Made by a program: the position numbers and the translations under genes. From assembly GCA_944376795.1 (NCBI GenBank), contig CALWDW010000054.1, forward strand, positions 1-64,000: a stretch of DNA of 64,000 nucleotides. Reading direction: 5' to 3'. The notes under the pieces were generated by a model that did not search any database, had not been told where the DNA came from, and saw nothing but the letters and a program-made list of their open reading frames with translations. The DNA comes from an uncultured Christensenellaceae bacterium. Its GTDB lineage: Bacteria; Bacillota; Clostridia; Christensenellales; UMGS416. Position 1 is the stretch's first letter, and the number at the start of each line of letters is the position of its first letter. Of this stretch, positions 1 through 64,000 are shown piece by piece.

Positions 1-474
1 ATGAGTGACACGGACGATTCCTTTAATTTTTTAATCTCCATGTGTTACACCCAGCTATTCAACCTGCTCTGTGAAAAGGCCGACGATGTGTACGGCGGGC
101 GGCTGCCGGTCCATGTGCGCTGCCTCATCGACGAGTGCGCCAACATCGGCCAGATCCCCAAGCTGGACAAGCTGGTGGCTACCATCCGCCGCCGGGAGCT
201 TTCCGCCTGCCTGGCCTTGCAGGCACAGAGCCAGCTCAAGGCCATCTACAAGGACAACGCCGACACCATCATCGGAAATATGGATTCCTCCATTTTCCTA
301 GGCGGCAAGGAGCCAACCACGCTCAAGGAGCTGGAGGCCGTGCTGGGCAAGGAAACCATTGACACCTACAACACCGGAGAGAGCCGTGGGCGGGAAACTT
401 CCCACTCGTTCAACTATCAAAAATTGGGGAAAGAGTTCCTGCCTGTGTTGGAGAAGAGCAAGTGTTTGGTGTGA
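1..474 (+). pseudogene. VirD4/TraG-type conjugation coupling ATPase, 3' fragment, truncated
   Basis: This is the C-terminal half of a type IV secretion coupling protein, the membrane ATPase that brings relaxase-bound DNA to the mating channel. The visible part contains the conserved LIDECANIGQIP block (Walker B region), then IRRRELSACLALQAQSQLK and NADTIIGNMDSSIFLGGKE, typical of the Tn1549/CTn family. The 5' end is outside the window. In this family the block ending YQKLGKE is followed by about 60-90 more residues (LM-type motif, DGGKCILQLRG region). Here, after GKE near base 432, the reading frame passes into 14 unrelated residues and stops. The gene is therefore broken at its 3' end and the protein is probably non-functional. 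Its GC content is high, unlike the AT-rich cassette that follows. Family assignment is firm; the exact junction is an estimate. Confidence 0.88.
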
Positions 475-3232
475 TTCTCCATGCTTTTTCAGTCATCTCA
501 TAAAAAGCTTTTTCAGTATCTGTCAGGCTGACAATATATGTTGTCTTGGACTTCTTGTTCATATAATTACCAATCATCTCAGACAACTTATCAGGAGTCA
601 TTGACTCACTATGCCCTTCTGAGTCTTGGAAACGATATGGATCACTGCGATAATCCTTCAAAAGGAATCCGACAATAAATGCAGAAAGGTTGCAGGGAGA
701 AAAACCATACTTTGTCTCAAGAAAATCGTAAATCTCATCAATCGAGATTCTCCCACTGACTTTGAATGCGTCTTCAATCATTTGGACTACTGCATGCTTT
801 ATAATAGAAATCGGTTCTTTCTCCAGAGAAGAATCTGTCCAGTAGTTTTCACGATTCCACACTTTCCCAAGAACAGACTTTTCACAACCAGAAATTAGGC
901 CCTTAATTTCAATATTACCCATGCCATAACGAGATATTGGTTTAGGCTGCGTGAGCTTTAGCTGGGATTCAGAAAGTCCTTTTGTGAAGTCAAACGCGTA
1001 TTTAAAACGATTTAGTACATTCGCTTGAAGAATAGTATGTACAGCAGCCGCGCCAGTGGCTTTTTCGCCATCTTGATTTGAATAAGTCCAAACGATGAAA
1101 GAACCATCATGAATACGATCCTTCCAAAAACGGTCAAGGACATCTTTAGCCTTACGTGCATTATCCTTAGACTGCTGAATATTTCCATTCTGATAATACA
1201 TGGACATAGCAGAATACTCGACATACTTCTCAAACTCCTCCAACCCAAGAGGTGTAGAAAGAGCATCGATTACAACAATATTTTTATATTCTTCTTTTAC
1301 AATGGTTTGCTTTATCAGAGTACGGAATTTTTGCGCTTCTTCGTCATTTTTAGCCAGTGCAAGAACAGCATAAAAGCGCCAGTTTATATCCTTAGTTTTA
1401 AGGACATCCATGGTTTTTGTGAAGTTCGTAACTGTAACAACAGGCAGCGCTCCAGAATCAATATTGGTCGCATAGCGTAACTTCAAAGGAGGCGTAAGAT
1501 TTAAAGCGGTAGACAACTGTGTACCTTCTTCGACCAACTTAGAGATTGTGCCATTTTTACGCACATCCGTCTTATATCCATCAATTTTTGCTCCATCACC
1601 GGCAAGCACTGCAACAGCATATGCTTTTTTCCCTTCCGCTATTGGAATTGGAATCAAAATACCTTTATTTACCAATGCCTTTGCGATGTGCTTGCATCCA
1701 GTCTCATACTCTGGATTATCACCCTCAAAAGCGTAACTAAGGTTCTGATCGGTCGGTTTCAAAACGGGGATTGAACCGCTTAGCCGCTGATCAATTGCTT
1801 GCATAATAAGGATGGTCTTCAGAACAATTTTTTCCTTTTCCACAAGATTTGTTTGCTGTGGAAAAGTATCCAGAATTAATTTGATATCAGAAGAAAGATA
1901 GTCCTTTCCGTTTTCATAGAAGAAGTCCCAAAGCATATCAATAGTCAGAAGAGGTCGTTCAGACGTTGGGCTATTACTCTGGATAAACCATTGAAATGCT
2001 TTAACATCCATTTCTTTTGGAGTTTTAATAAAATCAAACATGCTGCGCTGATTCGATTGGAATGCAGATGCAATATTTTTTAAAACAAGCGCTGCCATGG
2101 GATGAATTGGCAACATATGCTGCATAACTGAAGGATCGCTAACACCAGCAGCCTTCATTACGGCATTTCGAGAGGAATTAACCTGCGCATTTAAATAATC
2201 TGTCATTACTTCCCATTGTTTTTTTGCTGCCGGAATAACAGAAAATGCATGGCCAATTAGATCAAACGCGATGTTCGGAGGCAAAGTAATTTCCACTCTA
2301 TTAAAACGCTGAAAGACAACACGCATCGGATCGTCTTTAGATACCGTAGCGCCAGCAATGGAAGAAATGGGATGCGTCACAATTACAAAGTAGAAATGTG
2401 TCTCTTCACATAAAGCGACAATCTTCTGGAATTCATCAAGTGAATTTCTGTTTTGACGGAAAAATCCACTGAACTCATCCCAGATCAGGACAACTTTGGT
2501 ATTGTTTTTAGTGATAACATCAATGATCCATTTGCAAAGAGAATCTGCGGTCAAAGAAAGGACCGTAAGACCTTCTTTCTCCGCCATTTTAAAGATGCTA
2601 TCCATCAATCCGGAAATCTCCGTGCTTTTTTTCAGAGTATTAATAATCTCATCTGCAGTAGACTGGGAGAATTCTGCCATCCATTCTGGCTTTTGCAAAA
2701 GGATATTAACAATTCTGTTATGTGATGGTTCTTCCATCCAGGCAATGACGCTCTCCTTTAGTGTGTTCTCTCCCTTATAAGAACCAGGGATTTTATCTAT
2801 CGCTGCTCTAACACTTTCTTGAACAGCTAAAAATAGTAGCTGGGGAGAAGTAATACTGCCAGAGGCATAGCGATACGCAGTCACAACACCATGCTCTTTG
2901 TGACCAATTAACTTCTCCAACAATGCGCTATTCTTTTTCAGCGGCTCGTACATGTTCCAATAGGCTCGCACATCTTCTTCTGGAGCCTCCAGAATTTTTT
3001 TCAATGCATAAGCACAACGGGATTTTCCGGTGCCGTAAGCACCATGAATCCAGAGAGAACGTTTCGTTGAGCCACCCAGCATTTTATCAACACTGTTTAG
3101 CATCTCGATAAAGGTCTCGTGCGGATAGGTCGCTTCCCACTGAACACCAGCATTGATAGCAGACTCATCAATGCAAGGGAAATAAGTCTCATTGACATCA
3201 AAATATTCACAATATTTATTACTTGTTGCCAT
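410..3232 (-). CDS. AAA-type P-loop ATPase of the sulfur-related defence cassette, 3' end altered
   Basis: Large ATPase of about 940 residues. Walker A is GAYGTGKS near residue 68 and Walker B is VVLIWDEFSGFF near residue 255, followed by a sensor-like FYFVIVTHP segment and a conserved HPMAALVLKNIA motif. The layout recalls the big ATPases of BREX (PglY/BrxC-like) and Ssp/Dnd-type clusters; this is from memory and is not a firm family call. The ATG at 3232 is preceded by GAGGAGG and lies one base after the stop of the upstream gene, so the genes are translationally coupled. The TTG at 3250 is less likely. The last roughly 10 residues, ending LSPIFDS, read antisense through the coupling-gene fragment, so the native C-terminus is lost or replaced. 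Codon use is AT-rich, unlike the flanking chromosome. Confidence 0.75.
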   Translation of the reverse strand: MATSNKYCEYFDVNETYFPCIDESAINAGVQWEATYPHETFIEMLNSVDKMLGGSTKRSLWIHGAYGTGKSRCAYALKKILEAPEEDVRAYWNMYEPLKKNSALLEKLIGHKEHGVVTAYRYASGSITSPQLLFLAVQESVRAAIDKIPGSYKGENTLKESVIAWMEEPSHNRIVNILLQKPEWMAEFSQSTADEIINTLKKSTEISGLMDSIFKMAEKEGLTVLSLTADSLCKWIIDVITKNNTKVVLIWDEFSGFFRQNRNSLDEFQKIVALCEETHFYFVIVTHPISSIAGATVSKDDPMRVVFQRFNRVEITLPPNIAFDLIGHAFSVIPAAKKQWEVMTDYLNAQVNSSRNAVMKAAGVSDPSVMQHMLPIHPMAALVLKNIASAFQSNQRSMFDFIKTPKEMDVKAFQWFIQSNSPTSERPLLTIDMLWDFFYENGKDYLSSDIKLILDTFPQQTNLVEKEKIVLKTILIMQAIDQRLSGSIPVLKPTDQNLSYAFEGDNPEYETGCKHIAKALVNKGILIPIPIAEGKKAYAVAVLAGDGAKIDGYKTDVRKNGTISKLVEEGTQLSTALNLTPPLKLRYATNIDSGALPVVTVTNFTKTMDVLKTKDINWRFYAVLALAKNDEEAQKFRTLIKQTIVKEEYKNIVVIDALSTPLGLEEFEKYVEYSAMSMYYQNGNIQQSKDNARKAKDVLDRFWKDRIHDGSFIVWTYSNQDGEKATGAAAVHTILQANVLNRFKYAFDFTKGLSESQLKLTQPKPISRYGMGNIEIKGLISGCEKSVLGKVWNRENYWTDSSLEKEPISIIKHAVVQMIEDAFKVSGRISIDEIYDFLETKYGFSPCNLSAFIVGFLLKDYRSDPYRFQDSEGHSESMTPDKLSEMIGNYMNKKSKTTYIVSLTDTEKAFYEMTEKAWRITPNTCSSPTQAGTLSPIFDS

Positions 3233-3233
3233 G

Positions 3234-5552
3234 TCAGATGTCCTCCTCAAATAGTTTCAGAACATCAGCAGAAGTTTTGTTTCTCAGTGTAACTGTCTTA
3301 AGATCATTGGTATAAGTAGTATTGATAAACTCTGGATAGCGTGCAGAAAGGCCCAAAAGAATCGACTTCATTTCTTCTTCGTCATATAACCCAAATAAGC
3401 GAACAGGACTGACACCATCACGTTCTATACTTTCATCAAATAGATAGGAAACATTAAATTCCTTATCCATGTTACACTTTTCTATGAACTGGTACAAAGA
3501 ATAAAGGATCACCCTATTATCATCTACTGTACATTTCTGCCTGCATAGAGTAGTAATTTGTTTGCCCTTAGTCTCAACATAGCCCCAGTTTAAAATTGTT
3601 CCAAGAGGCAGCTCACAGAATCGTTTAAATGCATTGATTATTGAAGTTGCGTCGTCTCTTTTAACTCCTTCAAGCATCAGCAAATCACAGATGTGATCGC
3701 GTTCATAATAGACACCACAATCCATGTTTTGAATATACCACCGGCATTGACGATTATAGGCAAGATTGGATAGCATTAGGCCCCATGCAGTATTATCTGA
3801 CCAACCTAAGCGAGAAACGATTCGGAAGAGCTGTGTCGTTTTCCCTGTTTTGGGGTCAAGTAATCCGCATTCCCGAAGAAAACGCTTAAACATAGGAACC
3901 TGATTCTTTCCGAGACCGTTTTCACTCTCCCAATAATCGTCACCAACATCAAAAAACTCTTGTACCCAATTAGGTTTTGGTGCATGGTTTGCAAACGAGT
4001 TAATACTTTCTTTTTTCATAATTCCATCTCCACTTGTTCCTCTGACGGAATGAAACAAAAGACATCCATCAGTAATGTCGTGGCATTGTCCACAATGTAA
4101 GCAGTCAGTAATTGAAAGGCCTCCATCAAATGAAATACAGCCGTTCCGGCAGTTTGTTTCACATACTCTACATCCTACGCAATGAGATGCCTTACGAAAC
4201 ACCTGCTTAAATTTTTTGAATTCGTTGGGATAGGTTTTAGCGACCAAGGCACTGCAGGTTATTCTATAGCCATTTGGTAATGCTTCATATTCATACTCAA
4301 ATGGTACATTTCCAAGTGTCTTTATCCATTCTCGCCAATCTGTTTTTGGAGCAGTAACAGTAATAATATATTTGCCATTCGTAATTTCCTCATAGCAACG
4401 ATCACTTGCTATTGTAAGGTCTCGCCCATTTTTACGGGCATTCCATCCGCCATTAGAAACATAACTATTCAGTCCTTTTTGGTCGCCTGCGTTTCTTGCA
4501 TTCATCTCTTTTATCAGCGAAATATATGAGTCGACTTCCTCGGTATAAGCAGATCGCTGGAAGAAGTCTCCTCTGCCACCACCCATTGGGCAGAACAGAC
4601 AACCAGCTCGAGAATTTCCCTTTTTATAAGTTTCGTTAATCGGGACGTCATTCATATAAATGTAAAGCCATATCTCAGCAGATGTCCATTCCAAGATCGG
4701 ATTGTAGCTATACTGCCCTTTCTGTTTTTTGCCAAAATTTTCATAATCATACCTACTCCGTGTAGCACTTTCGTGGGCTCGCACACCAACAAAATCCATA
4801 CCGATGTAATCGACTTTCTTGGTTATTTCACGCATTTTGAGCGTTTGCGGCGTGCTTTTATGGACACTACAGCACCAACGTAGTACACGAGCTGGCGGAC
4901 CAAATAGTCGCCAGGAATCCTCCGGCTTAAAACAAGAATGTGAAATATAGAACGGTGTGCCGTCCTCTTCACACTGCTTCTTTGTCAGTTCCACTACTTT
5001 GTAGGTATCAGGGAATTCCATTCCGGTATCACCGAAGATTACCACAAAACTTCCGTTGGGGAGTGCCTTCTTTACTAAGTCCAAAAGTACAGCACTGTCT
5101 TTACCACCGGAGAAGGCCACATGAAAAATATCCAGTTTGTGCTTGAACTTTTCATATTCTTTTACAATCTTTTTAACTGTTGTATCCTCGATTATCGCCA
5201 TGAGGTCTTTGTTCAATTCACACATTGCGGAAATATCGATTGGCTGCAGCTCTTCACCTTTGCTTCTTGAAAAGGGGATACTTCCATCTTCCTCATAAGC
5301 CGGCTGAAGTTCGGGAGCGTTATAAAGATTACCACCTTTGGTTTTTGCAATTTGAATACCACGATACCAATAAGCATTGGATTCAGCCCACATATAAGGT
5401 ACATCACACTGTTTATCATATTCCCAATATCTGAAAAAACCAAGCAGATCCATTTCAGGAGCATAGACGGGCCTGGGTTCTTTTGAAAAATTTGATGGGG
5501 TGGAATTTAGGACAATTCCTCCACTGACGGAATCATAAGTATATAAGTACAA
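3234..5552 (-). CDS. PAPS-reductase/ATP-pyrophosphatase fused to 2[4Fe-4S] ferredoxin and DUF4007-like domain
   Basis: A 772-aa multidomain protein. Residues 140-320 form a PP-loop nucleotide-binding domain with SGGKDS at 148-153 and a CC pair at 227-228, plus CLFCPMGGGRGDFF at 318-331, a layout shared with DndC-like and PAPS-reductase-like sulfur-transfer enzymes. Residues 458-497 carry two ferredoxin-type Cys clusters (CxxCxxCxxxC and CxxCxxC). Residues 510-772 contain GLGKNQV and an NTAWGLMLSNL...W pattern that resembles DUF4007. Dnd-type enzymes use such a domain to activate phosphate for sulfur insertion into the DNA backbone; a similar role here is inference. The start is TTG at 5552, placed 9 bases after AGGAAGG and 5 bases after the upstream stop. 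No cysteine desulfurase is present in the cassette, so sulfur would have to come from a host IscS-type enzyme. Confidence 0.8.
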   Translation of the reverse strand: MYLYTYDSVSGGIVLNSTPSNFSKEPRPVYAPEMDLLGFFRYWEYDKQCDVPYMWAESNAYWYRGIQIAKTKGGNLYNAPELQPAYEEDGSIPFSRSKGEELQPIDISAMCELNKDLMAIIEDTTVKKIVKEYEKFKHKLDIFHVAFSGGKDSAVLLDLVKKALPNGSFVVIFGDTGMEFPDTYKVVELTKKQCEEDGTPFYISHSCFKPEDSWRLFGPPARVLRWCCSVHKSTPQTLKMREITKKVDYIGMDFVGVRAHESATRSRYDYENFGKKQKGQYSYNPILEWTSAEIWLYIYMNDVPINETYKKGNSRAGCLFCPMGGGRGDFFQRSAYTEEVDSYISLIKEMNARNAGDQKGLNSYVSNGGWNARKNGRDLTIASDRCYEEITNGKYIITVTAPKTDWREWIKTLGNVPFEYEYEALPNGYRITCSALVAKTYPNEFKKFKQVFRKASHCVGCRVCETNCRNGCISFDGGLSITDCLHCGQCHDITDGCLLFHSVRGTSGDGIMKKESINSFANHAPKPNWVQEFFDVGDDYWESENGLGKNQVPMFKRFLRECGLLDPKTGKTTQLFRIVSRLGWSDNTAWGLMLSNLAYNRQCRWYIQNMDCGVYYERDHICDLLMLEGVKRDDATSIINAFKRFCELPLGTILNWGYVETKGKQITTLCRQKCTVDDNRVILYSLYQFIEKCNMDKEFNVSYLFDESIERDGVSPVRLFGLYDEEEMKSILLGLSARYPEFINTTYTNDLKTVTLRNKTSADVLKLFEEDI

Positions 5553-5557
5553 TGGAA

Positions 5558-8026
5558 TTAGCCTTCCTCTCTTAGTGTAATTGCTTTCTCGATTATTTCA
5601 GGGAGACTTGAAAACTTCCTTTTTGCAGTGAATCCGTTCTCAAAGAAGTATTGTCCAACCGCCTCCGTAGTTAATGGCACATTTGCTTTTGCAGCCGTTT
5701 CGCAAAGCATGTCTGTATAACTAAAGTCCGTAGAATTGGTAGCTATAATACCTACATTTTTATCATTGTAATTTAAAACGCATAATTTATATTTTTTGCT
5801 AAACCGATAACAGAAGCTTTCCAATAAATAGTGATTCCAGCTATGGCCACAGGGTGGAAATAAGGCAAATGTCGTGATACTTTTGATTGCTGCAAATCGA
5901 TTTCCGATAATACCATGTAGTACGCAATCAATTCGGTCAACATCAAATTGTATCTGCGAATCAGAAACGAAATATTCTTTATCCACACGGATCATTGTAT
6001 CATATAATGCTACAAATGAATTTTGGCGATTCGGGGCTCCGACCAGTTCTATGGCTTTATTTATTATATCTGTCAGGGAGCATGAAATCTTTTCCTGGCA
6101 ATAATTTTTCAAAAGTAAAACTATATCAATATTACTGCCATCACAAGTGAGGATTTTCCCATTTAATTTATATTGCTGTTTTAATACGGCAATATAAACC
6201 GCAGAATAGAGCCCTGTAATTGAAAGTTCATAATTTTGCTCCGGAATACTACCAAATGGTAAATCAGTTATGGATGCATATCCCTTTCTGTGGCATTCAC
6301 TTGCAACATAATCTCGAATAGCTGTTTCTTCTTCATCGTTAATTATAAAGTGGTTCATCACAAAGTACTTGCCTTCACTTATCCAAACGAAATCATCGCT
6401 TACTGACAAGCTCCAAGCAATTTTATTGGAAGGCACATAGGGAAGCTGTTCACAAAGATCAGTACTCCAGATAATATTTTTGCCTTCACTAACCCGGTGA
6501 ATTTCTGAAACAACAGCTTCAAATTCTGTTTCCTTTTTTCCAGTCGTAATGATATTCTGCCCACAATAGAGATCAGGGCGTCTTTTTTTAATAACTTCTT
6601 TTACTATTTCTGCTGATAGAATATGGTGTTCCTCCAACCATTCCGAATTTCTATCCACAAACGGTTCCATGAATACGACGGTGGCTCCACTGTCAAAAAC
6701 ACTATTTATAAGTTCTTCAAATTTTGATAGAGTATCTTCACTAAAGACGAAAATTTTTCCATCAACTAAAATTCCTGCTGCAGTAATTTCTTTGCTCAGT
6801 TCCTCATCAGAGTTAGGAAGTAAAACTGCACTATCCTCAGCATAGTTTCGAAAACGCATCATTTCAATTGGCGAAGCTATCCGGAAACCATAAGAATAAT
6901 GTTCCTTTAAAATCTGTGTTACTTGCTTAGTAAACTGCGGTATCCATGTTAAGGTTGAGTGGCTGGTAGTAGCGGAAATTGGAGCCTGGTTTCGCTTATG
7001 GTAGAAAATTGCAAGGGAATCATATGGAATGTTATACAGATCCAAAAGTGCCCTGATCTTTTTTATAATGTCAGTGGCGCTGAGGTTCGTTTCAATAACT
7101 AAACCGCTTTCAATTACATGTGGAGCTGTCATCTGATATAATTGATCTGCCTTTAGAAAATCTACGCGCCTTCCTCCACTGATATTTTTACCAACCAGAG
7201 ACTCAAGCAATTCTGGATTTCTGAGACACAACTCATTCACAACACCCACATAAAGTTTTGTCCAGTTTTTAATGGGTATAGCTTCGGAACCCGTAAATTG
7301 AAAGTAATCGGGTCTTGTATAAGAAAATCCTACCGGATTAACAAAATCCACTCTCAGCTCCACTATTTCTGAATTCTGAGACGTGTTACTGAGAGTTGGC
7401 CTATCAGTAATTTCACGAGCTTCCAGATATTTTAAAAAAGTTTTAATTGCATAAATGTATTCATGAAGTTGTTTTCTCGAATGAATATGCGGTGTTTGAT
7501 TCTTGTATAAAGTGCTTAACACTTGCTTAACTTTTTCTGCCGAATTTATTTTTATAATGGGTTCATTGATAGTACCGAACTTAAGATAAAGCGCGCTGAC
7601 TAAATTAAGCGAGTTAATAATTAGCTGCGCAGATACTATGTATTCGCTCTGCTCCTCCAGCCAGGAGGCAAATGTTCTTTCCTTTTTGTTTTCGAAATCC
7701 AATTCCATAGCCTCCCGTACCAATGTATCAAATGCCTTTTTGTCCGACTCGTATAGTTCAACAGTATCACGAAAGATTTTTGAAATCGTAAGCCCTCCTG
7801 ATTTATGATGAAGGCAGTTCGTCATAGCTGAGAGTTGCATAGAAATTCCGTTTTCATTTCTGAAAATATTATCTATCTCCAAGCCTCTATGTATAGCCCG
7901 ATTCCTCAAAATATTAGATACTAATGTAATAGCAGATGAACAATCAAATACTCCTTGATCAACACGCAAGCATGTATCAAGTAATATGGCTGCCTCATAC
8001 TTATCCCATGGAATTCTATACGCCAT
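5558..8026 (-). CDS. Large protein of unknown function in the sulfur-related cassette
   Basis: I do not recognise a named domain in this 822-aa AT-rich protein. The start chosen is ATG at 8026 (MAYRIPWDKYEAAILLD), preceded by GGAAAGG. A longer version from TTG at 8101 would overlap the regulator gene by 14 bases and has no good ribosome-binding site. The opening YRIPWDKYEAAILLD segment recalls hypothetical proteins seen near mobile DNA in gut Firmicutes. A middle region near residues 460-490 (VFMEPFVDRNSEWLEEHHI) looks like part of a Rossmann-like or nuclease-like fold, but no catalytic motif is clear. It is the first structural gene of the operon and is tightly linked to the PP-loop gene, so it is likely the specificity, DNA-binding or effector subunit. 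That role is inference. Confidence 0.7.
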   Translation of the reverse strand: MAYRIPWDKYEAAILLDTCLRVDQGVFDCSSAITLVSNILRNRAIHRGLEIDNIFRNENGISMQLSAMTNCLHHKSGGLTISKIFRDTVELYESDKKAFDTLVREAMELDFENKKERTFASWLEEQSEYIVSAQLIINSLNLVSALYLKFGTINEPIIKINSAEKVKQVLSTLYKNQTPHIHSRKQLHEYIYAIKTFLKYLEAREITDRPTLSNTSQNSEIVELRVDFVNPVGFSYTRPDYFQFTGSEAIPIKNWTKLYVGVVNELCLRNPELLESLVGKNISGGRRVDFLKADQLYQMTAPHVIESGLVIETNLSATDIIKKIRALLDLYNIPYDSLAIFYHKRNQAPISATTSHSTLTWIPQFTKQVTQILKEHYSYGFRIASPIEMMRFRNYAEDSAVLLPNSDEELSKEITAAGILVDGKIFVFSEDTLSKFEELINSVFDSGATVVFMEPFVDRNSEWLEEHHILSAEIVKEVIKKRRPDLYCGQNIITTGKKETEFEAVVSEIHRVSEGKNIIWSTDLCEQLPYVPSNKIAWSLSVSDDFVWISEGKYFVMNHFIINDEEETAIRDYVASECHRKGYASITDLPFGSIPEQNYELSITGLYSAVYIAVLKQQYKLNGKILTCDGSNIDIVLLLKNYCQEKISCSLTDIINKAIELVGAPNRQNSFVALYDTMIRVDKEYFVSDSQIQFDVDRIDCVLHGIIGNRFAAIKSITTFALFPPCGHSWNHYLLESFCYRFSKKYKLCVLNYNDKNVGIIATNSTDFSYTDMLCETAAKANVPLTTEAVGQYFFENGFTAKRKFSSLPEIIEKAITLREEG

Positions 8027-8087
8027 AGTTGGGTACCTTTCCAAAGCAATATCTGTTACTCGGATTAAACTGCCGTATCTACAATTC

Positions 8088-8294
8088 TTATTTATCTTCA
8101 ACTATTTCCATGATATCTTCAATTTTACAGTCCAACGCTGTACAAATCTTCAGGAGGATTTCTGTAGTAATATGACCATTCCTACCCATTTTAGTGACGG
8201 ATGCCGCACTAATACCTGCCTTTGCACACAGATCCTTCTTCTTCATATCCTTATCAATGAGTAGTTTCCAGAGTTTTTTATAACTGACAGCCAT
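8088..8294 (-). CDS. XRE-family helix-turn-helix regulator of the cassette
   Basis: A 68-aa Cro/CI-type single-domain regulator. The HTH is recognisable as LCAKAGISAASVTKMGRNGHITTEILLKICTALDC, a pattern typical of short XRE proteins in mobile elements, with the recognition helix around SAASVTKM. The start at 8294 follows GGAGGAG. It is the promoter-proximal gene, and its end overlaps or abuts the large downstream gene, so it is transcribed with the cassette and probably autoregulates it. A promoter and a terminator-like hairpin lie in its leader (separate entries). The assignment is secure; its target operator is not resolved. Confidence 0.9.
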   Translation of the reverse strand: MAVSYKKLWKLLIDKDMKKKDLCAKAGISAASVTKMGRNGHITTEILLKICTALDCKIEDIMEIVEDK

Positions 8295-8321
8295 AAAACA
8301 ATCTCCTCCATAGCGATATAT

Positions 8322-8349
8322 AAAAATGCTCTGCCCCTCGGCAGAGCAT
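8322..8349 (-). terminator. Terminator-like hairpin in the leader of the XRE/defence operon
   Basis: On the minus strand the arms ATGCTCTGCC and GGCAGAGCAT (10 bp, 4-base loop) are followed by TTTTTATAT. It sits between the proposed promoter (8410-8438) and the XRE start at 8294, so it could attenuate the operon rather than end another gene. Confidence 0.65.
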
Positions 8350-8409
8350 TCGGTCTGTTGTAGCCATACTGCCAAGATCTACTCCAAACACCCGACAGTG
8401 TTGTCTATA

Positions 8410-8438
8410 ATGATAGCACATTCAACAAGAATACGCAA
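8410..8438 (-). promoter_or_regulatory. Probable promoter of the XRE/defence operon
   Basis: On the minus strand TTGCGT and TATCAT are separated by 17 bases, about 115 bases upstream of the XRE ATG. The region is AT-rich and contains overlapping alternatives, so the exact -10 is uncertain. Confidence 0.45.
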
Positions 8439-8589
8439 GAAAATCGTTTGTTCGCATGATTTTTGGTGTCTTTGGTAGTTGTGATTTTAAAAGCTAATTT
8501 GTATTTATTGTGCTTCGTCTGTCTTTGTAGTGCAATGAGCAAGTAGCTACTATTTCAATTGTTCATCCAGAAAGAGGGTAACTCCAGAT

Positions 8590-9261
8590 ATGTACAACTT
8601 TATAGCAAGTAAATCTCTATCTGTTTTTCCGAGCATCGAACCAATAGCACCAATCATCTATCTCAATACCTTTTCTGACGAAGGACAGAAAGTATTCGAG
8701 GCTGCAAAGGTTGCTGGTTGTCCACCATTTACTTTGGTGGCGATCAGTAATCTGGACTGGAACCACGACATGGTGCCCTGGGATAGTCCGCCTGCTTTCA
8801 AAAACGCCGAACCCTGCACCGGCGGCGCAGACGACTATCTGCGACTCCTGATTGAGGAGATCATCCCAACGACAGAGAAAGAAATTGCCGGAGCTCCTTG
8901 TTGGCGTGGGATCGCCGGGTACTCCCTGGCTGGGCTGTTTGCGCTGTACGCCATCTATCAGACAGATTTGTTCTTCCGTGTGGGCAGCATGTCCGGCTCT
9001 CTCTGGTTTCCGGGAATGAAGGAGTATATCTTCTCCCACGAGCCGAAGCGCCGGCCAGACTGCATATATTTCTCTCTGGGGGACAAAGAGGCCAAGACCC
9101 GCAATTCGGTTCTGAAAACAGTACAGGAAAATACAGAAGAGATCCAGGCTTTTTACCAGAGCAAAGGCATCGACACGGTGTTCCAGTTAAATCCCGGCAA
9201 CCACTTTGTCCAGGGGATCGAACGGACCATTGCGGGCATCCAGTGGCTGCTGAACAGATAG
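8590..9261 (+). CDS. Alpha/beta hydrolase, putative esterase (Fes/COG2819-like)
   Basis: A 223-aa cytoplasmic serine esterase of the enterochelin-esterase/esterase D type. The nucleophile elbow is GYSLAGL near residue 116, and the late GNHF is the likely catalytic His. There is no signal peptide. The substrate is unknown; such proteins cleave siderophore, acyl or acetyl esters. The start at 8590 follows AAAGAGGG. The first roughly 40 codons are AT-rich like the cassette to the left, while the rest is GC-rich like the chromosome. The gene stands alone between the foreign region and a convergent polysaccharide deacetylase gene. Confidence 0.8.
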   Translation: MYNFIASKSLSVFPSIEPIAPIIYLNTFSDEGQKVFEAAKVAGCPPFTLVAISNLDWNHDMVPWDSPPAFKNAEPCTGGADDYLRLLIEEIIPTTEKEIAGAPCWRGIAGYSLAGLFALYAIYQTDLFFRVGSMSGSLWFPGMKEYIFSHEPKRRPDCIYFSLGDKEAKTRNSVLKTVQENTEEIQAFYQSKGIDTVFQLNPGNHFVQGIERTIAGIQWLLNR

Positions 9262-9542
9262 ACTGCGGTCCGCAGGCTTTTATTCTTTGAATAGGCGTGT
9301 GAAAAATTGATACGCCTGTCGTTGAGAAAAGACTTGCCTAACCGCCGCGGAAGAGGTACAATACCCCAAACCCAGAGCTACGAAAAAACGCTTCCGGGCC
9401 GGGGCTGGCAGACACCCGCCGCCCCTGGTCAGGAAGCGTTTTTGACCCCATGTTTGGGGGAGAGGGCCCTTTTGCAAAAGGGCCCTCTCCCCCAAGGGGA
9501 CGCGTACATATAGAACGCGGGGACCGTGATTAGCCAGCGACC
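9262..9542. other. Intergenic region with two hairpins between convergent genes
   Basis: No gene is visible here. It contains an imperfect hairpin with arms AAACGCTTCC/GGAAGCGTTT (about 9387-9443), followed by Ts on the plus strand, which can end the esterase transcript. It also holds the long palindrome at 9454-9495 listed separately. Confidence 0.5.
9454..9495. repeat. Long perfect palindrome, copy A of a dispersed family
   Basis: Two 21-base arms starting TTGGGGGAGAGGGCCC meet at TTTTGCAAAA. It is perfectly self-complementary. Related copies lie at 21529-21576, 48531-48568, 48853-48894 and 55774-55810, always between genes. Confidence 0.85.
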
Positions 9543-10421
9543 CTAATGAATGCCCATACGAGCCATATAGTCGGCGGTGGAAAGGTGGGCGGGGCGGTTG
9601 AACCGGCCCAGGCCCAGCAGGGACTCCCGGTCAGGGGTAATCCAATTGAGGGTTTCGGTACATGTCAGCGTCACGGTAAATCCCATCTCCTGGAGCCACC
9701 CGTCGCAGGGCTCGCTGAAAAAGCCGTAGGGATAGGCAAAGATCCGGGGCGTGATGCCGCAGTGCTGGGCCAGCGTCTCTTGCAGCCCGCCGATATCGCC
9801 AAAGAAAGCCTCCCGGTATGTTTCCAGGCTTTCGCCAGGCTTGCGGCGGACGCCCTGACGAGGGCTCTCCCGGTGCATATTATAGCTATGGTTGCCAATC
9901 TCCACGCAGCCGCTGGCCGCCAGGGCCCGGATCTGTTCCCAGGTCAGATAGGCGTAGTTGGGATTGGGATCGTTCAGCTGGACGGCACGCTGGCTGTAGG
10001 CCCCCACCACCGAGACCACCGCCTTCATCCCCCGCTCCTGGAGGATGGGCGCCACGTAGGTCAGGTTATTGAGGTAGCCGTCGTCTAAAGTGACCATCAC
10101 CGGCTTTTCGGGCAGGGGCTTTCCTCCCTCCACATAGTCCATGAGTTCCTGGGAGCCGATGGTGGTATAGCCCCGCTCCCGCAGGTAGTCCATGTCGGCG
10201 GCAAAGGTGTCGGGGGAGACCACATACTTCCCCTGGCGGCGGCTGTCCTTGAGAATGCTGTGGTACATGAGAATGGGCAGCGCCACTCCTTCCGGATCGC
10301 TGCCGGCCCTTGTGGACATTCCCGTGGTCCCCAGCTTTCCCCAGCCCGCTGCCAGTACCATGGTGCCCACCAAAATCAAAAGCAGCGCTATCCAGCCCCG
10401 TCCCGTCCGCAGTCCTTTCAT
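9543..10421 (-). CDS. Membrane-anchored polysaccharide deacetylase (NodB domain)
   Basis: A 292-aa extracellular-facing carbohydrate esterase family 4 protein. Residues about 10-28 form an N-terminal signal anchor (WIALLLILVGTMVLAAGW), followed by the NodB domain with VALPILMYHSI, the metal/base motif TLDDGY near residue 115, and a later EIGNHSYNMH motif supplying the HxxxH-type metal ligands. It is expected to deacetylate peptidoglycan or a surface polysaccharide outside the membrane. It lies 57 bases downstream of exonuclease III, with a strong terminator between them, so it is probably transcribed on its own. The family call is firm; the substrate is unknown. Confidence 0.9.
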   Translation of the reverse strand: MKGLRTGRGWIALLLILVGTMVLAAGWGKLGTTGMSTRAGSDPEGVALPILMYHSILKDSRRQGKYVVSPDTFAADMDYLRERGYTTIGSQELMDYVEGGKPLPEKPVMVTLDDGYLNNLTYVAPILQERGMKAVVSVVGAYSQRAVQLNDPNPNYAYLTWEQIRALAASGCVEIGNHSYNMHRESPRQGVRRKPGESLETYREAFFGDIGGLQETLAQHCGITPRIFAYPYGFFSEPCDGWLQEMGFTVTLTCTETLNWITPDRESLLGLGRFNRPAHLSTADYMARMGIH

Positions 10422-10423
10422 GG

Positions 10424-10470
10424 CAAAAAAACACCCCGCATCGCTTTCTCATGAAAGCCTATGCGGGGTG
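10424..10470 (-). terminator. Intrinsic terminator after the exonuclease III gene
   Basis: On the minus strand CACCCCGCAT pairs with ATGCGGGGTG (10 bp), followed by TTTTTTT, directly downstream of the exonuclease III stop. Confidence 0.85.
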
Positions 10471-10477
10471 GGAAAAA

Positions 10478-11233
10478 TCATGCCTCCAGCAGCAGGCTCA
10501 CCGGGCAGTGATCGCTTCCCATCACCTCAGGATGGATGGCGCTGTCTTGCACCTGGGGCATCAGCCGCTGGGATACCAGGAAGTAGTCGATCCGCCACCC
10601 GGCGTTATTGGCCCGAGCGTTGCGCATGTAGGACCACCAGCTGTAGGCCCCGGTCCGGTCGGGGTAGAAGGCTCGGAAGCTGTCCACAAACCCTGCCTCC
10701 AGCAGCTGGGTCATCTTGGCCCGCTCCTGGTCGGTAAAGCCGGCGTTGCCCCGGTTGGATTTGGGGTGCTTCAGGTCGATCTCCTGGTGGGCCACGTTCA
10801 GATCCCCGCAAACCACCACCGGCTTGACGCTGTCCAGCCCCAGCAGGTAGGCCCGGAAGGCATCCTCCCACTCCATGCGGTAGTCCAGCCGGGTCAATTC
10901 CCGCTGGGCGTTGGGGGTGTAGACGTTGACCAGGTAGAACCCGTTAAACTCCACGGTAATCACCCGGCCCTCCCGGTCATGCTCCTCCAGGCCCAGGCCG
11001 TAGGAGACGCTCTGAGGCTCCACCCGGGTAAATACCGCAGTCCCAGAATACCCCTTTTTCTCCGCCCCATTCCAGTAGGCATGATAGCCCTCCCAGCCGA
11101 TGTCGGCCTGGCCGGGCTGCATCTTCGTCTCCTGAAAGCAGTATACATCCGCCCCTGCCTGGGCTACATAGTCCGAAAGCCCCTTGCCCAGGCAGGCCCG
11201 GATCCCGTTGACATTCCATGATACCAGCTTCAT
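10478..11233 (-). CDS. xth: Exodeoxyribonuclease III (AP endonuclease)
   Basis: A 251-aa enzyme of the ExoIII/ExoA family that cuts at abasic sites and removes 3' blocking groups during base-excision repair. Motifs are all present and of normal length: MKLVSWNVNGIRACLGKG at the start, CFQETKMQ with the metal-binding Glu, DLNVAHQEIDLKHPKSN for phosphate and base contacts, and the terminal GSDHCPVSLLL with the catalytic Asp-His. The protein is cytoplasmic. The start at 11233 follows AAGGAGG. The gene stands alone, ended by the terminator at 10424-10470. Confidence 0.96.
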   Translation of the reverse strand: MKLVSWNVNGIRACLGKGLSDYVAQAGADVYCFQETKMQPGQADIGWEGYHAYWNGAEKKGYSGTAVFTRVEPQSVSYGLGLEEHDREGRVITVEFNGFYLVNVYTPNAQRELTRLDYRMEWEDAFRAYLLGLDSVKPVVVCGDLNVAHQEIDLKHPKSNRGNAGFTDQERAKMTQLLEAGFVDSFRAFYPDRTGAYSWWSYMRNARANNAGWRIDYFLVSQRLMPQVQDSAIHPEVMGSDHCPVSLLLEA

Positions 11234-11323
11234 CGCGCGTCCTCCTTTCCCATGATGATACCAGGTTCCGCTCCCAAAAGCCAGAGGGAAGCCTTCCCAT
11301 CATGGTTCCAGGCGCTGCGCAGG

Positions 11324-13768
11324 CTAGGCAAACTCCAGGGTGTAGGTCTCGCCCGGTACGGTGGGGAAGGCCGCTTCGCCGTCCTGGGCGGGATACGCCT
11401 GGCCACCGCCCACCACGCGCAGGAGCCCCTGGGCCCGGACACGGCAGGGCATGCCCTCCAGGGACTGGATGCTGGCCGTGGTTGGAAGGCCCCGCTTCCA
11501 GGCGGCCGAGACCACAAAACCTCCCCGGGCCCGCATGCCGGTGAAGGAGCCCTCCGCCATGTCCACGGTGATGGCGGGAATCAGCTCAATAAAGCCCTGG
11601 TGGCTCTGGAGGAGCATCTCGGCCACGCCGGCCCCCCAGCCAAAGGAGACGTCAATCTGCCGGTGGGAACCTTCTAGGAGGCTAGCGCCCAGGCGCCCGC
11701 CGATGCTCTTGAGGATGTGCCCGCATTCCAGCGGCATCTTGAACCGGGCGAACAGGGCGATTTCCCAGGCCGCCGGCCAGCCGCCCCGGCCGCTGCCGTG
11801 GAGCCGCCGCCGCTCCAGGGAGCGCCGGGCCGCCGCCATGAGCGCCGGCGAAGCGGTTTCGGTGATGATGGAGCCGGGATAAACCGGGTACATGTGGGAA
11901 ATATGCCCCATGCCCGGGCAGCACTCCTCATAGTCCTCGGCCCACTCCAGGAGCTGGCCGTAGCGGCCCACCTGGTAGGGCGGGAAGCGATCCATAGCCT
12001 CCTGGGCCTGCCGGGGCAGGGGATCGTCCTCCAGGCCGAGGATCTCGGCCGCCTGGATGACGTTGCCGAAGAGCTCCCGCAGGATGCTCATATCCATGGT
12101 GGAGCCTTTGGTGACCGCAGAGATGTGGGGATCGTTGGGAGAGCAGCGGCTGCCCTGGGCGATCTCCGCCAACAGCTGGGTGACCGTCTCCGGCCCGCCG
12201 GTGATAAACTTGTTCTCGGGAGAGATGGAGGGGGCGGTGACAAGGGAGCCGTCCTGGTCCTCCACAAGGAAGTCCAGCATAAAGGCGGCGGCGCCCCGAA
12301 GAACCGGGTACATGCTCCGGAGGAATTCCTTGTCCTGGGTATACGCGTAATGCGTCCAGATGTGCTGGCAGATCCACGCCCCGCCAAAGGGCCACCAGCT
12401 CCAGGCGGCGTCTTCACAGCTGGGTTCGGTGGCGCGCCACAGATCGGCATTGTGATGGGCCACCCAGCCGTGCATGTGGTAATAACCCCGAGCGGTTTCT
12501 TCCCCCGCCTGGGCCAGCTCCCGCACCAGATCCATCAGCGGCAGGTGGCACTCGGACAGGGCCAGGCTCTCGCAGGGCCAATAGTTCATCTGGACATTGA
12601 TGTTGTTGGTGTAGTTGCTGGACCAGGGGGGAACCGGGGTATCGTTCCAGATCCCCTGGAGGTTGGCCGCCTGGGTGCCCGGACGGGAGGAGGCGATGGT
12701 CAGGTACCGGGCGTACTGCAGGGCCAGGGCCGACAGGGTGGGGTCATCCACCCCCTGGGTGCAGATGGAAAGCCGCTGGGAGGTGGGCATGTGCCCGGTG
12801 ACCGACCGTCCCAAATCCAGATCCATCCGGCCGTAGAGGGCCTGGTAATCGGTGACATGGGTTCCCTCCAGCACGCCGTAGTCCCGGGGCAGGGCGTCCA
12901 AGGTCTGGGTCAAGCGGGCCAGAATCTTTTCCGGATCCCGATCCCGGGGGATCCGGAAGCCGGTATAATTGGTTCCCGCCGCCAGGGCGATGATGGCATA
13001 GCTGGCGTCCGTGACATAAACCCGGGCGCCGTCTGCGGCCACCGTCCCGTCGCAGGCGATGACCTGGGCGCGGCAGGCGAAGCGCAAGGCGTTGCTTTCC
13101 GCGGGATCTTTATAGAGGAACCGGGGGGTTACCTGGGTATACTGGGGCTCGGCGTGGTCGGGGGCGATGCCGGTCAGCCAGGCCGCATTGCCCTGGGCGT
13201 CGTACACATAGTGAAGCTGGCTGGACAGGCCCATGGCGAAGTGCAGCGGCCCACCCTGGGCGGTGAGGCGCAGGATCATGGCGTCATGGGGCTTGCTGAC
13301 GAAGACCTCCCGCCGGTAGTCTACGCCGTTGCGGCGATAGGCGATGGTCTCCACCGCCCGGGTCAGATCCAGCGTCCGGGTATAGTCCTCATAGGGGTCT
13401 TCGTCGGTGAGAAGCACCCGCTTGAGGGGCATATTCCTCCGGTTGTTCTTTTGCCCCACGGTGATATGCAAGGTGGCCAAGGGCATGTACGCCTCAAACC
13501 ACCGGCCCTCCATCTCGTCGTTAATCAGGTTGTTGGCGGCCTTCACGTCTCCGGCCAGTACCAGGCGCTGGGCCTCCCGGAAACGGTCGTAGTGCTGGGG
13601 ATTGAGATAAAAGCCCTCGCTTCCCGACCAAAGGGTATCGTCGTTAATATAGATCTCCTCCTGGGGAACGTCGCCCATCACCGAGGCGCCCAGGCGGCCG
13701 TTCCCCAGCAGGTGCGCGTCGGTGAAACGTTTCGCCGGAGAGGTCTCCCAAAGCCTGTAGTTCTGCAT
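11324..13768 (-). CDS. Glycoside hydrolase family 95, alpha-L-fucosidase/galactosidase type
   Basis: An 814-aa GH95 enzyme that releases alpha-1,2-linked L-fucose (or L-galactose) by an inverting mechanism. It starts with RLWETSPAKRFTDAHLLGNGRLGASVMG and INDDTLWSG, diagnostic for GH95, continues through NLQGIWN and NYWPCESLALSEC in the alpha/alpha-barrel, and ends with a C-terminal beta domain. The start is ATG at 13768, preceded by AGGAGGAAATAG; a longer open frame to 13981 has no support. There is no signal peptide, so it acts on imported oligosaccharides such as pectic or host-glycan fragments. It is transcribed alone and divergently from the membrane-protein pair. Confidence 0.92.
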   Translation of the reverse strand: MQNYRLWETSPAKRFTDAHLLGNGRLGASVMGDVPQEEIYINDDTLWSGSEGFYLNPQHYDRFREAQRLVLAGDVKAANNLINDEMEGRWFEAYMPLATLHITVGQKNNRRNMPLKRVLLTDEDPYEDYTRTLDLTRAVETIAYRRNGVDYRREVFVSKPHDAMILRLTAQGGPLHFAMGLSSQLHYVYDAQGNAAWLTGIAPDHAEPQYTQVTPRFLYKDPAESNALRFACRAQVIACDGTVAADGARVYVTDASYAIIALAAGTNYTGFRIPRDRDPEKILARLTQTLDALPRDYGVLEGTHVTDYQALYGRMDLDLGRSVTGHMPTSQRLSICTQGVDDPTLSALALQYARYLTIASSRPGTQAANLQGIWNDTPVPPWSSNYTNNINVQMNYWPCESLALSECHLPLMDLVRELAQAGEETARGYYHMHGWVAHHNADLWRATEPSCEDAAWSWWPFGGAWICQHIWTHYAYTQDKEFLRSMYPVLRGAAAFMLDFLVEDQDGSLVTAPSISPENKFITGGPETVTQLLAEIAQGSRCSPNDPHISAVTKGSTMDMSILRELFGNVIQAAEILGLEDDPLPRQAQEAMDRFPPYQVGRYGQLLEWAEDYEECCPGMGHISHMYPVYPGSIITETASPALMAAARRSLERRRLHGSGRGGWPAAWEIALFARFKMPLECGHILKSIGGRLGASLLEGSHRQIDVSFGWGAGVAEMLLQSHQGFIELIPAITVDMAEGSFTGMRARGGFVVSAAWKRGLPTTASIQSLEGMPCRVRAQGLLRVVGGGQAYPAQDGEAAFPTVPGETYTLEFA

Positions 13769-13910
13769 CCTATTTCCTCCTTGTGGATTTGCAAGAAGCA
13801 TACCACAGCCTGCACAAAATGGGCCATGGGAGATTTTGACTCCCCCACAGGCCTCTAATGACAATAGAGACCGCAATTCCGACATTTGGGCGGAAATACC
13901 TTGCCAAAAG

Positions 13911-13940
13911 GCGCCGGCACGGGCTATACTATCCTTACCA
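13911..13940 (+). promoter_or_regulatory. Promoter of the membrane-protein pair
   Basis: TTGCCA and TATACT are separated by 18 bases, about 60 bases upstream of the ATG at 14003. Confidence 0.6.
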
Positions 13941-14002
13941 AGACAGAAAGCATACCCTATGATTGGAAGACGGAGTACCACCCCACAGAAAGGAGGCCTC
14001 CC

Positions 14003-14620
14003 ATGCGTAACAAAAAGAATCCCGACGAAGTCTTTACCGACAAGACCCTTCCCGCCCGCAACTCCATGTATCTGGACGCTGCCATGCGGAACGCCGGCCA
14101 GATAGGCAGGCTAGGGGTAAACACTTCTTCCCCATCGGCTCCCGCCGTCCCACTGCCCTCCTCCCGGGTGGGGCTGATCCTGCTGATCATCATCCACGTG
14201 GTCTGCGTATTCTGGGTGAATAGCTGGATCCAACGTGGCAATGCCCTGCCCCTGGAGACCATACAGGCTACCGTCACCAGCGTGACCGAGAACCTGGTCT
14301 TTGTGGAGGCCCCACAGGACGACCGCGGCGCCGTGTTGACGGGGAATGTATACCGCTCCCGGGTTCTTGGCAGCGTCCAGGAGGGCGACGTCCTCTCCCT
14401 GTACATCCACCCGGAAGAATACCGTTCGGAGACGCCTGATCCCGAAACGAACCAGATACGTGTGGAATTCATCCCCCCCTTGGATGTCCGGTCGCCGCTG
14501 CTGGAGAAGTGGGCCATGGGCATTCTCTGCGGCCTCGTGGTGCTGCTGGATACCATCCTGGTGATCTGCTGGATCCGGCGCCGGCGCGCGGCGGCTGCTC
14601 CGGCGGGGACCGCGCCCTGA
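14003..14620 (+). CDS. Two-helix membrane protein of unknown function, paralogue 1
   Basis: A 205-aa protein; no family is recognised. The N-terminus is soluble with the motif YLDAAMRNAG. One helix follows around residues 53-72 (VGLILLIIIHVVCVFWV), then a roughly 100-residue extracytoplasmic domain of beta character, then a second helix near 172-192 and an Arg-rich tail. The architecture resembles small OB-fold or DUF-type envelope proteins. The start at 14003 follows AAAGGAGG. The next gene encodes a shorter protein with the same plan and a matching YLDAALHNAG motif, so the two arose by duplication and may form a hetero-oligomer. Its role is unknown. Confidence 0.75.
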   Translation: MRNKKNPDEVFTDKTLPARNSMYLDAAMRNAGQIGRLGVNTSSPSAPAVPLPSSRVGLILLIIIHVVCVFWVNSWIQRGNALPLETIQATVTSVTENLVFVEAPQDDRGAVLTGNVYRSRVLGSVQEGDVLSLYIHPEEYRSETPDPETNQIRVEFIPPLDVRSPLLEKWAMGILCGLVVLLDTILVICWIRRRRAAAAPAGTAP

Positions 14621-14637
14621 CGAAGGGAGGTCTCCCC

Positions 14638-15168
14638 ATGCGCCATACCATCGACCAGGATGCTCTGTCCGCCGTGCAGAGCGCCCAATACCTGGACGCT
14701 GCGCTGCACAATGCGGGCACAGGGATCCGGCACCGGGAACCGCCCCGGGCCATGGTGCATCCCCGCGCGCCCGTGGGCCTCTGCCTTCTGCTGACGCTGG
14801 GCCTGATCTGCGTGGTGTGGGGGATCGACTGGCTGGGCCGGGCAACGCCCCCTTGGGCGAAAATGGTTTCCGCCACCGTGCTCAGTATCCGGGACGAAAC
14901 CTGTACCGTCATTGCCCCCTATGACGGCGTCCAGTACTCTGGAAAGCTGCCCGCATCCGACCTGGCGCAGCCTTCCCCCGGCGATACGCTGGAGCTTCGC
15001 GTGGATCCTCTGTCCCTCCGCCTGGGATGGGCCCGCTTCTTCCCCGTGTCGCACGCTCCCGCCTTCTATGGCGAAGGCGCCGCCTTAGCCGCAGCCTGGC
15101 TGCTGCTGACGGCTGCCGGCCTGCGGATGGTTCTCTGCCGCAGGCGGCGGAAGGCTCCCGTTCCCTAG
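14638..15168 (+). CDS. Two-helix membrane protein of unknown function, paralogue 2
   Basis: A 176-aa protein related in layout to its upstream neighbour: N-terminal YLDAALHNAG, a helix around residues 45-65 (VGLCLLLTLGLICVVWGIDW), an external domain containing SATVLSIRDETCTV, a second helix near 145-165 and a basic tail. ATG 14638 follows GAAGGGAGG, 17 bases after the previous stop, so the two form an operon. The hairpin at 15211-15241 ends it. No function can be assigned from sequence. Confidence 0.72.
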   Translation: MRHTIDQDALSAVQSAQYLDAALHNAGTGIRHREPPRAMVHPRAPVGLCLLLTLGLICVVWGIDWLGRATPPWAKMVSATVLSIRDETCTVIAPYDGVQYSGKLPASDLAQPSPGDTLELRVDPLSLRLGWARFFPVSHAPAFYGEGAALAAAWLLLTAAGLRMVLCRRRRKAPVP

Positions 15169-15210
15169 ATTTCCTCCTACCGCCGCAAGGCGGCTCCTTC
15201 CCCCTCTCCG

Positions 15211-15241
15211 CCAGGCCCGGCTTCTCCTAAGCCGGGCCTGG
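15211..15241 (+). terminator. GC-rich hairpin after the membrane-protein pair
   Basis: CCAGGCCCGGCTT pairs with AAGCCGGGCCTGG (13 bp). The T tail is weak (CCTTGTG). Confidence 0.6.
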
Positions 15242-15331
15242 CCTTGTGAACACTGTCGGGAATGCTTTCCGGCCAGACGTCTTCTCCTGGCACTGTTTCG
15301 CGATTTTTTCCTCATAACCCGGCGTAACCCC

Positions 15332-15362
15332 TTGCTCATGACGCTGCGTCATGGGTTACACT
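15332..15362 (+). promoter_or_regulatory. MerR-type promoter/operator with 19-base spacer
   Basis: TTGCTC and TACACT are 19 bases apart and the spacer carries a perfect dyad ATGACGC-T-GCGTCAT, flanked further out by GTAACCC/GGGTTAC. Long spacers with a central dyad are the hallmark of promoters twisted by MerR-family activators. The downstream gene is a MerR protein, so autoregulation is likely. Confidence 0.75.
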
Positions 15363-15384
15363 GGAAGCCAAGGAGGTGAAAGCT

Positions 15385-16122
15385 ATGTGCCAATACACCA
15401 CCGGGGAGATTGCCAAGCTCTGTGGCGTCTCGGTACGCACCGTGCAATACTATGACGCCCGGGGCATCCTGCTGCCCAGCGGCTTCAGCGAAGGCGGCCG
15501 CCGCCTTTACAGCGAGGAGGACGTCAAAAAGCTGCGGATCATCTGCTTCCTACGGGAGGCAGGTCTCCCCATCCGCAGCATCGACGAGCTGCTGGCCGAA
15601 GCGGATCCAGGCAGCGTGATCTCCCTCCTGCTGGAGGAACAGGCGCAGGTCCTGCGCCGGGAAATGGCGCAAAGCCAGGACAAACTGAACCGTCTGACCG
15701 AGATACGCCGCGCCCTGCGGGATATCCGGCCCTTTTCGGTGGAATCCTTGGGCGACATAGCCTATATCATGGAGAATAAGGAAAAACTATCCCGCCTGCG
15801 GCGATTCATGATCGTAGTGGGCATTGGAATGGACCTGATTGAGATCGCCACCGCCATCCTCTGGTGGAAGACCGGTCTCTGGCAGCCCTTTGCCCTGGGC
15901 ATGGCGGTGGTCATCGCCCTGGGGATTTGGATGTCCCGCCGGTATTATCTGGGAGTGGCTTACATCTGCCCCCAGTGCCACGAAGTCTTCAAGCCGCGGT
16001 TTAGGACCATATTCTGGGCGCCCCACACCCCGACCACCCGGAAGCTGACCTGCCCCCGGTGCGGTCACCGGGGCCACTGCGTGGAGACATACGACGCCTC
16101 ATCTAACCGGGAGACGATCTGA
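15385..16122 (+). CDS. MerR-family regulator with membrane helices and C-terminal zinc ribbon
   Basis: A 245-aa protein. Residues 1-70 are the MerR winged-helix DNA-binding domain (YTTGEIAKLCGVSVRTVQYYDARGILLPSG, then RRLYSEEDVKKLRIICFLREAGL). A long dimerisation helix follows to about residue 115. Residues about 137-190 are hydrophobic and look like two membrane helices, and residues 193-240 hold two CxxC pairs (CPQCHEVFK and CPRCGH) typical of a zinc ribbon. A membrane-tethered MerR is unusual and would sense an envelope or membrane signal. The start is ATG 15385, with AAGGAGGTG upstream. It probably controls its own promoter, and the MATE pumps downstream are a plausible but unproven target. 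Confidence 0.85.
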   Translation: MCQYTTGEIAKLCGVSVRTVQYYDARGILLPSGFSEGGRRLYSEEDVKKLRIICFLREAGLPIRSIDELLAEADPGSVISLLLEEQAQVLRREMAQSQDKLNRLTEIRRALRDIRPFSVESLGDIAYIMENKEKLSRLRRFMIVVGIGMDLIEIATAILWWKTGLWQPFALGMAVVIALGIWMSRRYYLGVAYICPQCHEVFKPRFRTIFWAPHTPTTRKLTCPRCGHRGHCVETYDASSNRETI

Positions 16123-16457
16123 CAGGGGTGAGTGCCGCCGGGTGACCCTGGATTGCTATGCAGAAGGCCCGCCGTTTCCGGCGGGCCTAGCTGCAAAAAA
16201 CGCCAACGCACAGGCAAAGAACCCAGTGGCAACCCCGCCTTCAAGAGCGAGGAAGAAAAAACTAGTCTCCCTGGGGTGTAAGTCTCGAGAATAATTCCCG
16301 ACCGGAAAGCGTGGGGGAGGGATTGAGCACGGTCGACAACCGTTCTACAAATCCATTTGCATAGAGATAAGCTTAGTTTCTCCACAAGCAAAGGGACCGT
16401 CGCTTCCGGCGGTCCCTTTGCTTCTTTGCAGCGCAGCAAAACGTTGCTATAATTCAC
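16123..16457. other. Gene-free region, possible structured RNA between two hairpins
   Basis: There is no convincing reading frame between the convergent MerR and MATE genes. A GC-rich hairpin (16165-16188) and a 14-bp hairpin (16386-16423, AAGCAAAGGGACCG arm) flank about 200 bases with scattered complementary segments, for example GGAAGAAAAAACTA near 16250 against TAGTTTCTCC near 16375, which could close a long stem. The size and bubble-like layout would suit a small RNA of the 6S kind or a riboswitch-like element, but I could not match a known consensus on either strand. Confidence 0.3.
16386..16427 (+). terminator. Strong 14-bp hairpin between convergent units
   Basis: AAGCAAAGGGACCG pairs perfectly with CGGTCCCTTTGCTT around a 10-base loop, followed by CTTTGC on the plus strand. 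It could end a plus-strand RNA or the MATE transcript coming from the right. Confidence 0.6.
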
Positions 16458-17837
16458 CTAGGCTCCGGATACCTCCCGGCCGGTGAGGGTGTTCATCCAC
16501 TTCTTGGTACGGATCCGGGCAATGGAGACCAGCGTCTTTACCGCGTCTCCCACCAGGATCATCAAGTACACCCAGTGCCCCTCCCAGTGGAAGACCAAAG
16601 CCGACAAAGCCGCCAGGGGAATGCTTACCACCCATACCGAGCCGGCGTCGATCATGGCGGCCACCCGGGTATCGCCCCCTGCCCGGAGGACCCCCACTAT
16701 GCCAAAGTAGTTAAAGCTGCGCACCCCCAGCAGTAGGCCGAACACCGTCAGGATCTTGGTGGCGGCATCGATCACCGCCGGGCTGACATTGTACAGCCCC
16801 ACCAGGGGCCCCCGCAGGGCCACCAGCAGCAGTCCCGCCAGCACCGATAGCGCCGGGCCCGCCACCAGGAACCGCACCGCGTTGCGCCAAGCGGTCTCTC
16901 GGTCGCCCACGCCCAGGGGCTTGCCCACCAGCACGTTGCAGGCCGGGCCCATGCCAAAGAAGAAGGCCATGGCCAGCCCTTCCATATTGCGCATGATATT
17001 ATATCCCGCCACAGCGGTGGTGGAGATCCGGGCAAAGATCAGGCTGTAGACCATGATGCCCAGGGCCCACAGAGATTCGTTGGCCACCACCGGGGAGGCG
17101 ATGCGGATGAACTTCCCCCAAAAGGCCCGGCTTCGGGGGATCATCTCCCGGGGATGGGCCAGGGCAGGATGCTTGATGCGCAGGGTCATCCACACCAGGC
17201 TGACCAGCTGCACCACCTGGCTGATCACCGTGGCTAAGGCGGCTCCCGCCGCGCCCATGGCGGGCATGCCCAGCTTTCCAAAGATGAAGATGTAGTTGAA
17301 CACCACATTCACCAGCATAGACAGAATCGAGGTGTACAGTGGGATTTTCACCGCCTCGGTCACCCGCAGCACGCTGATCAGGGAAGACATTATACCTTGG
17401 ATTGCGTACCCCAGGGCAATGACGCGAAGGTATTCCGCGCCGATGCGGATCACCTCCGGATCAGGGGAAAAGACCCGCATGGACCAGAAGGGCGCCAGCA
17501 CCCCCAGCAGCGTGAAAATCACAGCTGCTCCCAGGTTCAGCAGCACGCTCCCACCCAAAGTCTGGCGGATGGAGCGCAGGTCTCCCGCGCCCCAGTACTG
17601 GGCGATGAGCACCGACGCCCCCGAGGACGTGCCAAAGATAAAGAGGTTCATGAAGAAGGCCCACTGCCCCGCCAGGCCGACGGCGGCCACCGTGCTATCC
17701 CCCAGCTGGCCCACCATGATATTGTCCACCATGGTCAGGCTGGAGCTGAGCATGTTCTGTAGGGCCACCGGCAGCGTCAGCTTCAGGGCCTGCCGGTAGA
17801 AGTCGGCATCCAGCCAAAATTCCTTATTCCATGCCAC
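16458..17837 (-). CDS. MATE-family multidrug efflux transporter, first of a tandem pair
   Basis: A 459-aa, 12-helix cation-coupled exporter. The N-terminal ALKLTLPVALQNMLSSSLTMVDNIMVGQLG segment is the typical MATE first helix, and a second half-repeat starts near residue 230. It lies 3 bases downstream of a second MATE gene of the same type, so the two are co-transcribed and could act as a pair or handle different drugs. Length and hydropathy are normal for the family. The substrate cannot be read from sequence. The nearby membrane-bound MerR regulator is suggestive but lies on the opposite strand. Confidence 0.92.
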   Translation of the reverse strand: MAWNKEFWLDADFYRQALKLTLPVALQNMLSSSLTMVDNIMVGQLGDSTVAAVGLAGQWAFFMNLFIFGTSSGASVLIAQYWGAGDLRSIRQTLGGSVLLNLGAAVIFTLLGVLAPFWSMRVFSPDPEVIRIGAEYLRVIALGYAIQGIMSSLISVLRVTEAVKIPLYTSILSMLVNVVFNYIFIFGKLGMPAMGAAGAALATVISQVVQLVSLVWMTLRIKHPALAHPREMIPRSRAFWGKFIRIASPVVANESLWALGIMVYSLIFARISTTAVAGYNIMRNMEGLAMAFFFGMGPACNVLVGKPLGVGDRETAWRNAVRFLVAGPALSVLAGLLLVALRGPLVGLYNVSPAVIDAATKILTVFGLLLGVRSFNYFGIVGVLRAGGDTRVAAMIDAGSVWVVSIPLAALSALVFHWEGHWVYLMILVGDAVKTLVSIARIRTKKWMNTLTGREVSGA

Positions 17838-17840
17838 GGC

Positions 17841-19217
17841 TCATCCCTCCTTTACCGCCGGGCCCTCGGTCACCGGGCGGATCCACCGGCCGCTGTACAG
17901 GTGCCGCTGGCCGAGCACGCACTTGACCAAGTCTTCCGCATACATCAGACCAAAGACCACAATGAAGTTCCAGTGTAGCACCAGTCCCGTCAAGGCCACC
18001 AGGGGCACGCTGATCAACCAGATGCAGCCCAGGTCATAGAACATCCCGGTGCGGGTATCGCCTCCCGCCCGGAAAATGCCCACCACAGTAATATAGTTAA
18101 ACATGCGCAGAGGATAGATACATCCGGCGATTACCAGCAGCGTTTGGGCGGTGCCCCTCACTTCAGGGGTCAGGCTGAAGAGGTTCACCAAAGGGCCGCG
18201 CACCAAAATGAGTACCAGCCCCAGCAAGACCGCCAGGCAGGGCACCACCGCGCCGAAGCGGCGGGCGTCCAGCTTGCCCTCCTCGATGTCTCCGGCGCCG
18301 ATCTTTTTGCCCACCATGACGGTACAGGCCGAGCTGATTCCTACAAAAAAGACGAAGATCAGGTTCTCCACCGTGCGCTCGATGGTGAGGGCCGAATAAT
18401 TCCCCGTGCCCATCCGGCCGTAGACCATGTTCAGCACCATGGTGCCCATGGCCCACAGGGACTCGTTGAGTACCACGGGAATGGCGATGGGATAAAATTT
18501 TCTGACGGTCCGCCAGTGGAAGGAAAACAGCTCCCGCAAGGGAATGCTGGCCATATTGCGGCGTACCCAGGAGACAATGAGCAATATGCCGGTATTGATC
18601 CAGGCGGAGATGGCGGTGGCCAGGGCCGCGCCCTCCACCCCCATGGCCGGGAACCCAAACTTGCCAAAGATCATCACCCAGTTGAGGAAGGTGTTGGAAA
18701 CCACCGAGGCCAGGCTGGCAAGCAGGGGCAGACGCACTTCCTCCGTAGAGCGCAAAAGCGTCGAGGCAATGGTGCCGATAGCCTGGGCGATGTAAGCGAA
18801 GACCGCAATCTTAAGGTACGCCATGCCGGCCTCCTGCACCGGGGTCTCCCCGGTAAACAGGGCCATGACCCACCGGGGGGCAAAGTACCCTGTCAGGGTG
18901 AAGACCACCCCCACCAGCAGCATATTCACCAGCGCCAGGCCGTAGATGCGGCGGATGCCTTGGATATTCCCCGAGCCCCAGTACTGGGAAAAGAATACCG
19001 AGCCCCCTGAAGAGAAGCCAAAATAAAACAGGAACATGAGAAAGGACCACTGCCCCGCCATGCCCACCGCCGCCAAGGGCACCTCTCCCAGCTGCCCGAT
19101 CATGATGGTATCGATCATGGTCAAGGATGACTGTAGGAGGTTCTGCACGGCAATGGGCACCCCCAGCCGTAAGATGTCCCGGTAAAACACCCGGTTTCCC
19201 AGTAACGTGCGCTTCAT
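17841..19217 (-). CDS. MATE-family multidrug efflux transporter, promoter-proximal member of the pair
   Basis: A 458-aa, 12-helix MATE exporter. The opening LRLGVPIAVQNLLQSSLTMIDTIMIGQLGEVPLAAVGMAGQW is closely similar to that of its downstream neighbour, showing tandem duplication. The start ATG at 19217 has a weak ribosome-binding site (GCGGGTG); a TTG at 19238 is the alternative. The promoter at 19335-19363 drives both genes. Substrate unknown. Confidence 0.9.
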   Translation of the reverse strand: MKRTLLGNRVFYRDILRLGVPIAVQNLLQSSLTMIDTIMIGQLGEVPLAAVGMAGQWSFLMFLFYFGFSSGGSVFFSQYWGSGNIQGIRRIYGLALVNMLLVGVVFTLTGYFAPRWVMALFTGETPVQEAGMAYLKIAVFAYIAQAIGTIASTLLRSTEEVRLPLLASLASVVSNTFLNWVMIFGKFGFPAMGVEGAALATAISAWINTGILLIVSWVRRNMASIPLRELFSFHWRTVRKFYPIAIPVVLNESLWAMGTMVLNMVYGRMGTGNYSALTIERTVENLIFVFFVGISSACTVMVGKKIGAGDIEEGKLDARRFGAVVPCLAVLLGLVLILVRGPLVNLFSLTPEVRGTAQTLLVIAGCIYPLRMFNYITVVGIFRAGGDTRTGMFYDLGCIWLISVPLVALTGLVLHWNFIVVFGLMYAEDLVKCVLGQRHLYSGRWIRPVTEGPAVKEG

Positions 19218-19334
19218 AATACACCCGCTTTCTTCCAATTAAGCAAAACTCTGACCGGACCGAACGGCCGAGCCGCTCGCCCCGGAGGATGCGGGGGCAT
19301 GCCGCCCCCGCCTGCCATGAGGCCAGATTGCTTC

Positions 19335-19363
19335 ATTATAGCAACAGTTTCCTGCAAAAGCAA
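19335..19363 (-). promoter_or_regulatory. Promoter of the MATE pair
   Basis: On the minus strand TTGCTT and TATAAT are 17 bases apart, with an extended -10 (TGCTATAAT). Confidence 0.65.
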
Positions 19364-19422
19364 TCGTCAAAGGGACGGGTATTTCTTCCCTGGCCGCACA
19401 GAAATCCCAATCCCACGCTTTC

Positions 19423-19434
19423 ATTGTATACAAT
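19423..19434. promoter_or_regulatory. 12-bp perfect palindrome upstream of proB
   Basis: ATTGTATACAAT lies about 85 bases upstream of the proB start and about 60 bases beyond the MATE -35. It may be an operator in this divergent region; no regulator can be assigned. Confidence 0.35.
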
Positions 19435-19517
19435 CGGAAGGGATTCCTTCGTACCGCGTCGAATAAAATAAGATAACCAGCGCTCTGCACCCGCGGAGCC
19501 GGAGAGGAAGCGTTCCC

Positions 19518-20333
19518 ATGGATCGAAAAAAAAGCATGGACCGTGTACACCGGGTGGTCATTAAGGTGGGTACCTCCACCATGACCCATGCCGGCGGCCG
19601 GATCAACCTGACCCGCATGGACCGGCTCTGCCGGGTTATCGCCCAGCTCACCGGAGAAGGGAAGGAAGTCGCCCTAGTCACCAGCGGCGCCATTGGCGTG
19701 GGGCAGGACCGCCTGCACCTGGCCGAACGGCCCCAGCGCATCGAGGCTAAGCAGGTTACCGCGGCGGTGGGCCAGTGCATCCTGATGAATATGTACAGCC
19801 GCTTTTTTATGGACTACGGCTATGCGGTGGGGCAGATCCTACTGACCCGGGACATTCTGGATCACGAGTCCGGCCGGGTGCACTGCGTCAACACCCTCAA
19901 CGAAATGTTCGCCATGGGGGTGATCCCCATTGTCAACGAAAACGACACCATCGCCATCGACGAAATCGGCAAGGGGGAGTTCACCTTTGGGGAGAACGAC
20001 ACCCTCTCCGCCGTGGTGGCCACCCTGATCGGCGCCGATCTGATCATTATCCTGTCGGACATTGACGGCCTGTATGATAAGAACCCAGCCCAGCACCCGG
20101 ACGCCCAGTTAATTCCCACGGTGGACCGGATCACCGACCAGCTCCTGCAGGCGGCCGGCGGCGCGGGCACCCAGCGGGGCACCGGCGGCATGATCACCAA
20201 GCTCAAGGCCGCCCGTTTCGCAGGGGATCGGGGCATCGACCTGATCATCGCCCAAGGCCGCGATCCCATGATCGTTGCCCGGCTCTTCGAGGGAGAGGCG
20301 CTGGGCACCTATTTCCCGGCCCCCGGACGCTGA
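19518..20333 (+). CDS. proB: Glutamate 5-kinase
   Basis: A 271-aa amino-acid kinase that phosphorylates glutamate to gamma-glutamyl phosphate, the first step to proline. Motifs include VVIKVGTSTMTH, LVTSGAIGVGQDRL, PIVNENDTIAIDEI, FGENDTLSA and LIILSDIDGLYDKNP. It lacks the C-terminal PUA domain found in longer homologues, as in many Firmicutes. The start follows GGAGAGGAAG. It is followed at 39 bases by argC rather than by the expected proA, which is not in this window. Confidence 0.95.
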   Translation: MDRKKSMDRVHRVVIKVGTSTMTHAGGRINLTRMDRLCRVIAQLTGEGKEVALVTSGAIGVGQDRLHLAERPQRIEAKQVTAAVGQCILMNMYSRFFMDYGYAVGQILLTRDILDHESGRVHCVNTLNEMFAMGVIPIVNENDTIAIDEIGKGEFTFGENDTLSAVVATLIGADLIIILSDIDGLYDKNPAQHPDAQLIPTVDRITDQLLQAAGGAGTQRGTGGMITKLKAARFAGDRGIDLIIAQGRDPMIVARLFEGEALGTYFPAPGR

Positions 20334-20372
20334 AGCCCGGGGCTGCCCCCAGAACAAGATAGGAGGTATCCC

Positions 20373-21428
20373 ATGATTCGAGTTGGCGTATACGGCGCGA
20401 CCGGCTATATGGGCGGCGAAGCCATCCGCGTGCTGCTGGAGCATCCCCAAGTGGAGATCGCTTGGGTTACCAGCCGCAGCGGCGCGCCCCTGGAGCGCAC
20501 CCACCGCAATTTCACCGGGGCCCAGCTCCCGGTGGTCAAGCCCGAGGACATCACCCCGGTGGACGTGGCCTTTGTCGCCCTGCCCACCGGCCTCACCATG
20601 GCCCACACTCCCGGCTGGCTGGCCCAGGGGACCCGGGTTATCGACCTGGGGGCGGACTTCCGCATCCACGATATCCCCCTGTGGGAAAAGGTTTACGGCA
20701 AGGTTCACACTTGTCCCGACCTGGCGGCAGAAGCGGTCTACGGCATCCCGGAGCTGCACCGGGACGCCATCCGCCGGGCCCGGGTCATTGCCAACCCCGG
20801 CTGCTTCTCTTCGGCCACCATCCTGGGCCTGGCGCCCTTGGTCAAGGCCGGCTGGGTTGATTCGCGGATGTTGGTGGTGGATGGGCTGTCAGGTACTGCC
20901 GGCGCGGGCTCCGAGCTGGACATCGCCATCCACCATCCCGAAATCGGCAATAACATCGTCCCCTACAACGTGGTGGGGCATCGGCATACCTTCGAAATGG
21001 AGCAGGAGCTTTCGGAGGTTGCCGGTGCGCCGGTCACCGTCCACTTCACCCCCGCTTATGTTCCCATCACCCGAGGCATCCTGGCCATGATCCACGCCTT
21101 CCCCACCCGAGAAGTGACCCGGGAGGCGCTGATGGAGCTTTACCAGGACTTCTACGCCAGCGAGCCCTTCATTCAAATCAATACCGCCCCCCGCAAGGAG
21201 GGCGCCTCCTGGCAAAGCGACCCCTATCCCTGGGTGGCTGCCACCTCGGGCACCAATTTTTGCCACATCGGCCTGGATGTAGATCCCGTCCGGGGCCGGA
21301 TCGTGATCTTCTCGGTGCTGGATTCTATCGGCAAAGGCGGGGCCCACGCCGCCGTGCAGAATATGAACCTGCTCTTCGGCCTCCCCGAGACCCTGGGACT
21401 GACCCGGTACGGACTGCATCCCTACTAA
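20373..21428 (+). CDS. argC: N-acetyl-gamma-glutamyl-phosphate reductase
   Basis: A 351-aa NADPH-dependent reductase of the ArgC type, which makes N-acetyl-glutamate semialdehyde in arginine synthesis. It has an N-terminal Rossmann motif (VGVYGATGYMGGEAIRVLLEHP), the catalytic Cys144 in NPGCFSSATILGLAPL, and HRHTFEMEQEL with the active-site His. ATG 20373 follows TAGGAGGTATCC. It pairs with proB instead of the other arg genes. Both enzymes act around glutamyl-phosphate chemistry, so the pairing may reflect linked proline/arginine control. The LysY type of the LysW pathway is an alternative that I consider less likely. Confidence 0.93.
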   Translation: MIRVGVYGATGYMGGEAIRVLLEHPQVEIAWVTSRSGAPLERTHRNFTGAQLPVVKPEDITPVDVAFVALPTGLTMAHTPGWLAQGTRVIDLGADFRIHDIPLWEKVYGKVHTCPDLAAEAVYGIPELHRDAIRRARVIANPGCFSSATILGLAPLVKAGWVDSRMLVVDGLSGTAGAGSELDIAIHHPEIGNNIVPYNVVGHRHTFEMEQELSEVAGAPVTVHFTPAYVPITRGILAMIHAFPTREVTREALMELYQDFYASEPFIQINTAPRKEGASWQSDPYPWVAATSGTNFCHIGLDVDPVRGRIVIFSVLDSIGKGGAHAAVQNMNLLFGLPETLGLTRYGLHPY

Positions 21429-22112
21429 TTCCGTTCAAAAAATTTTTTCCGAAGTGAGTATAGCCCATCCCGCCAGGGGCATACTGGTAGTGAGGCGGTT
21501 CCCCGCCGCCTCGCCCTCTCCCCCTTTTATTCCTGCAAAAGGCCCTCCGCTCCGGCGGAGGGCCTTTTGCAGGAATGCGAGTTTTTTCCGGGAAAGGGAA
21601 GCAAGGGAAGGCGTTGGCTCTTCGTACCAGCAGGGATCGCCTTCTTGAGATCCAGGCGGCACTTTCACGAAAAGCAGGCTTTCCGCGATCTTGATTTCCA
21701 ATAACGGGACCACGGGCGGCCTCCGAGGAGAAGGGAAACGGCGAGCGGCATAGGACAGTCATATTCCTGTGCCTTCTCGGAATTCTTACGGATTTCTGCG
21801 GGTCTCTGAAGGGAGCGCCGCTGATTTCCATTCTGCAATGCTCCTGAGCCCCCTCTCTTAGGAAACTTTGGGGGAAGACGCTGCTGAAATCAATCCTAGG
21901 AACGGCTGTATCCATTTTTGCATCGTTTCCCTAGACTGCGACCCAAGGCATGTTCCGCAGTAACCCGACTCCAAAGCCTTCACCTCCCCCCTTTTTTGCA
22001 AGAGGCAGGCGAACCGGGGTCAAAGGCCTCGTTGCTCTCCGCAGAAGACATCCCCGGGAGACGTTGGGCGGCGGGAAACAAGGCAATGCGGCTGCGCCGG
22101 GCAAACGCCCGG
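21429..22112. other. Gene-free 680-base region with a long palindrome
   Basis: No supportable gene on either strand. It contains the palindrome at 21529-21576 and a stretch (21640-21690) with short words such as AAAGCAGGCTTTCCGCG that recur near 48785. It looks like accumulated repeat debris. Confidence 0.5.
21529..21576. repeat. Long palindrome, copy B of the dispersed family
   Basis: ATTCCTGCAAAAGGCCCTCC begins one 22-base arm; the matching arm follows a 4-base TCCG loop. Downstream Ts suggest it also ends the proB-argC transcript. Confidence 0.85.
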
Positions 22113-23078
22113 CTATGCCCGGGATCCTTGGGTCCAGTCCCGCGCCTCCCGGTAACGCTCCCGATCCCGGCGGGATACCGTTACTTCCCGGATTCCCTGG
22201 GCGGTGCAGAGACGGGCCTGGACCACGCCCTTACGCTGGACGGGACGGCGCAGCACCCGGGCCGCGGCCGGGCAGGGGGGCGTCCGGGAGAAGACCAGGT
22301 AGGTGAACTTCTCGTCCTCATAGCCTAAGGCGCCGTCCTTCAGGAGCCGGTGCAGCCCGGTACGGTCGATGCGCTGGACGGCATGGCACCAGTCGCCTTC
22401 CGGCAGCGGACAAGCCCCACTGTGGGGACAGGGCGCCGCCAGATAGGCGCCTGCCTCCAGCAGCGCCTGCCGGAGCCGCAGCATGCGGCCGTGAGCCCGA
22501 GGAGTTCCCGGCTCCACCAGGAGCAGCGCGTGCCCCGTGTGCTCCCAGAGCCGGAGCGCCAGCGTCAGCATGGCCTCGTCCTCCAGCTCCCCCAGCACGT
22601 AGGCAGCGGTGACAATATCGCACACCGGCGCCTCCCAGGGCGCCGAGAGGTCGGCTGCCTGCCAGTGGGCGGTCTGTACGGCGGCCCGGGGCGCGGCCTG
22701 GGCCAGCTTCTGCCCCAGCGACGCCATCCGGGGCTCCCTCTCCAGCAGAATACACCGCTCCAAGGCGGGCAGGACCTCCGCCAGCGCCCACATGACCGTT
22801 CCGGGCCCTGCCCCGGCGTCAAGCAAGGTCGCGGCCGTGGAAAGTTCGGGCAGCGCTTCCAGGGCATATGCCAGCGCCCCCCGCACCGCGCCGTAGGTGG
22901 CGGGCATGCGGAAGACGGCATAGGCGGCGGCCTCCTCCGCCCCCGCCAGGCGCATATCTCCGGGGTCTTCCTGCCGGTAGCGCCGGCTTAGGGCCTGTCC
23001 GGCGGCAGCCAGAACGGCGGGAGAGTACCCCTCTAAGGCACGCAGGACGGCCTCCTGCAGCGGCATAGGAATCTGCAT
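22113..23078 (-). CDS. Rsm22-like small-ribosomal-subunit methyltransferase-family protein
   Basis: A 321-aa protein. DAGAGPGTV at residues 87-95 is the SAM-binding motif, and VLGELEDE resembles the Rsm22 acidic motif. The C-terminal part holds CPHSGACPL and GDWCH, the Cys cluster proposed to bind an Fe-S or zinc centre in Rsm22, followed by YEDEKFTYLVFSR. The eukaryotic homologue acts on mitochondrial small-subunit assembly; the bacterial role is poorly known. It is 9 bases downstream of the histidine phosphatase gene and probably co-transcribed with it. Confidence 0.85.
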   Translation of the reverse strand: MQIPMPLQEAVLRALEGYSPAVLAAAGQALSRRYRQEDPGDMRLAGAEEAAAYAVFRMPATYGAVRGALAYALEALPELSTAATLLDAGAGPGTVMWALAEVLPALERCILLEREPRMASLGQKLAQAAPRAAVQTAHWQAADLSAPWEAPVCDIVTAAYVLGELEDEAMLTLALRLWEHTGHALLLVEPGTPRAHGRMLRLRQALLEAGAYLAAPCPHSGACPLPEGDWCHAVQRIDRTGLHRLLKDGALGYEDEKFTYLVFSRTPPCPAAARVLRRPVQRKGVVQARLCTAQGIREVTVSRRDRERYREARDWTQGSRA

Positions 23079-23087
23079 GGGGCCTCC

Positions 23088-23798
23088 TCAGATGTCCACG
23101 GTGTTGCAGAACTGCAGGGGGAGCCGGTCGGCGTAGATGTGGGAGGTATCCGACAGGGCGATGCATACCGGCGCGGTGCGCCCGTCGGGATGGTTCTCAA
23201 AGCGCAGGATGGTGATGGAGGAATGGGAAATGTCAAAGGTCGACCAGAACAGCGGCGGAGGCACTGCCAGAAGATGCGACAGCCAGGTGGTGCCAAAGCC
23301 CTGGTGGCAGAAAACCGCCACCCGGTCCTCATTGGGCCGCACGGCGCGGTAAATCATCCCCTCCCGCCGGTAGCCTAAGGACGCGGTAAAGGCATCGGAG
23401 GCCGCCTGGATGCGGGCATATCCCTCCGCGGCCCGGGGACAGCGGCAGAAGGGCTCGGCCTGGGGCCATCGATCCCCCAGGGCCAGAAGCTCCGGCGTCT
23501 TATACCGGGTATTCTGCACGTGGAAAACCCAGCGGCGCCGCCCCCCCTCCTGAACACAGGAGAGATCCTCCCAAGCCAAGGCCTCGCTGGTCCATTCGGC
23601 GATCTCCGGACGGATCCCCAGCAGCTGGCAGGTGGGTTCGGCGGTCTGCTGGGCCCGGATCATGGGGGAGGTGAAGACCTTATCCAGGCCATGGACCGCC
23701 AGACGCCGGGCCAGCGCCTGGGCCTGGAGCTTCCCCTTTTCGGTGAGGGAGTCGGGCTCGTAGATGGGGTCGCCGTGGCGAATGATATATAGAAGCAT
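23088..23798 (-). CDS. Histidine phosphatase superfamily protein (phosphoglycerate-mutase-like)
   Basis: A 236-aa cytoplasmic phosphatase. The N-terminal LLYIIRHGDP carries the phospho-accepting His8 in the RHG motif, and the later AVFCHQGFGTTWL carries the second catalytic His. The start ATG 23798 follows GGAAAGGAAG; a longer frame to 23840 is not supported. Substrates of such proteins range from sugar phosphates to nucleotides and cannot be predicted here. Its own promoter is at 23831-23859, and the Rsm22-like gene follows. Confidence 0.88.
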   Translation of the reverse strand: MLLYIIRHGDPIYEPDSLTEKGKLQAQALARRLAVHGLDKVFTSPMIRAQQTAEPTCQLLGIRPEIAEWTSEALAWEDLSCVQEGGRRRWVFHVQNTRYKTPELLALGDRWPQAEPFCRCPRAAEGYARIQAASDAFTASLGYRREGMIYRAVRPNEDRVAVFCHQGFGTTWLSHLLAVPPPLFWSTFDISHSSITILRFENHPDGRTAPVCIALSDTSHIYADRLPLQFCNTVDI

Positions 23799-23830
23799 AT
23801 TCTCTTCCTTTCCCTGCTTTGTATGGCAAA

Positions 23831-23859
23831 ATCCTAGCATTTTGGACGGGACGTGTCAA
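23831..23859 (-). promoter_or_regulatory. Promoter of the histidine phosphatase/Rsm22 pair
   Basis: On the minus strand TTGACA and TAGGAT are 17 bases apart, about 33 bases upstream of ATG 23798. Confidence 0.7.
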
Positions 23860-23930
23860 GAACGTCCGCGAATGCGGGGAATCTGCCAGGCTTCTCCATG
23901 GAGCGCGGGTTTGTAAAGCGACCACAGAAA

Positions 23931-23965
23931 CAGCGCAGAACGGCCGGATTGGCAATTCTGCGCTG
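23931..23965. terminator. Bidirectional hairpin downstream of the nitroreductase gene
   Basis: CAGCGCAGAA pairs with TTCTGCGCTG. Ts follow on both strands (CTGTTTTTT on plus, TTTCTG on minus). It lies 130 bases after the nitroreductase stop and likely ends that transcript. Confidence 0.55.
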
Positions 23966-24094
23966 CTGTTTTTTGGGAAGGGGATGGCTTTGGAAAATCC
24001 TTTGCAGGAGACCGTCAAAGGGAAGCCTCCATATCCGGTTCATGAGGCTGGGGCCGCAGAATACTGCGCAAGAGCAGCGCGGAAGGGGAGTGTG

Positions 24095-24700
24095 TCAGCC
24101 CGGAAGCTCCACGTCGGCATCGATCCAGTCCACCCGGTTTCCCGTGTGCTCTATGGGAGCAGGGGATTGGTCGGGCCAGCCCAGGGCCAAGCCTCCGCAG
24201 ACCGTTTCCCCAGGGTCCAGGCCCAAGGCCTCCAGATAGGCCCGCACCGGCGGCGCATCGTCCAGCCAATGCAGCTGGTTAATCCAGCAGGAGCCCAGCC
24301 CCAGCGCCTGGGCCGCCAGCATCATATTCTCCAGGGCACAGGCCGTGTCGGCCAGGGCGTTGCCATAGCCCCGCTGGTTGGCCGCCACCACCAGCACCGG
24401 CGCGCCTAGGGTGAAGTCATATCCTCCCCGCTTGGAGAGGGTGATGGAGGACCGCAGGCTCCGGTAGGTGTCCGGCCCGGCCTCCATGGAGGCAAAGCAT
24501 GCCTCCACCAAAGCCCGCAGCCGGGAGAGAACCGCCGCACTGCGGATTACCAGGAAATGGCAGCTCTGGCTGTTGCCGCCGCTGGGCGCGGCCCGCCCGG
24601 CCTCCAGCACGGTGCGAAGCAGCGTCTCCGGCGGGAGCTCCGGACGATAGCGGCGGATACTCCGCCGGGCATGGATGACGTCAAGTACGGGATGGCTCAT
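24095..24700 (-). CDS. Nitroreductase-family flavoprotein
   Basis: A 201-aa FMN/NAD(P)H oxidoreductase. The opening HPVLDVIHARRSIRRYRP and AAPSGGNSQSCHF are typical of the family's FMN-binding start, and GLGSCWINQLHWLDD and GLALGWPD mark the C-terminal half. The start is best placed at ATG 24700, seven bases after AGGAGGT; ATG 24706 sits directly against that site. It begins 45 bases after the transglutaminase gene with no terminator between, so it may be the last gene of the ubiquitin-like cassette transcript, though it is a common stand-alone enzyme. Substrate unknown. Confidence 0.88.
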   Translation of the reverse strand: MSHPVLDVIHARRSIRRYRPELPPETLLRTVLEAGRAAPSGGNSQSCHFLVIRSAAVLSRLRALVEACFASMEAGPDTYRSLRSSITLSKRGGYDFTLGAPVLVVAANQRGYGNALADTACALENMMLAAQALGLGSCWINQLHWLDDAPPVRAYLEALGLDPGETVCGGLALGWPDQSPAPIEHTGNRVDWIDADVELPG

Positions 24701-24745
24701 GGACATACCTCCTTTTTCCCATCATACCCGCCGGAGAGCGCCCGG

Positions 24746-25834
24746 TCAAGCCGTGTGCGTTCGGTTGGATTCCTGGGAGGCAAACTGCAGGGTGCTGCCC
24801 ACCCTTTTGCAGTGCAGTACCGGCGACAGAAGCAGCGCCGGAATGTAGCAGCGCCCTTCGTGCAGGATGGCATGGACGCCGTCTACCCGCAGGTTGACAG
24901 AACCTCCCCGGCCGCGGAAGTTGATGAACTCGCCCTTGCGTTCGCAAACATTTTCGGTAAGCAGGGCCATCAGGTCGGCCCACAGACAGGGCTGCCCCTG
25001 CGCCGCCGTCAGCATCGGAGGGGCCTCACACACCATGCGGACGTCGTCGGCCTGCAGCACCGAGCCGCCGGGGAAGCTTAGGACGCTGTAGGGCAGGCTG
25101 CCCAGATAGCGCGCCGCCATCTCACAGGCCTGGAGGGAGTAGGTGGAGGTATCCCAGGAATACTCCTGTGCCCGGACATCCCAGGGAATCAGCGGCTGAA
25201 AATGAGGAAGCAGGAAGAGCCCAGCATACCGGGTGCAGTCCACGTGGTACCAGTTCCCCTCCACCTTGACCAGGTTCCAGGCATGGCTGGGATCCTTGGG
25301 CAAGGCGTTCCGGCGGCGGCCAGAGATGTACAGGGCAGGAATCCCTGCGGCCCGGAACATGTACTGGGCCACCAGGGCGATGCTCTGACAGACCCCGTAG
25401 CCGCCGAAGAACCCTACAAAGGGATTGTGGTCGCTGAGATGGCCGGTATTCCGGTAGTTGATGCGCCGGGACAGCCAGCGGACGATGGCCTTCAGACGGC
25501 GGTCTTCACTCATCCCCGGTTCTATGACTCGCGTCACTTGCCGGTGTACCTCGTCCAGCAGCAGCATGCGCTGGGCCGGCGACATCATGAACTCCCGATG
25601 GAGGTGGATTTGCGTGTGGCTGCGGCCGTCGCTGAGGAACTGGGTTACCTCCCGAAGCACTTCGCCCCGGCAGGGATCCAGGAAGGCCCGGTAGTCTGCC
25701 AGCAGTTTCTTGACTTGCGAGAGGGAGCCGGCCTCTCCCGATGCGGCGATTTCGATGTCTTTGGCCATAAGCAGTTCCTGAAGCCGCACAGCTAGAAGCA
25801 GACCGTTGGAACTGTGTACCTGCATATGAAGCAT
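24746..25834 (-). CDS. Transglutaminase-like cysteine protease domain protein in the E1/E2 cassette
   Basis: A 362-aa protein with a transglutaminase-like core: Cys149 in GGYGVCQSIALVAQY, His184 in DPSHAWNLVKVEGNWYHVD and Asp199. This is a complete triad in a fold usually used by bacteria as a peptidase. The N-terminal 100 residues are helical and unassigned, and the C-terminal roughly 80 residues have beta character. There is no signal peptide, so it acts in the cytoplasm. It follows the JAB-E1 gene by 31 bases. A peptidase next to an E1/E2-like pair could mature or remove a conjugated protein tag; that is inference. Confidence 0.8.
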   Translation of the reverse strand: MLHMQVHSSNGLLLAVRLQELLMAKDIEIAASGEAGSLSQVKKLLADYRAFLDPCRGEVLREVTQFLSDGRSHTQIHLHREFMMSPAQRMLLLDEVHRQVTRVIEPGMSEDRRLKAIVRWLSRRINYRNTGHLSDHNPFVGFFGGYGVCQSIALVAQYMFRAAGIPALYISGRRRNALPKDPSHAWNLVKVEGNWYHVDCTRYAGLFLLPHFQPLIPWDVRAQEYSWDTSTYSLQACEMAARYLGSLPYSVLSFPGGSVLQADDVRMVCEAPPMLTAAQGQPCLWADLMALLTENVCERKGEFINFRGRGGSVNLRVDGVHAILHEGRCYIPALLLSPVLHCKRVGSTLQFASQESNRTHTA

Positions 25835-25865
25835 GGTCCTCTACCTCTCTGTCTCGCTTTTTAGG

Positions 25866-27989
25866 CTACTGGCCGCAGGGCGCGGAGGACTCTGCGATTG
25901 CCTGCTGCAGCATGGCCTCTGCTTCGGCCTGGATAGCGTCTACCGCGGCCTCCGCCTCCGTGCCGGCCAGCGTCTCCTGCTGCATGGCCGCCATCATGTC
26001 CTCGTAGGTCTCAAAGGTGCGATCGCCCAGGCTGTAAACCTCCGGCACGCCCTGGGTCTGGGGCGCAACGCGCTCCTGACAGTAGTCACAGTCACAGGGC
26101 GCCATGGAGAGCCCTCGGGCCGCCTGCAGCGGATGGGTGAAGAGCTTGGCGGCGTCTTCCCCAGCCACCTGTTCCAGGTGTGAGTTGGCAAAGAGCAGCA
26201 GCTGGCCGGTGTAGGGCAGCAGGCGCGGGGTGTAGGAGGCGTTCTCCAGATTCAGCAGATCCAGCACCACCTTGACACCAATGGAGGTGCCCAGGGTGAT
26301 ATCCACGTCGATGCCAGGCTCAAAGTGGACCTTGGCCTCGTCCGCCTGATCCAGATAGAAACGGTTGCGCTCCACGGCGGCGGCCTCCACCGCCTCGCGG
26401 AAGGCGCAGCGGTAGCGGGTCATCTTCCGGCCGGGCAGCCAGCGGAAGCACTCCAGCACCCCCGCCCGGCTCCAGAAGCCAATGGAGACAAAGGGACGCT
26501 GGAAATCATAGGCCAGATCATTGGCAAAAGCATTGCCCAGGCGATTGTCCCCGCAGCCCAGGAAGACCGCCGGACGGTCCTCGATGCAGTCCACCAGCAG
26601 GCTCTGGGGAAGATTCTGGATGATGCCCGGGAAAACCGTCACCGAGGCGGTGGGGTTGATCCGCAGGATTCGCTCCCGCAGCGCCTCCACCTTGTAGCGG
26701 CCCAGGGACTCCAGCCCCAGCTGGTGGCGGCAGATATTGTGGATTTCCAGCACGTCGGGGTCGCAGAGCAGGAACCGCCCCACCCCGTTCCGGGCCAGCT
26801 GCAGCGCCGCCACCGATCCCACACTGCCGCAGCCCGTCAGCACCACGGTGGTGTTCAGATTCCAATCGGTCTCCATGAGGCCGCTCTGGCGGCTGAAGAG
26901 ATTCTGCACCAGGCTGTAGGGCTCAGCCGTCAGTGGAATAGGCGCGGCCTCGCCGTCCAGGTAGAAGAAGGACAGGCCTTCCTCATCCTGGAGGGCGCGG
27001 ATGCCCCGGTCTACCGGCCCGAACCCGCCGATAACCGACGCACCCAGCGCCGGGTCGGGTTCGGCGCCCGTCCAGCCCAGGATGGCGTGCGCCCCGGTCT
27101 CTGGACGCAGATAGCCGTAAAAGCTGCCCCGGAACCCGTCCTGCAGGATATGATCCAGCAGGGCCTGGGGAATGGATATGGTATTCTTGGGCTGCGGACG
27201 TTCGCCGCCGGATGGGGAGACGGCGGCCGCTTCGGTCGGAGACTTTTCGGCGGGGGTCTCCTCGGCGGGAGCCGCTTCCTCACGGGACGCTGCCCCGGGG
27301 GACTGGAAATGGCCGGGGAAGAGACGGCGGGGCAGCTTCCCAGCCAAGAGCTCCTTATCCCAGGGACGCAGGCCGATCCAGGGCCGCTTGGGCTGGGCCC
27401 GGGCAAAGAGCTCCTCCGGTTCGGCTAAGGCCAGGATCTCTTCGGGGAAGGCATCGTCCCCCACGGTGTAGGGGACCCGGGTAAGCACCCGGTCCTTGCC
27501 CGCGTAGTAGAAGGTCATCCGCAAAGAGGGGTCCATATTGACCAGCATGGTCAGGATGCCGCAGCGGGAGTCCTGCACGTGATCGTCAATGGTATCCAAG
27601 TCGGTGCCGCTGAAGGTATCCATGGACCCGGGATGACGGTGGTAGAAGCCCAGGATTCCCGGGGGATAGCGGTAGATCCGCTTCAGCGCGCCGGCAAGGT
27701 GGTTGGCGTAGGGAATGTCGTACTGGAAGTAGGAACGGCTGTTGATGGTATCCTTGATGCCGGGATCCACCACATCCACCAGGTACCAGATCCCTTGATG
27801 GAAATGGCCCAGGAAGACGCCGCCCGTCTCGTTGTCCCCATGGCTGAAGACCTCGGCCAGAATGGCCCGGTAGGCTCGGTCGGAGACCGCCACGGCCCGG
27901 CATACGTCACGCGGGGTGTCGTCATAGCGGTAGGAAGGGAAGGTTGCCGCCGGCCGGGCGGGGAATTCCCAGAAAATCTGCTTTTTCAT
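25866..27989 (-). CDS. JAB (JAMM) metalloprotease fused to E1-like ThiF adenylyltransferase
   Basis: A 707-aa fusion. Residues 40-165 form a JAB domain with a full JAMM motif: Glu54 in ETGGVFLGH, then His117-x-His119-x7-Ser127-x2-Asp130. An Ala/Glu/Pro-rich linker covers about 230-268. Residues 375-600 are the ThiF/E1 domain with the nucleotide loop GCGSVG (386-391), DPDVLEIHNICRHQ (410-423) and GCGDNR (478-483). A CxCxxC cluster at 632-637 probably binds zinc, and the tail is acidic and helical. E1 domains adenylate the C-terminus of a ubiquitin-like protein and JAB domains cleave such conjugates, so both activities sit in one polypeptide. The start at 27989 follows GAAAGGAG. It is placed between the E2-like and transglutaminase genes. 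Confidence 0.9.
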   Translation of the reverse strand: MKKQIFWEFPARPAATFPSYRYDDTPRDVCRAVAVSDRAYRAILAEVFSHGDNETGGVFLGHFHQGIWYLVDVVDPGIKDTINSRSYFQYDIPYANHLAGALKRIYRYPPGILGFYHRHPGSMDTFSGTDLDTIDDHVQDSRCGILTMLVNMDPSLRMTFYYAGKDRVLTRVPYTVGDDAFPEEILALAEPEELFARAQPKRPWIGLRPWDKELLAGKLPRRLFPGHFQSPGAASREEAAPAEETPAEKSPTEAAAVSPSGGERPQPKNTISIPQALLDHILQDGFRGSFYGYLRPETGAHAILGWTGAEPDPALGASVIGGFGPVDRGIRALQDEEGLSFFYLDGEAAPIPLTAEPYSLVQNLFSRQSGLMETDWNLNTTVVLTGCGSVGSVAALQLARNGVGRFLLCDPDVLEIHNICRHQLGLESLGRYKVEALRERILRINPTASVTVFPGIIQNLPQSLLVDCIEDRPAVFLGCGDNRLGNAFANDLAYDFQRPFVSIGFWSRAGVLECFRWLPGRKMTRYRCAFREAVEAAAVERNRFYLDQADEAKVHFEPGIDVDITLGTSIGVKVVLDLLNLENASYTPRLLPYTGQLLLFANSHLEQVAGEDAAKLFTHPLQAARGLSMAPCDCDYCQERVAPQTQGVPEVYSLGDRTFETYEDMMAAMQQETLAGTEAEAAVDAIQAEAEAMLQQAIAESSAPCGQ

Positions 27990-28049
27990 GGTAAGGCTCC
28001 TTTCAAGGCGAAGATTCGCTGCGGACGGCGGCAGCATGGGGCGGGGAAA

Positions 28050-28922
28050 TTAGTGGCGGCAGAAGGCTTGCCAGCACGTATCGTAGAGCAGACCCATCTC
28101 GTAGTAGTAGGCCCACTTGATGGTCCAAGCCGCCGCGGTGACTGCGCTGGTCACCAGGTTTACCCCGGTGTCTACGTCCGAAGTGCGGGCCGTGCACAGG
28201 TGGATGTTATTGTTTTCATCCCGGAGCAGGTGGGGAACGCTCTCCCGGCCGGCTTGACGGGCACGGCGCTGCAGTTCCTGGATGGTGGGACTGGCCAGAT
28301 AGCAGCGGATGGAACCACCGTAGTTCTTGTTATTGGGGTGGTCGGCGTCATAGACCAGCATGGCATTGTAGGGGCGGAAGGTATTGCCGATGCGAATGCG
28401 GAAGGGGAGATGCCAGTAGACCCGCCCGTCCTTCAGGGTGCCCAACTGGGCCTGGGGGAAGTGCTGATGCATGAGAGCCTGCTCTTGATCAAAGAGCTCG
28501 CGGTCTTTCTGGTACCACTGGCGGGCGGCGAAGGAGGCCTTCTTGGTGGAGGTGATGGTGGCGTCGCCGCCCAGAGAGCTCTCGGAGCCAGGACGGACGA
28601 TGGTACCGTCGGGAGCGAACTGCATGGAGTCGCCGTTCTCAATGGAGCGGCGGAGGTCGGCCAGTTGGTCAGAGACGGAGTCGGCGGCGAAGGAGGCCTT
28701 CTTGGTGGAGGTGATGGTGGCGTCGCCGTCCAAAGAGCTCTCGGAGCCGGGACGGACGATGGTACCGTCGGGAGCGAACTCCATGGAGTCGCCTCTTTCG
28801 ATGGAGCGGCGGAGATCGGCCAGCTGGTCGGAGACGGAGTCGGCGGCGAAGCGGCCGGCGGTCAGACGGGTGATGGTTTCGGCTTCCATAGCCGGACGGT
28901 TGGCCCAAGAATCATACTTCAT
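28050..28922 (-). CDS. E2-like (UBC fold) protein with 53-residue N-terminal tandem duplication
   Basis: A 290-aa protein. Residues 25-77 and 78-130 are a nearly identical 53-residue repeat containing SVSDQLADLRRSIE and APDGTIVRPGSESSL. Residues 140-290 look like a bacterial E2/UBC fold: VYWHLPFRI, YNAMLVYDADHPNN, then HLLRDENNNIHLC, which fits the E2 HxN...C active-site pattern with Cys243 as the candidate thioester residue. The start at 28922 follows AGGAGGTA. It has its own promoter at 28980-29008 and is followed at 60 bases by the JAB-E1 gene. No separate ubiquitin-like protein is visible, so the repeats or the membrane protein sharing DGTIVR are candidate partners. The E2 call is moderate. 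Confidence 0.62.
   Translation of the reverse strand: MKYDSWANRPAMEAETITRLTAGRFAADSVSDQLADLRRSIERGDSMEFAPDGTIVRPGSESSLDGDATITSTKKASFAADSVSDQLADLRRSIENGDSMQFAPDGTIVRPGSESSLGGDATITSTKKASFAARQWYQKDRELFDQEQALMHQHFPQAQLGTLKDGRVYWHLPFRIRIGNTFRPYNAMLVYDADHPNNKNYGGSIRCYLASPTIQELQRRARQAGRESVPHLLRDENNNIHLCTARTSDVDTGVNLVTSAVTAAAWTIKWAYYYEMGLLYDTCWQAFCRH
28533..28850 (-). repeat. Two tandem copies of a 159-bp in-frame repeat in the E2-like gene
   Basis: Copies at 28692-28850 and 28533-28691 encode 53 residues each and differ at a handful of bases (for example Arg/Asn, Glu/Gln and Asp/Gly changes). Such similarity at the DNA level indicates a recent duplication or ongoing gene conversion. Confidence 0.9.
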
Positions 28923-28979
28923 AATCGTACCTCCTATGTACTTCCTGCCATCCATGCCTGGATGGGAGGGAATGTCTGT

Positions 28980-29008
28980 AGTATAAACGGCTGGTATCTG
29001 GCGAACAA
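28980..29008 (-). promoter_or_regulatory. Internal promoter ahead of the E2-like gene
   Basis: On the minus strand TTGTTC and TATACT are separated by 17 bases, 58 bases upstream of ATG 28922, in the only sizeable gap of the cassette. Confidence 0.6.
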
Positions 29009-29089
29009 AGGCAAACCCCCTTGAAAACCAGGTAAGCCGTCCCGGGAAACGGGTAAGTGAAAACCATCCCGCAGAGCGGCAATGCGTCG

Positions 29090-30559
29090 TTATGTGCCGT
29101 CGCGAGAGGACCGGGCCAGGAGCGTTCCGGCACTGCTGCGCAGGACAAGACCCTCGGCAGAGAGGCTGCCATCCAGTGGGTGGACACCCCCTGTGCCAAG
29201 AATGCTCTCTCGCGAGACAGGATCCAGCAGAGAAAGGCGTTCCTGCGGGCTAAGCAGGATACAAAGATAGACGCCGCAGCGCCGCCCGTGGACCAGCAGC
29301 CGCTGCAAACGGTGCGTCTGCTCCTTCGTAAGTCCGGAGGGAAGGCCGTGCAGGATCAGCAGCCGGCAGGGCGCCTTGCGCAGCACAGACAGAGGCTGGG
29401 TCAAAACGGTGTCTTCCGGATGGGTGAAGGTATTTTGACGGACCAGCAGCGCCTGAAAAGCCTGCTCCAGCAGCGTGACGCTTTGCTCCTCCTGCTGGCA
29501 TATTTGCAGGGAAGAGGAGGGTACCCCTTCCAAGTCCCGCAGAAACACATAATCCTGCCCCAAATCGAGAGAGTCCAATACCGTGACCGTCAGCGTGCCG
29601 GCGGGAAAAATGCGCAGCGCGCCCAGAGCGATTTCCGCAAGCCATGTGCCTGCGGCGTGGCGGAAGGCCGCGTTCTCCATGGGACCTGCTACCATGACGG
29701 ACATGCCTGAACGAGGCGAGATCCAGACCGAGCCCCGAAGCTGGCGGCCGTCCCAGTGCAGGCTGTTTTTCCACAGCTCCTGGAAGAGCAGGCCGGCCTC
29801 CGGACGGCAGGGAAGAGAAACCGTGCCAATGGGAATCCGGCCCGAAACCACGGCGTCGGCCATGGGAGGATCGGATGTGTCCACCAGGCCGCCGGAACCG
29901 GCCAGTGGGGCCAGCTTCTGCCGCAGCCCCTGCTGCAGCCCGGCATACTGCGCAGCCAGCTCTCTTCGGAGGGTTTCCTCCTGGTGGGAGCGCCACGCCT
30001 TCCAGAGAGCCAGTTTTTTGGCGCTGGCAGACGCAATATCCTGATTGGCGGCGGCGCACTGGCTCTCCACCCGGCGGCAGGTCTCTTGCACCCGCGACCG
30101 GCAGGCGTCCACACTGGCTGCAATCTGGCCAAAGGCGTGGCCGTGAAGAAAGATTCCATGACGCCCCAGCGCCGCATCCAGCTTCCGGGGGATGACGCCG
30201 TTGCGGACCGTATTGGCCAGGCGGTGGCAGGCTTCCAGGGACAGGGGACGAGGGGATGAGGGACGATGCCCGCGGCGCAGATAATAGGGATAGCCGGTGG
30301 GCTCCATGCGGCGCTCCAATGCGCGAAAGTTGGCCCACTCCTGCCGGACTCTTGTCAGGGATGCTTCGGCTTCCTTCCTGCGCTGGTCAAGGAGGGTCTG
30401 CGCCGCCTGAAGCTCCTGCCTCCTGTACCCTTCGTCTTCGTGCGCCACCCGGGCCAGGGCCCGGACGGTTTGATCGGTCACCGCGTTCCAATCGTTTTCA
30501 AACTGGTTTAGGGACTCCGCCAGGTACCGCCAAAGGGTAAAACTGCTCCATGCCTCCAT
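29090..30559 (-). CDS. Coiled-coil protein with degenerate FtsK/SpoIIIE-like C-terminal domain
   Basis: A 489-aa protein. Roughly residues 15-80 and 145-215 are Arg/Glu/Ala-rich coiled coil. The C-terminal half reads GSVWISPRSGMSVMVAGPMENAAFRH where FtsK-like ATPases have Walker A, but the GxxGxGKS residues are missing. Near residue 400-440, CRLLILHGLPSGLTKEQTHRL and RRCGVYLCIL resemble the Walker B and sensor region of FtsK relatives. It is therefore probably a non-catalytic structural or tethering relative. The start ATG 30559 follows GAGAGGAGG. It lies 14 bases after the membrane-protein gene, and its position in the E1/E2 cassette suggests a scaffold that links the membrane protein to the conjugation enzymes. 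The role is inferred. Confidence 0.6.
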   Translation of the reverse strand: MEAWSSFTLWRYLAESLNQFENDWNAVTDQTVRALARVAHEDEGYRRQELQAAQTLLDQRRKEAEASLTRVRQEWANFRALERRMEPTGYPYYLRRGHRPSSPRPLSLEACHRLANTVRNGVIPRKLDAALGRHGIFLHGHAFGQIAASVDACRSRVQETCRRVESQCAAANQDIASASAKKLALWKAWRSHQEETLRRELAAQYAGLQQGLRQKLAPLAGSGGLVDTSDPPMADAVVSGRIPIGTVSLPCRPEAGLLFQELWKNSLHWDGRQLRGSVWISPRSGMSVMVAGPMENAAFRHAAGTWLAEIALGALRIFPAGTLTVTVLDSLDLGQDYVFLRDLEGVPSSSLQICQQEEQSVTLLEQAFQALLVRQNTFTHPEDTVLTQPLSVLRKAPCRLLILHGLPSGLTKEQTHRLQRLLVHGRRCGVYLCILLSPQERLSLLDPVSRESILGTGGVHPLDGSLSAEGLVLRSSAGTLLARSSRDGT

Positions 30560-30573
30560 GGGGAACCTCCTCT

Positions 30574-31077
30574 CTAACGGGAAAGCAGCCAAAGAACGAT
30601 GATGGCAATGATAATGCCCAGAATCCATCGCACCAGCGTCGTGAAAATGGACAGGATCAGCAGCAGGAGCCAGCACAGCCCTAAGCCAATGGCCAGCCAC
30701 AGCAGCGTGCGCCCCCATGAGGCAAACAGCGCCCTGCAGCCGTAATTCCGGCGGCGGGCATGCCGACGGTTATACACGAGGGTGCCCAGCATGCCGGTCA
30801 GCCCGATGATCCACGGCCCCGCCAGATAGAGCATGCGCCGGATGGTATAGGCGTCTGCCTCAACATCGGGCGGCCCAATGAGAATGGAAAAACCATAGAC
30901 TGCCATATAGTGGCATAGCAGCGCTGCAAAGACCATAGAAGTGAGCCAATACAGGAAAATGCGGCTGCCAGCAGGATGATCCACATAGACTGCATGATGA
31001 TTCGGAGTCTGGGGAATGGTCCGTGCGCCGGCAACCCGGCCGCTGCGGACAATGGTACCATCGGATAATGCACGCAT
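30574..31077 (-). CDS. Small polytopic membrane protein with N-terminal DGTIVRSG motif
   Basis: A 167-aa protein. The soluble N-terminus starts MRALSDGTIVRSGRVAG and three to four membrane helices follow (about 40-62, 80-100, 118-140 and 145-166). The DGTIVRSG motif matches DGTIVRPG in both repeats of the E2-like protein two genes downstream, the clearest direct link between members of the cassette. The start at 31077 follows AAAGGAGG. It is the first gene of the operon, with a probable promoter at 31116-31144. I do not recognise a family; it may anchor the complex at the membrane or be the modified target. Confidence 0.72.
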   Translation of the reverse strand: MRALSDGTIVRSGRVAGARTIPQTPNHHAVYVDHPAGSRIFLYWLTSMVFAALLCHYMAVYGFSILIGPPDVEADAYTIRRMLYLAGPWIIGLTGMLGTLVYNRRHARRRNYGCRALFASWGRTLLWLAIGLGLCWLLLLILSIFTTLVRWILGIIIAIIVLWLLSR

Positions 31078-31115
31078 GGAAACGGCCTCCTTTCCGTGAG
31101 GAATTCTTCCCCTTT

Positions 31116-31144
31116 ACTGTAAGCGTTCCCGGGGCAGGCGGCAA
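31116..31144 (-). promoter_or_regulatory. Probable promoter of the E1/E2 cassette
   Basis: On the minus strand TTGCCG and TACAGT are separated by 17 bases, about 40 bases upstream of ATG 31077. Neither box is a perfect match. Confidence 0.45.
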
Positions 31145-31285
31145 AGGAATCCCCCGGAAGCTGTCGGGTAAACGGGCGCGTTCCACAGGAAAGCTGCCGT
31201 GGAATGCGTAAAGCCGTACTTCCAGGGGAAAACGCTAGACTTTTTAGCGCAAGTAGGATAGGATAGAACAAAAGGAGGAATGACC

Positions 31286-32494
31286 ATGGGGTGGGGGCAG
31301 CGCTTTAAGTCCCGGGGCATGCGGCAGGCTTTTTGGTTGGTTACCTATGCGATCCTGCTCTTTTGCGGGCTGATGAACCTGGATTGGGTTCTCGGAGCAC
31401 TACGATGGATGGTGGCGCTGCTGACGCCGCTTTTGGTGGGGATCCTTTTTGTGTTCCTCTTAAACCCCACTATGAAATTTTTTGAGAAAAGGCTGTTCCG
31501 AGCTCCGGCCGCGAAGATGCGAAACGCCAGGGTGAAGGCGCGCGTCCTCAAAGCCGCACGACCGGTCTCGCTGACGCTGGCGGTACTGCTTTTTTTCCTG
31601 GTCATTGGCGGGATTGTGGCCCTGGTAGTACCCCAGTGTGTTGCCAGCATCACCAAGCTGGTGGGCGAATTCCGAAGCTATGTGGATGCCTTCCAGCTGA
31701 CCTTGGATGAACTCAGCGCCTCCATTCCCTACAACCTCAATATTATGGACAGCCTGGACGCATGGGTGGATCAGGCCCTGAAAAACGCCGGGGACTTTAT
31801 TACCAATGTGCTGCCCCAGGTCTTCGACATTACCAAGACGGTGACGAACTTCTTTGTGACGTGCTTCCTGGGGCTGGTGCTGGGCATCTATATCCTTGCC
31901 CGCAAGGAACGCCACCGTCGCCAGGTGGACATGGTGCTGGAAGCGTATTTGCCACCCCAACGATCCGAGCGGCTGCAGGAGCTCAGCCAGTTTACTGTAA
32001 AAACCTTTGAGTCCTATATTTTGGGGCAGTTTACCGAGGCGCTGCTGCTGGGCGTGCTTTGCTTTATCGGCATGACGATTATGGGCCTGCCCTATGCGCT
32101 GCTCATCAGCACCTTTATCGGCCTGACCAATATGATCCCCATTGTCGGGCCCCTTTTGGGGGTTGTGCCCGGGGCGCTGATCCTGTTGGTCATTGATCCC
32201 CTGTACGCCCTGTGGTTCCTGATCTTTATCCTCGTGCTGCAGCAGGTGGAGAATAACCTGATCTATCCCCGGGTGGTGGGCAGCCAGGTGGGGCTGTCCG
32301 GCATCTGGGTGCTGCTGGCGGTCACCATTGGAGGCAGCGCCTTTGGTTTCGTTGGCATCCTCCTGGCCGTCCCCACCATGACGGTCATCTACCGGGTTGC
32401 CAGCGAGAATATCCACCTGCGGCTGCGGCGCAAGCGGGAACGGACGGAGTCACAGAACCAAGGACGCCAAAGCGGCGAGAACCGTCCGGAATGA
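31286..32494 (+). CDS. AI-2E family transporter
   Basis: A 402-aa, eight-helix membrane protein of the AI-2E/PerM family. It has N-terminal hairpin helices, a soluble amphipathic segment around residues 120-190, and the conserved C-terminal part GLTNMIPIVGPLLGVVPGALILL, LQQVENNLIYPRVVGSQVGLSGIWVLLAV and GFVGILLAVP. Members export autoinducer-2 or act as Na+/H+ antiporters; the substrate here is unknown. ATG 31286 is seven bases after AGGAGG and preferred over ATG 31280. It is divergent from the ubiquitin-like cassette and ends at the terminator 32582-32620. Confidence 0.93.
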   Translation: MGWGQRFKSRGMRQAFWLVTYAILLFCGLMNLDWVLGALRWMVALLTPLLVGILFVFLLNPTMKFFEKRLFRAPAAKMRNARVKARVLKAARPVSLTLAVLLFFLVIGGIVALVVPQCVASITKLVGEFRSYVDAFQLTLDELSASIPYNLNIMDSLDAWVDQALKNAGDFITNVLPQVFDITKTVTNFFVTCFLGLVLGIYILARKERHRRQVDMVLEAYLPPQRSERLQELSQFTVKTFESYILGQFTEALLLGVLCFIGMTIMGLPYALLISTFIGLTNMIPIVGPLLGVVPGALILLVIDPLYALWFLIFILVLQQVENNLIYPRVVGSQVGLSGIWVLLAVTIGGSAFGFVGILLAVPTMTVIYRVASENIHLRLRRKRERTESQNQGRQSGENRPE

Positions 32495-32581
32495 CACCGG
32501 GCACGCTTGCCGCAAGAAGCCCGCTTTGGTTGGAGGAAAGCCCCGGAGTGCGCAAAGCGGAATTTGCAGAAACCCAAATAG

Positions 32582-32620
32582 CGGCGCGGAACGGACAGAA
32601 AACCCGTTCCGCGCCGTTTT
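32582..32620 (+). terminator. Intrinsic terminator after the AI-2E transporter gene
   Basis: CGGCGCGGAACGG pairs with CCGTTCCGCGCCG, followed by TTTTCT. Confidence 0.8.
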
Positions 32621-32633
32621 CTGCAGGGATCCC

Positions 32634-32678
32634 AAAAAGAAAAACGAGACGGCATGGGTGCTTCCATACCGTCTCGTT
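32634..32678 (-). terminator. Intrinsic terminator after the 32700 TIM-barrel gene
   Basis: On the minus strand AACGAGACGGTATGG pairs with CCATGCCGTCTCGTT, followed by TTTCTTTTT. Confidence 0.85.
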
Positions 32679-32699
32679 CCTAAGCGTGAGGGATGCGCT

Positions 32700-33488
32700 T
32701 TACAGCACGGCCTTCAGGGCGTCCGCAGCCTCCTGGGGCGTGTAGGGGGAGCCGTCCCGGTGTGTGCCCAGCTCCATCATATAGACGCCGTCATATCCCG
32801 CGGCCCGCAGGGCGGCAAAGATCCGGCCGAAGTCCGCGATCCCCTCCCCGGGCAGCCAATGCTTTTCATTGGTCATGTCGTAGTCGCTGATATGCAGGGT
32901 GGAAACCTTGGCGGCAACGGCCTGGGCAAAGGCATGGGCCTGCTCCTGCAGCATGTGGTTGGTATCCAGGCAGATACGGGCCCGAGGATCGGCATCCAAA
33001 AGCTCCAGCATCTCTGCGGACGTGTTGGCCAGGCAGGTGCGGGGGATATTCTCAATGCAAAGGGTGACCCCTGCCGCCTCCGCCGCATCACAGAGCACAG
33101 GCAGGGAACGCAGGAAAGCCGCCTTGTGCGCCGGCCGGTCGGCATCCGAGATAGGCTCATAACTGGGATGCACCACCGCGCGGCCGATCCCCAGCCGCGC
33201 TGCCAGCGGGAAGTAGGGAAGCATGCGCTCCACAGCCCCGGAGCGGATCTCCTCATCGGGAGAGGAAATGTCAAAGGATGGACCAAAGGGGACGTGAATC
33301 GACCAGAGCTTCATTCCCGCAGCTAGCAGGCGCTGGGCCAAGGCTTCGCTGTCCTGCGGGACGTTTTCATTATGGCATATGGAAACCTCGGCCCAGAGGA
33401 TCCCATTCTCCTGCAGCTGGGTGAAGAAGGATGCTGGGGCATCCAGCGCCGTGGGGCCCATGGACAGGCCCATGGAATATGCGGACAT
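32700..33488 (-). CDS. Sugar phosphate isomerase/epimerase-like TIM barrel (xylose isomerase-like)
   Basis: A 262-aa AP-endonuclease-2/xylose-isomerase-like TIM barrel. Recognisable metal-site segments are CIENIPRT (Glu), LDTNHML (Asp and His) and STLHISDYD (His), with MMELGT near the end carrying the last Glu. ATG 33488 follows AAGGAGGTC. It is related to, but separate from, the three tandem genes at 41068-43503 and stands alone with its own terminator. Possible reactions include keto-sugar isomerisation or epimerisation; the substrate is not predictable. Confidence 0.87.
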   Translation of the reverse strand: MSAYSMGLSMGPTALDAPASFFTQLQENGILWAEVSICHNENVPQDSEALAQRLLAAGMKLWSIHVPFGPSFDISSPDEEIRSGAVERMLPYFPLAARLGIGRAVVHPSYEPISDADRPAHKAAFLRSLPVLCDAAEAAGVTLCIENIPRTCLANTSAEMLELLDADPRARICLDTNHMLQEQAHAFAQAVAAKVSTLHISDYDMTNEKHWLPGEGIADFGRIFAALRAAGYDGVYMMELGTHRDGSPYTPQEAADALKAVL

Positions 33489-33616
33489 GGTATGACCTCC
33501 TTGGATGGACTTGGCTCTATGGTAGCCTCTTTTTCGGAATCTGTCCATGGACGTGGATTCCTTCCTGTCTGTGATCCACCGGAATTGTCGTAGGAAAACG
33601 CATGCCTTGACCAATC

Positions 33617-33645
33617 TTGACAAAGCTTTGTCTATGCGCTACGCT
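33617..33645 (+). promoter_or_regulatory. Promoter of the 33751 permease gene
   Basis: TTGACA and TACGCT are separated by 17 bases. The spacer covers an upstream ATG, which supports a translation start further downstream. Confidence 0.6.
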
Positions 33646-33750
33646 AGCCTTTGGAAACGGTTCTGCAAGAACAGGCAGCCGCGCGGAGAGAGCGCTCCGG
33701 CACGGCCGCGCCCAGGGAAGGGGGATACGGCGGACGGCCCGCCGGAAAGT

Positions 33751-34857
33751 ATGAGGAGAATTGTAACCTGGCTGCGGGGACAGGCCATGCTGGTGGCGGC
33801 GGCGATACTGGCCGCGGCTTCCATGCTGCTGATTCCGCCCGACGCAGGCTATGGGCAATATATCGACTGGCGGGTGCTCAGCCTCTTATTCTGCCTGATG
33901 CTGGTGGTGGCGGGACTGCGTAAGGCCGGCGCCTTTGACTGGATGGGCCGGCGGCTCCTGCTCCGGGTGCATACCCAGCGCCAATTGGCCGCCGTGCTGA
34001 TCTTCCTGCCCTTCTTTACCAGCATGGCCATCACCAACGACGTGGCGCTTATCACCTTTGTGCCTTTCGCCCTTTCGGTCATGACTATGGCGGGGCGGTC
34101 TGAACGCCTGATCCCTTTGGTGGCCCTTCAGACCTTAGCCGCCAACCTGGGCAGCATGCTGACCCCCATTGGAAACCCGCAGAACCTCTATCTGTATTCT
34201 CTGGCGGATATGGGGATGGGAGAATTCTTGGGGGCCATGCTTCCCCTTACCGCCGCCTCCGGTGTGCTTCTGGCCGTGTGCCTGCTGCTCTTTCCGGCCG
34301 AGCCCCTTTCCTTCGCCCAGCCCCAGGGTACGGGCCGGTGCGTGCGAAGCCGGCTTTGGATCTATGGCGCGCTTTTCCTGGCCTGCATGGGCACCGTAGC
34401 CCGGCTGTATGACTATGGATGGGCCCTCTTGATCACAGCCGGGGTGGTGCTCTGCCTGGACCGGCGGCTCTTCGCCCAGGTGGACTACGCTCTGCTGGCT
34501 ACCTTCCTGTGCTTCTTTGTGCTGATCGGGAACTTGGGACGGCTCCCGGCGGTGCGGGAGGCGCTGGAAAGCCTCCTTGCCGGACGGGAACGGGCGGCGG
34601 GAATTCTCCTCAGCCAGGTGATGAGCAACGTCCCCGCGGCCATGCTTCTCTCCGGCTTTACCACCGGCTACCGGACGCTGCTGGAAGGCGTCAACCTGGG
34701 CGGCCTGGGCACCCTCATCGCATCGATGGCCAGCCTGATTTCCTACCAGGCCTATGTCCGCAGCGACGGCGCCAGGCCCCGAAGCTACCTGGGATGGTTT
34801 ACCGCGCTGAACGTCGCGTTCTTGGCGGCGCTCTGGGGACTGGCCGCCCTCTGGTAA
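33751..34857 (+). CDS. ArsB/NhaD-type (SLC13-like) ion or anion permease
   Basis: A 368-aa membrane protein with about ten helices. The signature ANLGSMLTPIGNPQNLYLYSL and FTSMAITNDVALITFVPFAL belong to the ion-transporter superfamily that includes NhaD, ArsB and citrate/anion permeases; MSNVPAAMLLSGF is the matching motif of the second half. The predicted start is ATG 33751 (MRRIVTWLRG), although its ribosome-binding site (GGAAAG) is weak and close; the upstream frame overlaps the promoter. The transported ion is unknown. The terminator at 34914-34946 ends the unit. Confidence 0.85.
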   Translation: MRRIVTWLRGQAMLVAAAILAAASMLLIPPDAGYGQYIDWRVLSLLFCLMLVVAGLRKAGAFDWMGRRLLLRVHTQRQLAAVLIFLPFFTSMAITNDVALITFVPFALSVMTMAGRSERLIPLVALQTLAANLGSMLTPIGNPQNLYLYSLADMGMGEFLGAMLPLTAASGVLLAVCLLLFPAEPLSFAQPQGTGRCVRSRLWIYGALFLACMGTVARLYDYGWALLITAGVVLCLDRRLFAQVDYALLATFLCFFVLIGNLGRLPAVREALESLLAGRERAAGILLSQVMSNVPAAMLLSGFTTGYRTLLEGVNLGGLGTLIASMASLISYQAYVRSDGARPRSYLGWFTALNVAFLAALWGLAALW

Positions 34858-35327
34858 CCCACGCCCAATGTGTTCTGACGGCTGGTGGAATCCCAGCTTC
34901 CCCTGACAGCTGTGTCCCGGAGGTTGTAGCCTCCGGGACTTTTCTTATGAATCACTATAGGTCGAATAGAGAGTTTTTTGCGAGAGGGTGCAGGAGTTTG
35001 CACTCCAAGTACGAATTATGCGGGTATACGTTCAAGTTATAGGGGGCAGTGCCGCAAGAGCCAAGACACTACGATTCAAAACGAAAGATTTCGAGACAGC
35101 CGAGATCCTCCGCAGCTCTCCTTGGAAAGCACGGGGCAGGGGTGTCTCATCAAACCAAGCGCGGACGGTGTCTATCGGATCATGCGGGTCCGGCGCAGTT
35201 TGGTCTTTGTGGATCGCGAAGGAGGGGCCAATGGGGTACTGTCTGCATTTGCCCGAGATTCCACAGCCGCCGCGCATGAAGCCCGACGGATACGCGCCGG
35301 CGTGTACGAAAGGAGAGACGTAAATTC
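34858..35327 (+). other. Intergenic region upstream of the beta-helix cluster
   Basis: After the terminator at 34914-34946 no secure gene is seen. A possible 117-codon frame from 34978 overlaps the next start by four bases (GTGA), but it has poor ribosome-binding context and no recognisable motif, so I leave it uncalled. The leader of the beta-helix operon must lie here. Confidence 0.4.
34914..34946 (+). terminator. Intrinsic terminator after the permease gene
   Basis: GTCCCGGAGG pairs with CCTCCGGGAC, followed by TTTTCTT. Confidence 0.85.
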
Positions 35328-36392
35328 GTGAACTGTATCAATGTCAAGGATTTCGGCGCCTTGGGCAATGGGGTGGCCGATGACACCGCGGCCATCCAGG
35401 CGGCGTTGGACGCCGCGCGGCAGGGAAGCGCCGTGTATATTCCTGCCGGACGGTACCGGGTGCGCCCGCTGCGGATCCCCAGCCACATCACGGTGATGGG
35501 AAACGCTTCCTGGGGCTATTCCGCCTGGGGGTATGGCAACAACCGCATCGAGACCGGAGAACCCGTGGACCTGGACTATAATGGCAATACCGTGCTGGTT
35601 CCCATGCCTACCCGGGCCCCTGCCATGGTGGATATGACAGGCTGCTGCGGAACCAAGCTGGTAGGGCTGACCTTCGACGGCCTGATGTGGGGGCAGGATT
35701 TCCACTGCGTCGTGGCGCCCAGCGCCGGAGGTCCGCAGAATATCGCCTTTGAGGATGTGCGGATCAGCCACTTCACAGGCTGCGGACTGAATCTCCGAGG
35801 AACCCAGGGATTCTCTATCCGGCGCAGCCTGATTATCAAGAATGTGAGCCATGCCGTGGACGCTTCCGGCGCCCGGAACGGCAGCGTGATGGACAACCAG
35901 CTGGCATATGGCGATGGCGCGGGATTCTATGGCGCGGGCCCCGGGACGGGAAGCTTTACCATTGTGGCCAACCGCATCGAAGGAGGGAACCCCGGCGGCG
36001 TGTACCTGGAAGATGCCGATACCGTCAGCGTTGCGGGAAACTCCTTTGACTTCAACGCTGGCCCGGGGGTTACCCTCCTGGGATGCACTGCCTGCACGGT
36101 GACCGGCAACATGACCCGCGGCGCCGGTCACGACCACGACGATGACTGCAACGCCCACCTACGTTTGGAGAACTGCCGCGGCGTTGCCTGCATGGGCAAT
36201 ACCTCCTGGAGCTGGCCGTCCCATATGGGCATCCAGCGGCTTACCTGGTACGGCATCGTGCTGCGAGGCCTGACCGACTGCGTGGTGTCGGGCAACAGCC
36301 TCTTCGACTGCGCCAGCAAGGAGATCGTCCGGGACCATGGCGGCCATACCAATACCCTGATTGGTGACAACCAAGGCAAGGTGTGCCAGTAG
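35328..36392 (+). CDS. Parallel beta-helix protein, pectate-lyase-3/GH28-like, tandem copy 1
   Basis: A 354-aa protein. It starts VKDFGALGNGVADDTAAIQAAL, the hallmark of the pectate_lyase_3 (rhamnogalacturonase/GH28-like) N-terminus, then VPSHIT-like strands and repeated turn motifs (NRIEGGNPGGVYLEDAD, VAGNSFDFNAGPGVTLLGC, VTGNMTRGAG). There is no signal peptide, so it is likely cytoplasmic. The GTG start at 35328 follows AAAGGAGAG. It is the first of five similar genes in one direction. No catalytic Asp pair as in true GH28 is evident, so it may be a lyase or a binding or epimerase-type helix; substrate probably a pectic oligosaccharide. Confidence 0.8.
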   Translation: MNCINVKDFGALGNGVADDTAAIQAALDAARQGSAVYIPAGRYRVRPLRIPSHITVMGNASWGYSAWGYGNNRIETGEPVDLDYNGNTVLVPMPTRAPAMVDMTGCCGTKLVGLTFDGLMWGQDFHCVVAPSAGGPQNIAFEDVRISHFTGCGLNLRGTQGFSIRRSLIIKNVSHAVDASGARNGSVMDNQLAYGDGAGFYGAGPGTGSFTIVANRIEGGNPGGVYLEDADTVSVAGNSFDFNAGPGVTLLGCTACTVTGNMTRGAGHDHDDDCNAHLRLENCRGVACMGNTSWSWPSHMGIQRLTWYGIVLRGLTDCVVSGNSLFDCASKEIVRDHGGHTNTLIGDNQGKVCQ

Positions 36393-36415
36393 GGATACGC
36401 CGGAGGGAGCGTCTT

Positions 36416-37513
36416 ATGCCTTATGTAAACCTACGGGACTTTGGCGCCCTGGGCGATGGGGCGGCCGATGACACAAAAGCCTTTTGCAGTGCGCTGCGGG
36501 CCGCCGCCCAGGGAGATGGTACCCTCTACGTGCCGGCCGGCACATATCGGATCCAGCCGGTACGGATTCCCAGCTCGGTTACCATACTGGGGCACGCCTC
36601 CTGGGGCTACTCTGCCTGGGGCTATGAGAACAACAAGGTCAAAGAGGAACGGCCAACCGATCCCCAGATCAACGGCCACACCGTCTTTGTTCCCGCCTCT
36701 GCCCAGGGCGAGGCACTGTGGGACCTGGGAGAGGCTTCCCACGTCCGAATCGCCGGAATCTCTCTGGACGGACAGATGCTGGGAAACGGTTTTCACGGGA
36801 TCCTGGCCCGGGGAGGACAAAAAGCGCAGGACCTAACCCTGGAAGACGCGCGGATCTGCCACTTCACGGGAAACGGACTGACCCTGGACCGGGTGCAGGG
36901 CTTTGCCCTTCGCCGCAGCCTGATTATCCGCAACCTCGGCCATGCGATGGAGGTGTCCGGCTCCCGTCAGGGCAGCGTCATCGACAACCAGCTCTCCTAT
37001 AACGACGGCGCGGGCTTCTGGGGACTGGGGCAGGGGACCGGCGACTTTACCATCACCGCCAACCGCATCGAAGGCGGCGGCCCGGGCGGCATCTACCTGG
37101 AGGATGCTGATAACATCACAGTATATGGTAATTCCTTCGATTCCTGTTGTGGGCCGTCGGTGACCTTCCTGCGGTGCCGCATCGGTTCAATCACCGGAAA
37201 CCTGTCCCGGCTGTCGGGACGGGTCTCCCAGGGCGACGCCAACGCTCACTTCCGCATGGAGGACAGCCAGGGGATTGTCTGCGCTGCCAATTCCCTGTGG
37301 GGCTGGCCGGCGCTGGTGGGCCATGACGCCATGCCGTGGTACGGCATGGTGCTGCGCAGCCTCACCGGTTCGGTTATTGCCAAGAACTCCATGCATGACG
37401 CAGGAAACCGCCGGTGTATCCTGGACTACGGAGGCCACCGCCATTGCCTCGTAGCCGACAACCAAGGACGGCCCCATGCGCCGGAAGAGGAGGAAACCCA
37501 TGCTGATGCTTAA
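36416..37513 (+). CDS. Parallel beta-helix protein, tandem copy 2
   Basis: A 365-aa paralogue starting VNLRDFGALGDGAADDTKAF. It shares with copy 1 the IPSSVTILGHASWGYSAWGYENN block, the HFTGNGL...GFALRRSLIIRN segment, NRIEGGGPGGIYLEDADNITVYGNSFD and a DYGGHRHCLVADNQG end. No signal peptide. ATG 36416 follows CGGAGGGAG, 24 bases after copy 1, and its end overlaps the start of copy 3, indicating translational coupling. It has the same uncertain catalytic role as copy 1. Confidence 0.8.
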   Translation: MPYVNLRDFGALGDGAADDTKAFCSALRAAAQGDGTLYVPAGTYRIQPVRIPSSVTILGHASWGYSAWGYENNKVKEERPTDPQINGHTVFVPASAQGEALWDLGEASHVRIAGISLDGQMLGNGFHGILARGGQKAQDLTLEDARICHFTGNGLTLDRVQGFALRRSLIIRNLGHAMEVSGSRQGSVIDNQLSYNDGAGFWGLGQGTGDFTITANRIEGGGPGGIYLEDADNITVYGNSFDSCCGPSVTFLRCRIGSITGNLSRLSGRVSQGDANAHFRMEDSQGIVCAANSLWGWPALVGHDAMPWYGMVLRSLTGSVIAKNSMHDAGNRRCILDYGGHRHCLVADNQGRPHAPEEEETHADA

Positions 37514-38570
37514 TGTTCGCGATTTCGGCGCCCGCGGGGACGGCTGCGCCGACGATACTCCGGCGGTACTGGCCGCGCTGCAGGCCGCCTCCCCTGGGGG
37601 GACGGTGTTCTTCCCCAAGGGCCGGTATGGAATCCGGCCCATCCGGGTACCCAGCCATGTCACCCTCCTGGGCCAATCCTCCTGGGGCTATGTGGATCGC
37701 CGGAACGCCCAGAGAGAGGAAGCCGATCCCGGCGCGCTGGGGAATGCCGTACTGTTTGCCCTGGACGCCGGCGCTCCGGCCCTCCTGCAGCTGGAAGACG
37801 CCCGGGGAACCCGGATCCAAGGGCTGTCCTTTGACGGATGCAGGCTGGGGGATTCCTTTGGCTGCATGGCCGCCGGCCCGGCACGGGGCCCGCAGAATTT
37901 GGCTTTCGAAGACCTGCGGGCCGATCACTTTACCGGCAATGCCCTGACGCTGCGCCAGGTGGAAGGCTTTGCCGTGCGGCGCTGCCTCTTCATCCAAAAC
38001 GGCGGGCATGCCATGGATGTCAGCGGTTCCCGGAACGGCACGGTGATCGACACCCAGCTGTCCTACAACAAAGGCGCAGGATTCTACGGCATAGGCGGCG
38101 GAATGGAGCGGTTTATCATCCTCAGCAACCGCATCGAGGGCGGACATCCCGGCGGCGTGTATTTGCAGGGCGCTTCGGGGGTTATGGTGAATGGGAACTC
38201 CTTTGACACCGCCATGGGCCCCGCCGTCAGTTTCCTGGAGTGCACCGGCTGCACCGCCGCCGGCAATATGGCCCGGCTCTCCGGTCACGATCAGGAGGGG
38301 ATCCTGGATACCCACGTCCTGCTCCGGAACTGTGCCGGCATCAGCATTACCGGCAATGCCTTCTGGGGCTGGCCCAGCCTGGGTACCAATCCCTGGGTCG
38401 CCAGCTACGGCGTCTATGGGGAGAATTTGACCGACTGCATCATTACCCAGAATACCATGCTGGAGAGCTGCCGGACCGCGCTCATCCAGCTGGAGGGAAA
38501 TATCTCTCGCGTCATAACAGAAAATAACGCAGGGGCCGTCTATCCCTGGACGCCGCCCTGTAGTCCATAG
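37500..38570 (+). CDS. Parallel beta-helix protein, tandem copy 3
   Basis: A 356-aa paralogue. The start ATG 37500 (MLMLNVRDFGARGDGCADDTPAV) follows GAGGAGGAAACCC and lies inside the end of copy 2 by 14 bases. The core keeps VPSHVTLLGQSSWGY, HFTGNALTLRQVEGFAVRRCLFIQNGGHAMDVSG and NRIEGGHPGGVYLQGA, but its C-terminal end (ITENNAGAVYPWTPP) differs from the DGGHxNTLxxxNQG ending of the others. It is the most diverged of the first three and may have shifted specificity. Confidence 0.8.
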   Translation: MLMLNVRDFGARGDGCADDTPAVLAALQAASPGGTVFFPKGRYGIRPIRVPSHVTLLGQSSWGYVDRRNAQREEADPGALGNAVLFALDAGAPALLQLEDARGTRIQGLSFDGCRLGDSFGCMAAGPARGPQNLAFEDLRADHFTGNALTLRQVEGFAVRRCLFIQNGGHAMDVSGSRNGTVIDTQLSYNKGAGFYGIGGGMERFIILSNRIEGGHPGGVYLQGASGVMVNGNSFDTAMGPAVSFLECTGCTAAGNMARLSGHDQEGILDTHVLLRNCAGISITGNAFWGWPSLGTNPWVASYGVYGENLTDCIITQNTMLESCRTALIQLEGNISRVITENNAGAVYPWTPPCSP

Positions 38571-38582
38571 AAAGGAGACAGT

Positions 38583-39683
38583 ATGCAGTTCGCTAACATT
38601 CGGGACTTTGGCGCCAAGGGCGATGGACAGACCGATGATACCGCAGCCCTTATGGCCGCCATGGAACAGGCAGCGCGGGAAGGCGGCGCGGTCTACTTCC
38701 CCATGGGATACTATAGGATCCGCCCGGTGAAAGTGCCCAGCCACATCACCCTCCTGGGCAACGCTTCCTGGGGTTATACCTCCCGGGGAGGGCAGGAAGG
38801 CCTGGACGCCAGCCTGCCCGGCAACGCCATACGCCCCGAGGCGGGGAAGCCGGGAATCGGACACTTGGGATCCACCGTCCTGTGTCCGCTGCAGGCCGAC
38901 GCGCCCGCACTCCTGGATCTCTCCCAAGCCCGGGGCACGCGCATCATTGGACTGTCCTTTTACGGAGACGGGAAGGGGGACAATTTCCACTGTGTGGACG
39001 CCAGCGGAGCCCCAGGCCCCAGAAATCTTGTCTTCGAAGACGTGCGTGTATCCAACTTCAAAGGGACGGCGCTGAAATTGGATCATGTGGAGGGCTTCGC
39101 TATACGGCGCTGCATCTTCATTGCCAACGGGGGCCATGCGGTGGATGCCTCCGCCGCCCAGGATGGCTCCATCATCGACAACCAGCTCTCCTTCAATGGC
39201 GGCGCCGGCCTCTATGCCACGGCGGGAACCCAAAAGCTGACCGTTACCGGCAACCGCATTGAGGGCGGCGCTCCCGGCGGGGTGTATGCGGCAGATTCTC
39301 AGGGGATTTCGGTGACGGGTAACTCCTTTGACTTCTGCCGTGGGGCCGGAGTGACCTTCCTCCGCTGTGTGGGCTGCACGGCTACGGGCAATATGTTCCG
39401 GGCATCCGGCCGTACCCGCCGGGGTGAAGAGAATGCCCATCTCCACCTGGAGGGTGGGTGCGGGCTGGCCGTAATAGGGAATACGCTTTGGGCCGTTTGC
39501 CCATTGGCGAGCGGCGAGTATACCCAATACGGGATGATCCTCCGGGAGCTGACCGACAGCGTGGTGATGAACAACGCCATGTTCGACAGCTGCACCGACG
39601 AGTTCCTCCGGGACTACGGAGGTCACCAAAATACCTTGATCCTGCAGAACCAAGGCCGGATTCATGAAATCGAGCCGGCGTGA
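38583..39683 (+). CDS. Parallel beta-helix protein, tandem copy 4
   Basis: A 366-aa paralogue starting FANIRDFGAKGDGQTDDTAAL. It has an insertion of about 15 residues after the SWGYTSRGGQEG segment, then the same KGTALKLDHVEGFAIRRCIFIANGGHAVDAS and NRIEGGAPGGVYAADSQGISVTGNSFDFCRGAGVTFL core and the DYGGHQNTLILQNQGR end. No signal peptide. The ribosome-binding site AAAGGAGAC lies 12 bases after copy 3. Confidence 0.8.
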   Translation: MQFANIRDFGAKGDGQTDDTAALMAAMEQAAREGGAVYFPMGYYRIRPVKVPSHITLLGNASWGYTSRGGQEGLDASLPGNAIRPEAGKPGIGHLGSTVLCPLQADAPALLDLSQARGTRIIGLSFYGDGKGDNFHCVDASGAPGPRNLVFEDVRVSNFKGTALKLDHVEGFAIRRCIFIANGGHAVDASAAQDGSIIDNQLSFNGGAGLYATAGTQKLTVTGNRIEGGAPGGVYAADSQGISVTGNSFDFCRGAGVTFLRCVGCTATGNMFRASGRTRRGEENAHLHLEGGCGLAVIGNTLWAVCPLASGEYTQYGMILRELTDSVVMNNAMFDSCTDEFLRDYGGHQNTLILQNQGRIHEIEPA

Positions 39684-39707
39684 CGATAACAAAAGGAGGA
39701 TGCAACT

Positions 39708-40772
39708 ATGTCTTATCTGAATATCCGTGACTTCGGCGCCAAGGGCGACGGACAGACCGACGATACCGCGGCCCTCATTGCCGCTATGGACGCCGCCACC
39801 CGCGAAAACGGCACCGTTTACTTCCCCCGGGGCAATTACATGATTCACCCGGTGAAGGTGCCCAGCCACATCACCCTCATGGGCAACTCCTCCTGGGGCT
39901 ACAGCAACCGCAAGGACGAGGCGGGCAACGGCCTGGATCCCGAGTACATGGGAAACACCGTGCTCACCGCCCTCTCCGGCGATGCCGACGCCTTTCTGGA
40001 CCTGGACGGCTGCCGGGGCACCCGGATCATCGGCCTCACTCTGGACGGCCGCTGGCTGGGCAAGTGCATGCACGGCATCTACTCCCGGCACCGGGGCGTG
40101 GAACAGAATAACTGCTACGAGGACTGCCGCATTAACCACTTCACCGGCTGCGGCCTGAAGATGGACTGGGTGTGGGTCTTCGCCATCCGCCGCTGCATCA
40201 TCATCGACAATGGCCTCCATGGCATCGATGTGGACCGGGGCTATGACGGCTGGGTCATCGACAACCAGATCTCCGCCAACCGCAGGATGGGCATCAACGC
40301 CGGCCCCGGCATGGTCTGCTACACCGGCAACCGCATCGAGTGGAACAAGGAGGGCGGCATCCTCTGCGACGATACCCAGAACGTCAACATCACCGGCAAC
40401 TCCTTTGACCACAACTTCGGCCCCGCCATCTGGTTCAAAAACTCCCGCGCCAGCGCCGCCAGCGGCAACATGAGCCGCAACGACGGCAGCGGCCGCACCG
40501 ACGACACCAGCTGCGCCTTCCTCATCGAGGACAGCCAGGGCATCGCCCTCACCGGCAACACCGTGTGGTGCTGGCCCCATCGGGAACTGGCCGAAAAGGG
40601 ACACAAGGCCGACATGACTCCCTACTATGGCATGGTGCTCAAGAACCTCACCGACTGCGTGGTGTCGGGCAACGCCCTGCATCAGTGCGCCAGCAAAGAG
40701 GTCATCAAGGACGAAGGCGGCCACCTGCGCACCGTGGTCTCCGGCAACGTGGGCAGCACCTTCGAGGCGTAA
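39708..40772 (+). CDS. Parallel beta-helix protein, tandem copy 5
   Basis: A 354-aa paralogue starting LNIRDFGAKGDGQTDDTAALIAAM. Its first 40 codons are almost identical to copy 4, but the middle has IYSRHRGVEQNNCYEDCRINHFTGCGLKMDWVWVFAIRRCIIIDNGLHGIDVDRGYDGWVIDNQ and the turn sequence MVCYTGNRIEWNKEGGILCDDTQNV, more Trp- and Tyr-rich than the others. Codon use is strongly biased to C-ending codons, suggesting high expression. ATG 39708 follows AAAAGGAGG. The terminator at 40835-40873 ends the cluster. Confidence 0.82.
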   Translation: MSYLNIRDFGAKGDGQTDDTAALIAAMDAATRENGTVYFPRGNYMIHPVKVPSHITLMGNSSWGYSNRKDEAGNGLDPEYMGNTVLTALSGDADAFLDLDGCRGTRIIGLTLDGRWLGKCMHGIYSRHRGVEQNNCYEDCRINHFTGCGLKMDWVWVFAIRRCIIIDNGLHGIDVDRGYDGWVIDNQISANRRMGINAGPGMVCYTGNRIEWNKEGGILCDDTQNVNITGNSFDHNFGPAIWFKNSRASAASGNMSRNDGSGRTDDTSCAFLIEDSQGIALTGNTVWCWPHRELAEKGHKADMTPYYGMVLKNLTDCVVSGNALHQCASKEVIKDEGGHLRTVVSGNVGSTFEA

Positions 40773-41067
40773 CGCCCTTTTCTGACGGAGGGCTGCGCCT
40801 GGTTCCGCCGCCTGCACCCGGAGGAGACAACAGGGGAGCGCTGCAGAATCCCAATCTGCAGCGCTCCTTCTTGTGTGCGCCCGGCATGGGCCGGCGCGGG
40901 GCGGATTCCGGCACCCAAGAACCAACGGCGTCTCACGGGCTTGCTTTGCATCGGGATGGCGAATCAAGCGCAAAATGCGAGAGGGACGGGGCAGCCCTTT
41001 GACGGACGGCCCTGCCCCTCCTGTTTTACAGCGGCCCGCTTTCCCACAGGCGCCGGGGTGAAAGCCC
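40773..41067. other. Gene-free region with two hairpins between convergent operons
   Basis: No gene is visible. It holds the strong hairpin at 40835-40873 and a second one (GGGGCAGCCC against GGCCCTGCCCC, about 40988-41020) followed by CCTGTTTTA on the plus strand, which separate the beta-helix operon from the isomerase operon. Confidence 0.5.
40835..40873. terminator. Terminator between the beta-helix and isomerase operons
   Basis: GGAGCGCTGCAGA pairs with TCTGCAGCGCTCC (13 bp), followed by TTCTTGT on the plus strand. Confidence 0.8.
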
Positions 41068-41880
41068 TCAGACCCCCAGCCCGCGGAGATAGTCGTGGGA
41101 CATGGCGATGGATTCAAACCCCGGACGGCGGCACACGTCCTGCTCCACAGCGCACCAGGCGATGCCCGCCTCCCGGCAGGCTTCCAGGACCCCGGGCCAA
41201 TGGATATTCCCCTGGCCCACCTCGGCAAAGAGCTTATGGGTGCACTCCAGGAAGGTGGTGTCCGAATACTCGTCAATGGCATAATCCTTGAAGTGGATGA
41301 TCCACTCCCGGCCCTTCAGAGCCCGGATCCAGCTGACCACATGGGCGCCGCCCGCCGTCAGCCAGTGGGTATCCAGCTCAAAATACACGGCCTCCGGGTC
41401 GGTGCCCTCCACAATCCGCTGCAGCTGGGTAACCCCGCCCACCCGGGCAAGATCTATGGCATGGTTGTGGAAGGACAGGTGGATTCCCGCGTCCTTCAAA
41501 ATGCGGCCGGCACGATTGAGGGCGGCAATGAAGGAATTCAGCTCATCCAGGTTTCCCAGCACCACCGGGTCGACATTGGAGACCATGACGTTCCGGGAGC
41601 CCAGGATATGGCATTCCCGGATCTTGTCGGCAAAGTCCGATTCCCGCATGGCGGTGTAATTGGTCCCGCCGCAGGTGGGTACCTCCAGGCCGATTTCGTC
41701 CAGAAAGTCCTTGTACGCCTCGGGAGAACCAAAGGCCGCCGGGGTTGCCAGCTCGATGCCGTCATACCCGATGCGGGCCACCTTCCGCAGGGCCGACTTA
41801 ATGTCGTGCAGCGCGGTCATGGAGCCCTTTTTTGGCCGGAGATACGAGGAAATGGCCAGGGGCTGCAAAGCGATTTTCAT
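41068..41880 (-). CDS. Sugar isomerase/epimerase TIM barrel, tandem copy C (promoter-distal)
   Basis: A 270-aa xylose-isomerase-like TIM barrel. Metal-site segments are VYFELDTHWL (Glu, Asp, His), WIIHFKDYAID (His, Asp) and AVEQDVCRR near the end (Glu). Substrates of such enzymes include keto-sugars, inosose and hydroxypyruvate. The start at 41880 follows AAGGAGGAAG, 16 bases downstream of the next copy. It is the last gene of the operon that begins with a Gfo/Idh/MocA dehydrogenase at 44725. Confidence 0.9.
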   Translation of the reverse strand: MKIALQPLAISSYLRPKKGSMTALHDIKSALRKVARIGYDGIELATPAAFGSPEAYKDFLDEIGLEVPTCGGTNYTAMRESDFADKIRECHILGSRNVMVSNVDPVVLGNLDELNSFIAALNRAGRILKDAGIHLSFHNHAIDLARVGGVTQLQRIVEGTDPEAVYFELDTHWLTAGGAHVVSWIRALKGREWIIHFKDYAIDEYSDTTFLECTHKLFAEVGQGNIHWPGVLEACREAGIAWCAVEQDVCRRPGFESIAMSHDYLRGLGV

Positions 41881-41896
41881 AGCGCTTCCTCCTTCC

Positions 41897-42682
41897 TTAG
41901 CGAATGCCCAGGACGCCGCGCATGTAGTCCAAAGAGGTCTTCAGACTGTCAAACTCGCAGCCCGGGGTCTGGTCCTGCTCCACCGAGTACCAATGGACTC
42001 CTGCCTCCCGGCAGGCCTCGGTTACCGCAGGCCAATGGATATTGCCCTGGCCGATCTCGGCAAAACGCCGGGGGATGTACCCCATGCCTGTGTCGGGATC
42101 CTTCCAGTTGATGGCATAATCCTTAAAGTGCACCACCTCCATGCGGCCCTTGGCCCGGCGGATCCACTGGGCGGGATCGCAGCCGGCTCCCGCCAGCCAG
42201 TGGGTATCCAGCTCAAAGCACACCGCCTGGGGGTCGGTCTCCTCCATCAGGATGGCTAGGGCCGGCTTGCCCCCCAGCTCGGGGAAATTCCGGAACTCCT
42301 GGGAGTGGTTGTGGTACTGGAGCCGGCACCCCGCTTGGGCAAAGGGCGCGGCCTGCCGGGACAGCTGGGCGGCAAAGGCCTTCACGCCGTCCACGCTCAT
42401 GAGCATATTCCCCGGAATGGAGCCCACCGAGAAGGTCTTGACGCCAAAGGCTTCCCCCTGGCGCATCAGCTCCTCCGGCTTGGTCAGGTCCCCGCCCAGG
42501 CACGGCAGCTTCAGCCCGTACTCGGCCAGGTGGTCCACCCGCTCCGACAGGCTCCAACTGGGATGGAAGCCCATCTCGATGCCGTCGTAGCCCATGGCCG
42601 CAATCTTGGCATAGGACGAAAGCACCTGCTCAGGGGTGTGCATATGGAAACGCAGGGTATATCCGCATACGGCAATTGGCAT
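41897..42682 (-). CDS. Sugar isomerase/epimerase TIM barrel, tandem copy B
   Basis: A 261-aa paralogue. VCFELDTHWLAGAG and VVHFKDYAINWKD give the same metal ligands as copy C, and YDGIEMGFHPSW at the N-terminus matches the family. ATG 42682 (MPIAVCGYTL) follows AAAGGAGGCAGC; the longer open frame upstream is not coding. It lies between copies A and C with tight spacing, consistent with one operon and stepwise duplication. Confidence 0.9.
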   Translation of the reverse strand: MPIAVCGYTLRFHMHTPEQVLSSYAKIAAMGYDGIEMGFHPSWSLSERVDHLAEYGLKLPCLGGDLTKPEELMRQGEAFGVKTFSVGSIPGNMLMSVDGVKAFAAQLSRQAAPFAQAGCRLQYHNHSQEFRNFPELGGKPALAILMEETDPQAVCFELDTHWLAGAGCDPAQWIRRAKGRMEVVHFKDYAINWKDPDTGMGYIPRRFAEIGQGNIHWPAVTEACREAGVHWYSVEQDQTPGCEFDSLKTSLDYMRGVLGIR

Positions 42683-42696
42683 AATGCTGCCTCCTT

Positions 42697-43503
42697 TCAG
42701 CGCAGTCCCAGACCGCGGAGATAGTTGTACGAGATGGCAATGGATTCCATGGGATCCCGGCCATAGGTCTGATCCTGCTCCACAATGTAGCTCTGGATCC
42801 CCAAGGCCCGGCCGGTCTCCAGGATCAGCGGCCAGGGCAGATTCCCCTGGCCGATCTCGGCCCACTCCTTCACCGTGTCCCCAATGCCGGTGAAGTAATT
42901 GTTGGGTGCAATCCGGTAGTCCTTCACATGCAGGTAACGCATGCGGCCGGCGCACTTCTTCATCCACTCGATGACGTCCCCGCCGCCGGCCTGGATCCAG
43001 TGGGTATCCAGAATGAAGTTTACCGCTTCAGGATCGGTTTCCTCAAAGATCAGGTCGATGGCGCGCTTACCGTCCCGGCCAAAACGGCGGAACTCCTGGG
43101 CGTGGTTGTGATAGCCCAGGCGGATCCCCTCCTTGGCCAGCTGCCGGCCCAGCCGGTTCATCTCGGCAATGCCCGCCCGGTAGGTCTCCGCATTCTCCCG
43201 GTAGGGCGCCGGGAAGGAGCCGATCATGATTTCATCCAGCCCGAAGAGGTGGCAGTCCTCAATATAGCCGCCAATATCTGCGGCGATGCCCTCCAGCCCG
43301 CCGCCGTAGCAGGACATGGACAGCCCGATATCCTCCAGCAGGGCTTTGTACTCCCGCCGGGGCATACCCCCCGGTGGCCGCCCGCCCTGGATGGACTCGT
43401 AACCAATGGCCCGCACCCGGGGCAGCGCCGCAAAGAAAGCCTCCGGCGTGGGTGTCAGGGAACGAATGGTGTAAAGCTGCAGGGAAATCTGTGTTGAGGC
43501 CAT
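42697..43503 (-). CDS. Sugar isomerase/epimerase TIM barrel, tandem copy A
   Basis: A 268-aa paralogue. FILDTHWIQAGG and YLHVKDYRIAPNNY carry the conserved metal ligands, and IVEQDQTYGRDPMESIAISYNYLRGLGLR matches the C-terminus of copies B and C. ATG 43503 follows GGAAAGGAGGAACG. It is 43 bases after the Gfo/Idh/MocA gene. Three similar barrels in a row suggest sequential isomerisation or epimerisation of one imported sugar, or different sugars from the same polymer. Confidence 0.9.
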   Translation of the reverse strand: MASTQISLQLYTIRSLTPTPEAFFAALPRVRAIGYESIQGGRPPGGMPRREYKALLEDIGLSMSCYGGGLEGIAADIGGYIEDCHLFGLDEIMIGSFPAPYRENAETYRAGIAEMNRLGRQLAKEGIRLGYHNHAQEFRRFGRDGKRAIDLIFEETDPEAVNFILDTHWIQAGGGDVIEWMKKCAGRMRYLHVKDYRIAPNNYFTGIGDTVKEWAEIGQGNLPWPLILETGRALGIQSYIVEQDQTYGRDPMESIAISYNYLRGLGLR

Positions 43504-43546
43504 AGAATCGTTCCTCCTTTCCAAGGTGCCGCAGGATGGGTCCCGC

Positions 43547-44725
43547 TTAATTGTCCAGGCAGCCCTCCGCATCCCCGCCAAAGTATCCGGCAGGAAGGGG
43601 CGCGGGCTGGGCCGGACGGCTCTGCATGGTGTAGACCAGGCCGGTTTCACAGCTCTTGGCAATGCCGTCAATGATTTCCAGGGTGTGCAGGCCCATCTCC
43701 CCCGAGGCGCGGTGGGGCCGGTTGTTCCGGATGGCCCAGGCCATGTCCGCCACCCCCATGCCCCGGTGGGCATTGTGCCCAGGCTCCCGTTTTCCCGAAA
43801 GGGTGGGGGTGGAAGGATCCAGATTGCAGTAGCCATGGGTGAAGGGCATGAGCATGGGGGTGGGATTCCCCTTGCGGATGAGATAGATCGGCCCGGAGAA
43901 TTCGTTGGGATCCGGGCAGATCAGCGTGCCCTCGGTACCGAATACCGTGATGCAGGTATCGGTGGCCGCGCCATCGGAGGTCACCGTGAGGGTGCCATAG
44001 CAGCCCCCCACAAACTCCAAGGCCCCCACGATGGTGGTGGCGCCGGTGACCTCTACCGGCTCGCCATAGTGGGCGTTCCGGGGATGGGTGAAGTTCCGGG
44101 GACGCTTTCGGGCAAAGCCGCTCACCCGGGCCACCGGCCCCAGCAGATGGATCAGCGCATGGGTATAGTACCCGCCCATGTCGTAGGGCACCGAGCCTCC
44201 CGGTACAAACATGCCTCCCGGCCGTCCAAAGGGTGCGGCCCCTCCCGCCCCGTAGGAACGGACCAGCCGGGCATCCACCGTCACCGGCTCCCCGATCATG
44301 CCGTCGTCAATGAGCTTTCGGCAGGTCTGGAAGCCGCCGCCCAGGAAGGTGTCCGGCGTCGCGCCCAGGCGAAGCCCTCTTTCCCGGGCCAGGTTCACCA
44401 GGTCCAGCCCCTCCTCATAGGTGGCGGCCATGGTCTTCTCACAGTAGACATGCTTTCCCGCCAGCAGTGCCTGCCGGTTGATCTCGTAGTGGCTGGAGGG
44501 GTAGGTGGTATTGACCACAATGTCGATATCCGGGTCGGAGAAGATCTCCTCATTGGTCATCTGCCGGATGCCGAAGAGCTCGGCCCGGGCCTTGCTCCGC
44601 TCCGGGATCAGATCCGAGCAGCCTACCACCTCCAGAATATCGAAGGTGTTTACCATGGTATTCAGGTAGGTGTAGCTGATGGCCCCAGAGCCGATCAGGC
44701 CGACTTTCAAGGGTTGGATCGCCAT
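43547..44725 (-). CDS. Gfo/Idh/MocA-family NAD(P)-dependent oxidoreductase
   Basis: A 392-aa sugar or inositol-type dehydrogenase. The N-terminal Rossmann motif is VGLIGSGAISYTYLN, followed by VYCEKTMAATYEEG, the EKP-type motif here altered to EKT, and a C-terminal beta domain with GTEGTLICPDPNEF. ATG 44725 is seven bases after AGGAGGA; ATG 44731 is too close. It is the first gene of the isomerase operon. Oxidation to a keto-sugar followed by isomerisation is the usual combination in inositol and rare-sugar catabolism, so these four genes probably form one route. Substrate unknown. Confidence 0.92.
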   Translation of the reverse strand: MAIQPLKVGLIGSGAISYTYLNTMVNTFDILEVVGCSDLIPERSKARAELFGIRQMTNEEIFSDPDIDIVVNTTYPSSHYEINRQALLAGKHVYCEKTMAATYEEGLDLVNLARERGLRLGATPDTFLGGGFQTCRKLIDDGMIGEPVTVDARLVRSYGAGGAAPFGRPGGMFVPGGSVPYDMGGYYTHALIHLLGPVARVSGFARKRPRNFTHPRNAHYGEPVEVTGATTIVGALEFVGGCYGTLTVTSDGAATDTCITVFGTEGTLICPDPNEFSGPIYLIRKGNPTPMLMPFTHGYCNLDPSTPTLSGKREPGHNAHRGMGVADMAWAIRNNRPHRASGEMGLHTLEIIDGIAKSCETGLVYTMQSRPAQPAPLPAGYFGGDAEGCLDN

Positions 44726-45031
44726 AATCATTCCTCCTAATGCCTGGGGATGAAAAGGGTGTTCCGCCTTCCCATCCGCTATTTTCCTTTTTTGTATACC
44801 TGTACTTTACCACAGGGCGGCAGTCGCGTCAAAGGAAGTTAGGAAACTCCGTGGCTTTTCTCCAAAGAGTCCAAATTCCCCCAGCCTTTTTCGGAAGAGA
44901 TAGGCCAAGGCGTCTGGGCAAACGGCGTATCTGCAGAAAAAGCCTCCCGCCGTATCCGGCTGTCTGCCGGGCGGCGGGAGGCCTTCTATGCGGTTCTCAG
45001 CGGGAAGCGTCCCGCTTCTCTCCTAGGCGGA
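44726..45031. other. Intergenic region between the Gfo/isomerase operon and gdhA
   Basis: It contains the gdhA terminator and the unread promoter region of the Gfo operon (TGTATACCTGTACTTTACC near 44793-44811 may hold it). No gene is seen. Confidence 0.4.
44935..44982 (-). terminator. Intrinsic terminator after gdhA
   Basis: On the minus strand GCCTCCCGCCG pairs with CGGCGGGAGGC, followed by TTTTTCTG. Confidence 0.85.
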
Positions 45032-46375
<1,344 letters not shown>

Positions 46376-46436
46376 CTATAGAAAATTATGCAGAAACGCC
46401 GGGACCTTGAGACGGCGTACCCATCAAAACTCTATT

Positions 46437-46465
46437 ATTATAAACGGGTCGTATCGTAATTTCAA
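46437..46465 (-). promoter_or_regulatory. Strong promoter of gdhA
   Basis: On the minus strand TTGAAA and TATAAT are separated by 17 bases, about 75 bases upstream of the gdhA start. Confidence 0.8.
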
Positions 46466-46549
46466 GAAAAAATTGAAGCAAATCATGGAATATACAGTAA
46501 TTTTGCAGGATTATCCACCCCGTGGCCCGGAACCCCATGGTGGGCCGCG

Positions 46550-46578
46550 TTGACAAAGGCAGCACGGTAAAATACAAT
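46550..46578 (+). promoter_or_regulatory. Promoter of the GNAT/FAD-oxidoreductase pair
   Basis: TTGACA and TACAAT are 17 bases apart, 24 bases upstream of ATG 46602. Confidence 0.8.
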
Positions 46579-46601
46579 AAAGAAAAAACGGAGGTGGCAA
46601 T

Positions 46602-47081
46602 ATGCCCGATATGCTGGTCAAACTCTATGACCTGGACTTCCCCAAGCTGGCGCAGGGCGCCCGTCGGCTGCAGGAAGAACATGGAATCCGGATCCTCCGG
46701 GTCATGGCCCCCAATGCGCACAAGGTACTGGATTTTATTCAAACCCATTTTGGCGAGGGCTGGGCCAGCGAGGCCACCGCCGCCCTCTACCGCAGTCCTG
46801 TATCCTGCTACGCCGCCGTGGATGCGGATAAGCAGGTGCTGGGCTTCGCCTGCTACGACGCCACGGCCAAGGACTTCTTTGGCCCCACCGGCGTCATGGA
46901 GAGCCAGCGGGGCAAGGGAATCGGCGCGGCGCTGCTCATCGCCTGCATGCAGGCCATGGCCGCCGAGGGGTATGCCTACGCCGTCATCGGCGGCGCGGGC
47001 CCCGTGGCCTTCTATGAAAAGATCGTGGGAGCGACGGTCATTCCGGACAGTGTGCCCGGACCCTATCGAGACATGTTCTAA
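46602..47081 (+). CDS. GNAT-family N-acetyltransferase
   Basis: A 159-aa acetyltransferase. The CoA-binding motif V-MESQRGKGIGAALLIACMQAM (R/QxxGxG/A type) and GAGPVAFYEKIVGA at the C-terminus are typical. ATG 46602 follows CGGAGGTGGC. It is 25 bases before an FAD oxidoreductase gene and shares its promoter. The acetyl acceptor cannot be predicted. Confidence 0.86.
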   Translation: MPDMLVKLYDLDFPKLAQGARRLQEEHGIRILRVMAPNAHKVLDFIQTHFGEGWASEATAALYRSPVSCYAAVDADKQVLGFACYDATAKDFFGPTGVMESQRGKGIGAALLIACMQAMAAEGYAYAVIGGAGPVAFYEKIVGATVIPDSVPGPYRDMF

Positions 47082-47105
47082 ATCCAAGGAAAGGCGGCGA
47101 TTCCC

Positions 47106-48479
47106 ATGACAAAGGATGGTTTGACCCAATCCCTGCAGCTGGACGTCCCGGTCCGGGGACAATATGACGTCATTGTGGCCGGCGGCGGCCCTGCCGGCTG
47201 TGCCGCGGCCATCGCCTGTGCTCGGGAGGGGAGAAACACCCTGCTCATCGAAGGCACTACCGCCCTGGGCGGCATGGGCACGATGGGGCTGGTCCCTGCC
47301 TGGTGCCCCTTCTCCGACAAGGAAAAGCTCATCTACCGCGGATTGGCCGGGGAAATCTTCCGCCGCAGCCGCGCCCAGGTGCCCAATGCCGGCCCCCATG
47401 ACCTGGACTGGGTTCCCATCAACGCCGAGGCCCTGAAGCGCATCTACGACGATATGGTGGAAGACGCCGGGGTTACCGTGCTCTTTCAGTCCCAGGTGTG
47501 CGGCGTACAAGCCCAAGCGGGGCGCGCCGAGGCCGTCATGATCCAAAACAAGCAGGGGCTCTCCTTCTATACCGCTCGGGTATTCATCGACTGCACCGGC
47601 GACGGGGACGTGGCGGTGATGGCCGGGGCCGGCTGCGAGGTGGGCAACCCCGGCGGCTATGTGCAGCCTTCCACCCACTGCTTTACCCTGGGCCACGTGG
47701 ACACCTACGCCTATGAGCATGTGCTGGGCGACCGGATGCGCAACTACGACCTTACCGACGACTGCATCTGCCTCCAGCTTATGCGGGACCCCGAGCTGGA
47801 TCTCATTGTGGACACCCACTTCTGCAACTCCTTGGTGGCGCCGGGAACGGTGGGCTTCAACGCCGGCCACATCTTTGAACTGGATTCTACCGACCCGGTG
47901 GCGGTTTCCCGGGCCCTGATGCAGGGCCGCAGGCTGGCCCAGCAATTTCTGGTGGGGCTGAAGCGGTACGCCCCAGAGGCCTTTGCCAACGCCTATGTGG
48001 CCCAGACCGGTCCCCTGATGGGAATCCGGGAGAGCCGGCGCATCCTCTGCGACTACCGGCTTACGGTGGAGGACTATCTGGCGCGGCGCTCCTTTCCCGA
48101 TGAGATCGGGCGTAACAGCTACTATGTGGATGTACACCAAAATTCCAGCGAGCTCCAGGCCGTCCAGGAAGGGACCTTTATTGCCGACAACCGGTTTGAG
48201 CGCTACGGCAAGGGGGAAAGCCACGGCATCCCCTACCGGAGCCTGGTTCCCGTCGGGCTGGAGAATGTGCTGGTTGCCGGACGCTGCATCGGCAGCGACA
48301 GCCTGATTAACGGCTCGGTGCGGGTGATGCCGCCCTGCCTGGTGACCGGCGAGGCCGCCGGCATTGCCGCCGCCATGGCCTGGGAAATGCCGACGCCTAA
48401 CGTCCATGCCGTGCCGGTGGAACGCCTTCAGGAAAAGCTCCTGGGCTATGGCGCCTATCTGCACCTGGACGCGGAATAA
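47106..48479 (+). CDS. FAD-dependent oxidoreductase
   Basis: A 457-aa flavoprotein of the FAD_oxidored type. YDVIVAGGGPAGCAAAIACAREGRNTLLIEG is the dinucleotide-binding start, TARVFIDCTGDGDVAVMAGA the FAD ATG-type motif, and GLENVLVAGRCIGSDSLINGSVRVMPPCLVTGEAAGIAAAMA the C-terminal FAD contact. Such proteins often occur near rare-sugar and uronate catabolism genes in Firmicutes; substrate unknown. The start follows AAGGCGGCGATTCCC. The gene is followed by two hairpins, the first a dispersed palindrome, the second a clear terminator (48622-48664). Confidence 0.9.
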   Translation: MTKDGLTQSLQLDVPVRGQYDVIVAGGGPAGCAAAIACAREGRNTLLIEGTTALGGMGTMGLVPAWCPFSDKEKLIYRGLAGEIFRRSRAQVPNAGPHDLDWVPINAEALKRIYDDMVEDAGVTVLFQSQVCGVQAQAGRAEAVMIQNKQGLSFYTARVFIDCTGDGDVAVMAGAGCEVGNPGGYVQPSTHCFTLGHVDTYAYEHVLGDRMRNYDLTDDCICLQLMRDPELDLIVDTHFCNSLVAPGTVGFNAGHIFELDSTDPVAVSRALMQGRRLAQQFLVGLKRYAPEAFANAYVAQTGPLMGIRESRRILCDYRLTVEDYLARRSFPDEIGRNSYYVDVHQNSSELQAVQEGTFIADNRFERYGKGESHGIPYRSLVPVGLENVLVAGRCIGSDSLINGSVRVMPPCLVTGEAAGIAAAMAWEMPTPNVHAVPVERLQEKLLGYGAYLHLDAE

Positions 48480-48530
48480 CCGTAAGTCCTTCGGGTCCCT
48501 CGGAAGCTTCTTGCGGAGGAAGGTTCCTGC

Positions 48531-48568
48531 GGGGGAAGGAAACCTTTTGAAAAAGGTTTCCTTCCCCC
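48531..48568. repeat. Long palindrome, copy C of the dispersed family
   Basis: GGGGGAAGGAAACCTTTT and its complement meet at GA (18-bp arms). It may also terminate transcription from the left. Confidence 0.85.
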
Positions 48569-48621
48569 GGACCCCCATCCTTCTAAAACTTTAGGAGGAA
48601 GGGTGGGGAGAATGTGGAAGA

Positions 48622-48664
48622 GGAACGGCTGCAAGAGGAATGCAGCCGTTCCCCTATTTTTTTG
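48622..48664 (+). terminator. Intrinsic terminator
   Basis: GGAACGGCTGCA pairs with TGCAGCCGTTCC, followed by CCTATTTTTTT. Confidence 0.85.
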
Positions 48665-48852
48665 TAACTTACAAAACGCGGCGGCGTGTACGGCGCGTTT
48701 TGCCCGATGAGGGGTTTTGCCGCTATGCGGCAAAACTGTGGGGTGCGGGGGCCGCGAAAGGCTCCCGCCTTTTGAAATCAAGCTCGCGGAAAGCCTGCTT
48801 TCCGCGAAGAGCCCCCGCAGGAATCCGTGAGGATTCCGAGGAGGCGGTTTGT

Positions 48853-48894
48853 TTGGGGGAGGGGGTCCTTTTGCAAAAGGGCCCCCTCCCCCAA
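48853..48894. repeat. Long palindrome, copy D of the dispersed family
   Basis: TTGGGGGAGGGGGTCC begins one arm; the centre is TTTTGCAAAA as in copy A. One mismatch (GTCC against GGCC) breaks perfect symmetry. Confidence 0.85.
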
Positions 48895-48921
48895 AAAGAC
48901 TCCTACAGTTATCTTCCCCGG

Positions 48922-49443
48922 CTAGGAGAGCAGAAAGCGGGGCACGGCCCGGGAGAGCAGCAGTGCTGCGGCGCCTTTCAGCAGATCGGGAAGGAGGAAG
49001 GGAAGGCTGCAGGCGGCAAAGGTCTGGGCGAGGGGAACATGGGTCACTGCGGAGTACCACAAGCTGCCCACCCCATGACAGAGGACGATGGCCAGGGGGA
49101 TTCCCAAAATAGACTGCCACAGCACCCGGCGGCGGCACATGAGAGAGAATACCAGGGCCATAAAGGGATAGGAAAGCAGATAACCGCCGGTGGGGCCCAG
49201 TACCACCCCCAGGCCGCTGGCCATTCCCGCGTATACCGGCAGGCCTGCCAGGCCCAGCAATACATAGGCCCAAAGGGTGGTCATTGCCTGCAGAGGGGGC
49301 AGCAGCGCCCCCACCAGAAAGACCGCCAGTACCGACAGGGTCAAGGGTACGGGTCCTAGGGGCAGGGTGATGATGGATAAGACGCAGGTGATGGCGGTCA
49401 TCAGTGCCATGCGGGTCAGATCCCGTGTGGTGAGCTTCTTCAT
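48922..49443 (-). CDS. bioY: BioY, substrate-binding component of the biotin ECF transporter
   Basis: A 173-aa membrane protein with six helices, the S-component that binds biotin. Typical features are the opening TRMALMTAITCVLSII, the motif GLAGLPVYAGMASGLGVVLGPTGGYLLSYPF and an Ala/Leu-rich end. No energising subunits (EcfA, EcfA', EcfT) or biotin synthesis genes are adjacent, so it must use a shared Ecf module encoded elsewhere. The start at 49443 follows GAAGGGAG, under a strong promoter at 49475-49503. It indicates biotin scavenging. Confidence 0.93.
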   Translation of the reverse strand: MKKLTTRDLTRMALMTAITCVLSIITLPLGPVPLTLSVLAVFLVGALLPPLQAMTTLWAYVLLGLAGLPVYAGMASGLGVVLGPTGGYLLSYPFMALVFSLMCRRRVLWQSILGIPLAIVLCHGVGSLWYSAVTHVPLAQTFAACSLPFLLPDLLKGAAALLLSRAVPRFLLS

Positions 49444-49474
49444 AGGTACACTCCCTTCATACTACTGCGGGTTT

Positions 49475-49503
49475 AGTATACCGGTGCGGGGCACGGCTGT
49501 CAA
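49475..49503 (-). promoter_or_regulatory. Promoter of bioY
   Basis: On the minus strand TTGACA and TATACT are separated by 17 bases. The AT-rich stretch upstream (49501-49556) contains GTTTAC and GTTAAC words reminiscent of BirA operator halves but not a clean operator. Confidence 0.75.
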
Positions 49504-49558
49504 CTATCTAAATATATAAAAGTTTACAGTAGAAATCCAGCGGAGTTTGTTAACTAGG

Positions 49559-49588
49559 TTGACCTGCGGAAAGCTACCATGATACAAT
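49559..49588 (+). promoter_or_regulatory. Promoter of the GH5 unit
   Basis: TTGACC and TACAAT are 18 bases apart, with TG one base before the -10 (TGATACAAT). Confidence 0.65.
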
Positions 49589-49649
49589 AGTCAGCATAAC
49601 AGACAACATAACGCCCGGCGCTTTGCGGCGGGCGGGAAGGGTGGTACCT

Positions 49650-51281
49650 ATGCTGGAAAAAATGAGCCGGGACCGGGTGAAGGGTTTCCTGCGGGCTGAG
49701 GGACGGAAAATTGTCAACGGCGAGGGGGAAGAGATCCTTCTGTCCGGATGGGGCCTGGGGAACTGGCTGCTCTGCGAGGGCTACATGTGGCTGTCCGGCA
49801 GCGGCAGCCGCTTTGAACGGCCCCGCCGCATCGAACAGGTGGTGCGGGAGGTGGCCGGAAGCCAGTATGCAGCTCGATTCTGGAAGCAGTTCCGGGAAAA
49901 CTACATCACCGAAGCCGACATCGCCCGGATGGCCGAGCAGGGCTACAATTCCCTGCGTATCCCCATGAACTGGCGTGTGCTGATGGAGGATGAACCGGGG
50001 ATTGCCTTCAAGGAGGATGGATTCGCTCTCATCGACCGGTGCCTGGACTGGTGCGAGAAACACCGGGTTTACGCCATCCTCGACCTCCACGGCGCCCCCG
50101 GAGGCCAGACCGGCGCCAATATCGACGACTGTGTGGACGACGTGCCGCGGCTCTTCCTGGACGAGGACAGCTGGCACAAGGGCATTGAACTCTGGAAGGA
50201 ACTGGCCCGCCGGTACAAGGACCGCTGGATCGTAGGCGGATATGACCTGCTGAACGAGCCCCTGCATACCCCCAATCCCGAAAGCAACGTGGACTACCTG
50301 CTTCCCAAGCTGGTGGAATTCTATGAGGAGGTTATCGCCGAGATCCGCAGGATCGATACCCGGCACATGTTCTCCATCGAGGGCTACCACTGGGCCAGCG
50401 ATCCCAGCGTATTCTTCAAAAAATACGATGACAATATGGTGATCCACTTCCATCGGTATGGCTGTGTTCCCAGCCAGGAATCCTATCAGGAATTCCTGGA
50501 TGCCGGCGAACGAATCGACGCCCCGCTGTGGCTGGGCGAAACCGGGGAAAACTGCCCCGAATGGTATGCGGCGATGTACCCCATGGCGGCCTCTTTGGGC
50601 TTCGGGTACAATGTGTGGCCGTGGAAGAAGATGGCCTGCACCAACTCCCCCTATTCGGTGAAAAAGCCCAAGGACTGGGATCTCCTGATCGGCTACACCC
50701 ACGGCGGCCCCCGGCCCAGCTACCAACAGGCCCAGGCTATGCTGGACGAGTACCTGGAAAATATGAAGCTGGAGAACTGCGACTACAATCCCCGGGTGGA
50801 CGCCTCGGTGCTGCGTCTTCCCGGCTGCCGGGTGCGGGGCACCGACTTCGATACCGTTCCCGGAAAGGGAGTCTCCTACAGCGGCCTGCGCCGGGAAAGC
50901 AACATCTATCACTACAAGGTGGACAGCGGTATGCGGATCCGTCCCGCCACCGACGCCCCCGTGGTGCGCCGCCACGCCTTTGACTCGGGCTGGGACGGCT
51001 TGACCCTGGAGATGCAGGCCGGCGAATTTGCCGCCTACGCCATCTATCGGGTGTACGAGGGCTGCCCCCTTACCCTGGAGGTGCGGGCCCTGGAGGACGC
51101 TGTGGCCACCATTCTCCAGGATGGGAAGCCCCTGGCCCAGGTGCATATCCCCGCCGGGGACGCCATTGAGCCCCTCCGGGCCGCTGCCTTGCAGCAGGCC
51201 CAGGAATCCCGGGTCACCGTCCGGGTGGATCAGGGCGTGATCCAGCTGGATGCCGTGGCATTTGGAGAACCGGCCCGGTAA
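49650..51281 (+). CDS. Glycoside hydrolase family 5 enzyme (endo-beta-glucanase/mannanase type)
   Basis: A 543-aa protein. Residues 10-400 are a GH5 TIM barrel with LSGWGLGNWLL, NSLRIPMNW and ILDLHGAPGGQTG. Glu203 in GYDLLNEPLH is the acid/base and Glu297 in PLWLGETGENC the nucleophile. Residues about 420-543 form a beta-sandwich domain of carbohydrate-binding type. No signal peptide, so it would hydrolyse imported beta-linked oligosaccharides. ATG 49650 follows GGGAAGGGTGG. It is followed by an MFS and a MATE transporter gene, the likely import or export partners. Confidence 0.92.
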   Translation: MLEKMSRDRVKGFLRAEGRKIVNGEGEEILLSGWGLGNWLLCEGYMWLSGSGSRFERPRRIEQVVREVAGSQYAARFWKQFRENYITEADIARMAEQGYNSLRIPMNWRVLMEDEPGIAFKEDGFALIDRCLDWCEKHRVYAILDLHGAPGGQTGANIDDCVDDVPRLFLDEDSWHKGIELWKELARRYKDRWIVGGYDLLNEPLHTPNPESNVDYLLPKLVEFYEEVIAEIRRIDTRHMFSIEGYHWASDPSVFFKKYDDNMVIHFHRYGCVPSQESYQEFLDAGERIDAPLWLGETGENCPEWYAAMYPMAASLGFGYNVWPWKKMACTNSPYSVKKPKDWDLLIGYTHGGPRPSYQQAQAMLDEYLENMKLENCDYNPRVDASVLRLPGCRVRGTDFDTVPGKGVSYSGLRRESNIYHYKVDSGMRIRPATDAPVVRRHAFDSGWDGLTLEMQAGEFAAYAIYRVYEGCPLTLEVRALEDAVATILQDGKPLAQVHIPAGDAIEPLRAAALQQAQESRVTVRVDQGVIQLDAVAFGEPAR

Positions 51282-51487
51282 CGCCCCGGCTGCTGCCGCG
51301 ATTTTCGCCGTCCCGGAGTCCAATGTGCTGGGCTTGCGGGGCGGCGTATCGTTTCCAAGGCGGGAATCAAGCCCCCCTCAGGGACGAATCTGACCATGAA
51401 AGGGCAATGCACTGCATAGAAGCGGCAGGACTTTCGTGGTACACTGTTCCATGGTCCAGATTTCCACGAGGCGGATGGAGGAGAACA

Positions 51488-52813
51488 ATGCGGCGGATTG
51501 GGCGCGCCCGGGACTTCGGTCCCCGACTCTATGGATTTGGAGAGGAGAAGGCCACAGGACGAAGCTGTATGCTGCTGTCCGCCCTGCTCTCCTCGGTCAT
51601 TACCTGGCTCTCGGGAGGGATGTTCTACACCAGCTTCCTGATGGTCAACGGCATCAACATTGTCAATGTGGGCATTATCAGCTTTGTCCCCTTCATTGCC
51701 AACTGCTTTGCCATCTTTTCCCCCAGCATTCTGGAGCGGTTCCAGCGGCGTAAGGCCGTGCTGGCATGGAGCCGCGCCGCCTACTACACGCTGAGCATCC
51801 TGGCGATTACCTTGCTCCCCGCCGCGGTGCAGGATCCCGGTCTGCGGCTGACCCTCTTTGTTGCCGTAACCTTTGCCGCCAATATCATCAATGCCCTCTT
51901 TACCAGCGGATACTCGGTTTGGCACGTAAACTTTATTCCCGACCAGGTGCGGGCCCGGTACTTTTCCTCCTCCCAGCTGGTTACCGCCTTTGCGGGACAG
52001 GGCGCGGCCCTGCTCTCCAGCTTCTTGGCCGATGCGCTGGCGGGCTCGGCTTATCAGAATACCATTATCGTCGTTTTCCGCTACGCGGCCTATGCCTTGG
52101 GACTGCTGGACGTTTATTTCCTGACACGGCCGGTGGAATATCCCTACAGCCACAGCGCCGCCCGGCCCCGATTCCGGGATATCTTTGCCAAGCCCCTGCG
52201 CCACCGGCCCTTTGCCGTGGTGATGGCCCTCATCTTCGCGTGGAACTTTTCCGCCAATCTTCCCGCCGGCGCCCTGAACTATTACCTCATTGACAGCGTA
52301 GGCGCCAGCTATACCTTCGTTTATCTCATCAATATGGTCTATCCTTTCACCATCCTACTGCTTATGCGCCCCGCCCAGCGGATGGTGCGGCAGGAAGGAT
52401 GGCTGAAAACCTTCGCGTGGACGGCCATGCTTACCGCCCCCACCAATATGCTCTATGCCTTTGTAACGGCCGGAACCTATCTGTGGCTTATGCCTGTGGT
52501 GCGTATCCTGCAGCATATCCTGGGCGTAGGCCTCAACCTGGCCTATGCCAACCTGCCCTATATTCACCTTCCCCGGGAGGACCAGACCAACTACATGTCC
52601 TTCCACATTCTAACGGTCAATATCGGCGCGTTTCTGGGGATGATGCTGGGCACTTGGTTTGTGGGGATCACCCAGGGATGGCAGCTTACCATCCTGGGCA
52701 CCGGCCTGTCCGGCGTGCAGATACTTCTCTTCGCCCAGGGTGTGGGCCAATGGGCAATCGGCCTGGCCATCCTCCCCATGCTGCGATGGCTGGAGCCGCG
52801 AGACTCCCTCTAG
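51488..52813 (+). CDS. Major facilitator superfamily transporter
   Basis: A 441-aa, 12-helix MFS protein. It starts with helix SCMLLSALLSSVITWLSGGMFYTSFLM, has a GFVPF-like region near SFVPFIANCFAIF, and a central loop with RPVEYPYSHSAARPRFRDIF. ATG 51488 follows GGATGGAGGAGAAC; the longer frame from 51323 lacks a ribosome-binding site. Its position after the GH5 gene suggests a role in oligosaccharide or sugar movement, but no substrate motif is recognised. Confidence 0.86.
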   Translation: MRRIGRARDFGPRLYGFGEEKATGRSCMLLSALLSSVITWLSGGMFYTSFLMVNGINIVNVGIISFVPFIANCFAIFSPSILERFQRRKAVLAWSRAAYYTLSILAITLLPAAVQDPGLRLTLFVAVTFAANIINALFTSGYSVWHVNFIPDQVRARYFSSSQLVTAFAGQGAALLSSFLADALAGSAYQNTIIVVFRYAAYALGLLDVYFLTRPVEYPYSHSAARPRFRDIFAKPLRHRPFAVVMALIFAWNFSANLPAGALNYYLIDSVGASYTFVYLINMVYPFTILLLMRPAQRMVRQEGWLKTFAWTAMLTAPTNMLYAFVTAGTYLWLMPVVRILQHILGVGLNLAYANLPYIHLPREDQTNYMSFHILTVNIGAFLGMMLGTWFVGITQGWQLTILGTGLSGVQILLFAQGVGQWAIGLAILPMLRWLEPRDSL

Positions 52814-52871
52814 CTCCGCGTCCTATGCCCCCTATGATCATTTCCAGGAAAGGAGAAAGGAGTAAGGCGCT

Positions 52872-54260
52872 TTGACGGATACAAAACGGGATCCCAATGA
52901 CTTCTCCCAGGGCCCGGTTTGGCGCAATATCGTGCGTCTGGCACTGCCCATGACCGTGGCGCAGGTGGTGCAGGTGCTCTATAACGTGGTGGACCGCATC
53001 TATATCGGCCACCTTCCCGGCGCCTCGGCCCTGGCCCTTACCGGTCTGGGGTTGACCTTTCCGATTCTCACCATTATCACCGCCTTTACCAACCTCTTCG
53101 GCATGGGCGGGGCCCCGCTCTGCTCCATTGCCCGGGGGCGCGGGGATACCCAAGAGGCCGAGCGCATTATGGGCAACACCCTAACCCTGCTGCTGGGCGC
53201 CGGGGTGATTCTTACCGGCGTCTGCCTTGCCTTGAAGCAGCCCATCCTCTACCTTTTCGGCGCCAGCGACGCCACGTATCCCTATGCCGACCAATACCTG
53301 TCGATCTATCTATTGGGCACGATCTTTGTGATGCTCAGCCTGGGAATGAACGGCTTTATCAATGCCCAGGGCTTTGCGCGGCAGGGAATGCTGACCATCG
53401 TGCTGGGAGCCGTTGCCAATATTCTGCTGGATCCGCTCTTTATCTTCGTGCTGGATATGGGCGTGCGGGGCGCGGCCCTGGCCACCGTCCTCTCCCAGAT
53501 GCTCTCGGCAATATGGGTGATGCGCTTCCTTACGGGGAAAAAGGCCGTCCTCCGGCTGCAAAGGAGAAATATGATCCTCTCCCTCCGGCTGGTGGGGCGC
53601 ATCGTGGGCTTGGGAACCTCCGGGTTCATTATGGCAGTGACCAACGGCCTGTGCCAGATCGTCTGCAACACCACCCTCCAGATCTATGGCAGAGACCTCT
53701 ATGTGGGGGTGATGACCGTGCTCAATTCGGTGCGGGAGATCATCGGTCTGCCTATCAACGGCATTACCAACGGCGCCCAGCCGGTGATGGGCTACAACTA
53801 CGGCGCCGGACAATATGCCCGGGTGCGGGCGGGAATCAAGTTCACCTCCATCATCGGCGTGTGCTATACCGTGGCCGCCTGGGTGGCCGTGATGCTGATC
53901 CCCGGGCCCTTTATCCACCTCTTTAACAGTAATCCCGCGCTGGTGGAGGCCGGTACCGCCGCCCTGCAGATCTATTTCTTCGGTTACTTCATGATGTCCC
54001 TGCAGTTCGCCGGGCAGGCCGCCTTCGTGGCCCTGGGTATGTCCCGGCAGGCCATCTTCTTCTCCCTGCTGCGCAAGGCCATCATCGTAATCCCCTTGAC
54101 CATCCTGCTGCCCCGGCTGGGCGGCCTGGGCGTGAACGGCGTCTTCCTGGCCGAACCTATTTCCAACTTCATCGGCGGCGCGGCCTGCTTTACCGCCATG
54201 ATGCTGCTGGTGTGGCGCCGGCTGGGGAAACAGCTTCCCACAGCTTCCTCTTCTCTTTGA
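52872..54260 (+). CDS. MATE-family efflux transporter (MepA/NorM type)
   Basis: A 462-aa, 12-helix MATE protein. It opens VWRNIVRLALPMTVAQVVQVLYNVVDRIYIGHLPG, with NPxD-like loops later (LLDPLFIFVLDMGVRGAALATVLSQ, PVMGYNYGAGQYARVR). The start is TTG 52872, preceded by GGAGAAAGGAG. It lies 58 bases after the MFS gene with no terminator. It is more MepA-like than the two MATE genes at 16458 and 17841 and is not their paralogue of recent origin. Substrate unknown. Confidence 0.9.
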   Translation: MTDTKRDPNDFSQGPVWRNIVRLALPMTVAQVVQVLYNVVDRIYIGHLPGASALALTGLGLTFPILTIITAFTNLFGMGGAPLCSIARGRGDTQEAERIMGNTLTLLLGAGVILTGVCLALKQPILYLFGASDATYPYADQYLSIYLLGTIFVMLSLGMNGFINAQGFARQGMLTIVLGAVANILLDPLFIFVLDMGVRGAALATVLSQMLSAIWVMRFLTGKKAVLRLQRRNMILSLRLVGRIVGLGTSGFIMAVTNGLCQIVCNTTLQIYGRDLYVGVMTVLNSVREIIGLPINGITNGAQPVMGYNYGAGQYARVRAGIKFTSIIGVCYTVAAWVAVMLIPGPFIHLFNSNPALVEAGTAALQIYFFGYFMMSLQFAGQAAFVALGMSRQAIFFSLLRKAIIVIPLTILLPRLGGLGVNGVFLAEPISNFIGGAACFTAMMLLVWRRLGKQLPTASSSL

Positions 54261-54293
54261 GCACGAATCCTTCGCACCGGCGCAAGATATGCC

Positions 54294-54323
54294 TTGTGGC
54301 GGGGAAGGGATTTGTGATATACT
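54294..54323 (+). promoter_or_regulatory. Promoter of the Gfo/Idh/MocA gene
   Basis: TTGTGG and TATACT are 18 bases apart, with a TG one base before the -10, 50 bases upstream of ATG 54376. Confidence 0.65.
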
Positions 54324-54375
54324 CTAGCTAAACGGAAAATCCGCGGGCTTGCCCGCAACAAAAGGAGATATGACT

Positions 54376-55545
54376 ATGGCTATTGGCGACGAGGTACTCA
54401 ATCAGTTTACTCAGGCGGTGGATGAGCCTGAGGTAGTGTTCGACGGCAAAAAGCTCAAGGTCGGCATCATTGGCACCGGCTGGATTGCCGAATCCCATAT
54501 CGAGAGCTACAAGCGCATGCCCGACGTGGAAATCGTGGCGGCCGCCGATCTCATCCCCGGCAAGGCCGAGGCCTTCATGAAGCGCTACGGCGTGGAAGGC
54601 GTTCGCTTCTATCCCAGCCACAAGGAAATGATCGACAGCGAAGAGCTGGACGCCGTCAGCGTCTGCACCTACAACACCGCCCACGCCGTCCCCACCATCT
54701 ATGCCCTGGAGCATGGCGTCAACGTGCTGCTGGAGAAACCCTTCACCGTCACCACCGAGGAGGCTGTCCAGGTGATGCGCGCCGAGAAGAAGAGCGGCAA
54801 GGTCCTCTCCATCGGCTTCCAGCCCCGCGGCGACGAGAATATGCAGATGATCAAGAAGATTGTCGACTCCGGAGTGCTGGGCAAGATCTACTACATCCAG
54901 ACCGGCGGCGGCCGCCGCCGCGGTATCCCCAACAGCACCTTTATCGAGAAGAGCACCGGCGGCATCGGCGCCCTGGGTGATATCGGCTGCTATTCCCTGG
55001 ACGTGGTGCTCAATGCCATCGGCTACCCCAAGCCCCTGACTGTGTCCGGCTACAAGTCCGCTTTCTTCGGTACCAACCCCAAGTATGCTACCCCCGATAG
55101 GTTCCACACCGCCGAGGAGAACGCCAAGCGCTTCAGCGTCGACGACTTCGCCGCCGCCTTTGTCCGGATGGAGGGCGATATCATCCTGGACTTCCGCATT
55201 GCGTGGGCCATGCATCCCGATACCTCCGGCGATACCATCATCTACGGCACCGAGGGCGCCCTGCGCATCCCCTCCACCGAGTGCTGGAACGGTACCTTTG
55301 ACAAGCCCATGACCCTGTACCACGACGTGGCCGGGTCCCAGGTGGAGACCACCATCCCCCTGATCCCCCACCGCGGTCCCGGACTCTTCGACATCAAGAT
55401 CCGCGGATTCCTGGATGCCGTAAAGAACGGCACCCCCGCGCCCGTGCCCACCAGCCAGATCCTGTACAACCAGGCCATCATCGACGGCATCTGCAAGTCC
55501 GCCGAGCTGGGCCATGAGATCGAGATCGAGATTCCCGAGATCTAA
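54376..55545 (+). CDS. Gfo/Idh/MocA-family oxidoreductase
   Basis: A 389-aa dehydrogenase. The Rossmann motif VGIIGTGWIAESHIESYKRMP begins near residue 30, followed by VLLEKPFTVTTEEA with the EKP motif and catalytic-side residues GGIGALGDIGCYSLD. ATG 54376 is seven bases after AAAGGAGA; ATG 54370 is too close. C-ending codons dominate, suggesting strong expression. It stands alone between GH5/transport genes and GH36/esterase, so it probably processes a sugar released by those enzymes. The exact reaction is unknown. Confidence 0.93.
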   Translation: MAIGDEVLNQFTQAVDEPEVVFDGKKLKVGIIGTGWIAESHIESYKRMPDVEIVAAADLIPGKAEAFMKRYGVEGVRFYPSHKEMIDSEELDAVSVCTYNTAHAVPTIYALEHGVNVLLEKPFTVTTEEAVQVMRAEKKSGKVLSIGFQPRGDENMQMIKKIVDSGVLGKIYYIQTGGGRRRGIPNSTFIEKSTGGIGALGDIGCYSLDVVLNAIGYPKPLTVSGYKSAFFGTNPKYATPDRFHTAEENAKRFSVDDFAAAFVRMEGDIILDFRIAWAMHPDTSGDTIIYGTEGALRIPSTECWNGTFDKPMTLYHDVAGSQVETTIPLIPHRGPGLFDIKIRGFLDAVKNGTPAPVPTSQILYNQAIIDGICKSAELGHEIEIEIPEI

Positions 55546-55574
55546 AATGCGGCACAGTCTGTAATCTATGCGCA

Positions 55575-55617
55575 GGCGGTGCGGAGAAGCTGCTTCTCCG
55601 CACCGCCTTCGTTCTTG
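55575..55617 (+). terminator. Terminator after the Gfo/Idh/MocA gene
   Basis: GGCGGTGCGGAGAAG pairs with CTTCTCCGCACCGCC, followed by TTCGTTCTT. Confidence 0.8.
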
Positions 55618-55773
55618 GCAGCCCCAAAACATCTGAAAAATGCCAGCGTGTATGGACAGGAACACAGCGCGGCCCGTCAGAGCGCTGCATCCCACTTCCC
55701 GGCTGCCGCCGCCTTCGGAAGAGGCTGGCAGAAGCTTTGCCTCTTTTTCCGGATTTCCGGAGAGAAAATGCTT

Positions 55774-55810
55774 AGGGGAGGAGAACCTTTGAAAAAGGTT
55801 CCCCTCCCCA
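55774..55810. repeat. Long palindrome, copy E of the dispersed family
   Basis: AGGGGAGGAGAACCTTT and GGTTCCCCTCCCC form near-complementary arms around AAAAA. It lies 19 bases from the GH36 stop and may end that transcript. Confidence 0.75.
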
Positions 55811-55828
55811 ATACGGATCTTATGCTGC

Positions 55829-57877
55829 CTAGGCCTGGCCGCCGCGCTCCACGAAGACCACCCGGGCGCCGTCTTTCTCTAGATCCACGGTCAGGTCCAG
55901 AGCCCCGGAAGGCAAAACCGTGCAGCTGTCTGCACCCGTGACCGCATAGGGCCCATCCGGCAGCGCGCGGGTGACGTGCCGGTAGGTTCCCGCCTTCGCC
56001 GCGAAAAAGACCACTACGCCAACGCCGTCTTCGTCTAGTTTCTCGTGAATTTCCGGGCTGATGCCCCGGTGTCCTACGACCCGCGGATAGGCCCGGGTTA
56101 CCGACTGGGCCACACGCTTATACCGGGCGAGACCCCGGCCCAGGTGCTCAATTTCTTCCGGCGTGAGAGAGGACAGGTCACCCCAGATACCGTTGCCACC
56201 CAGAACCAAAGAGGCTAAGGAATTGTCCTGCGCGGTGGCATTGCCGTCGGGAAGGTAATGGGTTAAGAACAGAATGCTGGGGACGATCCCATCATATAGA
56301 GCGCCCGAGCGGCAGAACCGGGGCCGGGCCGCACCGGGGAAGAAAAATAGATTGCTCCAGCCCCACAGTCCCACCGCCAGTTTGTTGGAGTCAGCATGGG
56401 CGTCTTCCGGGAAGTCGAAGTCCATGGCGTAGGGCCCATTATTGACCAGGAAGTACTTCCCCGCCGAAAGGAAGCCTAGACCCACAAAGCGCCCGCCCTC
56501 CGTGATGTCAAAGTCAAAGATCACTCCCGGGCAGCGACGGGTGACTTCCTCCACAATGTGGATCATAGACAGGCCCATCTGGTAGGAGTAGGCCTGGGCC
56601 CGCTCCTCCGGAGTGTTGGACTCGTCTCCATGGCGGTGGAGAGGGGAGTCGCAGCCATACTGCCCGATCCCGTCCCACTTAATATAGGAGACGCCCCAAT
56701 CCCGGCAGATATGCACCAGCTGCTCGATGTGATAGTCGGCGTAGCCGCTGGCTAGGCACATACCGCAGCTCTCCTCGGTCTCCCACACCGGGCTGAAGCT
56801 GGTTTGCCCCTGCTGGGACATGGCCCACTCGGGATGATCCTGGTAAACACGGGAAGAGCGCGCCGCTACCGTGGGATTGAACCAGAGACCCAGCTTCATG
56901 CCGTACCCCGCTAGCCGCTGCCGAATGGGCTCCAGGCCCCGGGGGAAACGGCCCGTGTCTACCTGCCAGTCTCCCGTTTTTCCAAACCAGCCCGTGTCGA
57001 TGACAAAAACGTCAATCCCCAGAGTATGGGCCACATCAATCTCCTGGAGTACCCGCTCCTCGTGCATCTCTGCCAGATAGGGACGCCCGCCATAATTGTT
57101 GACCCGTTCCTGGTAATTCCATGTATTATAGAAAAGATAGGGCTGTCGGGATTCGGTGTTCTCGCTGATCTCCTCCAAAAGGAACCGGCGATAGCCCCGG
57201 AGCAATGATTCTCGGTCACCGGCGACGCTGCCAAGCTGGAACCAGCAGGTGGCGTACCCCGCGACTAGCTGCCCGGGGAAGGTATTCCCCTTGACTGCAC
57301 GCAGCGATAGAAGTCCCTCGGAAACCGTGAATTCCAGATATCGATCGGGTGCGTCGGCTCCATGCTCGTACGCCATCAGCGACGTATGACCCGGCTGCTC
57401 CAGCAGCGCGATCGGCCCGATGAACTGTGTCCCGGCCGCTACCTCCTCTTGCGACAGAGGGCGGATATTGGGCGTATAGCTATGCACCATGGCGTCAAAC
57501 TGGGCTAACTGAATCTCGGTGAGGGAGGTCTGGGCGTCCCTAGGCGTGGCCAAATACAGCGCCGGCTCCCCTCGGGTAAAGGCGTAGTGCTCCCCCGGAT
57601 CCAAAAAACGATACTGCAGACGCAGAAGAGGACTTCCGGGAAAAGTCCGCAGCACCAGCTCCATGACCAGTCCCGGAAAATCCGCTTGGGTATAGCCATA
57701 TACCCATTCTTCGCCGCCATGGCGCAGCACCCGGCTGCTGGCAAGCCCCTGAGGAATGAGAGCTTTGCCAAAGATTCGCCCATCGATGGTGAACCGAGGC
57801 GCCTGGATGGGCGTACCTGCCCATACCAGCAGCGCTTCCCCTTGGGTGAGTGAGTCTATCATGGTGAGATATTGCAT
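55829..57877 (-). CDS. Alpha-galactosidase, glycoside hydrolase family 36
   Basis: A 682-aa retaining alpha-galactosidase. An N-terminal beta-supersandwich is followed by a TIM barrel with FYNTWNYQERV, VIDTGWFGKTGDWQVD, LGLWFNP and SYIKWDGIG, the Asp of IKWD being the nucleophile; DITEGGRF lies in the acid/base region. A C-terminal beta domain completes it. No signal peptide. ATG 57877 follows TTTGGAGGTAAGC. It is 35 bases after the SGNH hydrolase gene and probably co-transcribed with it, so acetylated galactosides are a plausible shared target. Confidence 0.93.
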   Translation of the reverse strand: MQYLTMIDSLTQGEALLVWAGTPIQAPRFTIDGRIFGKALIPQGLASSRVLRHGGEEWVYGYTQADFPGLVMELVLRTFPGSPLLRLQYRFLDPGEHYAFTRGEPALYLATPRDAQTSLTEIQLAQFDAMVHSYTPNIRPLSQEEVAAGTQFIGPIALLEQPGHTSLMAYEHGADAPDRYLEFTVSEGLLSLRAVKGNTFPGQLVAGYATCWFQLGSVAGDRESLLRGYRRFLLEEISENTESRQPYLFYNTWNYQERVNNYGGRPYLAEMHEERVLQEIDVAHTLGIDVFVIDTGWFGKTGDWQVDTGRFPRGLEPIRQRLAGYGMKLGLWFNPTVAARSSRVYQDHPEWAMSQQGQTSFSPVWETEESCGMCLASGYADYHIEQLVHICRDWGVSYIKWDGIGQYGCDSPLHRHGDESNTPEERAQAYSYQMGLSMIHIVEEVTRRCPGVIFDFDITEGGRFVGLGFLSAGKYFLVNNGPYAMDFDFPEDAHADSNKLAVGLWGWSNLFFFPGAARPRFCRSGALYDGIVPSILFLTHYLPDGNATAQDNSLASLVLGGNGIWGDLSSLTPEEIEHLGRGLARYKRVAQSVTRAYPRVVGHRGISPEIHEKLDEDGVGVVVFFAAKAGTYRHVTRALPDGPYAVTGADSCTVLPSGALDLTVDLEKDGARVVFVERGGQA

Positions 57878-57912
57878 GCTTACCTCCAAATCATCGCAGA
57901 AGGGTCAGGGCA

Positions 57913-58989
57913 TTAGGCCAGCATGAAGGATTCAATCCGGACAAAATCTCCGGAGGATTCAGGAAGATGCGGCACTGTCCGAAGCGTCACTTCATGGATA
58001 CCTAAGGGAAGGTCATCCGCCAAAATCGCATAGCTGAGACGGTTGGGATACTGGATAACCGTGGAGTCCCAGGCCGAGAACAGCCGCGGCGCGCCCCCGT
58101 CGATCTGCACCTCGATCTGTCCGGCATCCCGGTCCACAATCCAAAAGACCCCCAGGACACGGCCGGTAAAGGTGAAACGCATGGTCGAATCCAGTCCGTG
58201 GCTGACCATGAAGTACAGATGCTGACCCCACATATCCACCGGCCCGCCCAAGAAACCTTCCTGCTCCACCAGCGCCGCCGGATAGAGCCGCGCCGTCTCC
58301 CAGCACAGAGGATCCAGCCGCGCCGGAAGAGGCGCTACATCCGGCTGCACGGCCGCCTCCATCTGCGCGGTCAGCAGGGCGAAGGCCTCCTGCGCGTAGA
58401 CGGCATGGCCGGCGCTCCGAGGATGGACGGCATCGCTGAGGGCCTCCTCCCGCGTCAACGCGCCGCGGCGAATGGCTTCGTACAGCGTACGTCCATTGTG
58501 CAGTACCGGGATGCCGTAGGCTTCGGCAATGCGCTGGTGCAGGGCCGCCATGGGAGGCTCCTCCCCCCGCTCCCAATACGCGGGATGGTGATCGATATCC
58601 AGCATCAGCAGCACCATCATGGCTGCCTCCGGACAGACTGTGCGACACTTGCGGAGCAGTCCCTCAAAGGCGCGCGCCACCCGTTGGGGATCGGTACCCC
58701 CGTCATTGACCGTGAACTCAATGAAAATCATGTCCGGCTTGTGGCAGAGCACCTGGCTGCCGGCGCGGAAGACCGCAAAGTCCGAACCGGTGCCGCTGAT
58801 TCCACCGTTCACCTCCTGGATTGGGCAGTGAGGATACTGGGCCATAAGCTGGGTCGTGGTGCGGGCGCGCCAGCTGATGCCGGTGGGCGGGGTGTCCTCC
58901 CCTGCCATGGTGATGGATCCGCCAATATAACCAAGAGTGACGGGGAGATTTCGCTCCAGCTTCTGCCGGAGAATGCCGTAGTTCTGCAT
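57913..58989 (-). CDS. SGNH/GDSL-family esterase (carbohydrate acetylesterase-like)
   Basis: A 358-aa hydrolase. Block I is YIGGSIT with Ser25, block II NGGISGTGS, block III FTVNDGG with Asn, and DAVHP near the middle supplies the catalytic Asp-His. The C-terminal roughly 130 residues form a beta-sandwich-like domain. No signal peptide, so it acts inside the cell, likely removing acetyl groups from imported oligosaccharides before GH36 acts. ATG 58989 follows AAAGGAGCC. The promoter is at 59051-59079. Confidence 0.9.
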   Translation of the reverse strand: MQNYGILRQKLERNLPVTLGYIGGSITMAGEDTPPTGISWRARTTTQLMAQYPHCPIQEVNGGISGTGSDFAVFRAGSQVLCHKPDMIFIEFTVNDGGTDPQRVARAFEGLLRKCRTVCPEAAMMVLLMLDIDHHPAYWERGEEPPMAALHQRIAEAYGIPVLHNGRTLYEAIRRGALTREEALSDAVHPRSAGHAVYAQEAFALLTAQMEAAVQPDVAPLPARLDPLCWETARLYPAALVEQEGFLGGPVDMWGQHLYFMVSHGLDSTMRFTFTGRVLGVFWIVDRDAGQIEVQIDGGAPRLFSAWDSTVIQYPNRLSYAILADDLPLGIHEVTLRTVPHLPESSGDFVRIESFMLA

Positions 58990-59050
58990 AGAAGGCTCCT
59001 TTCTGCCGAAGGCATGGCGACGGGAGCCCCAAAGGCTCCGGATACTGCCG

Positions 59051-59079
59051 ATTGTACCACTTGCCGGATGCCAAAACCA
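59051..59079 (-). promoter_or_regulatory. Promoter of the SGNH/GH36 operon
   Basis: On the minus strand TGGTTT and TACAAT are separated by 17 bases, with the extended element TGGTACAAT. Confidence 0.6.
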
Positions 59080-59162
59080 TGGACAGGGTTCACCTTCCTA
59101 TTGAAGATAGTGGCCTGTGCGATTGCACCGCCTGGATGAGGAATGCCTTGGTATGGCTTACA

Positions 59163-59182
59163 GATCTTGACGACTCAAGATC
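59163..59182. promoter_or_regulatory. Perfect 8-bp dyad, possible operator
   Basis: GATCTTGA and TCAAGATC are separated by CGAC, between the divergent SGNH/GH36 and GH43 promoters. Confidence 0.4.
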
Positions 59183-59421
59183 ATTTGCCGGTACGCGCTT
59201 CCCGGAACACTTCCCTAGCGGTCGGTGGGGAATCCCCGGGAGGAAGTACTGCTTCTTCACTGCCTGGGGTGCGGCGGAGCATCCTGCGGAAACAGAAACG
59301 GGGGAGTCTCTGCGCGTGGCATGCTATGCAGGACGGCACGGAATGCGTATGCGCCGTAAAGCAGCTTGCATAAAAAAGCAGACCGCTGCTCCGCTATTCC
59401 ACAAAACACAGGGGAAGCAGA

Positions 59422-59450
59422 TAGAATTTGAGCCCGGAACATGGTACAAT
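59422..59450 (+). promoter_or_regulatory. Promoter of the GH43 gene
   Basis: TAGAAT and TACAAT are separated by 17 bases, with an extended -10 TGGTACAAT as in the opposing promoter. Confidence 0.55.
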
Positions 59451-59498
59451 GAAGTCTCGCAGGACAGGGCCCTTTCAAGATTAGCAGGGAGGCAGCGC

Positions 59499-61001
59499 AT
59501 GCATTACCAAAATCCGATCATTCCGGGATTCAATCCGGATCCCAGTATCACCCGTAAGGGAGACGACTACTATCTGGTTACATCCAGCTTTGAATTCTTT
59601 CCCGGCGTACCGGTCTATCACAGCCGCGACCTGACCCATTGGCACAGAATCGGGCACGCCCTGGATCGCGAAAGCCAGCTGGCGCTGCGGGGCGCCCGGG
59701 CTTCCGGCGGCATCTACGCCCCCACCATCCGCTATCACCAGGGCATGTTTTACATGACCACCACCAACGTGACGGGAGGCGGCAACCTCATCGTACACGC
59801 CCAGGACCCTGCCGGGCCTTGGAGCGATCCCGTTTGGATCGAGCAGGACGGAATCGATCCCTCTCTCTTCTTCGACGAGGACGGCAAGGTTTACTTTACC
59901 TCCACCCAGTACGATCACCAACGGCAGGGGATCGGGATGTGCCAGGTAGATCCCCTTACCGGGCAAAAGCTCTCCGATACGCGGATCCTTTGGTATGGGA
60001 CCGGCGGACGCTATCCCGAAGCCCCCCACATCTACCGCGTCGGCGCGTGGTATTACCTGATGATTGCTGAAGGCGGCACTGAATTTGGACATATGGTGAC
60101 CATTGCCCGGTCCCAATCCCCTTGGGGACCCTACCAGGGGTGCCCGCATAACCCCATCCTCACCCATCGCGATGGGATGTTTACCCGCATTGCCGGCGTC
60201 GGCCACGCCGATCTGGTCCAGGATCCCCAGGGAGGATGGTGGATGGTCTGCCTGGGCTACCGGCTGAGCCAGATGTTCTTCCATCACCTGGGAAGAGAGG
60301 TCTTCCTGGCCCCGGTGCAGTGGGAGGACGGGTGGCCGGTGGTCAACCAGGGACGGCTGCTGGAAGAAGAAATGGATGCTCCTGGCCTTCCGGATCCGGC
60401 CCCGTGGCCCCAGCCTCCGGTGCGGGACTTCCTGATGGAACGCGGCAGGGAATGGTTTTTCCTGCGCAATCCCCGGGAGGAAAACTACCGCTTTGGCGTG
60501 GAAGGCATGACCCTCACCGCCGGCGAGGACGGCCTGGACGGCACCGGCGCCCCTACTATGCTGCTGCGCCGGCAGGAACACTTCGCCATGCGCACCGAGA
60601 CCGAGGTCTCCCCCCGGCGACTCGGCCCCGGCGGGCGCTGTGGGATGACCCTCTTTTACAACGGAGAGCATCACTATGACCTCTATCTGACCCAAAACCA
60701 GCAGGGATACCGCCTGCAGCTGACCAAAACTGTGGCCGATATTGTGGTCACTACCGCGGACATCCCGTGGGACGCCGCCGCCCGCCTGCGCATCGAGGCG
60801 GACCGGGACGTATACCGTTTCTCCTATGCCTGGCCGGGATCGGAGGACTTTACTCCCCTGGGCAGCGGCGTTACCCGGCTGCTGAGCACCGAGGCCACGC
60901 CCCTGAGCTTTACCGGCGTGGTGATCGGCCTGTTCGCCACCGGTGACTGTGAAGCGGTTTTCCGCTACTTTGACTACGAGCCGCAGGAAGAAAAACCCTA
61001 G
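59499..61001 (+). CDS. Glycoside hydrolase family 43 (beta-xylosidase/arabinofuranosidase type)
   Basis: A 500-aa enzyme with a five-bladed beta-propeller: NPIIPGFNPDPSITRKGDDYYLVTSSFEFFPGVPVYHSRDLTHW carries the catalytic base Asp14, GIDPSLFFDEDGKVYF the second Asp, and YPEAPHIY the acid Glu. Residues about 310-500 are the C-terminal beta-sandwich of xylosidase-type GH43. No signal peptide. ATG 59499 follows AGGGAGG, although the frame continues open to 59052. It releases xylose or arabinose from imported xylo-oligosaccharides and fits the isomerase genes upstream. It is ended by the terminator at 61021-61077. Confidence 0.94.
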   Translation: MHYQNPIIPGFNPDPSITRKGDDYYLVTSSFEFFPGVPVYHSRDLTHWHRIGHALDRESQLALRGARASGGIYAPTIRYHQGMFYMTTTNVTGGGNLIVHAQDPAGPWSDPVWIEQDGIDPSLFFDEDGKVYFTSTQYDHQRQGIGMCQVDPLTGQKLSDTRILWYGTGGRYPEAPHIYRVGAWYYLMIAEGGTEFGHMVTIARSQSPWGPYQGCPHNPILTHRDGMFTRIAGVGHADLVQDPQGGWWMVCLGYRLSQMFFHHLGREVFLAPVQWEDGWPVVNQGRLLEEEMDAPGLPDPAPWPQPPVRDFLMERGREWFFLRNPREENYRFGVEGMTLTAGEDGLDGTGAPTMLLRRQEHFAMRTETEVSPRRLGPGGRCGMTLFYNGEHHYDLYLTQNQQGYRLQLTKTVADIVVTTADIPWDAAARLRIEADRDVYRFSYAWPGSEDFTPLGSGVTRLLSTEATPLSFTGVVIGLFATGDCEAVFRYFDYEPQEEKP

Positions 61002-61020
61002 AATATTCGGACAAAGCAAT

Positions 61021-61077
61021 ACGCCGTACCGTGACAGCGCCCATCAACCGGCCGCATCGTGGTACGGCGTTTTTTTG
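61021..61077 (+). terminator. Intrinsic terminator after the GH43 gene
   Basis: ACGCCGTACC pairs with GGTACGGCGT around a long interior, followed by TTTTTTT. Confidence 0.85.
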
Positions 61078-61163
61078 TGTCGGAGGGCTGGCGGCATAGG
61101 GAGCGCGAGGCAATTTACGAAAAGGCAGGACTCCGAACTATTATAGGAGAAATTTGTTCTCTA

Positions 61164-61192
61164 TTGACAAACATATGTTCTTATTATAGTAT
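61164..61192 (+). promoter_or_regulatory. Prophage promoter with LexA-like box
   Basis: TTGACA is followed after 17 bases by TAGTAT. The spacer contains AAACATATGTTC, close to the Gram-positive SOS box CGAACRNRYGTTYG, so the unit is probably repressed by LexA and opened by DNA damage. Confidence 0.6.
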
Positions 61193-61213
61193 GGTGAAGA
61201 AGGAGGGGGAAGG

Positions 61214-61423
61214 ATGGCGATGATTTGTGTCAACCGGTGCCGGGAGTGCACGGGCTGCATGCACTGCCAGGAGCCGCCGGCGCCCTGTCGTGTCTGCGAT
61301 GCCTGCGGCGGCTGGATCCTGGAGGGCGAAGACTATCTCCGAATTGCTGTGCCAGGGAGACCGGCCCTGGCGCTCTGTGCCGCGTGCGTGGAAGAAGCTT
61401 GGAACCGGGAATGGAACCAATAG
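61214..61423 (+). CDS. Small Cys-rich protein, probable zinc ribbon, prophage
   Basis: A 69-aa protein with CVNRCRECTGCMHC, CRVCDACGGW and CAACVEEAW, three CxxC-type groups that would bind one or two zinc ions. Small zinc-ribbon proteins of this kind precede late regulators in many Firmicute prophages. The start may be ATG 61214 or ATG 61220, both after AGGAGGGGGAAG. It is followed 9 bases later by the sigma-like gene. Confidence 0.72.
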   Translation: MAMICVNRCRECTGCMHCQEPPAPCRVCDACGGWILEGEDYLRIAVPGRPALALCAACVEEAWNREWNQ

Positions 61424-61432
61424 GAGGGGAGC

Positions 61433-61873
61433 ATGGAGATCCGGGAAAGACTGGAACGCTGCCGTACGCTGCGTCGGGAGACCCAGGAGCTGCGGGATAG
61501 GCTGGAAGAGCTGCGGGAGGATATGATCCGGTGCACTTCCCATCCACCGGACGGCATGCCCAGGGCCTCGCGGCGCGGACCGGATCGGATTGCCGACGCG
61601 CTGGGTAAGCTGGAAGCGCTGGCCGAACGTCTGGCCCTGCGGATCCTGGAACAGGAGCGGGAGCTCCAAACCGTGGAGGCGCTGCTGGAATTTCTCCCGC
61701 CGGTGCAGCGCAGGATTATGCAGCTGCGCTACATCCGGGGCTTGGAATGGGAACAGGTGGCTCTGGAGGAGCACTATAGCGAACGTCACTGCCGCAGGAT
61801 CCATGACGAGGCGGCCCGAAGACTGGACGCCATGCCGGAAAGCAACTCGAGGATGTCCGACAATGTCCGGTGA
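61433..61873 (+). CDS. Phage sigma-70 region 4-like/ArpU-like transcription regulator
   Basis: A 146-aa protein. The N-terminal half is a coiled coil (residues 2-35 and 57-80). The C-terminal part, LPPVQRRIMQLRYIRGLEWEQVALEEHYSERHCRRIHDEAARRL, is a sigma region 4-type helix-turn-helix as in late-gene activators of Firmicute phages. Its position just ahead of the terminase promoter supports control of phage late transcription. The start at 61433 follows AGGAGGGGAGC. Confidence 0.86.
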   Translation: MEIRERLERCRTLRRETQELRDRLEELREDMIRCTSHPPDGMPRASRRGPDRIADALGKLEALAERLALRILEQERELQTVEALLEFLPPVQRRIMQLRYIRGLEWEQVALEEHYSERHCRRIHDEAARRLDAMPESNSRMSDNVR

Positions 61874-61881
61874 AAGTGTGC

Positions 61882-61945
61882 TATAATGGCAGCGTGAAAA
61901 AGTGCAGGGAGCGCCCGGCGGTCAGCCGGCGCTCCCTGTCCGCGT
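61882..61945 (+). promoter_or_regulatory. Promoter followed at once by a terminator-like hairpin, ahead of terminase
   Basis: An extended -10 TGCTATAAT (61882-61887) is followed 18 bases later by a hairpin, GCAGGGAGCGCC against GGCGCTCCCTG (61904-61938), with CCGCGTTTTGG after it. A start site just before a terminator resembles the leader of a phage late operon under antitermination. Confidence 0.55.
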
Positions 61946-62066
61946 TTTGGCGGCCCCCTCCGGCTGCTCCTGCTGTGCGGACGGGCGCTCCCGCGGCGGA
62001 AGGAAAAGGACCGACTGTATGGGAGGGCTGCCGCCGGATATGGGAAAGGACCAAAGGGGGTGAAAC

Positions 62067-63320
62067 ATGGGGTGGGATAGACTTCGAGAGACCATCGCCC
62101 CGTCCTTTCTCCCCCTGCTGGAAGATATGGAAAACGGCGCCCATATCCATTACTGGCTGGCAGGAGGGCGCGGCTCTGCCAAGAGCTCCTTCGCCGCCCT
62201 GACCATGGCGGAAGGCATCATGCAGGACGCCGCCCAGGGAACCCACAGCTGCGGGATTGTACTGCGGCGTTACGGCAATACCCTTCGGGAGTCTGTCTTT
62301 GCCCAGCTGATCTGGGCCATTGACCAGCTGGGCGAAATCGAAAACTGGCAGGCAGCGGTTTCCCCCATGGCTCTGACCTACCGCCCCACCGGACAGAAGA
62401 TCCTGTTTCGCGGCCTGGACGATCCCATGAAAATCAAGTCCATCAAGGTCAGCGAAGGTTGGTTCAAATACATCTGGTATGAGGAGGCCAGCGAGCTGGA
62501 GGATATGGAGAGCATTCGCAACGTCAATCAGTCCCTCCTTCGGGGCGGCGAGGTTTTCCAGGTACTCTATAGCTATAATCCCCCCAAATCCAGCCGTCAC
62601 TGGATCAACCAAACCACCGTCATGCCCCGTCCGGATACCTTGGTGCACCACAGCACCTACCTGGATGTGCCCCGGGAATGGCTGGGAGAGCCCTTCCTGG
62701 CGGAGGCCGAGCACCTCAAAACCGCCCGTCCCGAGGCCTATGCCCACGAGTACCTGGGAGAGGTGACTGGCACCGGCAGCGAGGTCTTTTGCAACGTGAC
62801 CCTGCGGCCAATCCCGCCGGAGGAATCCGCCCGCTTTGACCAGATCCGCAACGGCATCGACTGGGGATATGCTGCCGACCCCTTCCACTTCGCCCGCTGC
62901 CATTACGACCGAACCCGTCGGAGGCTGTATATCTTTTACGAAATCCACAAGGTGCGGCTCTCCAACCGAGCCGCCGCCGCGCTATTGGCGCCCCTAGTGG
63001 GCCGGGAACTGATCACCTGCGACAGCGCCGAGCCCAAGAGCATTGACGAAATGAAAGGCTATGGCCTCCGGGTGCGGGGCGCACGCAAAGGCCCGGACAG
63101 CGTGGAGTACGGGATCAAATGGCTGCAGGATTTGGAAGAAATCATCATTGATCCCGCGCTCTGCCCCGAGACCGCAAGGGAATTTACCCGGTATGAGTTG
63201 GACCGGGACCGGGACGGGAACTTCAAGGCGGGCTTTCCCGATCGGGAAAATCACAGCATTGACGCGGTGCGCTACGCCTGCGAGGGAGATATGACCCGCG
63301 GCGCGGTGAGCTTTACGTAA
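62067..63320 (+). CDS. Phage terminase large subunit (PBSX-type)
   Basis: A 417-aa packaging ATPase/nuclease. Walker A-like GGRGSAKSSFAAL near residue 33 and the adenine/ATPase motifs IWYEEASELEDMES are the ATPase part. GIDWGYAADPFHFAR, ELITCDSAEPKSIDEMK and NHSIDAVRYACEGD supply the RNase H-like nuclease acidic residues. The start at 62067 follows AAAGGGGGTG. No small subunit gene is visible upstream, which is unusual. Portal follows at 13 bases. Confidence 0.95.
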   Translation: MGWDRLRETIAPSFLPLLEDMENGAHIHYWLAGGRGSAKSSFAALTMAEGIMQDAAQGTHSCGIVLRRYGNTLRESVFAQLIWAIDQLGEIENWQAAVSPMALTYRPTGQKILFRGLDDPMKIKSIKVSEGWFKYIWYEEASELEDMESIRNVNQSLLRGGEVFQVLYSYNPPKSSRHWINQTTVMPRPDTLVHHSTYLDVPREWLGEPFLAEAEHLKTARPEAYAHEYLGEVTGTGSEVFCNVTLRPIPPEESARFDQIRNGIDWGYAADPFHFARCHYDRTRRRLYIFYEIHKVRLSNRAAAALLAPLVGRELITCDSAEPKSIDEMKGYGLRVRGARKGPDSVEYGIKWLQDLEEIIIDPALCPETAREFTRYELDRDRDGNFKAGFPDRENHSIDAVRYACEGDMTRGAVSFT

Positions 63321-63333
63321 AAGGAGAGAAAAG

Positions 63334-64000
63334 ATGACCTATATGGAAGAGCTGCTGGCGGCCATCCGGGCAGGCGCCCCCATGACCACGGCGCAGATCG
63401 TCTCCACCGAGCTGGAGGCTTGGCTTCACGGCCCCAAACGCGCCGCCATGCTGGCCGGACAGCGGTATTACGAGGCGCACAACAACATTCTCGACTGCCA
63501 TAGGACGGTGATCGGCAAGGACGGAGTCCCGGAACGACCGAGAAATATGGCCGATAACCATCTCTGCCATGCCTTCCTTCCCGAACTGGTGGACCAGAAG
63601 ATCCAGTACCTGCTGGGAAAGCCCTACAGCCTGCAATGCCAGCCGGAACGCCTCACCGAACAGGTCTGCGAAGCGCTGGGGGAGGATTTCCAGAAGCTGC
63701 TGGCGCGGCTGGCCCGGGACGCGGTGAACAAGGGCATCGGCTGGCTGTATGTTTACTACGACGAAGACGGCAGCCTGGCCCTCAAGCGCATGGAACCCGA
63801 AGAGATGCTCCCCTTGTGGGCCGACCGGGACCACACCCGGCTGGACGGCATGATCCGATGCTATCCGGTGGAGTGCTACGAGGGCCGGACCAAACGGATA
63901 CGGGAAAAGGTGGAACTGTGGACGCAAACCGGGGTGGAATACTTTGAGCGGTATCACGGGACTCTCACCCCCGATCCGGACCACGCCCCCGGCCCCATGA
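63334..64000 (+). CDS. Phage portal protein (SPP1 gp6-like), 3' end outside the window
   Basis: An open frame of 222 codons from ATG 63334, preceded by AAAGGAGAG, with no stop before the end of the window. MTYMEELLAAIRAGAP, AHNNILDCHRTVIG and NHLCHAFLPELVDQKIQYLLGKPYSLQ are typical of the SPP1 gp6-like portal family. GWLYVYYDEDGSLALKRMEPEEMLPLWAD matches the wing region. Portals form the dodecameric DNA channel of the head and follow the terminase in this order. Confidence 0.92.
   Translation, partial: MTYMEELLAAIRAGAPMTTAQIVSTELEAWLHGPKRAAMLAGQRYYEAHNNILDCHRTVIGKDGVPERPRNMADNHLCHAFLPELVDQKIQYLLGKPYSLQCQPERLTEQVCEALGEDFQKLLARLARDAVNKGIGWLYVYYDEDGSLALKRMEPEEMLPLWADRDHTRLDGMIRCYPVECYEGRTKRIREKVELWTQTGVEYFERYHGTLTPDPDHAPGPM

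Follow-up and report, generated by a model that had tools for sequence, protein, structure and literature searches.

Ubiquitin-type conjugation is normally bound to the β-grasp fold. Ubiquitin itself is encoded as tandem repeats, homogenised, near-identical copies being the polyubiquitin pattern, and its precursors bear residues beyond the mature C-terminus. Certain E1-like enzymes work without a thioester cysteine. Among bacterial systems, type II CBASS has a Cap2 protein, an E2-E1 fusion, that conjugates a protein via its C-terminal Gly or Ala, and a JAB protein, Cap3, that cleaves a tandem fusion right past that C-terminal residue (PMC10097602). The Bub system of Citrobacter (BubA/BubB/BubCD), as defined here from PDB titles and PMC13373217, carries JAB and E1 in the single protein BubCD. 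Operon types 6a–6e of Iyer et al. 2006 (PMC1779556) include E1, E2 and JAB, and their polyUbl type 6e has tandem modifier repeats, which are ubiquitin-like domains. Type VII secretion, including variants c–j, features an FtsK/SpoIIIE ATPase and WXG100 proteins; ThiF and JAB are not mentioned in the text of the survey of these systems (PMC11217815). In the papers searched on type VII secretion with ThiF/JAB, on Bub and on E1-E2-JAB systems, we found no description of the locus reported here; a mention in Gong 2025 (Bub) or Burroughs 2011 is possible.

We analysed a stretch of 64,000 nucleotides (hereafter referred to as the window) of contig CALWDW010000054.1 from an uncultured Christensenellaceae bacterium (assembly GCA_944376795.1). 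A check of the open reading frames located five genes, A to E, all on the minus strand, at the places given by the first-pass annotation, which had read them as a ubiquitin-like cassette. Gene C starts at the ATG at 28922 (MKYD), with a GGAGG Shine-Dalgarno sequence 7 nt upstream (28930–28934). The features of the cassette are as follows.

30574..31077, minus strand: gene A, small membrane protein of 167 aa (ORF; about three hydrophobic segments in a hydropathy scan)
29090..30559, minus strand: gene B, 489 aa (start MEAWSS), coiled coil and degenerate ATPase domain (family FtsK profile)
28050..28922, minus strand: gene C, 290 aa, polyprotein-like fusion of a leader, two candidate modifier units and E2 (ORF)
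28845..28922, minus strand: leader of C, 26 aa, ending in TAGRFA, an end of the same kind as those of the units (sequence)
28686..28844, minus strand: candidate modifier unit 1, 53 aa, ADSVSDQ...TKKASFA (profile of the relatives' units)
28527..28685, minus strand: candidate modifier unit 2, 53 aa, 50 of 53 residues identical to unit 1 (also profile)
28050..28526, minus strand: E2 (UBC-fold) domain of C, with Cys243 and Pro230-His231 (PADLOC E2, conservation, AF2 model)
25866..27989, minus strand: gene D, JAB-E1 fusion, 707 aa from MKKQ (ORF, families)
27393..27896, minus strand: JAB/JAMM metallopeptidase domain of D (Prok-JAB; JAMM residues kept in relatives)
26916..27182, minus strand: N-terminal domain of the E1 part of D, beta-rich (AF2 model, pLDDT about 90)
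26073..26870, minus strand: E1 adenylation domain of D (ThiF 1.1e-20, conservation, VIA Z 23.8 to UBA5)
24746..25834, minus strand: gene E, transglutaminase-like (papain-superfold) protease, triad C149/H184/D199 (Transglut_core 1.4e-15)

The enzymatic assignments made earlier were upheld. The 28050 product, annotated as E2-like, does have a UBC fold: it matched the PADLOC E2 family (3e-7), and the AF2 model of the domain, with pLDDT mostly above 90, matched the CBASS E2 (VIA Z 10.4), UFC1 (9.2) and the Tsg101 UEV (8.7). Its candidate catalytic cysteine lies at position 243 counted from MKYD, exactly as claimed, and is kept in 51 of 51 relatives; Pro230-His231, upstream of it, is conserved. The claimed fusion of JAB and E1, its ATP- and metal-binding residues intact, was likewise confirmed by the ThiF match, by residue conservation and by a complete JAMM site, with Glu54, His117, His119, Ser127 and Asp130, numbered from MKKQ, all in the stated positions. 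The Glu, both His, the Ser and the Asp are each retained in all 51 relatives, and the match of D to Prok-JAB (1.9e-5, 24.9 bits) falls just under the family's 25-bit cut-off. The adenylation domain is Cap2/UBA5-like and contains GCGSVGS, D426/D428, N434/R437-H438 (the NxxRH motif of the Cap2 type), K449 and D497 (numbered from the longest ORF); its profile and model also resemble MccB and PaaA. Conservation of the catalytic residues among the relatives argues for more than a chance occurrence. Comparison of 53 E1s found the crossover loop to lack a conserved Cys, and two cysteines nearly universal in the relatives (positions 440 and 541) are missing from the E1 of the window. The idea that the N-terminal domain of the E1 part is an inactive JAB found no support in hhalign, which showed no relation to JAB. 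The protease triad of E (Cys149/His184/Asp199) was also exactly as claimed.

Searches of the five genes with Pfam, PADLOC and NCBIfam revealed no CD-NTase, no ISG15-like β-grasp BilA and no match to a Ubl family, and gene A matched nothing in these collections. The neighbours of the cassette in the window encode a nitroreductase and an AI-2E transporter. Both the family searches and the neighbours agree with the annotation that no CD-NTase is visible and that the partners are unlike those of CBASS. With type II CBASS the cassette shares JAB, an E1 with the N..RH motif and the nearest E2 fold; it differs in having neither a CD-NTase nor a CBASS effector, in its fusions (E1 to JAB, and E2 to the units) and in the conjugated species, which would be a peptide of about 53 aa. 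The JAB-E1 fusion is common to D and BubCD, and BubCD is the top Foldseek match of D across both domains (1.7e-14). However, BubA is represented in the solved complex by residues 155–229, a longer segment than the unit of 53 residues; the neighbours differ too, being WXG100/FtsK/B-box or transglutaminase in the present family. The repeats of the polyUbl operons resemble the cassette in their tandem arrangement, whereas our units are short, differ in predicted shape and are fused to E2. Pup/PafA differs in that the ligase set here is E1/E2 rather than PafA and the unit ends in Ala, not in GGE/GGQ.

The first-pass annotation had seen no ubiquitin-like protein in the cassette. Taken to mean that there is no modifier, this did not hold: a candidate modifier lies as two tandem units at the N-terminus of the E2 protein, and the majority of relatives encode it in a separate gene. 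Residues 1–132 of the C product consist of the leader and the two near-identical 53-residue units, whose DNA sequences are 93% identical; both units and the leader end in Ala, and the second unit abuts the start of E2. We judged the homology of these units using profiles free of E2 sequences, together with shuffled sequences. A profile of the relatives' units, with the window excluded, matched the window pair at 8e-17 (60.6 bits), and shuffles scored at most 10.2 bits. A search with the unit alignment, which itself included a shifted row from the window, placed unit 1 at exactly 28686..28844 (1.4e-11). The profile of standalone units alone gave only 3.4 bits, the window units being too diverged, and their homology to the standalone units runs via two relatives, L070 and L068. 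The AF2 models of the window units show a helix and a hairpin at low confidence, and the unit profile found no credible relative in the PDB; a match to PkwA was dropped, because no single stretch was significant on its own. The unit is apparently not a β-grasp protein.

An alignment-based E1 scan of genomes identified 52 related loci, mostly in gut Clostridia and Coriobacteria; a scan of close relatives with D alone gave no match. The expectation that the five genes travel as a set was not borne out. The constant core is instead the modifier unit, E2, JAB and E1, found together in 50 of the 52 loci, with JAB and E1 as separate ORFs in the relatives. At most loci, a small gene of its own, 54–78 codons long and immediately upstream of E2, encodes the unit, whose P-x-G-K-L-A end is conserved. 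All 33 standalone units examined have a GKLA or GVLA end, at which 21 stop immediately, the other 12 carrying 1–4 further variable residues in the manner of a ubiquitin precursor; in an alignment of 38 units, a set chosen by its last residues, all 38 have the P, G, L and A of this motif. The unit is fused ahead of E2 in nine loci (the window and eight relatives), and near-identical tandem units with 87–97.5% DNA identity occur in five (L066, L068, L070, L072 and the window). The window units end in TKKASFA, so that the last Ala is the sole residue kept of PxGKLA; this Ala is retained even in units that have lost the rest of the end. We rejected the conserved Lys of GKLA as an acceptor site, since it is lost in L068, L070, L072 and the window and the final Ala is kept. 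Searched against 21 whole genomes, the unit profile matched nothing but this locus in 20, and the remaining genome had two additional chance-level matches. Plasmids gave no match to the E1 part of the window or to a relative's E2, and phages none to E2; two viral contig records were found, L077 (serine recombinases and a small unit + E2 pair) and L019 (a weak E1 match). In the E1 tree, the window pairs with L072, both on long branches, and the pairing is unsure.

The description of B as an FtsK-like scaffold stood as to the relationship. Residues 269–441 of B align to positions 589–762 of the family FtsK profile (1e-11), upstream of Walker A; B thus corresponds to the front part only, and no Walker A was found in it. 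That B is merely a broken FtsK is made less plausible by the L068 counterpart, which is shortened in the same way (541 aa) and sits in the same gene order. In the relatives the FtsK/SpoIIIE ATPase is mostly full length with its motor; it occurs in 48 of 56 loci, and WXG100-like proteins occur in 43 of 56. WXG100 proteins with papain-fold C-termini (Gln_amidase 1.8e-12, C39 1.7e-6) come after FtsK. Differences from type VII secretion are that the family ATPase appears to be soluble in most cases (39 of 48 without membrane segments in a simple hydropathy scan) and has a coiled coil, and that the genome of the window has no WXG100 match and only a housekeeping FtsK. In the window's branch, the transglutaminase-like protease stands in place of the FtsK/WXG100 neighbours; it is found downstream of E1 in only three relatives (L068, L069 and L072). 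Gene A has no detectable homologue. Against the conjugation reading given below stand the lack of a counterpart of A, the scarcity of E among the relatives and the motorless state of B, together with the divergence and altered end of the window units and the cysteines missing from the E1.

We consider it probable that the cassette is a reversible ubiquitin-like conjugation system with its own tiny modifier. This reading rests on the co-occurrence of E1, E2, JAB and the unit, on the conserved E2 fold and cysteine, JAMM site and E1 residues with the Cap2 motif, on the JAB-E1 fusion known also from BubCD, and on the close precedent of CBASS Cap2/Cap3 (PMC10097602). The unit is a plausible modifier because it has its own ORF by E2 with a conserved end and, in some loci, a short tail; because its tandem near-identity resembles polyubiquitin, with units and leaders sharing an end and abutting E2; and because its profile is virtually confined to this locus. 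The JAB half of D would cut after the terminal Ala of the leader and of each unit, yielding two modifiers and free E2, although the fused units might stay attached to E2 and never be released. The E1 half would adenylate the terminal Ala with ATP and pass the modifier to Cys243 of E2; as the crossover loop has no conserved Cys, transfer may occur directly from the adenylate. E2 would then join the modifier to a target, from which JAB could take it off again. A and B probably form a membrane-proximal platform, B being an FtsK-type scaffold minus the motor, and E may fill the slot of the relatives' WXG100-linked papain-fold proteins, as a likely effector or regulated partner. That these loci represent a new family of E1/E2/JAB conjugation systems, whose non-β-grasp modifier of about 53 residues is made as a short tailed precursor or as an E2-fused tandem, is a proposition to which we give an even chance.

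The units could instead be flexible docking or pseudo-substrate tethers of E2, the true modifier, a β-grasp protein or an effector C-terminus, being encoded elsewhere, as in CBASS, in which it is the signalling enzyme that becomes conjugated. The E2 fusions and the low-confidence predicted shape are consistent with this, and segments resembling parts of the unit occur at the N-terminus of the gene A product (SDGTIVRSG) and, at one locus, at that of the B-box protein (VPEGALA). A tether, however, would have no need of a mostly separate small protein with a conserved end and an occasional variable tail, nor of a terminal Ala that outlasts the rest of that end, and no other recurrent small candidate appeared among neighbouring ORFs of at least 80 aa. 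We therefore regard it as unlikely.

It is quite improbable, in our estimation, that the enzymes serve as the regulatory module in an atypical type VII-like secretion system, where they would tag or license effectors of the WXG100 type for an FtsK ATPase that is soluble, with the window as a degenerate remnant. The frequency of FtsK and WXG100-like genes and the papain-fold WXG100 proteins following FtsK would suit such a module, but the apparent lack of membrane segments in most of the ATPases and the missing partners in the window's own genome would not, and the motorless form shared with L068 points to a variant rather than a lone wreck. The resemblance of the E1 to the peptide-acting enzymes MccB and PaaA, the leader-like N-terminus and the proteases encoded nearby would also fit a RiPP-like pathway, in which an adenylating E1 of the ThiF/MccB type would act on the unit as precursor peptide to give a modified peptide that is secreted. 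An E2 with an invariant Cys and a JAMM isopeptidase, present in nearly all loci, are not RiPP enzymes, however; the E1 carries the Cap2-type motif, and no dedicated transporter recurs among the neighbouring ORFs, so that we give this pathway very little credence.

For the preferred reading, reversible conjugation of the small unit, the biological setting is most likely an accessory conflict or stress function. If it is correct, the enzymes E1, E2 and JAB, and not the fold of the modifier, would define the pathway, and the unit, tiny and compactly encoded, would be of use as a tag in research and in engineering. Judged from sequence, the polyubiquitin layout, with near-identical tandem copies, removable tails and C-terminal fusions, would then exist in bacteria. 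Conjugation enzymes are, moreover, linked to WXG100/FtsK loci in gut isolates such as Faecalibacterium, Olsenella and Collinsella, which are open to tests.

The cassette comprises five minus-strand genes on contig C54 of the host genome (G000), a 2.68 Mb draft, and is bounded by a nitroreductase gene on one side and an AI-2E transporter gene on the other; its GC content resembles that of the surrounding DNA. The genes are:

30574-31077, minus strand, gene A, membrane protein
29090-30559, minus strand, gene B, FtsK-like protein
28050-28922, minus strand, gene C, candidate modifier units and E2
25866-27989, minus strand, gene D, JAB-E1 fusion
24746-25834, minus strand, gene E, transglutaminase-like protease

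The catalytic residues that the first-pass annotation had named were all recovered at their positions when checked against the sequence. Gene D matched Prok-JAB and ThiF, and its AF2 model (mean pLDDT 77) matched UBA5 (VIA Z 23.8, rmsd 2.6, 231 residues) as well as MoeB and ThiF (Z 22). BubCD, itself a JAB-E1 fusion, also matched this model (Foldseek, 1.7e-14) with a large rmsd that presumably reflects a different placement of the domains. In an alignment of 53 E1s, the nucleotide-site residues and the NxxRH motif were essentially invariant and no Cys was conserved in the crossover loop; the E1s have two Cys pairs, of which one is halved in the window's E1. Among 52 aligned JABs, the five JAMM residues (Glu, two His, Ser, Asp) were essentially invariant. 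For the E2 part of gene C, modelled by AF2 mostly at pLDDT above 90, the best structural matches were UBC/UEV folds (CBASS CdnG-E2, Z 10.4; UFC1, 9.2; Tsg101 UEV, 8.7), with weak Foldseek E-values (best 0.06). Cys243 was conserved in 51 of 51 E2 sequences. Gene E encodes a Transglut_core protein.

Elsewhere in the window, the BREX defence genes BrxC (PADLOC, 1162 bits) and BrxP (1e-232) occupy 410-8101 of the minus strand at the left edge, about 16 kb from the cassette, adjoined by a gene for an 847-residue protein without a Pfam or PADLOC match. Three tandem paralogous right-handed beta-helix/pectate-lyase-like proteins are encoded at 35328-38570 (plus strand), and the long ORF opposite them looks spurious. 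A phage terminase large subunit (Terminase_3, 3e-33; 62067-63320, plus strand) may mark the start of a prophage near the right edge.

Whole-genome searches found two relatives within the order, including Christensenellaceae bacterium Phil1, and one further relative within the class. In these, JAB and E1 each have a gene of their own, and genes for a 57-65-residue protein and an E2 sit between a B-box membrane protein and the JAB. The system is rare: three genomes among 396 of the order carry it, and among 398 of the phylum only the window's own does. When the E1 alignment was run against 84,980 species genomes, 52 loci emerged, mainly from gut Bacillota (Lachnospiraceae, Oscillospiraceae, Christensenellaceae and others) and Coriobacteriia, with a few spirochaete and planctomycete bins whose assignment is possibly wrong. 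Small protein, E2, JAB and E1 occur together in 50 of the 52, and 11 have recombinase- or integrase-like flanking genes. The full set of 56 loci, three of them duplicates of others, includes FtsK in 48, a WXG100-like protein in 43 and the B-box membrane protein in 34.

The small protein usually has 54-78 residues and comprises a charged xRRxLAExL helix, a VxVxPxGxV hairpin, a linker that varies and IxVPxGKLA at its end. GKLA or GVLA was present in all 33 standalone proteins examined; 21 stop there and 12 extend by 1-4 residues (KED, GED, RGE, TTEV etc.). Locus L065 (1847-2260) carries a unit with a long C-terminal extension, in which a Cys-rich, zinc-finger-like stretch follows GKLA. Many small proteins start with a short leader bearing a similar terminal motif (e.g. 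ISVPVGRFA). The unit is fused ahead of the E2 in nine loci, the window included, and five of these have tandem units (DNA identity 87-97.5%); L059 has a second multi-unit gene (4099-4797) next to the fused one. Leaders and units have Ala as their last residue (in parts of L069, Ser), and the following unit or E2 starts directly after it. This layout is that of polyubiquitin and of ubiquitin fusions.

A profile built from the standalone proteins alone missed the window's units (3.4 bits) and detected those of L068 (22.0 bits, against at most 11.6 in 2000 shuffles) and L070 (18.9 bits, against at most 11.0). The L068/L070 unit profile, built with the window left out, matched both window units at 60.6 bits (8e-17), against a maximum of 10.2 bits in 2000 shuffles. 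The unit profile hit nothing but this locus in 20 of 21 genomes searched; in G1164, two additional fragments matched at chance level.

Related motifs were also seen in membrane proteins. The B-box membrane protein of L061 (7489-8295) begins with ISVPEGALA, the motif that ends leaders and units, followed by ADAAE. A short DGxI-type segment often opens the membrane proteins of several loci (gene A, window 31077, minus strand; L066 10883-13133; L069 1993; L051 17281), and the N-terminus of gene A, MRALSDGTIVRSG, resembles PDGTIVRPG of the modifier unit. This segment is possibly a binding element shared with the unit.

In family FtsK proteins, a degenerate ATPase domain precedes the Walker-A domain, and gene B aligns with the former. 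GxxxxGK(S/T) is present in all FtsK proteins of the set save gene B, its 541-residue counterpart in L068 and that of L022, which is cut off at a contig end. L068 has the window's gene order (TM proteins, short FtsK, units-E2, JAB, E1, transglutaminase), and clear transglutaminase homologues lie 3' of E1 in L068, L069 and L072. In other loci, FtsK is followed by a WXG100 protein whose C-terminus is of papain type; the WXG100-like proteins of L032 (15909-16976) and L039 (13405-14727), whose C-terminal domains belong to papain folds (Gln_amidase toxin family, C39 peptidase), are likely effectors. Since transglutaminase and papain-type domains share the papain-like superfold, gene E may be the counterpart of these proteins. 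In the genome that holds the window, nothing matched WXG100 and a single FtsK occurs outside the cassette; a secretion role is therefore unlikely for this variant.

The cassette probably works through a cycle in which JAB would free the modifier from its precursor, the terminal Ala would be adenylated, the modifier would be passed to Cys243 of the E2 and conjugated to a target at a membrane-proximal A/B platform, and JAB would reverse the conjugation. CBASS, in which a C-terminal Gly or Ala is used for conjugation and a JAB cuts a tandem fusion (PMC10097602), is a near-exact precedent for the chemistry of these steps, which we infer for the cassette. Such loci are described neither in the survey of T7SS variants (PMC11217815) nor in the other literature found, a scope excluding the Bub primary literature and Burroughs et al. 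2011. We file the cassette as bacterial E1/E2/JAB conjugation with an unusual candidate modifier, set apart from Bub, CBASS and T7SS. Its rarity, patchy spread, recombinase- or integrase-like flanks and toxin-like papain-fold neighbours point to, without proving, an accessory conflict or stress function.
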